A stretch of 45,006 bases of DNA, taken from IMG/VR virus record IMGVR_UViG_3300021364_000045, positions 1-45,006 of that record. One strand, written 5' to 3'. Below, in pieces: positions 1 through 45,006 of this stretch. The position numbers and the translations under genes were made by a program. Below the pieces are notes generated by a model. That model was not told the DNA's origin and made no database searches. It saw only the letters and a program-made list of their open reading frames with translations. Every line of letters begins with the position of its first letter. Within the stretch, counting starts at the first letter, position 1. The stretch is from a virus.

Positions 1-196
1 GTTTTACCCAAGAAGACCAAGTAAATGTCTTCCTGTTACCTGCAGACGACGGGGTTCTGGAAAGATAACTGGATGAAGCTGAGTCAAACCTCAAACTATT
101 TTGAATCAAAAAACCATCAACTGCACTACCAGCTGCATGAATACCCTTGATCGACAGGGGAGAAAACGACCCCGCGTTTGTTGCAAAAATTGGCAT
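1..196 (-). CDS. LamG-type tail fibre/structural protein, N-terminal 65 codons (cut by window edge)
   Basis: This ORF starts at an ATG whose first base is at 196 and stays open to base 1, so its C-terminus lies outside the window. An ideal AAGGAGG Shine-Dalgarno sits 7 nt upstream, which fixes the start. The visible part runs from MPIFATNAGSF to a segment reading LRFDSASSSYLSRTPSSAG and then NRKTFTWSSWVK. That pattern (LRF, SxYLSRTPSxAGNRKTxTWSxWVK) is the entry strand of concanavalin/LamG-like jelly-roll domains often found in phage tail proteins; the family link is from memory, not a search. It follows the 331-aa fibre-like gene after 15 bp, so it is probably another exposed tail component. 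The exact function is unknown. Confidence 0.75.
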   Translation of the reverse strand, partial: MPIFATNAGSFSPLSIKGIHAAGSAVDGFLIQNSLRFDSASSSYLSRTPSSAGNRKTFTWSSWVK

Positions 197-203
197 GATC
201 TAT

Positions 204-210
204 CCTCCTT
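204..210 (-). promoter_or_regulatory. Strong Shine-Dalgarno (AAGGAGG)
   Basis: On the minus strand AAGGAGG lies 7 nt before the ATG at 196. It is one of only two full-consensus ribosome binding sites I noted in the window, the other being before the PAAR gene. It supports the partial gene at the window edge as real and well translated. Confidence 0.8.
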
Positions 211-211
211 A

Positions 212-1207
212 TCAAGCGAAGTTCTTGGAAGCAGCGCCAAGCACCTCCCAAGCAGAACTTCTTCTAATCAGTGTAAATGAAAATACGTCTACAGCATTTG
301 CTGTTCCTGTTGGTGCAGCACCACCAGACCATTTGATCGTTGCACCAACGCCTCCGATTTGCAGAGTGCTAACGATATATGGAGTTCCTCCTTGAGAAAC
401 GATGAATGAAACGTTTTGAATTTGACCATCTACTGCAGGTAAGTTTGTAACGTCCAGAGTCATGTCTCCAGTTGCACCACTCAGATATCCAATCATTCCG
501 TTATTGGAATTCAGAGTTCCTGCATTTGTTGTGAGCGTGACATCTACAACACTTTCAATTACTCTATTCAGATTGACTGAAGAAGAGAATGTATTTGCTC
601 CACTGAAAGTATTTGTTCCTGCAAGAGCAGCGTATCCTGCAAGATCTCCAAGAGCAACTTCTGTATAGTTTGTTCCGTCGTTAGTTGCTTCCCACTTAGC
701 AGTAGAGTTGTTGTAACGAAGAGTTCTTTCTGAGGTTACTGTACCAGCACCATCTGTTGTCTGTACTACCGAAATGCCACCAACACCTGCTACCACGTTT
801 TGACCAGTTCTCATCCTGATGATAGAGTCAGCTACATCAAGATCGGTCGTGTTGATCGCGGTGGTCGTACCTGAGACTGTAAGGTTACCAGAAACAGTCA
901 GGTTGCCAGTGATTGTCTGACCACCAGTTAGATCAAGAAGTTCTTTCCATGCACCAGCATGTGCATAGTATGCTCTACCAGCATTACCTGCACCAGGACC
1001 AATGCCATGAACATGTGCGAACATGCCATGATACGTTGATGGGTCTGGTAGGTCTGCAGAATCATCATAGTGAAAACGAATCTTGTTTCTTTGACTCGTT
1101 AGTTCTAGTTGATCTGTTGCTGCAACAGCACCTGTAATACCGTAAGTCGCTGTGGGTGCTCCTGTTCCAGCAAGGTCAGTAATAGTGTTGACTCTAATGG
1201 TAGACAT
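212..1207 (-). CDS. Tail fibre-like virion protein (331 aa)
   Basis: This is a 331-aa protein rich in Thr, Asn, Gly and Ser, with no Cys and no visible membrane segment, typical of phage fibres. The N-terminus (MSTIRVNTITDLAGTGAPTA) and a central GNLTVSGNLTVSGTTT stretch look like beta-helical fibre repeats. A segment around residues 100-190 (VSGNLTVSGTTT, then RYNNSTAKWEATNDGTNY) closely resembles part of the 770-aa protein encoded at 3677-5989, so the two share a fibre module. The start is supported by an AAAGG purine stretch and a CTAAATA late-promoter motif at 1230-1236. It is probably a tail-fibre or decorating protein exposed on the virion; the receptor is unknown. Confidence 0.7.
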   Translation of the reverse strand: MSTIRVNTITDLAGTGAPTATYGITGAVAATDQLELTSQRNKIRFHYDDSADLPDPSTYHGMFAHVHGIGPGAGNAGRAYYAHAGAWKELLDLTGGQTITGNLTVSGNLTVSGTTTAINTTDLDVADSIIRMRTGQNVVAGVGGISVVQTTDGAGTVTSERTLRYNNSTAKWEATNDGTNYTEVALGDLAGYAALAGTNTFSGANTFSSSVNLNRVIESVVDVTLTTNAGTLNSNNGMIGYLSGATGDMTLDVTNLPAVDGQIQNVSFIVSQGGTPYIVSTLQIGGVGATIKWSGGAAPTGTANAVDVFSFTLIRRSSAWEVLGAASKNFA

Positions 1208-1229
1208 TTTATACTAAGTACCTTTTTTC

Positions 1230-1236
1230 TATTTAG
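1230..1236 (-). promoter_or_regulatory. Putative late promoter (CTAAATA)
   Basis: On the minus strand the sequence AACTAAATAG lies 22 bp upstream of the 331-aa fibre gene and overlaps the TAA stop of the 92-aa gene. CTAAATA is close to the T4 late octamer TATAAATA, recognised by the gp55-type late sigma factor. The same CTAAATA form occurs before gp25. Position and sequence fit, but there is no experimental evidence. Confidence 0.55.
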
Positions 1237-1511
1237 TTACCGTAGACTGTTCGTGGGAAAATTTGACCGTATCTGGTGACTGTGCTCCTTCCACGGGCAA
1301 GATGAGCGTTATCTGAAGACTCAAGCGTCAGTGTAGGAATTGGAGTTCGTGCTGAAGGAACATATGGAGTATATACTCTTGAATATGAACTAATCTCTGC
1401 ACCACTGTCCCAAGTGATTGATACAATATCTGTACCACCACTTGGATTGGAGATTGATGCATCAGTAGCAGTCTCAAGAGTCAAATCTGAGACTAAAGTA
1501 ATACTTGCCAT
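1233..1511 (-). CDS. Small virion-type protein, paralogue of upstream 113-aa protein (92 aa)
   Basis: This 92-aa protein has no family I recognise. Its N-terminus (ITL..LTLET..DA..S) and the central RVY.PY.P motif match the 113-aa protein encoded just upstream. Both end in a short basic/aromatic tail (FPRTVYG here, YPRGTYQPYRR there). Its ATG shares one base with the upstream TAA stop (TAATG), and an AGGAG lies about 11 nt before it, so translation is probably coupled. The context suggests a small virion or fibre-associated protein. It looks like one half of a tandem duplication. Confidence 0.7.
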   Translation of the reverse strand: MASITLVSDLTLETATDASISNPSGGTDIVSITWDSGAEISSYSRVYTPYVPSARTPIPTLTLESSDNAHLARGRSTVTRYGQIFPRTVYGN

Positions 1512-1852
1512 TATCTATAGATTCTCCTAGAAATAAACAACCTTCTGTAAGGTTGATATGTACCTCTTGGGTACAGAATTCCTCTTGGTCTCCTGATACC
1601 ACGTCTTGAAACACTACGAGAGATAGTTCTTTCACCCTCATAGTTTGTAGAGGAAGAACCAGTAGACATCAGAGTTTCAATTTCTGTCCAAGAAATATTA
1701 TTTGGAGTATATGTTGAATAAACTCTTTGAACAGAATTTGAATTTCCTGTTGTCAATGTTGGAACAGTAGAAACTCCCATAGATGCACTACTAGGAGTAG
1801 CATCCACAGAAGTTTCAAGTGTTAGTCCTGTTTTGAGTGTAATCTCTGCCAT
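1511..1852 (-). CDS. Small virion-type protein with Arg-rich C-terminus (113 aa)
   Basis: This 113-aa protein resembles the downstream 92-aa protein (M-x-x-ITL-x-x-x-LTLET-x-x-DA at the N-terminus; RVYSTYTP in the middle). The last 35 residues or so are strongly basic (repeated SRR, RRP, YRR), possibly for contact with acidic partners or nucleic acid. The start overlaps the stop of the 607-aa gene (TGATG) with no clear Shine-Dalgarno, which suggests coupled translation. The function is unknown; the gene lies in the fibre/tail module. Confidence 0.7.
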   Translation of the reverse strand: MAEITLKTGLTLETSVDATPSSASMGVSTVPTLTTGNSNSVQRVYSTYTPNNISWTEIETLMSTGSSSTNYEGERTISRSVSRRGIRRPRGILYPRGTYQPYRRLFISRRIYR

Positions 1853-3675
1853 CAGGTTGTTCTTGCAGCGTAAACAATATATCTCCCTACCAAATCACTA
1901 GCATTGGAAAAATATGGATTATTTGGTCCACCTGCAGCACAAATCACAGTATATACTTCAGATCCACTAACTGAAATTGTATCTCCTGGATAGACAACAG
2001 TTTCCCCAGGTTCACAGACAAACTGAATAATTACAAAGTCATCTGGAATGTAATATGGACATGGCATCATTGCAGAAGAAATTGGTAAACCCTTGAGTGG
2101 TTTGTGAGAGTTTGCCAAAGCATTCACTGAGAATGTACCACCCCCAGCACCGTTGATAGTTACTCTATCATAAACATCATTTCTGTAATACTGTTGAATC
2201 ATATTGTATTGAGTTGATGGTGCTCCTTGATTACCGTGATGTCCATCAATATTGACACGATAAACATCAGTGATATCGTCGCATTTGGTGCTTTGTCTAT
2301 AAGATTCACTGTGAATTCTTTGATATCCAAATAAACATTCTCTAGCTCTTGCAGATGCCTCATAAATTTTACCAGTACCAACTTGATAGTATTGACCCAG
2401 AAGGAAGCTTGGTTTTCCAGCATATTGATCAGAAGTATCAATCACATCTTGAGTTTTTATGAGAATTGATTGTGATCCCAGATATCCAGGAAATTCAAAT
2501 TGATCTGCAGTTCCATAAAGAGTAGCTCCACCCTGGAATACATGATCAAGATCCCAAATATTTTGCCCCCAAAGAGTTCCTGCGTTCAGAGAGAATGTGC
2601 CGTAAACTTCTACGTTTCCATTTACAATTTGTTGGAATTGAAAAATAGTATACTTTGTATCTTGTGTAGCAGGTGCTCTATAAGTAACAATCTTTAGTGG
2701 GTAATCTGTAGGATCGACGCTTCGTGCAAATTTTATTTTTAGTGATCTACCATCACCATCTCCATCAGCACCACCAACAATAAGTGGAGATGCTGCATAA
2801 TTTGCATTATTATATGCTATGTTTCCATTGTTATCCCAGTAAATAGACGCTCCATATCCATCCATGCCTGGATCACCAGTAAATGATCCTTGATACTGAT
2901 ATCCTTCTGCCCAAGTATAATCAACAAACCTCGCATAGTCATCCCACTTTGGACCAGATTTGATAGCTAAGAATGTTCCTGAACCAGTAGTTTGAGTTAC
3001 AGTGAAAGAATAATATGTTGTTCCAAAAATTTTATTTGCATCATTAGTAAGTCTACATACTCCAGCAACTGGTCTTCCCTGATTTACAAAAGAAGCATTG
3101 ATTTCATTCAGATTTGAATCTGTATCTGTCCACCACCAATTCGATGCTCCACCCTTCGTTGCCCATACTTTGACAGATGGAACTGTTGCACTTCTAACAC
3201 CAAAAGTGATGTCAGTAGCAGTTGAACCACCAATATCAGCAGCTGCTAAAGTAAATACTGCATCATCTGCATATCCTGATCCACCATTTCTAATGTAGAT
3301 TCCTTCAACTTTGCCTTCAATAGTAGATCCATGATCTGCACCCCAACGTCTTACAGTAATTGTTGCAGCAGTTCCCCCAGGAGGAGCAGGTAGTTGAACA
3401 TCCCACTCTGCCCAATAAGTTCCATCAGTTCTAAAATTAGAGGAAAGATTTCTAGTTGGAGTATTTGCATTTGAAATCGGATAAATCTGTCCACCAACTT
3501 GAGTCCAACCATCAGTGGGTCGAAGTAATTTCCTCATTACTCCGCTAGATGAAGTGCCACTGTGATACCCAGCACCACCAGTACCCAAAGCAAGTTCCAG
3601 AGCATCAAGAACTTGCTGACTTGTCCACCCAGTATTGCCTGAATTTACTAAAAATTCTGTTCTTGTTACTGCCAT
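1852..3675 (-). CDS. Virion structural protein, tail/fibre region (607 aa)
   Basis: This 607-aa protein is rich in Gly, Tyr, Trp and Asn. Around residues 125-150 it carries a GGSGYADDAVF motif of the same kind as the GSGY beta-repeats in the giant baseplate proteins. An acidic GGADGDGDGRS loop near residue 305 could bind a metal, by inference from composition only. The C-terminal third contains a His/Tyr-rich stretch (NIDGHHGNQ) and scattered Cys. The gene starts 1 nt after the TAA of the 770-aa gene (TAAAATG junction), with GAGG about 7 nt before the ATG. It is probably a tail-fibre or adhesin component. I cannot name the family. Confidence 0.7.
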   Translation of the reverse strand: MAVTRTEFLVNSGNTGWTSQQVLDALELALGTGGAGYHSGTSSSGVMRKLLRPTDGWTQVGGQIYPISNANTPTRNLSSNFRTDGTYWAEWDVQLPAPPGGTAATITVRRWGADHGSTIEGKVEGIYIRNGGSGYADDAVFTLAAADIGGSTATDITFGVRSATVPSVKVWATKGGASNWWWTDTDSNLNEINASFVNQGRPVAGVCRLTNDANKIFGTTYYSFTVTQTTGSGTFLAIKSGPKWDDYARFVDYTWAEGYQYQGSFTGDPGMDGYGASIYWDNNGNIAYNNANYAASPLIVGGADGDGDGRSLKIKFARSVDPTDYPLKIVTYRAPATQDTKYTIFQFQQIVNGNVEVYGTFSLNAGTLWGQNIWDLDHVFQGGATLYGTADQFEFPGYLGSQSILIKTQDVIDTSDQYAGKPSFLLGQYYQVGTGKIYEASARARECLFGYQRIHSESYRQSTKCDDITDVYRVNIDGHHGNQGAPSTQYNMIQQYYRNDVYDRVTINGAGGGTFSVNALANSHKPLKGLPISSAMMPCPYYIPDDFVIIQFVCEPGETVVYPGDTISVSGSEVYTVICAAGGPNNPYFSNASDLVGRYIVYAARTT

Positions 3676-3676
3676 T

Positions 3677-5989
3677 TTATGCCTCTAATTGTACTACTTT
3701 GAGAGTTACGGTAATTTGTTGTTGGGAACCACTACGATTCGTTACTGACGCATAAATGTTAGTGTTAGGTGTGGCTTCATAGTTGAATCCAATAGTTCCA
3801 GGAGTAATTTGTTGAGTGCCATCGACTCTAACTTCTGCAATAACACCTGATCCTGGTGATGGGTCAGTACCTTCCCCTCTATTTAGATCATTTGCTCTAG
3901 AAGCTGCAGTTGTATATAGTCTTACCCAAGCATCTGCTGACGTTGTAACTGCCAAAAGAACATAAGACTTGAAACCTGTGAGGTTTACATTTGAATCAGT
4001 TGTATCATTTGCAAGATTAGTTGTTGTGCCAGCAACATCAGTTCTTGCTTGCAGAGAACCTGATCCACCACCACCGCCACCAACAACCTCTGCTGGTGCC
4101 CATTGAGAACCATTCCACTGAAGATAATGTCCAGCAGTGATTGTTTGACCACCACCAGTTGTTCCTGCAGCAGATGAAACGTTAGCAAGATCACCAAGAT
4201 TCTGTGGAACTGTTGGTTTGTTTAGGATCTGTGCAACACCAGAAGTCGCATCCCAATCACTATTAACTTGAGTTGCTGCAAGGTTGGGAAGGTTCTGGAG
4301 ATTGTTGTAATCACCATACTCTGAAGGGATGGGGATATTATGGTAGGTCGTACCATCGTTGGTAAATTCCCACCTATCACTTGTCTCATTCCATCTGACT
4401 CTAGTGTCGTTAGAAGCAGAACGTTCAACAACAACTGAAGCATTTGCAGTTGGTGCGATAGGAATCGTCAGTTCAATGGCAGTCTGTGAACCAGAACCAC
4501 CAAAGTTTGTGTTGAGGGTAATCTGAGTGCCACTATCAATACTTGCAACAGTTGCTGCTCCAAGTGTCAGTGTTCCTGCATTACCAGTAATCGTTACCGA
4601 TGCACCTTGCGTTATTCCTGTAGTTGATGCAATGTTAGTAACAACTGCAGAGTTTGCAGAAGCATCACCAGTGAATACCCCAAGATTATCATTCAGAACA
4701 ACTTCATTGTTAGTGACATTCAGGGTCGCAACATTATTAGTTGTTGTGGTTCCAGTAACATTCAGGTTACCAGAAACTGTAACATCAGTGAACGTTGGTG
4801 AAGAGTTTACAGTAACAAGATTGGTTGGTTTGTTTTTGATGTATCCAACGTTTGATGTTGATGTTTGGGTCCAGTCTGCTTGAACTTGAGCAAATGGTTG
4901 ACCACCAAGATCGTTATAGTTCAGTTGGGAGTTTACCCAATTAGATCCGTTATATCTAAGAACCTGTGCAGTAGCAGGAGTGTTTACAACAACATCAGAC
5001 AGACCATCCAGATCGGATGCTCCACCAGTGCCACCACCAACAATACCTCCAACAGCACCACCACTCAGGTTAGAGAAAACACCAACCTTGAGTTCTTTAC
5101 CAGATGCAATGTTGAACGCTTGTCCAGATCCTACGTTGATGTTATCGCAGAAAGTATAAGCATAATCTGTAGATGGATTTACAGTAACTGAAGAAGTTGT
5201 ATTCAGATCAGGAGCAAATCTAATCTCTGGTGTATTTGCATCAAGAGGAATATCGCCAACATTGAGTGATGCACCACCAGTTGCAACAGAACTCCAACCA
5301 GAACCATTGTGAGTTCTGAGTTCATTCAGAGCATCATCATAATAGATATCTCCTTCACCAAGACCTGCTGCGTTTGCTGCAATCTCGTCAGCATATCTGA
5401 CATATAATTTTTTTGAAGTTACCGAATCATCAGCAATCTTTGCTGTGGTAATATTTGCATCTTTGATGTGATCAGTGGTGATTGCTCTCAGAGCATCAGA
5501 AGTTGTGCTATTACCAATCTTAGATGAAACGACCGCACCATCTCTGATGTGATTATTGGTAACTGCTCTAAGGCTATCTGATGTGCCACTAGAAGATAAT
5601 TTAGCACTTGATACCGAATTATCCTGAAGTGCAGTAGTATCTACTTTATCAGCAAGATCTGCTGTTTCTAAATTGATATTGCCCGTTCTTCCTTCAAAAG
5701 TTTGAACGCCTGAAGGTGCAACTGATACAATATCAACACTCTTCTGAAGATAGCGAACAAGAATCGCATCTCCCTGAGCGGGTGTTGATGTAAAAGTAAT
5801 TTCGTTTTTTAGTGTGCCACCAATTTCATATTCTTCAGTGTTCTTCAGAACACCATTGATGAACACAAGCAATTCCGTATCCTCGTTTACGGATTTTGAA
5901 AGTGTTTCTGTGGCGTTACCAGAAGCAGTGATCGACTGTTCAGCAAGATCAACTGTACTATTTTCTACTCCGTAACCGATATATGGCAT
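3677..5989 (-). CDS. Tail fibre protein (770 aa)
   Basis: This long, low-complexity fibre-like protein is rich in Thr, Ser, Asn and Val. Residues 1-90 (MPYIGYGVENSTVD, then VFINGVLKNTEEYEI, ITFTSTPAQGDAILVRYL) look like an attachment domain of the 'fingV' type common at phage fibre N-termini. Residues about 115-190 hold a tandem repeat built on SSAKL/TTAKI, (S/D)xLRA(V/I)T and HI(R/K)D. Residues about 395-555 contain the module shared with the 331-aa protein (VSGNLNVTGTTT, then RWNETSDRWEFTNDGTTY). A Gly stretch (VVGGGGGGSGS) precedes a C-terminal beta-rich domain. GGAG lies 9 nt before the ATG. It is probably a main tail-fibre subunit for host contact. Confidence 0.75.
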   Translation of the reverse strand: MPYIGYGVENSTVDLAEQSITASGNATETLSKSVNEDTELLVFINGVLKNTEEYEIGGTLKNEITFTSTPAQGDAILVRYLQKSVDIVSVAPSGVQTFEGRTGNINLETADLADKVDTTALQDNSVSSAKLSSSGTSDSLRAVTNNHIRDGAVVSSKIGNSTTSDALRAITTDHIKDANITTAKIADDSVTSKKLYVRYADEIAANAAGLGEGDIYYDDALNELRTHNGSGWSSVATGGASLNVGDIPLDANTPEIRFAPDLNTTSSVTVNPSTDYAYTFCDNINVGSGQAFNIASGKELKVGVFSNLSGGAVGGIVGGGTGGASDLDGLSDVVVNTPATAQVLRYNGSNWVNSQLNYNDLGGQPFAQVQADWTQTSTSNVGYIKNKPTNLVTVNSSPTFTDVTVSGNLNVTGTTTTNNVATLNVTNNEVVLNDNLGVFTGDASANSAVVTNIASTTGITQGASVTITGNAGTLTLGAATVASIDSGTQITLNTNFGGSGSQTAIELTIPIAPTANASVVVERSASNDTRVRWNETSDRWEFTNDGTTYHNIPIPSEYGDYNNLQNLPNLAATQVNSDWDATSGVAQILNKPTVPQNLGDLANVSSAAGTTGGGQTITAGHYLQWNGSQWAPAEVVGGGGGGSGSLQARTDVAGTTTNLANDTTDSNVNLTGFKSYVLLAVTTSADAWVRLYTTAASRANDLNRGEGTDPSPGSGVIAEVRVDGTQQITPGTIGFNYEATPNTNIYASVTNRSGSQQQITVTLKVVQLEA

Positions 5990-5990
5990 T

Positions 5991-6386
5991 TTATGCGATC
6001 TCCATGTAACTTACAATGACATCCAGTGATGCTGCAGCACTTGACTGTGCTTGCAATTTATCGCCTGCGCCACTAGCGACATTATATGCCATTACGATTT
6101 TATTACCAGACATGATCTCAATAGAAGATCCTGCAGGAATTGGGATATTTCTACATAACCAAATATCTTCTGTCGCAACTGGATTTTGTCCTGCTACAGT
6201 CAAACTAACTGCAGGACGATCGATCTTGACGGAAGCATTGACGGCACTGGTTGTAACATTACACAAGGTAATACCAACAACAACAGTTTGCTTATCAGTC
6301 TGTCCAGTTCCTAATTCTTGGGTATAAACATCAGTAAGACCAAGACCTACTGCTGCTTTAGATGCTGATCTAAATTTACTTGCCAT
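5991..6386 (-). CDS. Small conserved virion-type protein (131 aa)
   Basis: This 131-aa beta-rich protein starts MASKFRSASKAAVGLGLTDVYT and ends in DVIVSYMEIA, with a central NIPIPAGSSIEIM segment that looks like a beta-sandwich hairpin. I associate proteins of this shape with the fibre region of marine T4-like phages, but I cannot name a family. The stop is followed after 1 nt by the ATG of the 770-aa fibre gene (TAAAATG), so the two are probably translated together. It may be a small fibre-attachment or decoration protein (inference). Confidence 0.65.
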   Translation of the reverse strand: MASKFRSASKAAVGLGLTDVYTQELGTGQTDKQTVVVGITLCNVTTSAVNASVKIDRPAVSLTVAGQNPVATEDIWLCRNIPIPAGSSIEIMSGNKIVMAYNVASGAGDKLQAQSSAAASLDVIVSYMEIA

Positions 6387-6393
6387 TTTTTTA

Positions 6394-6642
6394 TTATCCT
6401 AATGCAATTGTGAGTGCGATTACTTCGTCTTCTGAAACACCAGCAGTAAAGGAATTCACAGCGTCGGTCAAATTAGTGAAGTTGCCTTGAAGTTGACCAA
6501 TGTCGCCAACGTTCTCAGAGATCTGGTTGATCTTTCTTCTTTGACCTTCAAAAGTATCAGTAGTAAGAACTACTGGTTTTGTAGAAGTATGTGGTGAAGT
6601 GGGAGTAGAAAATATTGCTACTCCCCAAGATGATTGTGCCAT
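6394..6642 (-). CDS. Small protein between giant protease gene and fibre cluster (82 aa)
   Basis: This 82-aa protein begins MAQSSWGVAIFSTPTSPH. Its second half (RRKINQISENVGDIGQLQ, then NLTDAVNSFTAGVSEDEV) is mostly helical and may form a short coiled coil, as expected for a trimerising or adaptor protein. It starts 1 nt after the stop of the 2648-aa gene (TAAAATG) and ends 7 nt before the 131-aa gene. I do not recognise a family. Its placement suggests a small structural partner of the fibres. Confidence 0.65.
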   Translation of the reverse strand: MAQSSWGVAIFSTPTSPHTSTKPVVLTTDTFEGQRRKINQISENVGDIGQLQGNFTNLTDAVNSFTAGVSEDEVIALTIALG

Positions 6643-6643
6643 T

Positions 6644-9600
6644 TTAGGTTACGTTGATTCTTGCCCTTACATAATAATTGGTTGACGATTCCAGGACGAC
6701 ATTAGAAGGTACTTCCAGTTCCAATAAATTCTCGGTATCTGTAAGTGACTCATAAATGACATTGCTAAATGAAGCATCGTCAGCAATCTGCCAATCAGTT
6801 GAAGTATGTGAATAGTTAGCAGTGTCATAGCTAACATTATTTAGGTTGATGGTTGGTCTCAGACTTGTTTCAATTGGTAGATTGAATACTGGTTGATCAA
6901 CAACGTTTGTTGTAAATGCTACTGGAGAACTCCATGCACTATCAAAACCAGCACTATCTCTATATCTAACTTCTACTGTATAAGTAGTGTTCCAATCAAG
7001 AACAGGAGCCAAGAATTCAATTTTTTGTCCACTATCTCCAGCAGGATCAAAGTCTACAGCAGTTGTATAAACAATCTGTCCATCACTCACTCTAGTAATT
7101 CTCCAGAATGAATATTCGTGACCATTACCAAGATAACTGATGAAGAGGCTAGATTGAATTCTAGGTTGTCTTACAAAAGTTTTGGTGGTTATGGCATCTA
7201 CAAATCCTGCAGGGTTGATAGTAGGATTTGCAATAAACTGAAGTGTCAGGATTGCTGAGTTTGAATATGCAACTGCAGCACCTTCAGACTGAGCACTTAG
7301 ACGATAATAATAACCATTGTTTGTAGAGTCTCCAGTAACTGATAAATTATTTGAAATTGATGCAGGAATATCTGTCCAAGTAGCACCTTGATCAGAACTT
7401 ACCTGCCAAAGATAATTGATCGTTCTGCTGCTGGTAACAGATGCATTTGCAACAAACGTAACTGGAACACCAGCAGTAGTAGAAACGCTCTGGGGTTGTT
7501 GTGTAAAAGTAATGACTGGAGTCAATACTGTCAGAGTCGCAACATCAGATGTTATTGGTGAATTAGTTGCAGCAGGGTGACTAATGATGACTCTATATTG
7601 ATCACCATTGTCATTCGCAGTTACTGTTGCTGGAGTTGTGTATGAATTAGTTGTTTCTCCAACAAGTGGCGTCCATGTATTGCCATTATCATCTGACTTT
7701 TCCCACTGATATGTAACTACTGATGCATCAGATGCATTAGCAGTTACCGTGAAATTGGCCGCATCAGGTTGATATCTTGTTTGATCTTGTGGTTGAGAAA
7801 CAATTGCAAGTGTAGGTCTGACATTGACAGTCAGAGTTGCTGCGTTAGATGTAATATCTCCTGCAGAACCTACAAGACTTACGACAACTCTATATTGATT
7901 TCCACTTGCTGAAGTAGCTACATTAGAAATAGTATACGAGTTATTGACAGCACCAGTAATAGGTGTCCAAGTAGAACCAGAATCTGTAGACTCCTGCCAT
8001 TGATAAGTTGCAGTTCCGCTTGATACTGTAGTCGCTACACTAAATGTAACGTTCTGAGTATCATAAACTGTTTGATCAGTTGGTTGAGTATCAATGGTGA
8101 AAGTTCTTTGAACAGTCAAGATGACTGCATTAGCAACAACTGATCCAAGACCAGGAATCGATCCAGTTACGCGATAATAATCATCATTATCATCTGCGTA
8201 TGTTGTACCTGAAACCGTCAGAGAGCTTGAAGTTTCCCCTGCAACTGTCGTCCAAGTAGATCCTTGATCATCAGATCTTTCCCATAGATATGTGATTGGG
8301 AGACCACTATTTGTGGACATGGCAACAGTAAATGTTGCATCTGTACCTTCGTTTACAGTCTGATTTGTGAGTTGAGTATCAACTGTAATCGAACCCTGAG
8401 TTACAGTCAGAATTGCAACATCAGATGTCAAAGGAGTATTGACTGCTGAAGTCGATGAAACCTGTACTCTGTATTGATATCCAGTGTTTCCTGCTGGAGT
8501 TTGAATGCCACTCAATGAGAGAGTTGCATTTGTTTCTCCAGTCATTGTGGTCCATGTAGAACCATTGTCAGATGACTCTTCCCACTGATATTCCAGAGGA
8601 ACATCATCAGTGCTTGCTGCCGTTACTGAGAATGTTGCAGTCTGACCTGAGATGATTGAAACATCTGCTGGTTGTGACGAAATGGTCAGGAAAGATCCAA
8701 CATACTGCAAAGGCATTGCGTTGGAATATGTGGTTGCTGATCCAGAATCAGTAATCTCTAATCTAATCAGAAGATTATTAATTGCAGAAGTATCGTCTTT
8801 GATCGTCAGAGTTGTGTTGGTTTCACCAGAGAATCCAATTTCAGATGCAGCAATGTTTGTCCAAGTTGCTCCATTATCAGAACTCTTCTGCCACTGATAT
8901 GTGTGTGGTGCAGTTCCTGGTGCTGTATCATCAACAGTAATTTCTCTTGGGTTACTTCCACCACCTTTTGCAAGGACGGTCATACCATCTACCCAAATGT
9001 CATTTACATTAAAACCACCATTTGTTGGACCATTAGGGTTATTTCCACCTGGATCAGATGGTACAAATGCAGATCCTGGTTGATAATATGCTTGTCTCAG
9101 TGATGTACCAAAGATGTATGGATATACAGGAACATTACTTGAGTCAACAGTAATAAAGTATGCATATGTTCCATTTGGATATTCTGGAGTTACACCATAA
9201 CGTCCGTTTGAACTGTCAAGTGTTCCAGATCCTGGAGAATAAGTAAAGTCTTGCAGGAATGAACCTGCAGTCAGAGTTACTGACTGACCACTAACAGTAA
9301 TAGTATCGGTATATTTGAAACCTACAGGTCTATGGGTATCAGTATTGAGTTGACTAAATGATGAAGTCATTCTCGTAGGAGATGACGTATTATCATTGGC
9401 GTTTGTATAACCCCATGGACCATAAATTGGGTGACCATCAAATGCCCAACCAATGATCTTAGAGTGACCATCAGGATGGCGGAAGCTATCTCCGTTATAA
9501 TTTGTTGTTTGATAATATGAATTTCCTTGTGCTACTGCAATCCAGTCGCCACTGAATAAGAATGTACCGCTGTGATAATGATATTCACCATTTTGTTCTG

Positions 9601-12600
9601 GATGTCCACCAGCACTGTCTACACCATAATAAAATTCATTGTGAACAGCATTATACTCAAATCCTGGTGGTGGATTGTCTTGACTTCCTGGGAGAGCACC
9701 AGGACCAGCAGATGGGTTGAATAAAACAACACCATTAGATGCGATACCAAGAGCACCAAGAGTCCATGGTGTCAATGATGGTGAGTTTGTACCACCTCTA
9801 TAAAAAATTGTATGATTTAGAGTTTGTGCTGAAGTAGTATTTGGATTAGCGCCGTTTGGATGTGGACCATGAGTTGCTGGATCTGGAAGTTGATCAGAAA
9901 CAATCGTCATCAAATACTCTGAAGCAGAGAAGTTGCTGCTTGTCAATGACAAACTATCATCAGCACTTACTCCATTTGGTCTAATGATATTGATTGCCGA
10001 TCCAACCTGAGTTTGAAGTACCGTTAGAACTTGTGCAGTGGATGTAACTGAACTGTAGAAAGAAGTTGAGTCAGCATCAGAAGTCCCTCCAGTTGTGGTA
10101 AAGTCGTAATAGATACGTGATCTAAATGAATAACCATTCAAAGATAATGGTGGTAAAATTTCAAGTGTTCCTGTTCCAAGTCCAGATGTATACCAGGGCT
10201 CAGTTCCATCAATATACGTATAACCATTTCCATCATCATATTCCCAGAGAATTACTCCATTTGGAACTGCGGGTGTTGAAAGATTTGTATAAGTTACTGT
10301 AAAAGTATATGGCGTGCTTTGATTGACACTACCTGTAGCAGGAATATCTGTGCCGACACTATAGACTGGATCAACACTAACTACTCCACTTGTTCCTCCT
10401 TGAGTTTGTGAAACAAGCAGTTGTGGATGATCAATAAGAACAACTAATTGAGCACCATCATCACTAGGATTGAATCCATCAATTGATGCTTCACCAACTC
10501 TTACACTGTAGAGTTGATGTCCATTAGATCCAGTTTGTCCTTGAAGTGCTTCGATTCCATATGGACTACCAGGAAGATACGAAGGATTTGCTGGCGTTGC
10601 CCCAGGATCATAACCAAGAGAAATTATTGGGGTAGATCCATCACTGAAAGTCGCTTCAATTTCTACTCTACCTGTATTTGCTCCAGCAAAAATATTTGTC
10701 AGAGAAGCATTATCCCAATAAGTATTATGAGTAAGTGTTACTGTAGCAGTGAAGGTTCTTGCTAGAGTTCTAACATCCGCAGCATTTCCCGAATCTGCAG
10801 ATACTACGCATGAGAAGAAGTAACCACTTATGTCAGTACTATCAGGAACAGTCAAAGTTGCTGTATTGACACCACTGACATTAGCAAGAACTGCTGCATC
10901 ATTCCACTGTCCATTATTGACTGCTGCTTGAGTTGTAGCATACTGCCAACCATAACTCAAAGATCCTGCATCAGAAGCAGATGCTGTAACAGCAAAAGTA
11001 GCAGTTCCACTATCTACTGGATATGATCCATCTCCAGTTGCATTAGATGGTTGAACATCGATTGTAATAGTTGCATTGTTTGTACCAGAGTTGGTCCAAG
11101 AGAAATCAGCAGTTCCTTGAGAAACTTTCTCTCTTACTCTAATCGTATATGTAGTATCACTCGGTGAAGAAATAGTTGTTCCTGAGAGAATACCTGTTGA
11201 AGCATCGAAAGATAAACCTGATCCATCGATCGTATATACACTACCAGATAATGTAAATGCTGAAGAAGCACCACTGTCCAGTTCATACTCCTTTGTCATA
11301 AAGGGTTCTGGATCTTCACCAGCAAATGTTGTAATTACTGTGGAGATTGTAGAATTTACACTAGATCCATTAGCATAACCAACACCAGATAATGCTGGGG
11401 TAATTGAATATGCTGCGTTGAGATCAATAAATGGGAAGAAGACACCTTGACCACCATCGTATGTAACTGATGTAGTGCCTGTAGCAACTGGATCATACTG
11501 TCTGTAAACTCCAGTTAGATCTGGGAAATTTGCAACTCCTTCAGTTCTGCCACCAGCGCGTGGTGCTGACCCCCAACGACCGCCAGAAAGACGTAATACA
11601 GAAGACTCCTCTAATCCATCTGGACCAATTATTGATGTGTCTCTATCAATATATTCTTTTGGAACTCTAGATTTTGGTACAGGGAAATTCTTGATCTGTA
11701 CTCCACCACTATATTCCTCAGACTCTAATTGTGCCCAAAGTTCACCTGCAGCATATGCATTACCATCTGGGCTGGTTCCAGATCTAACAACGTTTGAATA
11801 GTTATTGATCCAATTATAGACAGCATCATTCTCAAAGAAAGTTCCTTCAATCTTTGTAAATCTCATTGGCCATCTTGGACGACCATCAACGAATATATCA
11901 GAATCTGCCTTGTTGAAGATACCACCACCACCTTGTTCGGTGCCAGTTGCAGCAGTATCTGCGGTGAATGTAATAGTTTTATTTACTGAATCAATTGAGG
12001 TTACAGTTCTCCACTTAGAGCAGAAATCTGCCAGAGAAATGCCACCAATTGTTGCTTCAGTAATAGTTGAAACACTTGTCAACTCTGCACCCATCGATGG
12101 GTGATTATCACAATAGTAATAATAAGATGCTGATGTGTTAGTAACATCTGGGTGAGTATCTCCTCTAGGATCAATAAATTCAATAAAGCATTCAACACCA
12201 CCACCTACAGCACCAACATAAGTTGCTCTATCAACTTCGCCTTGACCAGCAACAACAAAACGCATACAATGCTTTGGATTCAGATCAAGATCAATCATAT
12301 AGGCATAGAAATCCTGCCCACTGTTATGAGTTCCATCTGAAGTTGGTGAGATGTTTAGTGGGTGAGTTAGGTTACTAGCATCTGTCTGAAGGAATCTGTA
12401 AACTACACCTTGCTCAAGAGCAATTACTGGTTGAGCTGACGCTGTTCCTGCAACACCATTCTGAATTCTGGCAAATTCAAATACTCCATTAGCAACTGTA
12501 ACTTCATATTTTACAACTTCTCCCAGGTTGAAAGTATCTTTCTTTCTTTCACTTGAAAGAAGAGTTCCTGAATTGTATGTAGAAATATCATCTTCAACTC

Positions 12601-14590
12601 TTGGGAATTCAAATTCAAAAATATCACCTTGCTGAGGATTCAGTGCAGTATATACTGCATCATGAAGCGAAAGTACAACATCAGTACTGCCATTTGTAGT
12701 GCTAAGAGGATATCTCTTGGCAGTATCATTGGCATTAGTTGTCATGAAATAAGTGGTTGCCGCACCTGCACTAGTACGAACTGTATTCTGGAATCCAACT
12801 TGAGTTGGAGTAGATGCAGTAATGTCAACAAATCTCAGTTTCTTCTCTGCATTTTCTTCAACTCTTTCCTGACCAGTTGCTCCAGTTGCTCCATCATAAA
12901 TATCTCTCCAAACTGCAATCATACCTGCAAGCAACGGAGTGGAGAACGACGTTCCACTGATTGTTGCATGAGAAGATCCTGAATAATCTGTTCCACTAGT
13001 AGGAGTATTAGTTGTCCAATCATAACTTGGACAATAAATGCCTTGACCTGGAGCATAGCAAGTGACTGCTTCACCGTAGTTTGTAAATGATGCAAACGTT
13101 TGGCGGTTGCTAGCAATACGGGTAGCACCAACAGTAAATTTATCTGTTGCGCCGAATGTTTCGTTTGATTTATTTGTAATACTGATTTCTGGATCAAGGA
13201 ATGATTGGTATCCAGCATCCCTTGCACCATAAGTAATTTTTGTATTTTTTGGACCATAATCTTGAGGATTATCCTCTGAGTCCGTCCAAGTCATGCCGTT
13301 ACCAGCAGATCTACAGAGAGTGACTCTTGATAAAGATGAAATTCTTGCCTCAGCATCACTATACATTTCATCCCAGTTCGAGCTTGCCAAGTTAGCTTCT
13401 TGAACTACAATCGAACCAGTCATTCCACTATGAAACTGGCAAACGTATGTCAGAGTACCGCTATTACCAGAGATTTGTGAAGTGTCAATAGTAACTTCAC
13501 CAGTTTGATTATCTCCACTAGTTGTTGTAGCACCAGCAAATGAACCATTAGCATCATTGACCAAGAATGGGTGTCCAGATGCATTCATGTTCATAACAAG
13601 AATGTCACCTTTGGTAACAGTCAGAGTCGGATCATTTGCATTGGTATGAGTTGTGGTTGCATCAGTACCAGTAAATGTATAGTCACTGGCACCATTGTTA
13701 CCTACATTGAGATTATATGTTTGTGGAACATAGTTTTCATTTCTCCCCATGAAAGGAAATTCAGGAGTAGGGGAATTCAAACCAATACTTACATTGACAA
13801 CAGCAGACCTTGGTCTTGTGCCACCATCAAGAGTATTACCTTTGAACGCCGAATCGTTGGGGTCATTGTGACGATAGATAGCATCAAATGCCTCCAACAT
13901 CTTGGAGTTTGTAATATCACCAGCATCATTTGAAACTCTAAGAGCATAGATCTTGGCTTTATTTGCTACACCAGAATATCTACCTGCTGCCATCATGGCG
14001 CAGTATGTTCCATGCCCTTTAGTTACAGAACCACCTACTGTTTGTGGTTCATTTCCGTTTGTAGTCCCTGGATCATATAGAGATGTTGGAAGTTCGTATA
14101 CTCTATAATATCCTTGATGAGTTGTATTATTTAAATCGGTATAATCTGGATGAAAAAATTCTGGATGAAGCCCTGCACCAGATCCTGTTGGTCTGCTAGC
14201 ACCTTGAACACCTGAGTCAATAACATAGATATCTACATCTTCACCATCACTTCTAGTAGAGAATGATCCAATGTTTGGATTGGAATCGTCATAATCTAAT
14301 CTTGAAATTGCATCAAGATGCCAATATCTATTACCAGAAGTTGTTCCTGGAACATAAGTGCTTCTGGTTGCATGGAACTCAAAGTTACTATGATCTTTAG
14401 AAACATTGCCCAACTCTAAGGCAGAAATTTCATTATAAAGTCTTTCTTGATCATCGCCGTCAAAGATGATTATGTCTAGACTTTTTAGAATCTTATATGA
14501 ATCAATAGTTACGGAGGAAGAAACATCAGTCGCGATCTGCTCTAGAGATGCAGAAGGGGATGTTCTTTTGAGCAGGACTTTATTAGACAT
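6644..14590 (-). CDS. Giant virion protein with subtilase, cupredoxin, YHYH, Ig-like and FN3 domains (2648 aa)
   Basis: Residues about 1-75 resemble a subtilase I9-type propeptide. A peptidase S8 domain spans about 115-580 with the full set of motifs: Asp125 (VIDSG), His193 (GHGTYCA), oxyanion Asn431 (SAGNG) and Ser548 (GTSFSTP). A cupredoxin-like domain is inserted at about 298-398, with ligands His340, Cys384, His387 and Met390 in the C-x2-H-x2-M spacing known from amicyanin. A second copper-type domain covers about 690-843 (His743, Cys827, His830, Met833). A YHYH domain follows at about 1590-1835, with a literal GEYHYHSG near 1667. Six Ig-like repeats, each with a YQWQ/YLWE core, occupy about 1870-2455, and two FN3-like domains end the chain. 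There is no signal peptide. The gene overlaps the 71-aa gene by 8 nt. Role (inference): an exposed virion protease or adhesin. Confidence 0.85.
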   Translation of the reverse strand: MSNKVLLKRTSPSASLEQIATDVSSSVTIDSYKILKSLDIIIFDGDDQERLYNEISALELGNVSKDHSNFEFHATRSTYVPGTTSGNRYWHLDAISRLDYDDSNPNIGSFSTRSDGEDVDIYVIDSGVQGASRPTGSGAGLHPEFFHPDYTDLNNTTHQGYYRVYELPTSLYDPGTTNGNEPQTVGGSVTKGHGTYCAMMAAGRYSGVANKAKIYALRVSNDAGDITNSKMLEAFDAIYRHNDPNDSAFKGNTLDGGTRPRSAVVNVSIGLNSPTPEFPFMGRNENYVPQTYNLNVGNNGASDYTFTGTDATTTHTNANDPTLTVTKGDILVMNMNASGHPFLVNDANGSFAGATTTSGDNQTGEVTIDTSQISGNSGTLTYVCQFHSGMTGSIVVQEANLASSNWDEMYSDAEARISSLSRVTLCRSAGNGMTWTDSEDNPQDYGPKNTKITYGARDAGYQSFLDPEISITNKSNETFGATDKFTVGATRIASNRQTFASFTNYGEAVTCYAPGQGIYCPSYDWTTNTPTSGTDYSGSSHATISGTSFSTPLLAGMIAVWRDIYDGATGATGQERVEENAEKKLRFVDITASTPTQVGFQNTVRTSAGAATTYFMTTNANDTAKRYPLSTTNGSTDVVLSLHDAVYTALNPQQGDIFEFEFPRVEDDISTYNSGTLLSSERKKDTFNLGEVVKYEVTVANGVFEFARIQNGVAGTASAQPVIALEQGVVYRFLQTDASNLTHPLNISPTSDGTHNSGQDFYAYMIDLDLNPKHCMRFVVAGQGEVDRATYVGAVGGGVECFIEFIDPRGDTHPDVTNTSASYYYYCDNHPSMGAELTSVSTITEATIGGISLADFCSKWRTVTSIDSVNKTITFTADTAATGTEQGGGGIFNKADSDIFVDGRPRWPMRFTKIEGTFFENDAVYNWINNYSNVVRSGTSPDGNAYAAGELWAQLESEEYSGGVQIKNFPVPKSRVPKEYIDRDTSIIGPDGLEESSVLRLSGGRWGSAPRAGGRTEGVANFPDLTGVYRQYDPVATGTTSVTYDGGQGVFFPFIDLNAAYSITPALSGVGYANGSSVNSTISTVITTFAGEDPEPFMTKEYELDSGASSAFTLSGSVYTIDGSGLSFDASTGILSGTTISSPSDTTYTIRVREKVSQGTADFSWTNSGTNNATITIDVQPSNATGDGSYPVDSGTATFAVTASASDAGSLSYGWQYATTQAAVNNGQWNDAAVLANVSGVNTATLTVPDSTDISGYFFSCVVSADSGNAADVRTLARTFTATVTLTHNTYWDNASLTNIFAGANTGRVEIEATFSDGSTPIISLGYDPGATPANPSYLPGSPYGIEALQGQTGSNGHQLYSVRVGEASIDGFNPSDDGAQLVVLIDHPQLLVSQTQGGTSGVVSVDPVYSVGTDIPATGSVNQSTPYTFTVTYTNLSTPAVPNGVILWEYDDGNGYTYIDGTEPWYTSGLGTGTLEILPPLSLNGYSFRSRIYYDFTTTGGTSDADSTSFYSSVTSTAQVLTVLQTQVGSAINIIRPNGVSADDSLSLTSSNFSASEYLMTIVSDQLPDPATHGPHPNGANPNTTSAQTLNHTIFYRGGTNSPSLTPWTLGALGIASNGVVLFNPSAGPGALPGSQDNPPPGFEYNAVHNEFYYGVDSAGGHPEQNGEYHYHSGTFLFSGDWIAVAQGNSYYQTTNYNGDSFRHPDGHSKIIGWAFDGHPIYGPWGYTNANDNTSSPTRMTSSFSQLNTDTHRPVGFKYTDTITVSGQSVTLTAGSFLQDFTYSPGSGTLDSSNGRYGVTPEYPNGTYAYFITVDSSNVPVYPYIFGTSLRQAYYQPGSAFVPSDPGGNNPNGPTNGGFNVNDIWVDGMTVLAKGGGSNPREITVDDTAPGTAPHTYQWQKSSDNGATWTNIAASEIGFSGETNTTLTIKDDTSAINNLLIRLEITDSGSATTYSNAMPLQYVGSFLTISSQPADVSIISGQTATFSVTAASTDDVPLEYQWEESSDNGSTWTTMTGETNATLSLSGIQTPAGNTGYQYRVQVSSTSAVNTPLTSDVAILTVTQGSITVDTQLTNQTVNEGTDATFTVAMSTNSGLPITYLWERSDDQGSTWTTVAGETSSSLTVSGTTYADDNDDYYRVTGSIPGLGSVVANAVILTVQRTFTIDTQPTDQTVYDTQNVTFSVATTVSSGTATYQWQESTDSGSTWTPITGAVNNSYTISNVATSASGNQYRVVVSLVGSAGDITSNAATLTVNVRPTLAIVSQPQDQTRYQPDAANFTVTANASDASVVTYQWEKSDDNGNTWTPLVGETTNSYTTPATVTANDNGDQYRVIISHPAATNSPITSDVATLTVLTPVITFTQQPQSVSTTAGVPVTFVANASVTSSRTINYLWQVSSDQGATWTDIPASISNNLSVTGDSTNNGYYYRLSAQSEGAAVAYSNSAILTLQFIANPTINPAGFVDAITTKTFVRQPRIQSSLFISYLGNGHEYSFWRITRVSDGQIVYTTAVDFDPAGDSGQKIEFLAPVLDWNTTYTVEVRYRDSAGFDSAWSSPVAFTTNVVDQPVFNLPIETSLRPTINLNNVSYDTANYSHTSTDWQIADDASFSNVIYESLTDTENLLELEVPSNVVLESSTNYYVRARINVT

Positions 14591-14798
14591 TCTTCTTTAG
14601 CAATTCCTTGAGTAGGGTTTTTATTTCAGATATTTCTTGCTTGAGATTATTTATATCTTCAACCGTTGTGTTCAATTTATGATGCTGTTTTTTGGACTGC
14701 ATATATCTTTCATATGCAGTCCTGTCGGTATTGACTACAGCTCCCGTTTCCATGTTCTTGCGGAGGTCAGAATGACCTTCAATACGTGCTTCTTTCAT
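14583..14798 (-). CDS. Small coiled-coil protein (71 aa)
   Basis: This 71-aa protein has an N-terminal half with EGHSDLRKNMETGAVVNTDR and a strongly helical C-terminus (INNLKQEISEIKTLLKELL) with heptad spacing of Leu/Ile, so a short coiled coil is likely. The 'GHxDLxKxxxTGAVVNxDxxAYExY' pattern is one I associate with small baseplate/tail proteins in T4-like marine phages; I did not check this. The gene starts 1 nt after the 2878-aa gene and overlaps the 2648-aa gene by 8 nt, so it sits between two giant virion genes and may help assemble them. It also carries the late promoter for the 2648-aa gene. Confidence 0.7.
   Translation of the reverse strand: MKEARIEGHSDLRKNMETGAVVNTDRTAYERYMQSKKQHHKLNTTVEDINNLKQEISEIKTLLKELLKKNV
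14648..14655 (-). promoter_or_regulatory. Putative T4-type late promoter (TATAAATA)
   Basis: An exact TATAAATA lies on the minus strand inside the 71-aa coiled-coil gene, 58 bp before the start of the 2648-aa protease gene. It matches the T4 late octamer used by gp55-type sigma factor. A chance match in AT-rich DNA is possible, but the spacing to a giant late gene is suitable. Confidence 0.55.
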
Positions 14799-14799
14799 A

Positions 14800-17700
14800 T
14801 TATGCGCTAGCGATACATCTTAGATCTTCAATTTTTGGAACATATGCTGGTCCCTTCTCATCATTCAGTCTCATGATAATTTTGACAGAGAACTCAGAGA
14901 ACTCTGGAAGATCTTCAACTGTGAACTTATATTCCTTGAAGGAATCAGCAAATTCTTGTGATGGATCAAGGATGTCTGAATCATCAACTTCAATATCATC
15001 TGCATTATCTGCTAAACCACTTGTCTCCTCATCGAAGTCAACTGGGAAGATGAACGCTTCTGCAACAGCAAGTTCAGTTGGAGCACCAGCAGCAGTAACA
15101 TTATTGACTGTGACCTGAACTCCCGATCCACCACCAGCACCATCAAAAGTAGGATCAAATGTTAGATATTCTCCAACTTTATACCCAACACCTGGAGAAT
15201 TCAGAACTACTGAAGAAACATTACCATTTGCATCTACAGTGATATCAAAGGTTGCTCCAGAACCAGCAGATGGAAGATTTGTGGGTGAATTTGGATCATA
15301 GATAGCTGCTACACTAGAATAAGAACCCTGAACATAACCCGCACCACCGCTGGTCAATGTTTGGTTTCCAGTCAAAGCATTTCCTGTTCCACCTGTATTT
15401 GAATCAATTATAACTCTAGGAGCAGACAGGAATCCAGATCCTCTCTTGGTAACCAAAATGTTAGTGAGAGTATTTGTATTAGTATCAATCACAGGAGTAA
15501 CTTCAGCACCATTTGCTGGTTCAAGAGTTACTGCTGGTGCAGTTGTATATCCTGCTCCACCATTTGTAATTTCAATCGATCTAATAGAAGATTTCTCAGT
15601 AAACTTAGGATTGAAGTATCTCCATGGTTGTGAACTGATAATCTTATCAGATGAAGTAGGTCTGATTCGATACATTACTTGAATGTCTTTGTTAGCAAAT
15701 AGATTTGCTGTCAAACGAACATCAATATTAGTAGCAGGGTTTTCCAGATTTACTGTCTTAGTCTGATACTTAGCACTATGTGATCCCATTTCACCTTCTT
15801 CTTCAGTTCTATAGAGGAATCCTCCACGATCAATAGGATCTGTTTGGAGATAATAGTCTGTAGATGCTCCAACAACCTGGAATACATATGGGGTCAGAGA
15901 TGCAGTTGTTTGTGGTGGAGCAAATCTCATTCCTTGCTGAAGAATGAGTTCACCAGAAGCACTATTTACATTAGTAGTAGGAATCTTCAGATATCTGATA
16001 TCAATATATTTTTCCTCTTGGTTTATACCAACAACCTCTGCTTGAATTATACCTGTTGAAGCTGATTCAATAGATCCTGTCACAAAGTTTCTAACTCCAT
16101 TTGGATCTACCTTATAAACGTTCTGGATTACAGAACCAATTCCAATACCACCAATTTCTGCAGTACCGCCAAGTGAAGGGGTATTATCAAAAGGATATAA
16201 GCGATAAACCTTATATCCAAATCTTGCTTGATCTGGCATTGGTTTATCAATTCTATTAGAAACTGTAAAGAGACTTACACGATCAAGATCAAGCACAGGA
16301 GAAACCGCATCATTTGTGGTTGACATGGTTATGTTGTACTTCAGAGACTTTCTACCATCATTTCTATAGATTTCATTGATTTCAGAAAGAACTGCATAGT
16401 TATCAGTCAGATAAGTATTCCTACCAGGAACAACAGAAATTGTTTCAGTTGAGAATGCATTTGGATTGTCATAATCAACAGAGTCTGCTTTCAAGGCATC
16501 GATGGTGTGCGAAACATTACAACTTGGGAATTGAAGAAGAGAGACTTGAGGTTGTAAAGTCTGGAACTGCTGGTTTTCAGTTGCATATGCAAATACTCCA
16601 CCGCCCCTACCACTTTCAGTTGCCTGATCATTCTGAGAGTTAGGATCTTTTGAAATCAGAACATCATATGAATCTATACCAACATTCAAAATTTGATGGA
16701 TAGAGTTCATCTTAGAAATGGCGATTCCATTCATAAGAGCATCTCCTGTACCAACACCCTGAACTCCCTTGAGAATCACGTAATCGCCCTCTGACATTCC
16801 ATGGTTCTTGTGAGATACTCTTACAACTCTTGGATTAGAACCAAAGAGGTTGTCAGCATAAGCAGAAGGTGCAGATGCACTGCTGTAAATACTTTCCCCG
16901 ATCGAGTTGCCACCTCTATAAGAGAGTTTATTGGTTTCAAATGGCGCAGGACCCATTCTGATGAATGGCATCTTATCATTTACAAGTTCGACAGATGCTG
17001 TAGATGTTGTGGAGAACTTAGCACGATTCAGAGTAAACTTGACATCTTCAAACTGATCAGCAGTCCAAAGAGTAGAGTTCTGAGACTTGAACAGAGATCC
17101 AAGATATGGTTGAGTAGAAACTCTCTGTGTTGTCCCAATTTCATTCTCACCAAGGCGAGAGATATACATGTTGTAATCGATGCTATTTGAAACAACAACG
17201 AATGCATATTCAGTATTATTTTCAAGATAAATTGGTGATGGGAACTTGAACTTGGTTCCAACACTTGCATCATCTGAAGTACCTACTCCCATCTCAACTG
17301 CATGAGATTCTCCTCTAATTCTGGAAATCGCTGTTGCTCCAGCACCATCACCCTCGATTGAAACTGAAGGTTCTGAAGTGTAACCAGATCCTGGATTAGT
17401 AACTACAATCTCAACAATTCTTTGGAGTCTTGCATCAATTTTTGCATATGCAGTTGCTTGTACACCACCAACTTGTTGTGGAGATCCAATTGTAACTGAT
17501 GCTGTAGTATAAGTTTCTCCAGTGTTTACCATCTCAATAGATGCTACCTGGAAAGAATCTCTTGCAATATTGACAATAGAAGTTGGTTCTGGGAATCTTT
17601 GAATTGAAAGAACTTCTCCTGGTTGGAAGTCAATTCCATTATGATTACTCAACTCAAGAGTATATGTTGTATTGCTGAAGTTTACTGTAGTAGTTGTTCC

Positions 17701-20700
17701 TGTAATCTCTAAATTAGTTTTGACAGTTCCATTTGCACCAGAGGTCAGTCCAATAACAGTTTCTCCAGCAACGAAGGAAACTGCACTATCACTTACAATC
17801 TTCAACTTAGTTGTTGGATTGACAGTAACTTCAGAGAATGGAATTGTTTTCTTGCCTGGAGTTCCAAGAAGAGTTTCAGTCAGATAGCATCTAGTTGGTA
17901 CATTTTCACTCTTTGATTGGAAGAAGACTTCCAGACTTGAGAGGAACATACCATCTTGATATCCTTCAACCATGAAAGTCTGAGCAACAGGGTCAAAGTA
18001 GTTTGTATTTGCTTCTTGATTAGTTCTAACACCATCAACAAACTGAGTCTGGTCTTGCTCAGAAACAGATCTTTGAGTAATGGTAGGAACTCTCGTAGAA
18101 ACGATAGTTTCCTGCACAGTCTCCATGAGACCCATTGCAAAGTATTCTGCTTCTGAGAAGGTATCTACATCAACTTCTCTTTCACTGTTTACAGAACTGG
18201 AAGTAAGTCTGAACGTTCTTTCACCAACTCTGAATGTTCTTGTAGAACTAGAAGTGTCATAAATGATATCATCCAGATTTCCAGTAAACCTTTGGAAATT
18301 GTATGATGAATCGGAAGAACTTGTAGAAACTCTTCTACGATCCAATTCATCATCAGAAATTCCTCTAGTAGCGAGTTCATTAGTAACATTAGTGGTAAAT
18401 TCTCTAAGAGGAGCTGCGCCATTGGGAATGATAAAGACACCACTAACATTACCATTATCATCAGTAATGATTGGTTGACCAAATCCTTTAGGAGAGTTTA
18501 GTGCCTCTCCAGTGTAGTTGTTATCTGGGCAAACCCATGCACTAACATCAATACCCTCAAAGAATGCGTAGAGGCGAGTATTTGGTTTGAGTGCTGTAGA
18601 AGTAAATCTTACTACTCTTGCTCTCATATTTGGTTGGAATGCCATTCCAACTACTCTATCACCAAAACTTTGCTGAACTACATTAGATCCAGCAAGACGA
18701 TTTTGTGTTCCCTGTCTAGTTCTGGTTCTTGTTCTGCCCATTACACTAGTAGTAGTGTTGACAGTTACACCAGCAACTAGAAGGTCTCTAGTTCTACCAG
18801 AACCATTTGGATTTCTAATCCTCAGATTCTGTGGAAGATTTCTTTGGAAATCTCTCATCCATGGCATCAAGTTGCCAGTTGAAGATGTATCTCTAGCAAG
18901 TTCTTGCTGACCACTCCAAGAAGTCTGCCATTCATTCCAAACAGTACCAAGAACACCGTTCTCGTCTGCCATATTCTGAATGGTGTCAAAGAGATTGTTG
19001 TCGTTGACAACCAAGTTAGGTCTTCTCTCAGTATCCTTCCACTCATCAAAAGGAGGATCAAGAGTAAGAGATCCTTTATACTGGAACACCAAGAATGGGT
19101 TCAGGTTGATAGTTTCAGTAGCAAATGGATTCTTGATAAACTCTTGCTCAGTATAATCAAGAGTAATCAAACTTCCTGCCTTTTTGTAACCCTTAGCAGA
19201 TCTTGATGCATCATCAGTTACCTGCTCTCTAAGAGATACTTGATTTGTAAAATGCTGTGGTCTCAGTTGCTGAGACTGCATGTCAATAGCACACTTATAT
19301 TCAGTAGAGAAAGTGTCTCCAACATTATGTCCAGAGAAATTATCTACAACAATACCACTCTTGAATCTATCAAGACCTGTTACTGCATCTTTGATTGAAG
19401 TATTGAGTGTGTCTTGCTCAAGAAGACTGAGAGTGGTGTAATACTCCATTCTCTCAATACGATCTTCAAGTTTGCGAATATCCTTCATGGTATATCGCTT
19501 GTAATTATATACCTTGATCGATACCTCTGATGGATCAAATGTATATGCAGGTACATCAAGATCAAAGAGTCTGATAGACTCTTCAAGTGCTTGTGGATAT
19601 TCTGGGAGAATAGAAGGTACGCCTTGAACTACTTCAAATACACCTCTTCTTGTCAAATAGACACTATCCTTTCTTGGAAGATAGAAGTCATATGTGAGTT
19701 CAAATGAATCACCTGGAACAGGAACAAATGTATCTACCGTTGTAAATCTAAGTGCCCCAAGTTCTCCCTTATCTTCAGCACCAGCAACATATCCTATAGT
19801 TGATGTTCCAGCACCTATATCAGCAGAGGGTCTGAAGTCAATTGCATCTCTAAGTTGAATTGCACCACTCTTTTCTGAATAGAATACGGGAATATCATCA
19901 TAAAGAAGAGTAATATTGTTTGCATTCAGATAAGAATCAACGGAGAAAAATTCTCCATCATTAGAACTGTGATCAAAATATGTGAAGTCAACCAGAAGTT
20001 GACCACTTGGTTCCTCTGAACCTTTTTTACGGATCAATCTTGCAATGTCGTAAACATTGTCTCTTTGACCATTATCAAAGATGAAACGCTCTTTGATATC
20101 AATGTCGGTTACAAGAGCAGAAGCATCTGGATCAGCAGACATATAAACTGCATTTAGTTTGAATCCATCAACTTTACCAAGATTGATAATTTCTTTCTTG
20201 TTGTAAGTAGAAACTGCTAACTGGGCATTTTTGAGAATCTTAGTTCTTGGTCTAGCGTTTCTGATAAAAATAGGAGCAGTCAGTTTGATAACGGCACCAT
20301 TGAATGTCGAAGGGAGACCACTGAATACGATCTGACCGTTTGTTCCTCCTGTAGCAAGAGTTCTTTGATTTTCGTAGAGTGACAAATCAATAATGTCACC
20401 AACTGATAATCCACTACTAGTTCCAGCATCAGCGACAACTGCAGTGTATCTATTTGAGAAACCATCAAAGTCTCTATTCTCACCACTCAGAGTGAATGTA
20501 AGTGACCCACTACCGATAGTAGAAATAAATTGCTTGAGCGTCTTGAAGTTGAATCCAGTCTCAGTCTTATCTTTTGCAGTTGTTTTTACTACAGAATCTG
20601 GAGTTTTTAGAACCAAAGTATTTTTATCTGCTCCACCAACTCTTGCTTCAATCTTGAAGAGTTGTGCATTTGTTACATCATCAACAATAGAACCATAAAC

Positions 20701-23436
20701 ATATACTCTAGAGGTATTTGTAAGTAATGTTCCTCTTCTCTGAACATACTTTACGCTATATCTTCTCTCAACTCCAGCGTCAGATACAACTTTGATCAGA
20801 TCATTAGACCTCAGGTTTTTTCTAGGATCAGCAGTCAAACTGGTAATTTCAAAATAAGTATTTGATGCCTTTCCGTTTACCTGTGCAATTTCGATTGCAT
20901 TATAGAAGTTTTCGTCATCAAGAATTGTATCTGCAGAGAACTTGCTGTTAGCAGCACCACCAGAGATAGACTTGATGTCCTTCATGGTATAAGTTCTTAC
21001 AGTGTCACCCCAAAGATCAACTTCGAGCAATGCTGCAGTACCTGTAGTCATTGTAATTGTCGCTACAGGAACACCACTGTAAACAGTTGCATTATCTGAT
21101 TTGAAGTGCCATTTATTTGGGAAAATGTCCCCACTTGATTCTCCATCATCAAGTTCAACAGTCATCAGTCCACCAATTGAGTTGACATCTAACTTATATG
21201 GAAATAATTGACCACCAACTGCTCTATCTAATCTTACAGACTCTAAGCTATTCAGATTAGGACCAATTTTCAATTCTGTTGTTGCAGTTGGATTGGCAAT
21301 TTGAGAATAACCAGATCCGCCATCAAGAACTTTGATTGATTTGATAGTGCCGTTTTTGATGATTCTTGCCTGTGCTCTTCTGCCCTCATTGCCATAATCT
21401 GGATCTGTGACGATCAATTCACCATCTTTGAAGGTTCCAATAACATTTGAAAGGATAATTTCATCCCAACCCTCTGCACTAAAAGATGCTTCAACAATAC
21501 CTGTTGCACCAGAAGATGAACCTGTAATCTTTGCACCATAAGTTTTTACACCACTGGCATAAGCACCAACAGTTACATTACTATGTACTTTCAAAGATGT
21601 GAATGTTGTAGTATCAAAAATGCCAAGTCTAAAGATTGAATCGCGATTATCTTTACCAGAAATCAGACCATTACTGTCTGTAGTAGTAGAAACCGATGAC
21701 AAATATTTTGCATGGGCGCAACCAATAGGAGTAGAAGAAAGTTCATCTACACGTCTTACAATTGCTCTATCAGTTCCACTAGAAACATTTGATGTATTTA
21801 CGTCTTGTACAGTAGTACCAGTTTGAATAAAATCTCCCGCAGTCAGGGAAACTAGCATGGTATAAACACGGCGAGCATTAGATCCTGATGTAATGCCATT
21901 TTGTGCGGTTCCTGCAGGAGCATCTGCTCCTCTAAGAATAGATCCTTCAACAATGTTCCCAGTTTTATCTGAAGGTTGCTGATTGCTGGTCGCCATACCA
22001 CCAATCAAAGAATCTGTCCAATCAAAAGTTGCTTGTGCGTCTAAATTCTCAATTTGAACAAGATAATAACGCAATGGAGCAGAACCTCTACCACCACTAC
22101 TAAGACCTAAGTAAGAGTCTGTAAATCTTCCATAAAACTTGAGTTGCGATAGTGCTTCTGTGCTAACAGATCCAGAAACAATGTTATCAAGATCAATTGA
22201 ACCAAAAACATTCTGAACATTCAAGAATGCACCTTGAGGAACAGAGATACTTGCTCTTTCTCTAGTTAAAGTATCTCTTGCTCTATCAAAAGTTTTGAAT
22301 TTTGTACCAGTGCTTTCAATTTCATATCCACGAACATATGCCTTACCTGGAGAAATTGCTGCAACAATGGAATCTTTTGAATCATCGAAAGAAAGACCAT
22401 TATATGTGCCGTCATTACCTAGAGGATAAACTCCATTGTTTTCTCCATCATCATCATGGTTTTTGATTTCTAAACCATAATTTCTTACAATGTAGTCTCC
22501 AGACTCATCATAAGTTCTTCTTGCAAGAATCTCTTCAATATCAGACCATGATTTCTTCTCTACCTTTCTCTCAATGATTCCATCTCTAATTCTGAGAAGT
22601 TCAATGAAGTTGTTCTCAACAGCAGCATCAATCAATCTAGATGCCAGAGTGAGTGTAATCTTGAGACGATGAGCACCAGGAGCAGCATAGTTGCTGAAAC
22701 CAGCAGCGTTATCATTCAGAGAATTATCTTCATCTGGAGTAATAAGCTCTTCCTGTACGAGGAAACCAACTCTACAAGTTGGAGTAGTTGAATACTTATC
22801 AACAATAAGTGTTTGAGCAGCATTACGTACAAAATGCCCATTGACGTAATAAATACCTTCTTGAATAAAGACAGCAGAACCATTCCCCGTTGCGGTATTC
22901 TGTGTCAGTTCCAGAGTGGTGGCAGAACCAAATGGTTTATAAACAGTTGGTCTTGCAGAACCTGTAATTCCTACGACGGCAGTTGGAGAACCAACAATAT
23001 CAGAAGAAAGAATTTCACCTTCTTGGAATCTTCTATTTGTTGTAGCAGTACCACTGCTTTCATATCTTACAAAAAATGTTGCAGAATCTGCTGAGGTTTC
23101 CTCAGTAGCATTCAATACTTTCGCTACAACACCAGTAGTTTCGCCAGTCAGAGTAGCACCCAAAAATTGTGAGAGGGTGAAACCCTGAGAAAAACTAGAA
23201 ATTTTTACATATGCATAGCTATTGTTGAAAGATACCTCTCCAGGGACCACCATGGATCCCTCTTTCATGAGGTATTTTCCAACACTTTCAACTTGATTTT
23301 GAAGAACTGACTGTAATGTCGTCAGTTCTCTTGATTGAATTGAATATCCTGGTCTAAAAAGAACTCTGTAAAAATCCTTATTAGAATCAAAATCGTCGTA
23401 GTAAGGAGTTACATTTAGATTCGTACTCTGTGGCAT
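14800..23436 (-). CDS. Giant baseplate/tail structural protein with DUF4815-type N-terminus (2878 aa)
   Basis: The N-terminus (TPYYDDFDSNKDFYRVLFRPG, then SRELTTLQSVLQNQVESVGKYL) has the signature of DUF4815 phage proteins. Around residues 1310-1380 a helical block reads YTMKDIRKLEDRIERMEYY and then TGLDRFKSG, also typical of this family. GSGY beta-repeats occur singly near residues 709 and 2015 and as a run of four near 2620-2780. The family is usually several times shorter, so this version is greatly expanded. The gene lies directly after gp8, where T4 has gp9/gp10, so it is probably a baseplate-peripheral protein that connects fibres (inference). GGAAG lies about 9 nt before the ATG. No signal peptide or membrane segment is visible. 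Confidence 0.8.
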   Translation of the reverse strand: MPQSTNLNVTPYYDDFDSNKDFYRVLFRPGYSIQSRELTTLQSVLQNQVESVGKYLMKEGSMVVPGEVSFNNSYAYVKISSFSQGFTLSQFLGATLTGETTGVVAKVLNATEETSADSATFFVRYESSGTATTNRRFQEGEILSSDIVGSPTAVVGITGSARPTVYKPFGSATTLELTQNTATGNGSAVFIQEGIYYVNGHFVRNAAQTLIVDKYSTTPTCRVGFLVQEELITPDEDNSLNDNAAGFSNYAAPGAHRLKITLTLASRLIDAAVENNFIELLRIRDGIIERKVEKKSWSDIEEILARRTYDESGDYIVRNYGLEIKNHDDDGENNGVYPLGNDGTYNGLSFDDSKDSIVAAISPGKAYVRGYEIESTGTKFKTFDRARDTLTRERASISVPQGAFLNVQNVFGSIDLDNIVSGSVSTEALSQLKFYGRFTDSYLGLSSGGRGSAPLRYYLVQIENLDAQATFDWTDSLIGGMATSNQQPSDKTGNIVEGSILRGADAPAGTAQNGITSGSNARRVYTMLVSLTAGDFIQTGTTVQDVNTSNVSSGTDRAIVRRVDELSSTPIGCAHAKYLSSVSTTTDSNGLISGKDNRDSIFRLGIFDTTTFTSLKVHSNVTVGAYASGVKTYGAKITGSSSGATGIVEASFSAEGWDEIILSNVIGTFKDGELIVTDPDYGNEGRRAQARIIKNGTIKSIKVLDGGSGYSQIANPTATTELKIGPNLNSLESVRLDRAVGGQLFPYKLDVNSIGGLMTVELDDGESSGDIFPNKWHFKSDNATVYSGVPVATITMTTGTAALLEVDLWGDTVRTYTMKDIKSISGGAANSKFSADTILDDENFYNAIEIAQVNGKASNTYFEITSLTADPRKNLRSNDLIKVVSDAGVERRYSVKYVQRRGTLLTNTSRVYVYGSIVDDVTNAQLFKIEARVGGADKNTLVLKTPDSVVKTTAKDKTETGFNFKTLKQFISTIGSGSLTFTLSGENRDFDGFSNRYTAVVADAGTSSGLSVGDIIDLSLYENQRTLATGGTNGQIVFSGLPSTFNGAVIKLTAPIFIRNARPRTKILKNAQLAVSTYNKKEIINLGKVDGFKLNAVYMSADPDASALVTDIDIKERFIFDNGQRDNVYDIARLIRKKGSEEPSGQLLVDFTYFDHSSNDGEFFSVDSYLNANNITLLYDDIPVFYSEKSGAIQLRDAIDFRPSADIGAGTSTIGYVAGAEDKGELGALRFTTVDTFVPVPGDSFELTYDFYLPRKDSVYLTRRGVFEVVQGVPSILPEYPQALEESIRLFDLDVPAYTFDPSEVSIKVYNYKRYTMKDIRKLEDRIERMEYYTTLSLLEQDTLNTSIKDAVTGLDRFKSGIVVDNFSGHNVGDTFSTEYKCAIDMQSQQLRPQHFTNQVSLREQVTDDASRSAKGYKKAGSLITLDYTEQEFIKNPFATETINLNPFLVFQYKGSLTLDPPFDEWKDTERRPNLVVNDNNLFDTIQNMADENGVLGTVWNEWQTSWSGQQELARDTSSTGNLMPWMRDFQRNLPQNLRIRNPNGSGRTRDLLVAGVTVNTTTSVMGRTRTRTRQGTQNRLAGSNVVQQSFGDRVVGMAFQPNMRARVVRFTSTALKPNTRLYAFFEGIDVSAWVCPDNNYTGEALNSPKGFGQPIITDDNGNVSGVFIIPNGAAPLREFTTNVTNELATRGISDDELDRRRVSTSSSDSSYNFQRFTGNLDDIIYDTSSSTRTFRVGERTFRLTSSSVNSEREVDVDTFSEAEYFAMGLMETVQETIVSTRVPTITQRSVSEQDQTQFVDGVRTNQEANTNYFDPVAQTFMVEGYQDGMFLSSLEVFFQSKSENVPTRCYLTETLLGTPGKKTIPFSEVTVNPTTKLKIVSDSAVSFVAGETVIGLTSGANGTVKTNLEITGTTTTVNFSNTTYTLELSNHNGIDFQPGEVLSIQRFPEPTSIVNIARDSFQVASIEMVNTGETYTTASVTIGSPQQVGGVQATAYAKIDARLQRIVEIVVTNPGSGYTSEPSVSIEGDGAGATAISRIRGESHAVEMGVGTSDDASVGTKFKFPSPIYLENNTEYAFVVVSNSIDYNMYISRLGENEIGTTQRVSTQPYLGSLFKSQNSTLWTADQFEDVKFTLNRAKFSTTSTASVELVNDKMPFIRMGPAPFETNKLSYRGGNSIGESIYSSASAPSAYADNLFGSNPRVVRVSHKNHGMSEGDYVILKGVQGVGTGDALMNGIAISKMNSIHQILNVGIDSYDVLISKDPNSQNDQATESGRGGGVFAYATENQQFQTLQPQVSLLQFPSCNVSHTIDALKADSVDYDNPNAFSTETISVVPGRNTYLTDNYAVLSEINEIYRNDGRKSLKYNITMSTTNDAVSPVLDLDRVSLFTVSNRIDKPMPDQARFGYKVYRLYPFDNTPSLGGTAEIGGIGIGSVIQNVYKVDPNGVRNFVTGSIESASTGIIQAEVVGINQEEKYIDIRYLKIPTTNVNSASGELILQQGMRFAPPQTTASLTPYVFQVVGASTDYYLQTDPIDRGGFLYRTEEEGEMGSHSAKYQTKTVNLENPATNIDVRLTANLFANKDIQVMYRIRPTSSDKIISSQPWRYFNPKFTEKSSIRSIEITNGGAGYTTAPAVTLEPANGAEVTPVIDTNTNTLTNILVTKRGSGFLSAPRVIIDSNTGGTGNALTGNQTLTSGGAGYVQGSYSSVAAIYDPNSPTNLPSAGSGATFDITVDANGNVSSVVLNSPGVGYKVGEYLTFDPTFDGAGGGSGVQVTVNNVTAAGAPTELAVAEAFIFPVDFDEETSGLADNADDIEVDDSDILDPSQEFADSFKEYKFTVEDLPEFSEFSVKIIMRLNDEKGPAYVPKIEDLRCIASA

Positions 23437-23473
23437 TGTCTATTCTTCCAGATAACGGGGGGGAATATAATAA

Positions 23474-25132
23474 TCAGAACTCGATTACAAGTTTTACGTC
23501 TTCGATTTGGTCAGCTGCTCTGGTGATAACTCTTCTGTTTTCAACGTAAATAATGTCTCCAGAATACTTGGAAAATTCAGGTTCACAAAGACCATTTACA
23601 AATGTACCTTGCTGTTGAATTGTTCCCTGACTAGATCTGTTGATTGGGCGATCTGCGCTAGAACCAGTTCCTGCGATATTATTTACAGTACCACCACCAG
23701 TTGCTGCAGTATAGAATGGATGAAGTGAACCATCAGCATCTCTCAGTTCGGGATCATTTGGTGATTGAGTATATCTCAGAATTGCAAGGTTTCCTGAAGA
23801 ATTGTACTCATAGTAATCAACAACTCTACCCTTCGCTACAACGTTGATCGTATCAGTTCCTCTAGTTACAGTATATGCCTGTGTGATGACTTCATCTTTT
23901 GCAAAAATTCCTGTACCAGTTGAAGTATCAATAATTGCAGCAAATGTACCACTAGCAGTATCTGATGTCAGTGCAGCAGATCCAGTAGCATCTTGGGGAT
24001 CTTTCAGAACACCGATTCTTCTAAAGTCTTGGTCAACGTAGAAGTCAGTTGTTTTGTCAGCAGCAGTTGATCTGTTACCATAGATCAATCTGGTGTTGAG
24101 CATAACTCTCTTTGCACCCAGTTCTTTTGAGACATTTGAACCATGTCCATTTTGTGGAGGAATTACAATCTCAATGCTTGGTGCTGTGTAACCACTGCTT
24201 GGTAGTGTTGATGAAGGAGTACCCGCTCTCAGATTGGCAACAGAAGTGTAGTACGTAGCGCCTGGAGCAAGATCTACAGTTGCGAAAGTGTAGTTTCTAC
24301 CTCTAGTTGTAATTTCAGATGCAGTTACCTCACCACTAGCGTTTGTGGTCAGTTTCAGTACAGCAAATCCGTTAGTTGCGTCATCACCATCACCTTTGAC
24401 TCTGAAATAAAGGTCTGTAGAGGCAGGAAGACCTGAACCAGAACTCTTGAGAAGTGAAACATCAAGAGCACCGTCTACAACTGAACTACCATAAGTAGTT
24501 TCTTTGACGGGAATAAAGTCTGTTGAGGTAAAGAACAGAACGTCGTTAGTTTCCAGTTTGTAAAGATACTGATATTGATACCCATCAGACAGGGTTACAA
24601 TTTGATCTGCGTTTGCCGCTGCAGCAGTAGGTGCTGTAGTACCTGTAACTGAACCAGTTGGGTTTGCAGGAGTTACGCCATTATTCAAAACCTTGAATAC
24701 CTCATAGGTATCTGGGTTCATTACATAGAACTCAGAGTCCATAAGGTTTGACGTACCAGAAGCGGTTTGGTTCGACTGGTTATAGTTTGGACGATACATG
24801 GTAAACTTTTTACCTTGTACCCAGTTATATCTTCTGACAACCTTTCTAACGTTTGAAAACCCTACTTTCTTCAGCGATAGAATATCGTCATGGATTTCAT
24901 TATAGAAATCTGTATTATCATAAGGAGGTGGAACATTGCCTTCACTCAGAGTTGGTGAAGCACTAGTTCCATAGTTGCTGTTTGCATCATACGCAGAATA
25001 CCACGATTGATGCCTTCCAATGAAGAAGTAGATGTTATTAGAGTTGGTGCCACTGTTCGTGGTGTCAAACGCTTGTAAAAATTTCTCTGCGTTATGAATT
25101 CTAAACTGCTCAGTAATTAGACTGCTAGACAT
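23474..25132 (-). CDS. gp8: Baseplate wedge subunit gp8 (552 aa)
   Basis: This is the T4 gp8 equivalent, a baseplate wedge protein that binds gp6/gp7 arms. The N-terminal half carries motifs familiar from cyanophage gp8: FRIHNAEKFLQAF, then FFIGRHQSWYSAYDA, then KKFTMYRPNYNQ and the YVMNPDTYEVFKVLNNG strand. A long insertion with the sequence SSGYTAPSIEIVIPP.GHGSN (about residues 310-335) makes it larger than T4 gp8 (334 aa). The C-terminus (SGDIIYVENRRVITRAADQIEDVKLVIEF) fits the conserved 'YxENRRPI.R...Q.E..K..I.F' end. It is preceded by a TATAAATA late promoter 30 bp upstream. It follows gp25, gp6 and the gp7-position giant, the T4 order. Confidence 0.9.
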   Translation of the reverse strand: MSSSLITEQFRIHNAEKFLQAFDTTNSGTNSNNIYFFIGRHQSWYSAYDANSNYGTSASPTLSEGNVPPPYDNTDFYNEIHDDILSLKKVGFSNVRKVVRRYNWVQGKKFTMYRPNYNQSNQTASGTSNLMDSEFYVMNPDTYEVFKVLNNGVTPANPTGSVTGTTAPTAAAANADQIVTLSDGYQYQYLYKLETNDVLFFTSTDFIPVKETTYGSSVVDGALDVSLLKSSGSGLPASTDLYFRVKGDGDDATNGFAVLKLTTNASGEVTASEITTRGRNYTFATVDLAPGATYYTSVANLRAGTPSSTLPSSGYTAPSIEIVIPPQNGHGSNVSKELGAKRVMLNTRLIYGNRSTAADKTTDFYVDQDFRRIGVLKDPQDATGSAALTSDTASGTFAAIIDTSTGTGIFAKDEVITQAYTVTRGTDTINVVAKGRVVDYYEYNSSGNLAILRYTQSPNDPELRDADGSLHPFYTAATGGGTVNNIAGTGSSADRPINRSSQGTIQQQGTFVNGLCEPEFSKYSGDIIYVENRRVITRAADQIEDVKLVIEF

Positions 25133-25161
25133 CGCTAAAAATGTAGGGTTTTTGCTTAGAT

Positions 25162-25169
25162 TATTTATA
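25162..25169 (-). promoter_or_regulatory. Putative T4-type late promoter for gp8 (TATAAATA)
   Basis: An exact TATAAATA lies in the 52-bp gap between the 3849-aa gene and gp8, 30 bp before the gp8 ATG. It is the clearest late-promoter candidate in the window because it is intergenic, matches all eight T4 late positions and has normal spacing. Confidence 0.7.
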
Positions 25170-25184
25170 TTTATTCCTGGAGCA

Positions 25185-28100
25185 TTAGATGTCCAGGCGA
25201 GTTGGTCTGGTGGTTCTTAGATAATCTCCTTGTGCGTGTGCAAATGCACATGAACCAGAAAGAATGATTCTATTACCACTCCAATCAATTTCTTCATAAC
25301 CAATTGTTTCATTGCCAAATTCAACAAGACCATATACTTGAGATGCAATAGAAACCTTGACAGTGTTCGCTACATTACTTATAGGAGTTCCAGAAAGGAG
25401 ATTTTGACCTGGATTCAATCTTAGAATAAATGTATCAGTGTCAATGATTCTATCAACGTATCCTTTTACAATTAGAGATCTCTCTTCATATATTTCCATA
25501 TCTGGTCTCAACCAGAACGTATTACCTTCAACAATCATATAGTTGAAACCATGAACTCCCTGAAGAGATAGTGAAGTATCTCCAGGATTTGCTGCAGCAG
25601 CAAGAATGCCACCAAACTCCTTAGTAGTTGATACTGGAGTAATGTTGAATCGAATTGTTGATGATATATTATTTGGGTTGTACTTAGAGTACAAGGATGA
25701 GAAGTGTCTTTCTGCAACCTGTTCAATTCTCAAATCTGAGTATGCCTTAGTCAAATCACCAATAGACATTGTTGATTCCACGTTGAATTTATTTGTTTCA
25801 AGTGCTTGGAATGTTGGATATGCACGAATTCTTCCAACAGAGATGATATTTGGTTCAGCAAGAGCGGAATCTTTTGGATAAGTTGGATTTGCCTGTAGAT
25901 AATCATATTCGCGTGATACATCCTCATCAATACCATCTTGATGTTCATGCTCAGTCATGATAGTGACCTCTTGACCAGCTCTGGTTACAGTGGTTGTAGC
26001 AGAGAGGAAGGTACTAACTGTAAATTCTTTTGCATCAAGAATTACAAGGGTCCGTATAGGCGATTCAAATGTACTCCAGAAATTATATTGATTTCTGGTG
26101 GTTACAAGAGGATAAACACTATTGATTACCTTATATGCCCTTGTTACAATAACATCGGGAACCTGGAAATAATCACGACCTTCATAATCAACAATACAGC
26201 GAGAAATTTGTTTGTTCTCGTCAATTTCAGCATGAGCAAGGGCAAATACACCAGTATCTGTCTCTGCTGGTTTGATTACAAGAATTGGTGCAGTATCATA
26301 ATCTAATCCAGTTGGGAATGATCCTGTGAGAGATTCAATAGAGTGGATTCTGCCATTTTCCTTAGAGGAAACAGTTACACTATTTGAACCGCCAAGATCT
26401 GTACTAACTGTTGCACCATTTGCAATTATTCTGTCTGGCAGAATTTGGAATTCAACTTGATTATTTCCAAGATCGGAAATAACAGTACCGACAGATTCTC
26501 CGCCAGAGAATACTAAAGTTCCAGCAGGATATGCTGTAGAATCAGAAAGAGTCATTGTAAACCTGACTCTCGCAGTAAATGATGCCTCACGACCTCTGGT
26601 AATTCCACTATAATCTGAGGTTTTGAATTGAGTTTGCTTGAGACCAACGATAGCTGTATCAATTCTAAACTTATGGATACCTGTACTTGTTCCAAGAGAA
26701 ATTGCTTGTGCAGGTGGAGCACTCAAAGAATCATAGTAATTGTCGTAAAGGAATACTCCTCTATCTCTAAATGAATACCCGAGATAATATGTGTTACCAC
26801 TTGTCAAACCTGGAATGTCTGCGTTACCTTCGTTAGTATAAACCAACTTTGTACCAGAAATAAATCCAGATGTTGATTGTGTTGAGTAATCTTCAAAATA
26901 GATTTTATTTGGTTCTCCAATGTAAGAAAGAGAAGCACCTACATTTGAAGCATCAATAAAGTAATCATTATATGTGTCAAGGTGTTCCCATTCAATAATA
27001 TCTCTATTAGTAATATCAACCAGTTCTCTTTCAGCATTCTCACCATCAACTAAAATGCTATCATCAGGTCTAAAGTATTCTCTAATTGGATAATATGCCT
27101 TTGGAAGAGATCTGAGACGCTTATTAGTTTGTGTACCATCATCAAGCACATAGTAAACTTCATTTCCATTATCATCATACTGAACATAAGATGGATCATA
27201 TAGAGGAACATTATATCCCCTAAGAACTTTCTCAAGATCCTTACCATACCAATAGAATACGTGGAGTTCACTTCCCGCAAGAACTGGATTATAGAATTCC
27301 AAAAGGGACTCATTGATTACATATGATTGTCCAAATTCTTGAATAATACCATTCACAACAACAATAATTTGAGAAGAACGATTTGGAATAATCAGACTTC
27401 CATTAGCTCTCATAATAAAGGTTGTTGTTGGTGATGATGTGTCTGGAGTATCCAATACAGTATACTTACCATTTGAATACGCAAAGAACTGTTGAGATTG
27501 ACCCTTTCTCTCAATATAAGATTTGCCAGGATTTCTTGATAAAGTAGAAAGATATGATGGGTTATTGATAACAGATGTGATTATACCAATTGAAGATCCA
27601 ATTGCAGATTCTACATTTGCACAGGAACCAACATAACTTCCAGTAGCACCATCAATAGCAATTGTATTATCAAAATACTGCGTAAGACCATGTGAACCCT
27701 GCACAGTTACAGTTTGATTCTGCATTACTGCAATGGCAATGTCTCTTGCATTATTGAAAGTTTCAATTGATTCTGCCTCTTCGCCAACAAGATGTTGGAG
27801 TGCTCCACCTGTTGCGTACAGATTTGCAGCATCCCAAGCTGGTGCATTTCCACCATAACGAAGAACATCAATGACTGCACCGAGAACATCAACAACATCA
27901 TCAATACAATTCTGAGAACCTCCAGGAACATTGAATCCTGGATTATTTGCAAGCATTCTCTCTACCGCTTCGTTTGCGATAAAGTTCTTATTGATTTCAA
28001 TCAAGTTTGAAGCATCAAGAAATCTATCAGATTGAGTAATAGTTCCAAGAAGTTTGATCGTTGATGTTGCTGAAGATGTTGTTCCAGTAATTGTTTCTCC

Positions 28101-31100
28101 AGATTGGAAGTCTCTTTCCAAAACTTCTACTTTCAAAAGACCTTTGTTTTCATAACCAAGAGGAGTTCTAGAAAGAATTTTGCCTCTAGCATTACTGGTT
28201 CCACCAGTAATAATTTCATTGTCAGAATAATTCAGAATATTTGAAACATCACTGATGTTGATAATCTTACCAATTCTCTTTGGAGGAGAAGTAAATATAA
28301 TTTCATTCGTAGTATCATTTATTGTATATGAAGAACCAGGAATTTGAATTACGCCATCAAGAAATACTAAAGCAGTTTCATTTGGTTCTAATGGATCACT
28401 TGGAGCATAATTTGGTTGTTGTGCAGTATATTGTAAATTGAACGTTGTCTGATAGTTATCAAATTGATCAGAAATGTCAATATACTTCTTCGCGTAATCT
28501 CTATTGTTGGCAACATCCGAGAATCCAAACATTCTACCAACAAACTTTGCAGTTTGGGTATGTCCATTGACTGGATCAACAAATTCTTTTGGTGGTTGTG
28601 CAAAAATAATTTTTTGCTGCAACTCCGTCTTAGAAAGTTGATTTTCTGGGTAGAATTTATGGTAAAGTTTTGTTCCAGTTACATATGGATATGCAGCATT
28701 TTCTTCTGGTGTTCCAACACTATAATCGTAGGTAGATGACTTGATGGTTGCAAAATAGCAATATCTACCCTCTGGGAATTCTGGAGTTACACAGAATCTT
28801 CCATTATACTCATCAAGATCACCACTTCCAGCAGTATATTGGAAATCTGCAGTGAAATATCCAATCTTATAGATGATTGGTGTAGATACAATTTGTGCCC
28901 AAGCAGTTGGAGTCTTTATCCACATGTTCTGGGAGAATGTCCCATTTACTGAAGAGAGGAGTAGTTTTCTATTGATTGGATCATAAGAATCTACAATTCC
29001 ATTTACACCAGCAACAGTTGTATCATCAGTATCACTTGTAACCTGTGTACAGATTTGTGAGCTGGTAAAGATATCTGTTGAACCAGTGAATGAAACAAAA
29101 TTCAGTACAATAAATTCAACAGAATCTACTGGAGGACCAACTTCATCAGATTGAAGAATTGTTCCATCGGGTAAGAAGTTTCTGGTGGCGATAGTTCTTT
29201 CAGCGTAACTTGACTCAATTTTCTTGATAGAAGACACTGAGGAATACGCATTAGAATAACCATATGGTCCATAAATTGGAGTTCCATCAAATGCCCATCC
29301 AAGAATCTTAGAGTGTGCAGTTTGATTTTCAGTATATGCTCCAGTTGTAGAGATATTATCTCCACGCTGTCTTCTCAAACCAATTGGGTTAGCAGTGTGA
29401 TAATAATTACCAGTCAAACTTGATTTGCCACCATATGAATCTGTTGCTGGTGAAGATCCCGTTTCATTGACAATCCATATATTCTTATCGTTATAACTTT
29501 CTTGTTGTTGATTATTATAAAGTAAAGTTCCGTTTGACCATAATCCAATTGCTCCAAGGGGAGTGTCTTCTTTGTCAATAGGTGCAAATGTCTCTTTTGG
29601 AATCCTTTTGATATAATCAGAGAAAACTGGATTGTTTCCAGTGTATGGTCCAAGAGTTGCTTGATATGATGGAATTCCTCTACCTTTGATGTAGATAAAT
29701 TCCTCATCAATATACGTTTCTTGAACGTCTGCTTGTCCAGATACTGTGGTAGAACCATCATTGATATCTGTTGTTGTTCCAGAGATATACCAAGAATCAA
29801 ACTCTAACTGACCAGAGTTAGATGTTGCGATTTGGAGAGACTCGATCTTCTTATCATTGATAATGGTATATGCTTTCCCAGGTTCTTGAGCAACTCCATC
29901 AAGTGTAACTAAAAGGTTGTAATCACTATATGGTTGAATTGGTGACCCTTGCTCTCTAATATCATATGTCTTATTGACATTATCAAACAGAGGAGTGATG
30001 TCATCAATAATTGCTAAGTCAATAGCAACAGTTCCTTCAGCAGAAACAACAGAACCAGCTCCTGGTTTTTCAACCATTCTGAAGAACTTATTGATGATAA
30101 GAGTCTTCAGGTTGCCATTTTCGGCAATATTTGCGGGAGTTTCTGAGTTGATGTCAATAAACTCTTTGTAGATCTCAATTGTGATCTGTTTGTATGGGTT
30201 CTGGACATCACAGATAATCTCTGGGAAGTATGAAATGCTTGTAGGAAGCACTTTATATGCCAGTCTTTCTCTGTTATGTGCAGCATCTGCAAATCTATCC
30301 CTAGGATGATATTCAGAGATTTGAATATACTTTCCATCAGGATCATCTTTTACTGCAATAATATGATAGATCTTGTCTTGAATAAGAACTCCAGTAATTG
30401 TCTCGTCATTAGCATTTATTGATTCCCACTGGATTTCAAAGTCACCTTCCGCATAATATCTAAATGAGTCACCTACTTCAATGTTTTGACCATTTCTAAT
30501 GTAAATATATCCATCAGAATCAACTTCAGTTCTAGAATCAAAGTTGAATCTATGCTGCAGTGGAGGACATGTTGTTGAACCACCCAGAGGGACTGTAGAG
30601 ACGCTAGCAGAAGAGTCTACAATAACCTCACCAAATACCAAGAATCCTGCGGGGTGAGTGGATTCTTTGATAATTTCTCTCCATTCAGATACAGGAATTT
30701 GTGATCTGATAACGTATGAGAAATCTTGATAGAAGTAAGAATCTTGGATCTTCTGAGAAGATGTGCTAAGTTTACCCAAATCATCAGAGAACAATCCACT
30801 GATCTGAGTAATTGAATTGACAATTGATGCGAGTGATGGAGTATTTACAGTTTTTGGTATAGATCTTGTGGCACTCAAATATCCAAACAAAGGTGTATCT
30901 ACAACAAATTCACCAACAACAGGATTGACTCTAATTGTTTGATTGATTTCATTGTAATCGATAACAATTCCTCTAGCAGTTGGAGTGTTTACATCTCCCT
31001 GATATACTCTTTCGCCCCTTTCATATTTTGTACCAATAGTTGGTTGAAAATTGCCATTAGAATCTTTACCAACATTAATCAATTGCATAGAAACTGGAAT

Positions 31101-34100
31101 GGTAGTTTCTGGGACTAATGTAGGATTATTGGAGAATCTTGATCCAGGATTTGTAATCTTGATTCCAAGAGCTTTACCAATAGTAGTGGATGATGGCAAA
31201 ATCCTTACATTTTTTGGATCTTGTTCTACAAGAGTCAATGTTGTATTGCTTCCATACCCAGATCCACCACTAGTTACAGAAATAGCATTGATAGTTCCTG
31301 TATTAGAAACTTCTGGAGCCAATACAGCACCAGAACCTGTACCATTGACAATAATAGTTGGATTTACATATCTATTACCACCATAGTTGATGGTTACACT
31401 AGTGATAGCACCAAACGCATTTGTTGCAATTGTGTATCTCAGTTCGTCAGATTTTCTAAAATATACACCTTTGATTTCTGGAAGAGATTCATATCCAAAT
31501 CCTTGGTTTGTAATATCAACTCTTGCAATTTCACCAAGAGCATTTGTAGAGACAACTCCAAATTTTTTAGTTCCTCTAGCATTACCTTCAACTCTATTTC
31601 TAATAATATAATCAAATGATGTGGATTGGACATTGAAAATGCCTACGCCACCAACATTATAAGGATCTTCGATAAATCTAATCTTTGGAGAACTATCAGT
31701 AATAAGACTATTAGTATTATTATAATAAAGATTTACGATTACTCTATCAATAACTTTCAAAGAAACCGTTGCTCCAGCATTACCAGGAGTTCCAGATCTT
31801 TCTACAGAAAGACTATTTGCATACCTATCGTCTAAGAAAAATGAAAGAATCGTTCCAGTATTAGAAGCATCTGAGACATCAAAGATATAATTATGACCAT
31901 ACACAAAACTTAGATTTGGATTTTGTTCTACACCATTAGTATGTACACTTGAGAATCCAAATCTATTATTTCCAGGTATAAACGTAACGGCGACATTGGT
32001 AGTCGTAGTATCTGACGCTGGATCTCCAAATACTTCTACAAAGTCTCCATTGATCAAACCATGTGCTCTATCTGTTGTTAGAGTTGCAATAAGTTCAGAC
32101 AAGTTAGTAATCTGAGCATTTTCTGCATGTGTAGATGCAGTTGTATTGTTAAACGCTCTGGTAACATCAAAAATATTGCCAGTTATTGAATCAATTCTAA
32201 TTTGCTCATTACCAACCTTGAAGATGTTACCAACGTTGAAGAAATCAATATTATTTGGTTTGATATACAGAGAAGTAGAGTCACTTTCAATAGAAAGATT
32301 TTCTACAGTATCAACATCGACTGTTTGCTCTTTGCGATCTTTGAATGTACTGGTAGTAGTAAATTTCTGATGATTCTCAAGATCTACCGAAACATAATAA
32401 ACATCAGAATTAAAAGTTCCCTGACCATTCACAACAGCTACATTGATGCCAGTAGAATGAGTTGTTGCAACAGTTCCTCCCTGTGCTCTAGAAACCGTCA
32501 ACTCAGTTCTGGTCTTAGATACGACACGCATCTGCTCCGAACCAACAACAATATATCTGTTGATTGGGAAAAACTCTGTGCTAACAACAGAGATTGTTGT
32601 ATCTTCTACAGCGACATCTTCTGTAAGGGTTGTTTGATTACCACTACCAATTTCTTGAATGGTTTCTGAACTCCAAGTTCCAGAATTTATATCAAAGTTA
32701 CCAAATTTTGGAAGATCGCTAGCATCAGGACCTTCAGCAATTTCATTGACCCACAAATATCCAGTGGTTGATGTAAGTTCTTCAATTCTTACAATTTTTG
32801 CAGAAGCATCAGAATTAGATCCTTTTATGTATGTGCCAACAGAAAATATGTCCATAGTTGCACTAGTGACATACAATCTTGCAATATACTCACTAATCTT
32901 TCCTGTTGCAATTTGACTAGAGATCTGTAAGTCAGATTTATGAGTGGTTGCAGTTGTCCCATCAAATGAACGAATAACAGGAACTTCTTTGACGTTTATT
33001 ACTTGTGAAATATTCTGAGAATATCTAGGAGCATTCTCAGGTGCGTTTGCAATTGAAGTGCCTACAGTTGGAATTGGATACCTGTTTGAAGATCCAGGTT
33101 GAGTTATCATTTCAACCTTCAGAGTATTTGTCTCATAATCAATACCAATCACAGTTGCAATCTTGACTACAGTACCAGCAACATCAGCATAAATTGAATC
33201 TGCTACAGTTTTACCCTCACGATACTTGTAAAAGAACCCCTGATCTGTCTCAGGACCAACAGGAGTTGTTGCAAAAATATTTGCAATTCTGAAATAAGCA
33301 TATCTAAGATTATTTGTCGCTGCACCATTTACATATATGACTTCATCTTCAATTTCAAGTGTGTCTCCTGTAGACAAGTTGGAAATATTATAATCTTTGA
33401 GAAGAATACTAGTATCAGTATTAGAGGTCTCAATAGCAGTAATAAAGTTCTGTGTAGTCTTTGAACTATCAGAAATTACATCACCATCGTTGATTCTATT
33501 ATAAGTGAATGTGGAGGTTGGTACATCATAAGTTGGTGCAGGAATTGTCATTCTCTGCGATCTTGAATCAAGATTGCCATTGATATCCCCTGCAGAGATT
33601 GATGAAGTTGCGATGATAGTACCAGAAGAATCTTTTGGTAAGATCGATGAAACTACACCTGAGAAACCAGCACCTTGGGTATTTGTATCATCAACATATA
33701 ATTTATCTCCAGCACCAAATTTTGGAGTAATAGTTACTCCAGAATTTACGTAGTTTGTACCACCATTTTCAATAATTACTGAATTGACAGAACCAGAAGA
33801 TACATTTGTAACCTCTGCATTTACTGAAGTTCCAAACTGAGGAATATTATCATTATTGTCTCTAACTCTGATTACATTACTTGGAAGATTTCTGAGAGTA
33901 GAACCTGTACCAAAATTGATTGTTTCTGGAGCAAATTTATAAGTTGGTCCAATTACATAAGGGTATCTTGGTTTTACAACCTGACCATCATTTTTACCAG
34001 GATCATCGCTCTGGTGAATTGTCAAAAAGTAACAATATCTACCCTCAGGAAACTCTGGAGTTTTGCAGAATCTGCCATTATGTTCATCAAGATCTTTATG

Positions 34101-36734
34101 TAAAGGATCGCCTTCTGGTTTATACTCATAGTCTTCAACAAATGCACCAAGAGCATATTGTCCAATTGCTGGACCAGTTCCTTGTGTACGACCAGACTTC
34201 AAATAATATGATGATCTAATTCTCTTTAGAGGTGATGTCGTATCAAATGGATTTGTATATCCAACAGGACCATAGATTGGTACTCCATCATATGACCATG
34301 CAACAATGGGTGAGTGAGATAAGTTGCCCTGAGACTCGATTTGACCATTGATATTATCAGAAAGTGTATTTCTGATACCTACTGGATTGCCAACATAGTA
34401 GTAAGCATCATGATATTCTGGAATAGATCCAGGGAAAACATATCCATTTTGACTATCACTAAACTTAGAATATTCTTCATAATTATCTCTACGCCACTGA
34501 CGAACCTTAGCAACAGCGGATGCACCACTGGCACTTGGTACTACATATATTTTTGTTTTTGTTGTGTCATAGTCATATCCTCCAGCAATTTTTCTGACAC
34601 TAATAATTCCATTATTTGAAGGATCAATAGACTCTACAACAAATTTGGCACCTCTACCTCTCCCAGATTCATCTACGATAACAATATCTGGTACTTGAGT
34701 ATAATCTTTACCACCGCTAATCTTTGTCAGCGAATCAATTGCTCCAGTTTTATCATTTGCTGCAAAATTTGCAGTGAATAACGCACCAGATCCAGCAGAA
34801 ATAGTTACATTTGGTGTAACATTATATCCTGCACCAGAATTTTGAAGAGTAACCGAAACTACTTTTCCACCGATAATATTTGCTGTTCCATATGCACCGC
34901 CTGTGCCGTCGATAGAAACTACTGGTGCTGCTGTATATCCAGATCCCCCACTTGTTATTTCAATCTCTTGAATATCACCTTGCTCAACAAGTTGCCTATC
35001 TGTACTACTGGTCAAAGTTCCCGTTGGAGAAACAATAGGAACACCATCAACAGTAACAGCAATCGTTGAATTATCTGGAAGTCTAGTTTTAGATTCACCA
35101 AATGTAGGTGATTTGGGGATCTTCTTTAGATGTCTTTGGGAAGCTGGTTCTAAGTTTGTATTTGGTCCAGATGCATTGATATCACCGATACTACCAGAAA
35201 CATCTGGGAATCCACTAGAAGAAACATAAACTGCTTCATCATTTTCAAAAACTTGGGTAATACCAGCAGCAACTCTATATCCAGAAGTCAAATAAGCATT
35301 ACTCATTTGACCAGCAACATTTACCTCTCTGACCTGACCATCATTACCTGGGACATTTTGTCTCCAGTATGAGTTGAGGGGAATATCTTGACTCTTTCCA
35401 GAAAGACCTAACTCAAGAACATCACCCTCTTTTACAAAAAGTCCAGGGGATTCAATCTCAACGTCTTCAATTAGACCAGATGGTCTAAAAGATGCAAAAT
35501 ATCTTTCCTGAAGTGGATTTGTATCTGTGCTAGAGACAACATATAAGATGTTTGAACCATAGATAAACTTATTCTTTGTTACACCAGTAAAAGTGGACGA
35601 TGTACGAATTCCATAGAATTCAGTAGCAGTCTTTTCTTTGTATGAGAATGAGATTGGATCTCCAACAGCATTATTGATACCTTCAACATAGAACTCGCCA
35701 TTGATTTCTGGGAATCCTACAGTTGAGTCAACAATAATTGATTGATTATTTGGACCAAACGTTGTTCTACTAATTGTTTGGTTTGTTGGTAAAAAGTTTC
35801 CAATAATTGACTCATTATTCAAGAAAATTCTATAAATGGTAACATTTCCAGATTTGATAGGAACAACCTTCTCAATGGAAGCAGTCGCTTCTTTGATACT
35901 CTCATCAAAACCATAAGTAATCTGTTTCAGAACCAAACCTGGCAGATCATCTATTGTTACGCCAGCATTGAATTTGATCAGAGATCCTTGAATGATCGTA
36001 TCTTCAGACCAAGTTGATACTGAAGATTTGAGGAGCTGTTCATTTGGATATCTGACAAGAACTTTCTCATCATTGAACGCACTTCTGAATAAGAATCCAA
36101 TTGCTGGACTTGTGCCCTTTGAAGTGTAAAAATCCTTGATATACTTCAGAATTGTTGGTACTGAAATATCAGAGTTCAGTCTTTCAATGGGAATACCCGA
36201 GAAATACTGACTCTTTAGACTTTTGAAAAGATTTGCTAGGAAAAGATGCGAAATATTGGTAACTTTCGTTCCAGATGCGAATGATGAGGTTTCTGTAGTG
36301 ATAAATTCACCATCATTCAAAAGATCACCAAGTTTTACTCTACCAGAAGATGCTCTTTTTGCTTTAGTTACTAATCCAGTTGCACTAATGCTTTTATATT
36401 GTACTACTTCTCTATTAGTGCCATCATCAATCAGAAGAAGACCCTCTTGTGGGAATCTCTTGTAAATTGGTTGACCATCCGAGTCTGAATTTATACCGAG
36501 TTGAATATCAGTATCATTAGACGCAAGATTTGCACCCAAAGTTGTCTCAAGAATCAGACCATCTCTATAAAAGTCTGAATCTTGATAACTTTGGATTTTT
36601 CTCAGAATATTAGAAGAAAAACCATCTACTTCTTGTGATTTGTAGTATTCTTTGAAGAAATCTACAAATACTGGATACTCCTGTCTAAAAAAGTCAGGTA
36701 ACTGACTATCGACTAACTGAGAAATATTGATCAT
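25185..36734 (-). CDS. Giant baseplate wedge protein in the gp7 position (3849 aa)
   Basis: The N-terminus (MINISQLVDSQLPDFFRQEY, then FVDFFKEYYKSQE) is of a type common to marine T4-like phage baseplate proteins. The gene sits between gp6 and gp8, where T4 has gp7 (1032 aa), so it may be the wedge scaffold, but at almost four times the length. Visible modules are GSGY beta-repeats (about 590-700, 990, 1740-1870, 3520), a YHYH domain at about 770-935 and another at about 2390-2690, paired 'IxxGxExMRVxS...RAxxGTxAxxH' repeats near 1370-1545, and a helical segment near 2930-3060 (QNCIDDVVDVLGAVIDVL). No catalytic motif was found. It occupies a quarter of the window. Start spacing: GCGGAG about 12 nt before the ATG. 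Confidence 0.8.
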   Translation of the reverse strand: MINISQLVDSQLPDFFRQEYPVFVDFFKEYYKSQEVDGFSSNILRKIQSYQDSDFYRDGLILETTLGANLASNDTDIQLGINSDSDGQPIYKRFPQEGLLLIDDGTNREVVQYKSISATGLVTKAKRASSGRVKLGDLLNDGEFITTETSSFASGTKVTNISHLFLANLFKSLKSQYFSGIPIERLNSDISVPTILKYIKDFYTSKGTSPAIGFLFRSAFNDEKVLVRYPNEQLLKSSVSTWSEDTIIQGSLIKFNAGVTIDDLPGLVLKQITYGFDESIKEATASIEKVVPIKSGNVTIYRIFLNNESIIGNFLPTNQTISRTTFGPNNQSIIVDSTVGFPEINGEFYVEGINNAVGDPISFSYKEKTATEFYGIRTSSTFTGVTKNKFIYGSNILYVVSSTDTNPLQERYFASFRPSGLIEDVEIESPGLFVKEGDVLELGLSGKSQDIPLNSYWRQNVPGNDGQVREVNVAGQMSNAYLTSGYRVAAGITQVFENDEAVYVSSSGFPDVSGSIGDINASGPNTNLEPASQRHLKKIPKSPTFGESKTRLPDNSTIAVTVDGVPIVSPTGTLTSSTDRQLVEQGDIQEIEITSGGSGYTAAPVVSIDGTGGAYGTANIIGGKVVSVTLQNSGAGYNVTPNVTISAGSGALFTANFAANDKTGAIDSLTKISGGKDYTQVPDIVIVDESGRGRGAKFVVESIDPSNNGIISVRKIAGGYDYDTTKTKIYVVPSASGASAVAKVRQWRRDNYEEYSKFSDSQNGYVFPGSIPEYHDAYYYVGNPVGIRNTLSDNINGQIESQGNLSHSPIVAWSYDGVPIYGPVGYTNPFDTTSPLKRIRSSYYLKSGRTQGTGPAIGQYALGAFVEDYEYKPEGDPLHKDLDEHNGRFCKTPEFPEGRYCYFLTIHQSDDPGKNDGQVVKPRYPYVIGPTYKFAPETINFGTGSTLRNLPSNVIRVRDNNDNIPQFGTSVNAEVTNVSSGSVNSVIIENGGTNYVNSGVTITPKFGAGDKLYVDDTNTQGAGFSGVVSSILPKDSSGTIIATSSISAGDINGNLDSRSQRMTIPAPTYDVPTSTFTYNRINDGDVISDSSKTTQNFITAIETSNTDTSILLKDYNISNLSTGDTLEIEDEVIYVNGAATNNLRYAYFRIANIFATTPVGPETDQGFFYKYREGKTVADSIYADVAGTVVKIATVIGIDYETNTLKVEMITQPGSSNRYPIPTVGTSIANAPENAPRYSQNISQVINVKEVPVIRSFDGTTATTHKSDLQISSQIATGKISEYIARLYVTSATMDIFSVGTYIKGSNSDASAKIVRIEELTSTTGYLWVNEIAEGPDASDLPKFGNFDINSGTWSSETIQEIGSGNQTTLTEDVAVEDTTISVVSTEFFPINRYIVVGSEQMRVVSKTRTELTVSRAQGGTVATTHSTGINVAVVNGQGTFNSDVYYVSVDLENHQKFTTTSTFKDRKEQTVDVDTVENLSIESDSTSLYIKPNNIDFFNVGNIFKVGNEQIRIDSITGNIFDVTRAFNNTTASTHAENAQITNLSELIATLTTDRAHGLINGDFVEVFGDPASDTTTTNVAVTFIPGNNRFGFSSVHTNGVEQNPNLSFVYGHNYIFDVSDASNTGTILSFFLDDRYANSLSVERSGTPGNAGATVSLKVIDRVIVNLYYNNTNSLITDSSPKIRFIEDPYNVGGVGIFNVQSTSFDYIIRNRVEGNARGTKKFGVVSTNALGEIARVDITNQGFGYESLPEIKGVYFRKSDELRYTIATNAFGAITSVTINYGGNRYVNPTIIVNGTGSGAVLAPEVSNTGTINAISVTSGGSGYGSNTTLTLVEQDPKNVRILPSSTTIGKALGIKITNPGSRFSNNPTLVPETTIPVSMQLINVGKDSNGNFQPTIGTKYERGERVYQGDVNTPTARGIVIDYNEINQTIRVNPVVGEFVVDTPLFGYLSATRSIPKTVNTPSLASIVNSITQISGLFSDDLGKLSTSSQKIQDSYFYQDFSYVIRSQIPVSEWREIIKESTHPAGFLVFGEVIVDSSASVSTVPLGGSTTCPPLQHRFNFDSRTEVDSDGYIYIRNGQNIEVGDSFRYYAEGDFEIQWESINANDETITGVLIQDKIYHIIAVKDDPDGKYIQISEYHPRDRFADAAHNRERLAYKVLPTSISYFPEIICDVQNPYKQITIEIYKEFIDINSETPANIAENGNLKTLIINKFFRMVEKPGAGSVVSAEGTVAIDLAIIDDITPLFDNVNKTYDIREQGSPIQPYSDYNLLVTLDGVAQEPGKAYTIINDKKIESLQIATSNSGQLEFDSWYISGTTTDINDGSTTVSGQADVQETYIDEEFIYIKGRGIPSYQATLGPYTGNNPVFSDYIKRIPKETFAPIDKEDTPLGAIGLWSNGTLLYNNQQQESYNDKNIWIVNETGSSPATDSYGGKSSLTGNYYHTANPIGLRRQRGDNISTTGAYTENQTAHSKILGWAFDGTPIYGPYGYSNAYSSVSSIKKIESSYAERTIATRNFLPDGTILQSDEVGPPVDSVEFIVLNFVSFTGSTDIFTSSQICTQVTSDTDDTTVAGVNGIVDSYDPINRKLLLSSVNGTFSQNMWIKTPTAWAQIVSTPIIYKIGYFTADFQYTAGSGDLDEYNGRFCVTPEFPEGRYCYFATIKSSTYDYSVGTPEENAAYPYVTGTKLYHKFYPENQLSKTELQQKIIFAQPPKEFVDPVNGHTQTAKFVGRMFGFSDVANNRDYAKKYIDISDQFDNYQTTFNLQYTAQQPNYAPSDPLEPNETALVFLDGVIQIPGSSYTINDTTNEIIFTSPPKRIGKIINISDVSNILNYSDNEIITGGTSNARGKILSRTPLGYENKGLLKVEVLERDFQSGETITGTTSSATSTIKLLGTITQSDRFLDASNLIEINKNFIANEAVERMLANNPGFNVPGGSQNCIDDVVDVLGAVIDVLRYGGNAPAWDAANLYATGGALQHLVGEEAESIETFNNARDIAIAVMQNQTVTVQGSHGLTQYFDNTIAIDGATGSYVGSCANVESAIGSSIGIITSVINNPSYLSTLSRNPGKSYIERKGQSQQFFAYSNGKYTVLDTPDTSSPTTTFIMRANGSLIIPNRSSQIIVVVNGIIQEFGQSYVINESLLEFYNPVLAGSELHVFYWYGKDLEKVLRGYNVPLYDPSYVQYDDNGNEVYYVLDDGTQTNKRLRSLPKAYYPIREYFRPDDSILVDGENAERELVDITNRDIIEWEHLDTYNDYFIDASNVGASLSYIGEPNKIYFEDYSTQSTSGFISGTKLVYTNEGNADIPGLTSGNTYYLGYSFRDRGVFLYDNYYDSLSAPPAQAISLGTSTGIHKFRIDTAIVGLKQTQFKTSDYSGITRGREASFTARVRFTMTLSDSTAYPAGTLVFSGGESVGTVISDLGNNQVEFQILPDRIIANGATVSTDLGGSNSVTVSSKENGRIHSIESLTGSFPTGLDYDTAPILVIKPAETDTGVFALAHAEIDENKQISRCIVDYEGRDYFQVPDVIVTRAYKVINSVYPLVTTRNQYNFWSTFESPIRTLVILDAKEFTVSTFLSATTTVTRAGQEVTIMTEHEHQDGIDEDVSREYDYLQANPTYPKDSALAEPNIISVGRIRAYPTFQALETNKFNVESTMSIGDLTKAYSDLRIEQVAERHFSSLYSKYNPNNISSTIRFNITPVSTTKEFGGILAAAANPGDTSLSLQGVHGFNYMIVEGNTFWLRPDMEIYEERSLIVKGYVDRIIDTDTFILRLNPGQNLLSGTPISNVANTVKVSIASQVYGLVEFGNETIGYEEIDWSGNRIILSGSCAFAHAQGDYLRTTRPTRLDI

Positions 36735-36738
36735 TCGT

Positions 36739-38616
36739 TTACGACTCCGCTAATACCTGAAGGTTACCTTTTTGTAGTGACAGAAAAACTTCTCTTTGAG
36801 CAAAAATATCTAATTGGGCAGGTCTTGCCGTTACTTTTACAATAGATCCAGATTCACTGGTCTCTGTGATAATGATTGAATTCTTTTGACCTAAAAGAAT
36901 CTCACCTTTAGAGTAATCTACAGTTCCAATTGGATCTCCAAGATATGTTTTGATTGAATTGTTCAAGTAATACGCCCTTACATTTTTGATTGTTCTGTTA
37001 CTATTTACATAGTCACCAGAGAAGTCATCTTCAAGGAAAAATGTTTGGGTATAACCTTGAAGTTTGAATCCTGTAGAAGTTATGACTGGTGCATCAGTAT
37101 CTACAATAAACGGATTTACATAACAAAGTTCATACGATGCTTTTGTATTCAGAATCGCTTTCAAATCTTTTCTCATCGTAACTGAAGTTACGTTTCTACT
37201 GATTGAGGAATCAGCATCATCGATAACACCTACTAATTTACTATATTTTAGTTTTCCACCAAATTTATTCAATGCTGTTGAAGCTTCATACAAATCAATT
37301 GCACTTTCTACCAAACTTCTGATTTCAGAAGAGGTTTTTGTGGTTGTCTGGGCATTATAATAAATTGTACTGTTTACTACAGGATATAATACTGATGGGT
37401 CTACAATGTCAGTAGAAAGGGATGCTACTTTATATTGCCTTAGTTTTTGAGTAATGAAGGTTTTTGTGCTAGCAGAAAGAATTTCACCTGATTTGGGTCG
37501 AATTACAATCTTTACTCTTCCATATTCTGGAGGACTTGCTTCTTCACCACCATAAGCGAAAATATCATCTACATTTGGATAAACAAATCGAACGATAGTG
37601 GCATAGTCTGCAACTGTTACTGCTCTATTTTGTGTTGCGTAGAATCTTGGTGCCTGAAACTTGATTGAGTCAATAGTTTCTGGTTGAGCACCACCTTCGG
37701 TTGTTGGTGCATTAGCAATAGTAACTGTTTGTGAAGTTGGAGTTACCAACAGATTATTTACAGCATTTCCAGAAAAGATGAAATTGCTATTACCCTGAAT
37801 ACCATTTGCATCTGCTCCACTAGAAACGATATAGGTAACTACGATTCTTGAACCGTTAGCAAGTTTTTCACCAATAACACCGTCACCAAAAACAATCTCG
37901 TATTTTTCATCTTCAATTTCTTGAACAAAGTATACTTTACTTTCAGAGTTGATTTGAGTAATATTTACTCCTCTTGTATATACGGTTTGTTCTGTTGACT
38001 GAGAATTTGGTTGAACTTTCACAATCAATGTATCAAGATCAATTCCAGTATTTGGAACAATAAACCTTTGATCGAGATTTGAGTAATCTACGTCAAAAGT
38101 TGTAGAAATATACGTACCCTCATATAATCTTACTGCAGTAAACGCTGCCGTTCCTCCCAATCCAGGACTTAGTGGGTCAATATAAGTAATTGGTGAAACG
38201 ATATCAACAGGAGTTGATAAAGAGTAAGTTACTTTGTCTTTGACTGCATTGAAAACTGTTCCTGCCTTGATCGTAATTGAACCAGGAGAACTACCAATCA
38301 AACCACCAAATGTTGAAAATACATTGAAGTTGAAGAGAGCACTAGAAGACTTTGCAGATCTTGGAAGATAACCAAGATTTTTAGCATGTAGGACAACATT
38401 GTCTCTCAGGATAGAAGAATCCAGAAAAGACTCATTCGCGACCATGTTGGCGACGAATGATTGGTAATGGGTGTTATATGCAAGAAGATCTACGATGTTT
38501 GAAAGGGCAGAACCTTCAAAATCGTAGTCGGTAAAGTCTGTATTATTTCTGAGATAATCTTTCAATAAAGATTTGATATTCTCAAAATCTAATTCGGTAA
38601 GTTTAGTGTTTGCCAT
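36739..38616 (-). CDS. gp6: Baseplate wedge subunit gp6 (625 aa)
   Basis: The N-terminus (LTELDFENIKSLLKDYLRNN, then FEGSALSNIVDLLAYNTHYQSF, then LRDNVVLHAKNLGYLPRS) is diagnostic of T4 gp6, the wedge protein that forms the inner iris of the baseplate and binds gp25 and gp53. The length (625 aa) is close to T4 gp6 (660 aa). The C-terminal half carries the TVADYATIVRFVYPNVDDIFAYGGE segment typical of baseplate J-like proteins. It starts 2 nt after gp25 and ends 4 nt before the 3849-aa gene, which fits a single wedge operon. Confidence 0.95.
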   Translation of the reverse strand: MANTKLTELDFENIKSLLKDYLRNNTDFTDYDFEGSALSNIVDLLAYNTHYQSFVANMVANESFLDSSILRDNVVLHAKNLGYLPRSAKSSSALFNFNVFSTFGGLIGSSPGSITIKAGTVFNAVKDKVTYSLSTPVDIVSPITYIDPLSPGLGGTAAFTAVRLYEGTYISTTFDVDYSNLDQRFIVPNTGIDLDTLIVKVQPNSQSTEQTVYTRGVNITQINSESKVYFVQEIEDEKYEIVFGDGVIGEKLANGSRIVVTYIVSSGADANGIQGNSNFIFSGNAVNNLLVTPTSQTVTIANAPTTEGGAQPETIDSIKFQAPRFYATQNRAVTVADYATIVRFVYPNVDDIFAYGGEEASPPEYGRVKIVIRPKSGEILSASTKTFITQKLRQYKVASLSTDIVDPSVLYPVVNSTIYYNAQTTTKTSSEIRSLVESAIDLYEASTALNKFGGKLKYSKLVGVIDDADSSISRNVTSVTMRKDLKAILNTKASYELCYVNPFIVDTDAPVITSTGFKLQGYTQTFFLEDDFSGDYVNSNRTIKNVRAYYLNNSIKTYLGDPIGTVDYSKGEILLGQKNSIIITETSESGSIVKVTARPAQLDIFAQREVFLSLQKGNLQVLAES

Positions 38617-38618
38617 TA

Positions 38619-39020
38619 TTACCTAGTGCTCTCTAAGTAGAATTCGATTTCTTGAGGGTTCGGTTGACCAATGATTTCAAATTCGATAGTAACATCGAAT
38701 CTATTATTATCTGGGTCAGGGTTTACTCTAACCCTATTCAAAATAACTCGCTTCTCATATTTTTTGATAGTTCTAGAAATCTCTTGAGAGATTCTAGCTG
38801 CTGTACCAAAATCTAGATTTTCAAAAAGCAGTTTTCTAATTCCTGTTCCAAGCTCTGGTTGAAATGGTCTTTCTCCAGGAGATGTAAGAATCAAGTGCTT
38901 TACAGCAGCTTTTATCGCTTGCTCATTTTTCTTGATGAGCAAATCACTAGTTTTAGGATGCTTTCCAAAACTAAATGCTAAGTCTTTGAATGATCTTGAC
39001 AGTATGATAGGTTGCGCCAT
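38619..39020 (-). CDS. gp25: Baseplate wedge subunit gp25, lysozyme-like fold (133 aa)
   Basis: At 133 aa this matches T4 gp25 (132 aa). The conserved core LTSPGERPFQPELGTGIRKL contains the GERP motif of the gp25 family, which binds gp6 and the sheath initiator region of the baseplate. The C-terminal FDVTIEFEIIGQ strand is also typical. It is the first gene of the wedge block and has a CTAAATAAATA late-promoter motif about 25 bp upstream. Confidence 0.95.
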   Translation of the reverse strand: MAQPIILSRSFKDLAFSFGKHPKTSDLLIKKNEQAIKAAVKHLILTSPGERPFQPELGTGIRKLLFENLDFGTAARISQEISRTIKKYEKRVILNRVRVNPDPDNNRFDVTIEFEIIGQPNPQEIEFYLESTR

Positions 39021-39044
39021 GAGGCACTATACAAAGTCGGGTTA

Positions 39045-39055
39045 TATTTATTTAG
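39045..39055 (-). promoter_or_regulatory. Putative late promoter for gp25 (CTAAATAAATA)
   Basis: The minus strand reads AACTAAATAAATATAACC in the 39-bp gap between the 72-aa gene and gp25. CTAAATA and ATAAATA forms overlap here. Both are near the T4 late octamer, and the spacing to the gp25 ATG (about 25 bp) is suitable. Confidence 0.6.
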
Positions 39056-39059
39056 TTTA

Positions 39060-39278
39060 CTATTCAGACCATCTTTCTACAAAATCATCGAATCCGCCCT
39101 GACCCCCACATGGTCTAGAAAGTCTATCCTCTGGTGGTCTAGCAGCTGCTCGCTTTTTGTTCTGTTCGTGGATTTTCAACCACTTTTCTGACTCAACTTC
39201 GGTAATTAGAGTCATTCCAGATTCCATAAACATGTCGCCTTTGTCTACAGAACCGTCTAAATGTTGTGGATGTGACAT
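39060..39278 (-). CDS. Small hydrophilic protein (72 aa)
   Basis: This 72-aa charged protein has a helical middle section (EVESEKWLKIHEQNKKRAAARP) and ends in GGFDDFVERWSE. It has no recognised family and no signal peptide. It begins 2 nt after the 229-aa gene and is the last gene before the gp25 late promoter, so it is probably translated with the 229-aa gene. Its length and composition are typical of small late cyanophage genes of unknown role. Confidence 0.65.
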   Translation of the reverse strand: MSHPQHLDGSVDKGDMFMESGMTLITEVESEKWLKIHEQNKKRAAARPPEDRLSRPCGGQGGFDDFVERWSE

Positions 39279-39280
39279 TT

Positions 39281-39970
39281 TTACTCCTGATTTAGTGAAT
39301 CAGAACTTTTTTCGGGGTTGCTATCCCGTTCTTTTGCTGTTTTCCAAAAATATTCGTCTTCACGACCCATTCCAAGACGATCAAAACCATTCTCAACTGA
39401 GTAATATTGGGTTGAAACCTTGAAATCAGGCATTTTGGGGGTTTCTGGAGTCAAACTATTGTCAAAAATGCGTAATCTGTTGTTTGGATACAGTGCATAT
39501 TGACCATTTTCGAGTTCAATTAGGTTATGTGACTTGTGTTCAGCGGGATTTTCGCTTGTTGCATAGTCAACTACATCTGGATCTTGGTGATAATTGTCCA
39601 AAGTACATACATAAGTACCTTTTTGAATGCCATGATCGCGTGTGTAGCACTCAAAATCCATTGAACCAATGAATTGTTTAGTAACAGAGACTACACCATA
39701 GTCCATACAGTTCCAAAATTGAAGATTTGGAAGATTCATGTCTGGATCTGGAGTTACAGGTTCAGACAAAAAGGCACTAATTGGTAGTTTGTCATACATT
39801 GCGGCATATTCTGGTAAATATGTCTCAAAATAAAAAGCGCGTCCAGGCATCGACTTAGCCGACACCCAGACGCCTTTGACAAACTCACCATGACCAAACT
39901 GATGATCAGTAAGATATTCTTTACGAACCCATACTTCTACTGATGGTAAGTTAGTAATTAGACAACTCAT
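39281..39970 (-). CDS. Conserved cyanophage-type protein of unknown function (229 aa)
   Basis: This 229-aa soluble protein begins MSCLITNLPSVEVWVRKEYL and contains GHGEFVKGVWVSAKSM and LQFWNCMDYGVVSVTKQFIGS. I recognise this pattern, from memory only, as a conserved protein encoded near the gp25 block of T4-like marine phages. It has Trp/Tyr-rich beta strands and a charged, disordered C-terminus (SNPEKSSDSLNQE). No catalytic motif is evident. An ATAAATA late-promoter motif lies 18 bp upstream, within the end of the 48-aa gene. It may be a minor virion or assembly protein. Confidence 0.7.
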   Translation of the reverse strand: MSCLITNLPSVEVWVRKEYLTDHQFGHGEFVKGVWVSAKSMPGRAFYFETYLPEYAAMYDKLPISAFLSEPVTPDPDMNLPNLQFWNCMDYGVVSVTKQFIGSMDFECYTRDHGIQKGTYVCTLDNYHQDPDVVDYATSENPAEHKSHNLIELENGQYALYPNNRLRIFDNSLTPETPKMPDFKVSTQYYSVENGFDRLGMGREDEYFWKTAKERDSNPEKSSDSLNQE

Positions 39971-39974
39971 CTCA

Positions 39975-40000
39975 CAAGGGTTTCTTTTATTTATCCCTTG
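39975..40000 (-). promoter_or_regulatory. Late promoter (GATAAATA) inside an inverted repeat
   Basis: ATAAATA at 39988-39994 on the minus strand lies 18 bp before the 229-aa gene. It sits in the 14-nt loop of a perfect 6-bp inverted repeat, CAAGGG (39975-39980) with CCCTTG (39995-40000), which also holds the stop codon of the 48-aa gene. The hairpin could act as a weak attenuator or operator, or could be chance. Confidence 0.5.
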
Positions 40001-40137
40001 CCTTGACCTCGACTACGCTTACGAGCAGCATTACGACTTGTAGCAGCATATTTGGTATGCTTTCCCGATCCCTGACGAGTTTTCTTGGGAGGACCAGGCT
40101 GCCATTCAGACTTCAGAAAAGATTTGACTTTTGCCAT
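39991..40137 (-). CDS. Small very basic protein (48 aa)
   Basis: Translation from the ATG at 40137 gives a 48-aa protein starting MAKVKSFLKSEWQPGPPKKT and ending in TSRNAARKRSRGQGKG. Roughly a third of the residues are Lys or Arg, and there are no acidic clusters, which suggests binding of nucleic acid or another polyanion. The 'K-S-x-W-x-P-G-P-P-K-K-T-R-Q' pattern is one I associate with short conserved cyanophage proteins, but I cannot name a function. It lies directly downstream of the consensus sigma70 promoter at 40161-40189. Confidence 0.75.
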   Translation of the reverse strand: MAKVKSFLKSEWQPGPPKKTRQGSGKHTKYAATSRNAARKRSRGQGKG

Positions 40138-40160
40138 TAGATCAAATTGATTACGGGTTC

Positions 40161-40189
40161 ATTATAAAGCATGGAGAGAGTCGTGTCAA
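40161..40189 (-). promoter_or_regulatory. Perfect consensus sigma70-type promoter
   Basis: On the minus strand TTGACA (40189-40184) and TATAAT (40166-40161) are separated by exactly 17 bp. This is the full bacterial sigma70 consensus, upstream of the 48-aa basic protein gene whose ATG is at 40137. The TTGACA overlaps the TGA stop of the 792-aa gene. A 6-bp inverted repeat (AGAGAG at 40175-40180 with CTCTCT at 40192-40197) brackets the -35 element and could be an operator or terminator-like stem. A perfect host-type promoter inside a late block is unusual. Confidence 0.75.
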
Positions 40190-42564
40190 CCCTCTCTGCT
40201 GATATCGAAGGAGTTACAGAAGTCTCCATTTGGAGGAGACTGTGTTCCAGAAGAAGTGCCATTAGATGCCCAACCATAAACGGAATTTGGTCTATATGTG
40301 CCTGGGATGTACTTGAATGCTCCAATTGTTGCTGTACCATCACCTGCAATGACAGAACTGTTTCCATCATAGATGACATTACCAGCCCAAAGAATAACAA
40401 GTTGACGTACACCCGCTGTTGGTGTGTTCTCACCTCCACCAGATCTTGTATACCAACCATAAGCAGGTCTATTGGACATAGTAACTGGATATTCTGAAAT
40501 ACTTCCTTGTGCAGTGAATGGTCCTTCGATTGCAGACTCAATAACAATTCTAGAGTTTGGATTTCCTCCAGGTCCTTGGTTATCATCCTGATTGTCAGAT
40601 GAGACTCCAGTAACGCCAGAAACAATAGTGGAGTGAATATAACCTGATCCACCACCACCGCCAGATGCATTACGGGTGCCAGATCCAGCGTCGTTTCCTC
40701 CGCCGCCACCGCCACCACCATACCATCCGCCACCGCCACCACCGCCGCCTCCAGCGTTGGGGTATCCTTGCTGCTGACCATCGCCGCCACGACCACCTTG
40801 TAGTCCACTACCAGAACTGCCGCCAGCACCTCCACCATTACCACCAGAGGACTGAGTACCAGCACCACCGCCAGTAGATCCAATTTGGGTATCACTGGAA
40901 GATGTACCTCCACTGCCACTCTGACCGCCTCCAGTGCCGCCAGGAGACGATCCATGACCAAATCCAGCACCACCAGCACCACCAGCGATCATAAGGGCAT
41001 TAGACTGCGATGCAGAGGTTCCTGTGAAAAGACCTGCATATCCACCACCCTTACTGTTACTGACCCATCCATATGATGTACCAGCATCACCACCACCAGT
41101 ATCAACTTGTGCTAGGTATTTTTGATTCTGTACAAAATTGTATGATCCTGTTGAATAACCTGCTCTGACATTGTTTCTACCTTCTCCCCACATCCAAATA
41201 CGACGACTCTGATCCTGATAAGGAATCAAAGTAAAGTCTCTTGTACTGAAATTATGAGCATCGATGATCAATGGACCATGTACAGCAAAGATCCAGTTGT
41301 TGACAGTTTCGTTCGTAAGTCCTGATGTGATAGCAGGAGAAACGTACATGTCATAATCATAAGTAATGATTGTTGCAATCTCAGAGAATACAGGAGCAGC
41401 AGCATTGACATTAGTAACCTTACAACGATAAGAGTCACCACTGTCTGTTGCTGAATTCAATGCACCTGTTGTATATGTCGCAGAATTAGCACCAGAAACA
41501 TCATTGAAGATCTGTTCATTCAATTCTCGCTTCTGCCACTGGTAAACTAACGTACCAGGAACATCCAACGTTGCTGTGACGTTGAATGTTGCCGTAGACC
41601 CATTGACACCTGTAACGTCGTTAGGATTGACTGTAATCGTGATATTTGCAGGCGTGACAGTCAGAGTTGCTGAATTTGATATTTTTTCTTGATTGTATAT
41701 TGAACTAATCTTACAACGGAATACTCTACCGTCATCATCAACATAAGACGTGTTTGCAATCACCAGAGACGTTCCTGTCTCTCCTGGCATATCTACAAAC
41801 GTGTTGAACTGGTTTCTTTCTTGCCACTGATAAGAAATTGCTGATCCATCACTAATTGTTGCTACTACATTGAATGTAGCAGTATTTGTTGCCTGAACTG
41901 TAACATCATCAGGATTTGCCGTCGCAGGATTGAACTCCATGACTGCCCATGTGCCAATCTCAGTATCAAAACGAAGTTCTTTACTCCAATCAGTAGATAT
42001 ACATTCTGTCAATGTAAATACAAACCTACCACTATGCTTTGGTGCTTTTGTAACTGTAAATGTTCTTGCATTCAAATCTACAGTTCTAACCAATACATCA
42101 TTATCAAATGCTGCACCACCCACAAACCCTTTGAGAGTTCGTAGATAGTCAATTCTCATGCCTGGTTCAATATCAAAGATTAGTTCTCTGCCATATGTAA
42201 GAACATCACCAGTTACAGGATCTTGATAACCTAAGAGATTAACGGTTGTAGAACCACGATTGATAATTGCAACGATTTCAATTTTCCTCGCATTTGGTGC
42301 ATCAACATTTGTGTGATACTTCGCATGGACCCAATATTCTTTGTTTTGCTCCAGAACATCCTCTACATTGAAAGAGAGCTTCTTGCGATGCTCCACACTT
42401 ACGTCCTGATAATAAACAACATCAGGAGGATTATTATTCCTCCCAAACATAAAAGTCTTTGAGATCTCCCAAGAGGTCGCTATATGATTCTTCTCAGTAA
42501 CTCCCTCAAGTTCAGTGATCTGCAGATCGCTTGGGAGGTTGAACTTATATGGCGTCTTCGACAT
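40186..42564 (-). CDS. Ig-like/glycine-rich adhesin-like virion protein (792 aa)
   Basis: The start is taken at MSKTPYKFNLPSDLQ (ATG at 42564), because this ATG overlaps the PAAR stop as TAATG; an in-frame upstream Met would run through the PAAR gene. Residues about 1-100 look like an FN3-type domain. Two Ig-like domains, each with a Y-Q-W-Q core, occupy about 210-405. A glycine-rich region at about 425-690 resembles the glycine-rich domains of ALK/LTK receptors and of phage adhesins such as T4 gp38, with poly-Gly blocks flanking WYGGG near residue 615. The C-terminus returns to a mixed composition. Direct coupling to the PAAR spike tip suggests a tip- or fibre-associated receptor-binding protein (inference). 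Confidence 0.75.
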   Translation of the reverse strand: MSKTPYKFNLPSDLQITELEGVTEKNHIATSWEISKTFMFGRNNNPPDVVYYQDVSVEHRKKLSFNVEDVLEQNKEYWVHAKYHTNVDAPNARKIEIVAIINRGSTTVNLLGYQDPVTGDVLTYGRELIFDIEPGMRIDYLRTLKGFVGGAAFDNDVLVRTVDLNARTFTVTKAPKHSGRFVFTLTECISTDWSKELRFDTEIGTWAVMEFNPATANPDDVTVQATNTATFNVVATISDGSAISYQWQERNQFNTFVDMPGETGTSLVIANTSYVDDDGRVFRCKISSIYNQEKISNSATLTVTPANITITVNPNDVTGVNGSTATFNVTATLDVPGTLVYQWQKRELNEQIFNDVSGANSATYTTGALNSATDSGDSYRCKVTNVNAAAPVFSEIATIITYDYDMYVSPAITSGLTNETVNNWIFAVHGPLIIDAHNFSTRDFTLIPYQDQSRRIWMWGEGRNNVRAGYSTGSYNFVQNQKYLAQVDTGGGDAGTSYGWVSNSKGGGYAGLFTGTSASQSNALMIAGGAGGAGFGHGSSPGGTGGGQSGSGGTSSSDTQIGSTGGGAGTQSSGGNGGGAGGSSGSGLQGGRGGDGQQQGYPNAGGGGGGGGGWYGGGGGGGGNDAGSGTRNASGGGGGSGYIHSTIVSGVTGVSSDNQDDNQGPGGNPNSRIVIESAIEGPFTAQGSISEYPVTMSNRPAYGWYTRSGGGENTPTAGVRQLVILWAGNVIYDGNSSVIAGDGTATIGAFKYIPGTYRPNSVYGWASNGTSSGTQSPPNGDFCNSFDISREG

Positions 42565-42905
42565 TATCCAATTTCTAATGCAGGTGCTGCAGGTGCTGAA
42601 GTAAATACTGGTGCTCCACCCGCAAAACAATTAGGGGATCCCTTGGCTACTGCGGTACATGTAGCATCACTCACACGCCCACCACCAACACCATTGACAA
42701 TGACTGTCCGTGATCCGATAGTAATCGGTGCAGCATGTGTCGGACAGGGACTGCCAGGAAGTAGGTGAGCAGTATTATTATCACCCTGCCTACTCCATGG
42801 TATATTATTGATAAACACATCAGGTGATCCCTTTGCTCTGACCATGCCAGAACAATGAGGAACATCTGCGTCTCCAATTCTAGTGATTGGCATTGATGCT
42901 GCCAT
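42564..42905 (-). CDS. PAAR-repeat baseplate spike tip protein (113 aa)
   Basis: This 113-aa protein contains PAAR-type motifs: PITRIGDADVPHCSG at the start, SPDVFINNIPWSRQGD, CPTHAAPITIGSRTVIVNG and a C-terminal PNCFAGGAP. His and Cys residues (HCSG, PCPTHA, DATC) are well placed for the metal-capped cone seen in PAAR tips. T4 gp5.4 is the equivalent; it caps the gp5 spike and helps pierce the outer membrane. A strong AAGGAGG lies 4 nt before the ATG, and the ATG shares a base with the upstream TAA. Confidence 0.9.
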   Translation of the reverse strand: MAASMPITRIGDADVPHCSGMVRAKGSPDVFINNIPWSRQGDNNTAHLLPGSPCPTHAAPITIGSRTVIVNGVGGGRVSDATCTAVAKGSPNCFAGGAPVFTSAPAAPALEIG

Positions 42906-43732
42906 TATCCCTCCTTGATTTCAAATGGGTCGTATCCTTCTCTACCACGCCCTCTATCATATTTAGTTTGCATCGCTACAGGATCAGATTGCTTCTGTAC
43001 TAATGTTTGACATAATGTAGGATTCCTTAGAGGATTATTCTCTACCTTATGTGTCAATGTATGGGTCTCTACAACAGGTACACCATCTAATACTAAGTTT
43101 ACAACAATCGTATATGTCAATGTCACAAACTGTGTGGGATCAGGACGAAACTCTGTAAGATGATCATAATGTCCGCCATCTGGTAACTTCGGTGGAAAAT
43201 CAGGAGATAACAACATATCAGTCAAACCATCCTCGTTTGGTGATGTGTTTTGCTCTAATTTCTTCTGCTGATCTTCTCCATATGCATTGTCCTGTAACCA
43301 TTGCATACGATCACATGGGAAAAGAATCTTTGTATACGCACCACTAAACGTGCCAGTCAAAGTTACAATCCCTGGTCCTCCTGTCATCACTGGATACGTT
43401 ACACCAGAAATAGTCTCCGTCGCAAATTCTCCAGTTACTGCTGAAGTTACAGTGTCTGTACCACTCGGAATCTCCATCGGTGCTGCAAGATATTTCAAAG
43501 AAATACTTGTCCATGGACTACAATCTGATGGTTGTCCTGTTCCTGGTGTCCTTGTTACAGTCTGGACATTATCACTGACTTGTACTCTCCAACTTGCAAT
43601 ATAATCATCGAGTGTATTCAAGTTTGTTCCAGGAGGATATGGTGATACCAGAGAAACTGTCAGCGTGTCTGTCCAGTCATCTAACATCCTCACCATCATG
43701 AGTTCTGTTTTGTCTAATACTGATGCTGCCAT
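42905..43732 (-). CDS. Virion-type protein of unknown function upstream of the spike tip (275 aa)
   Basis: This 275-aa protein begins MAASVLDKTELMMVRMLDDW and contains a long beta-rich middle section (SGVTYPVMTGGPGIVTLTGT) and a C-terminus rich in charged residues (YDRGRGREGYDPFEIKEG). I do not recognise a family. Its close coupling to the PAAR gene (TAATG) suggests a baseplate hub or tail-tip protein, possibly related to the spike. The start lies 3 nt after the 63-aa gene, with a weak Shine-Dalgarno. Confidence 0.7.
   Translation of the reverse strand: MAASVLDKTELMMVRMLDDWTDTLTVSLVSPYPPGTNLNTLDDYIASWRVQVSDNVQTVTRTPGTGQPSDCSPWTSISLKYLAAPMEIPSGTDTVTSAVTGEFATETISGVTYPVMTGGPGIVTLTGTFSGAYTKILFPCDRMQWLQDNAYGEDQQKKLEQNTSPNEDGLTDMLLSPDFPPKLPDGGHYDHLTEFRPDPTQFVTLTYTIVVNLVLDGVPVVETHTLTHKVENNPLRNPTLCQTLVQKQSDPVAMQTKYDRGRGREGYDPFEIKEG
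42910..42916 (-). promoter_or_regulatory. Strong Shine-Dalgarno before PAAR (AAGGAGG)
   Basis: On the minus strand AAGGAGG lies 4 nt before the PAAR ATG at 42905, inside the last codons of the 275-aa gene. With the TAATG overlap it would give efficient re-initiation on the spike-tip gene. Confidence 0.7.
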
Positions 43733-43735
43733 GTC

Positions 43736-43927
43736 TTACAGTGGTTGGGTGAGAAAACGTCTTTTGCCACTCTCTTCGATAAGCTCGACGTGAATTGTGT
43801 CTGGGTCTGGACTTCCTGTCTCATGGAACTGATCTGCCATATCAGCAAGAATATCCAACATCTCCTCCTCGGAGACCTCTTTGTAAATCTTTCTGTCCCG
43901 ACAATAAATGTCGTATTTGTCCTTCAT
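43736..43927 (-). CDS. Small acidic protein (63 aa)
   Basis: This 63-aa protein (MKDKYDIYCRDRKIYKEVSE, then MLDILADMADQFHETG) has an acidic helical middle and no signal peptide. I do not recognise a family. It follows the extended -10 element at 43953-43961 and starts the gene cluster that leads to the PAAR spike. Its role is unknown. Confidence 0.6.
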   Translation of the reverse strand: MKDKYDIYCRDRKIYKEVSEEEMLDILADMADQFHETGSPDPDTIHVELIEESGKRRFLTQPL

Positions 43928-43952
43928 AGTCTTTTGAGCGACCTTAGTATCT

Positions 43953-43961
43953 ATTATACCA
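43953..43961 (-). promoter_or_regulatory. Extended -10 promoter (TGGTATAAT)
   Basis: On the minus strand TGGTATAAT lies 25 bp before the 63-aa gene. TATAAT with a TG at the extended position can work without a -35 element, and no good TTGACA is found 16-18 bp upstream. It would start transcription of the spike/adhesin cluster. Confidence 0.5.
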
Positions 43962-43974
43962 CGGAAAAATTTTT

Positions 43975-44055
43975 TTATATAGGGGGACCCTGAATAAAAC
44001 TTTGAGTTTCGATAGGACTCGCGTTTTCAAAGTTTTGTAGGTTAGAGGGACCCAT
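43975..44055 (-). other. 26-codon ORF overlapping an intergenic inverted repeat
   Basis: An ORF from the ATG at 44055 to the TAA at 43975 would encode MGPSNLQNFENASPIETQSF followed by IQGPPI. It lies wholly within the repeat-rich gap and covers both arms of the inverted repeat and most of the paired GGGTCCC direct repeats. TATAAAAA (44058-44065), one base from the late octamer, is just upstream, but there is no Shine-Dalgarno. It could be a leader peptide or a chance ORF in a structured RNA or DNA element. Confidence 0.25.
43984..44053 (-). repeat. Intergenic inverted repeat flanked by direct repeats
   Basis: Read on the plus strand, AAAACTTTGA (43996-44005) and TCAAAGTTTT (44027-44036) form a perfect 10-bp inverted repeat with a 21-nt loop. 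They lie between two GGGACCC copies (43984-43990 and 44047-44053) whose starts are 63 bp apart, about six helical turns. GGGACCC is almost its own reverse complement, so the copies could also pair as an outer stem. This may be a structured RNA leader or a protein-binding site (inference). Confidence 0.6.
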
Positions 44056-44121
44056 TGTTTTTATATCCGCGCTATTTAACATTTAAGGGGCATACATTCA
44101 ACACTGTCATAACACGAAATC

Positions 44122-44156
44122 TAAAAGTAAAAAAAAGGCAGACTCAGAAGTCTGCC
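44122..44156 (-). terminator. Intrinsic terminator containing the upstream stop codon
   Basis: On the minus strand GGCAGACT, a 4-nt loop and AGTCTGCC form a perfect 8-bp stem (44156-44137), followed by eight T residues (44136-44129). The TGA stop of the nuclease-like gene falls at the loop and stem edge, so the terminator is embedded in the last codons. It separates the two upstream small genes from the spike cluster. Confidence 0.85.
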
Positions 44157-44641
44157 AAATCACGAAACCATTGTTCACCCTTACTACCTTGCAACCAATA
44201 TAATTCTTGCCCTCCATCTTTGCCAGCATGTTGACGCTTACTGTCCTGACCTAAGACATACTCACGAAGGTCATCTTTGGTCGCCCACCATACACTTATG
44301 TCGTTGGGGTTGATGCCTACAAAGATGATGCGATCGTAGTCTTGATCACGAATTTGTTGCCAGGTAAAATTGTTAAGTTCCTCATTCCACGTAGTAGATA
44401 CTTTGATCTCAGTTTTGTAGTTGGAGATGATACGATCGTGATCAGAATTCTCAGGGCGTGTTACTTTGTGCCCCAGAGTTTCCATCAGTTGCTGGACAAG
44501 TTTTTCGCCCTGGGCACCCTTACTCTTAGGGGAGGGGATATTACGAAAGGACTGAAATTTGCTGCCTTCCCAGATGCTTTGCTTGCTGCTCTCCCACTTC
44601 TCATAGATGGGCAGAGATTCAACGGTGGAGGTGTAATCCAT
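44144..44641 (-). CDS. Possible PD-(D/E)XK nuclease-like protein (165 aa)
   Basis: This 165-aa soluble protein has a plausible PD-(D/E)XK arrangement: KGAQGEKLVQQLMETLGHKV (Glu46 in the first helix), then Asp69 in SDHDRI, then EIK (Glu78-x-Lys80) in TEIKVST, then a DYDRIIFVGI strand. This order is that of restriction-endonuclease-like folds. The assignment rests on motif order alone and could be wrong. No Shine-Dalgarno is seen, and the stop lies within the terminator hairpin. It could be an enzyme acting on host or competitor DNA, or a non-enzymatic virion protein. Confidence 0.55.
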   Translation of the reverse strand: MDYTSTVESLPIYEKWESSKQSIWEGSKFQSFRNIPSPKSKGAQGEKLVQQLMETLGHKVTRPENSDHDRIISNYKTEIKVSTTWNEELNNFTWQQIRDQDYDRIIFVGINPNDISVWWATKDDLREYVLGQDSKRQHAGKDGGQELYWLQGSKGEQWFRDLADF

Positions 44642-44680
44642 GTTTCGTTAGGTTAGGTGAAACGTTAGGGACGAAAGTGA

Positions 44681-45004
44681 TCAGGCAAAGATGTAACCGT
44701 TGGCGAATTCACGCTCAACTTTGTTATCCATCACGTACCAAACAAAATCACGCTGATAGACACCATCGGTCACAGCATTGCAGAAACGATTGATAAGTGC
44801 ATTGAGGCGTGATTTGGTCGTGTTGGATTGCCATCCGCCGTCAAAGATTTGCAGATAGTTGTCACCGACTTCTGCAATTTTGTTGCCGTGAAGATAGACT
44901 TCGGAGATCTCACGATCGGCGTCAAACGTAACAGCGGTGTTAGCAGACTGCCAGGAGCGGGACTCAGCGACGGCGGCGTTCATTTGCTGTTCGATCTTAC
45001 GCAT
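44681..45004 (-). CDS. Small conserved-type phage protein (107 aa; start near window edge)
   Basis: This 107-aa protein runs from MRKIEQQMNAAVAESRSWQS to FVWYVMDNKVEREFANGYIF. The 'MRKIEQQMNxA...VYLHGNKIAEVGDNYLxIFDGGWxSNTTKSRLNALIN' pattern is familiar to me from phage hypothetical proteins, but has no function I can give. The ATG is 2 bp from the end of the window, so the ribosome binding site cannot be seen and an earlier start is possible. Confidence 0.65.
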   Translation of the reverse strand: MRKIEQQMNAAVAESRSWQSANTAVTFDADREISEVYLHGNKIAEVGDNYLQIFDGGWQSNTTKSRLNALINRFCNAVTDGVYQRDFVWYVMDNKVEREFANGYIFA

Positions 45005-45006
45005 GG

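Follow-up and report, generated by a model that had tools for sequence, protein, structure and literature searches.

A multidomain protein in the baseplate cluster of an S-BM3-like cyanophage

The 45,006-base virus record analyzed here in full (IMGVR_UViG_3300021364_000045; the window) is that of an S-BM3-like cyanophage: bases 121–25000 match Synechococcus phage S-BM3, a member of the Kyanoviridae with Synechococcus WH7803 as its isolation host, at 90.9% identity. On the minus strand (6644..14590) it codes for a 2648-aa multidomain protein of the tail/baseplate region, which is the ortholog of the S-BM3 'peptidase S8' (WDS61281.1; 91% identity over residues 1–600). The gene lies in a tail/baseplate block with those for gp8, gp6, a baseplate-wedge-like protein and a PAAR protein, and its position in this cluster suggests that the product is a component of the virus particle. 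The protein combines a subtilase (peptidase S8) with two cupredoxin-like domains and a YHYH domain (9137..9760, minus strand, residues 1611–1818; Pfam PF14240, E=1.2e-37), and also carries Ig-like repeats. Single-sequence searches were too weak, and profiles were required; the second cupredoxin-like stretch (residues ~690–840) and the YHYH domain had been missed in the initial annotation of this DNA.

Three further regions of note in the window also lie on the minus strand. The 2878-aa neighbor (14800–23436), named 'virulence associated protein' in S-BM3, contains a DUF4815 domain (E=2e-61) and belongs to phrog_358, whose function is unknown. A 3849-aa ORF (25185–36734) has three YHYH stretches (PF14240, E=9e-55), and the region at 40186–42630, next to the PAAR protein at 42564–42905, specifies Ig-like repeats and then a stretch so rich in glycine that it resembles an adhesin tip.

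The subtilase core and its probable propeptide

The catalytic domain, split by an insert, spans residues ~85–580 (12851..14338, minus strand). It is recovered above the family cut-off by Pfam Peptidase_S8 (E=3.8e-10), and the profile of its S8 clade retrieves aqualysin (E=7e-15) and proteinase K (E=8e-13) from the PDB. The catalytic residues, all on the minus strand, occupy their canonical motifs: Asp125 in VIDSG (14216..14218), His193 in GHGT (14012..14014), the oxyanion Asn431 in SAGNG (13298..13300) and Ser548 in GTSFS (12947..12949). The interval 12949–14218 singled out by the initial annotation corresponds exactly to the stretch from the Ser548 codon to the Asp125 codon, and its proposal of an intact subtilase is borne out, each of the four residues being kept in 35/35 aligned full-length rows. 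At the level of sequence, this conservation rules out a degenerate, inactive relative; the subtilase appears intact and is predicted to be proteolytically active.

Structure prediction, which had been suggested as a check, yields a confident cupredoxin for the insert (see below), whereas the C-terminal half of the S8 domain in the AlphaFold2 model of residues 1–600 is of low confidence (mean pLDDT 61.5), too low for this model alone to demonstrate that the triad residues come together. With this model as the query, Foldseek matched both copper proteins and subtilases, aligning it with the pro-subtilase 3afg and PCSK9. The N-terminal ~75 aa (14366..14590, minus strand) adopt a β-α-β-β-α-β arrangement in the model, formed by the first ~65 residues, with pLDDT values mostly of 70–92 up to residue 60. 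No Inhibitor_I9 match was obtained in this region by sequence searches; from the predicted structure, it is probably an I9-like subtilase propeptide.

A cupredoxin nested within the subtilase

The insert, which we term CupA, comprises residues 289–399 (13394..13726, minus strand). Alignment with the insert-free homologs from Prochlorococcus phages P-HM1, P-HM2 and MED4-213 (hereinafter the P-HM1 group) delimits it cleanly between '..VVNVSIG..RNENY' and 'NLASSNWDEMYSDAEARI', agreeing with the initial placement of a complete cupredoxin between the His and Asn elements. The VNVSIG strand before CupA is presumably the S1-pocket strand of subtilases, and the segment after it the helix preceding the oxyanion-Asn strand. 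The spacing between the catalytic His and the oxyanion Asn reflects the insertion, being 238–248 aa in the proteins with the nested domain versus mostly 117–123 aa in the other relatives.

Modeled alone by AlphaFold2 with an alignment of its own family, the insert reaches a pLDDT of 94.8 and a pTM of 0.88; the model is almost entirely β, with 10 strands in the Greek-key β-sandwich typical of cupredoxins. Foldseek against the PDB places the cupredoxin domains of Cu nitrite reductase at the top (E=1.2e-5, TMq about 0.55), followed by laccases and, lower, by pseudoazurin and by an azurin carrying a grafted CTPHPFM loop, while the fold matches in BFVD include phage S8 proteins, tail fibers, gp9 and one YHYH protein. 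In profile comparisons with PDB sequences, the CupA family matches rusticyanin (3.4e-6), plastocyanin (1.2e-5), Cu nitrite reductase (2e-5) and amicyanin (7e-5), the further matches shown being to other cupredoxin-fold copper proteins. The epithet 'amicyanin-like' used in the initial annotation hence holds for the loop spacing but not for the family, for which the first three of these proteins score better. Amicyanin is the electron carrier of methylamine dehydrogenase, and no such enzyme was seen in the window. As for the Pfam families to which the annotation had pointed, Peptidase_S8 is matched and Inhibitor_I9 is not, whereas for Copper-bind the insert on its own stays below threshold (E=0.0075; 17.1 bits versus a cut-off of 21.2) but all 17 CupA family members match, and the copy in the relative L037 exceeds the cut-off (24.0 versus 21.2).

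The four residues proposed as copper ligands, His340 (13571..13573) and the loop C384-x2-H387-x2-M390 (13421..13441), both on the minus strand, coincide in the profile matches with the part of rusticyanin that holds its ligands. They are invariant in 51/51 near-full-length domain copies, collected from relatives retrieved with protease patterns and from named phages found by protein search, a count that is conditioned on detection by an HMM which some of the same rows were used to build. In a larger alignment (A6; 59 rows), only eight of the 118 columns show no variation, and the ligands account for four of these. The search patterns bias this result, which is hence only consistent with the above; the 59/59 ligand conservation was set aside because many rows had been retrieved with patterns containing C, H and M. 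Between the window and three more distant contigs (L021–L023), the insert is just 37–41% identical as against 53–69% for the flanking protease core, and all four ligands are kept. A chance copper-site motif was considered and is ruled out by the invariance of the ligands across diverged copies together with the confident fold. By fold, ligand set and sequence family, the insert is a type-1-copper-type cupredoxin, predicted to bind copper.

The second cupredoxin-like domain, of a distinct type (CupB), lies after the core at residues ~690–840 (12071..12523, minus strand), with H743, C827, H830 and M833 as its corresponding residues. It was detected with our own CupB HMM (E=5e-9, with a second matching piece), the PDB profile match being weak and confined to pseudoazurin (E=0.41).

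Phyletic distribution of the nested form and mobility of the module

Among the sequences examined, the nested form is restricted to the window, S-BM3 and five IMG/VR contigs (L001, L002, L021, L022 and L023); a first alignment scan for relatives had returned two already known loci and nothing further. The catalytic residues and the ligands are kept in every relative of this group; the insertion itself is absent from the core of the P-HM1 group. On a tree of the core, a branch supported at 98/100 sets the nested group apart from the 32 rows of its clade that have no insert. Both one gain and one loss of the domain fit this topology because the tree has a midpoint root and a very long outgroup branch. 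The domain order also differs: the P-HM1 group has CupB between the propeptide and the core, with many members additionally having CupA after the core, whereas the protein from the window has CupA within the core and the CupB-like domain after it. In subtilase clade 1, CupA or CupB is found in 77/78 ORFs, the exception (L038) running off its contig. A second, distant subtilase clade, typified by phages ACG-2014e/i/j, S-CAM4 and S-H9-1, has CupA at the C-terminus in 55/81 ORFs and lacks it in 26/81; the counts for both clades come from retrieval by protease patterns only. The latter 26 imply that proteolysis in clade 2 needs no cupredoxin. In two contigs, a subtilase is followed by tandem cupredoxin copies (the 1025-aa ORF from position 863 of L136 and the 1041-aa ORF from position 464 of L182).

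The module also occurs with no protease, at the C-terminus of the gp9 baseplate-fiber connectors of cyanophages Syn9, S-SSM5, S-RIM8 and P-RSM4 (L196–L199), which combine a T4_gp9_10_N domain with a cupredoxin that has the full ligand set and is unannotated. A second kind of nesting is seen in YHYH domains, with CupA being inserted into those of two cyanophage-like contigs (residues 1368–1478 in L037 and 1313–1425 in L040) and of the Actinomycetia phage DSL-LC01 (L017, ORF 3023–4393). In total, 161 records of sequenced phages contain a member of the CupA family, as do at least 556 viral-contig stretches; the annotated carriers are largely structural or uncharacterized proteins in which the cupredoxin itself is unnamed, and the cellular matches in one genome scan were mostly from marine Bacteroidetes. 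On this comparative sequence evidence, we identify CupA as an accessory module, with a conserved copper-type site, that has been shuffled among the structural proteins of marine phages.

Functional implications

We propose, with about an even chance of being right, that the 2648-aa protein is a self-maturing, tail-associated subtilase equipped with a metal-stabilized, substrate-placing cupredoxin, drawn from a module that often rides on subtilases. The enzyme would mature by removing its own propeptide and thereafter, at the tail tip, cleave proteins of the host surface or of the virion. Its cupredoxin, a complete type-1-copper-type domain inserted in a loop presumably beside the substrate cleft, would serve at the edge of this cleft as a rigid accessory domain by which the substrate is positioned or selected, a role which the location of the insert suggests. 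Against this reading stand the 26 clade 2 subtilases that lack the module and the scarcity of copper in the bacterial cytoplasm, where the site might stay unloaded until lysis.

One could instead regard CupA as a generic β-sandwich module akin to the phage Ig-like domains, providing spacing or adhesion, with the metal site serving mainly to stabilize the fold and bearing no link to the protease. Its occurrence on gp9, on tail-fiber-like proteins and in tandem arrays agrees with such a role, as do the Ig-like repeats of the 2648-aa protein itself. However, the frequent pairing with subtilases in two clades (77/78 and 55/81) and the retention of four ligands in all 51 copies counted, which is stricter than a plain spacer requires, render this somewhat unlikely. 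A neutral insertion, which the protease tolerates in one of its surface loops and which has no function in the nested group, would account for the distribution by a single gain or loss on the tree, and for the insert differing more than the core among the more distant nested members; yet the same diverged contigs keep every ligand at 37–41% insert identity, and we consider this very unlikely.

The initial annotation had raised a more specific role, namely that the nesting could make the protease dependent on copper or redox state. In such a gate, the nested domain would switch the enzyme on upon contact with the host or after release, either by being loaded with copper or through its Cu(I)/Cu(II) state. 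The insert adjoins the S1-side strand of the cleft (a strand assignment drawn from knowledge of the family), and the nested group retains all ligands and catalytic residues. Against this, in relatives that share this protease the cupredoxin lies outside the core, and about a third of clade 2 lacks it, so gating is not a general property. As the module moves around the protease, also sits on non-proteases such as gp9 and is nested in YHYH domains, the copy in the subtilase is probably no dedicated copper switch. Copper gating is hence not the simplest reading, and as a specific mechanism we find it unsupported and distinctly unlikely. A further elaboration builds on the copper-poor state of the bacterial cytoplasm, owing to which the cupredoxin might not be loaded before lysis: cyanophage tails might contain a family of true copper proteins that sense inside from outside, being assembled copper-free, with copper uptake following release or on contact with the host altering the nested cupredoxin and unlocking the subtilase. 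This we deem more improbable still. Finally, a blue-copper domain might shuttle electrons or copper with a partner such as YHYH, or disturb plastocyanin-type transfer in the host. The type-1 ligand set is complete, and the YHYH domain in which CupA is elsewhere nested has been predicted to be a metal-dependent hydrolase (PMC7824862), but a hydrolase needs no electrons and no redox partner was identified within the window, making this idea highly unlikely. A tail-associated subtilase with a substrate-placing cupredoxin therefore remains our preferred reading.

Comparison with known systems

The protease and the cupredoxin are each of a known kind, whereas neither their nesting nor the wide occurrence of the module seems to have been described: we found no paper in the open-access literature joining a cupredoxin with a cyanophage, virion or tail fiber, in keeping with the initial impression that the arrangement is unfamiliar. 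The closest insert-free relatives are the S8 peptidases of the P-HM1 group, labeled T4-GC 519 in their GenBank notes; an S8 peptidase of this group, T4-GC518, was reported in 2010 (PMC3037559). The P-HM1-group proteins share the core (~42% identity), the catalytic residues and the presence of cupredoxin-like domains, but differ in having a core without the insert, with the cupredoxins placed behind the propeptide and downstream of the core instead. S-BM3 WDS61281.1 has the same nested cupredoxin with no difference of note, although the domain is unannotated there. The subtilases of ACG-2014e/i/j, S-CAM4 and S-H9-1 (phrog_9158) possess a cupredoxin that shares 40–46% identity and every ligand with the insert, but belong to the distant S8 clade and have it at the C-terminus instead of nested.

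Amicyanin, plastocyanin, rusticyanin and the three-domain Cu nitrite reductase have the same fold and the His plus Cys-His-Met set, with amicyanin also sharing the C-x2-H-x2-M loop; unlike CupA, they are free electron carriers or parts of oxidoreductases, are un-nested, and resemble it at the profile level only. A precedent for an accessory domain inserted into the S8 core is the PA domain of cucumisin- and C5a-peptidase-type subtilases, which differs in having another fold, no copper ligands and a point of insertion after the oxyanion Asn rather than before it. What is known of cyanophage cupredoxins mainly concerns plastocyanin (petE), a photosynthesis protein derived from the host; CupA is a separate family with a strict ligand set that is repeatedly tied to proteases. 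Should these domains hold copper, the particles of such marine viruses would contain metalloproteins, and copper could matter for their adsorption or maturation.
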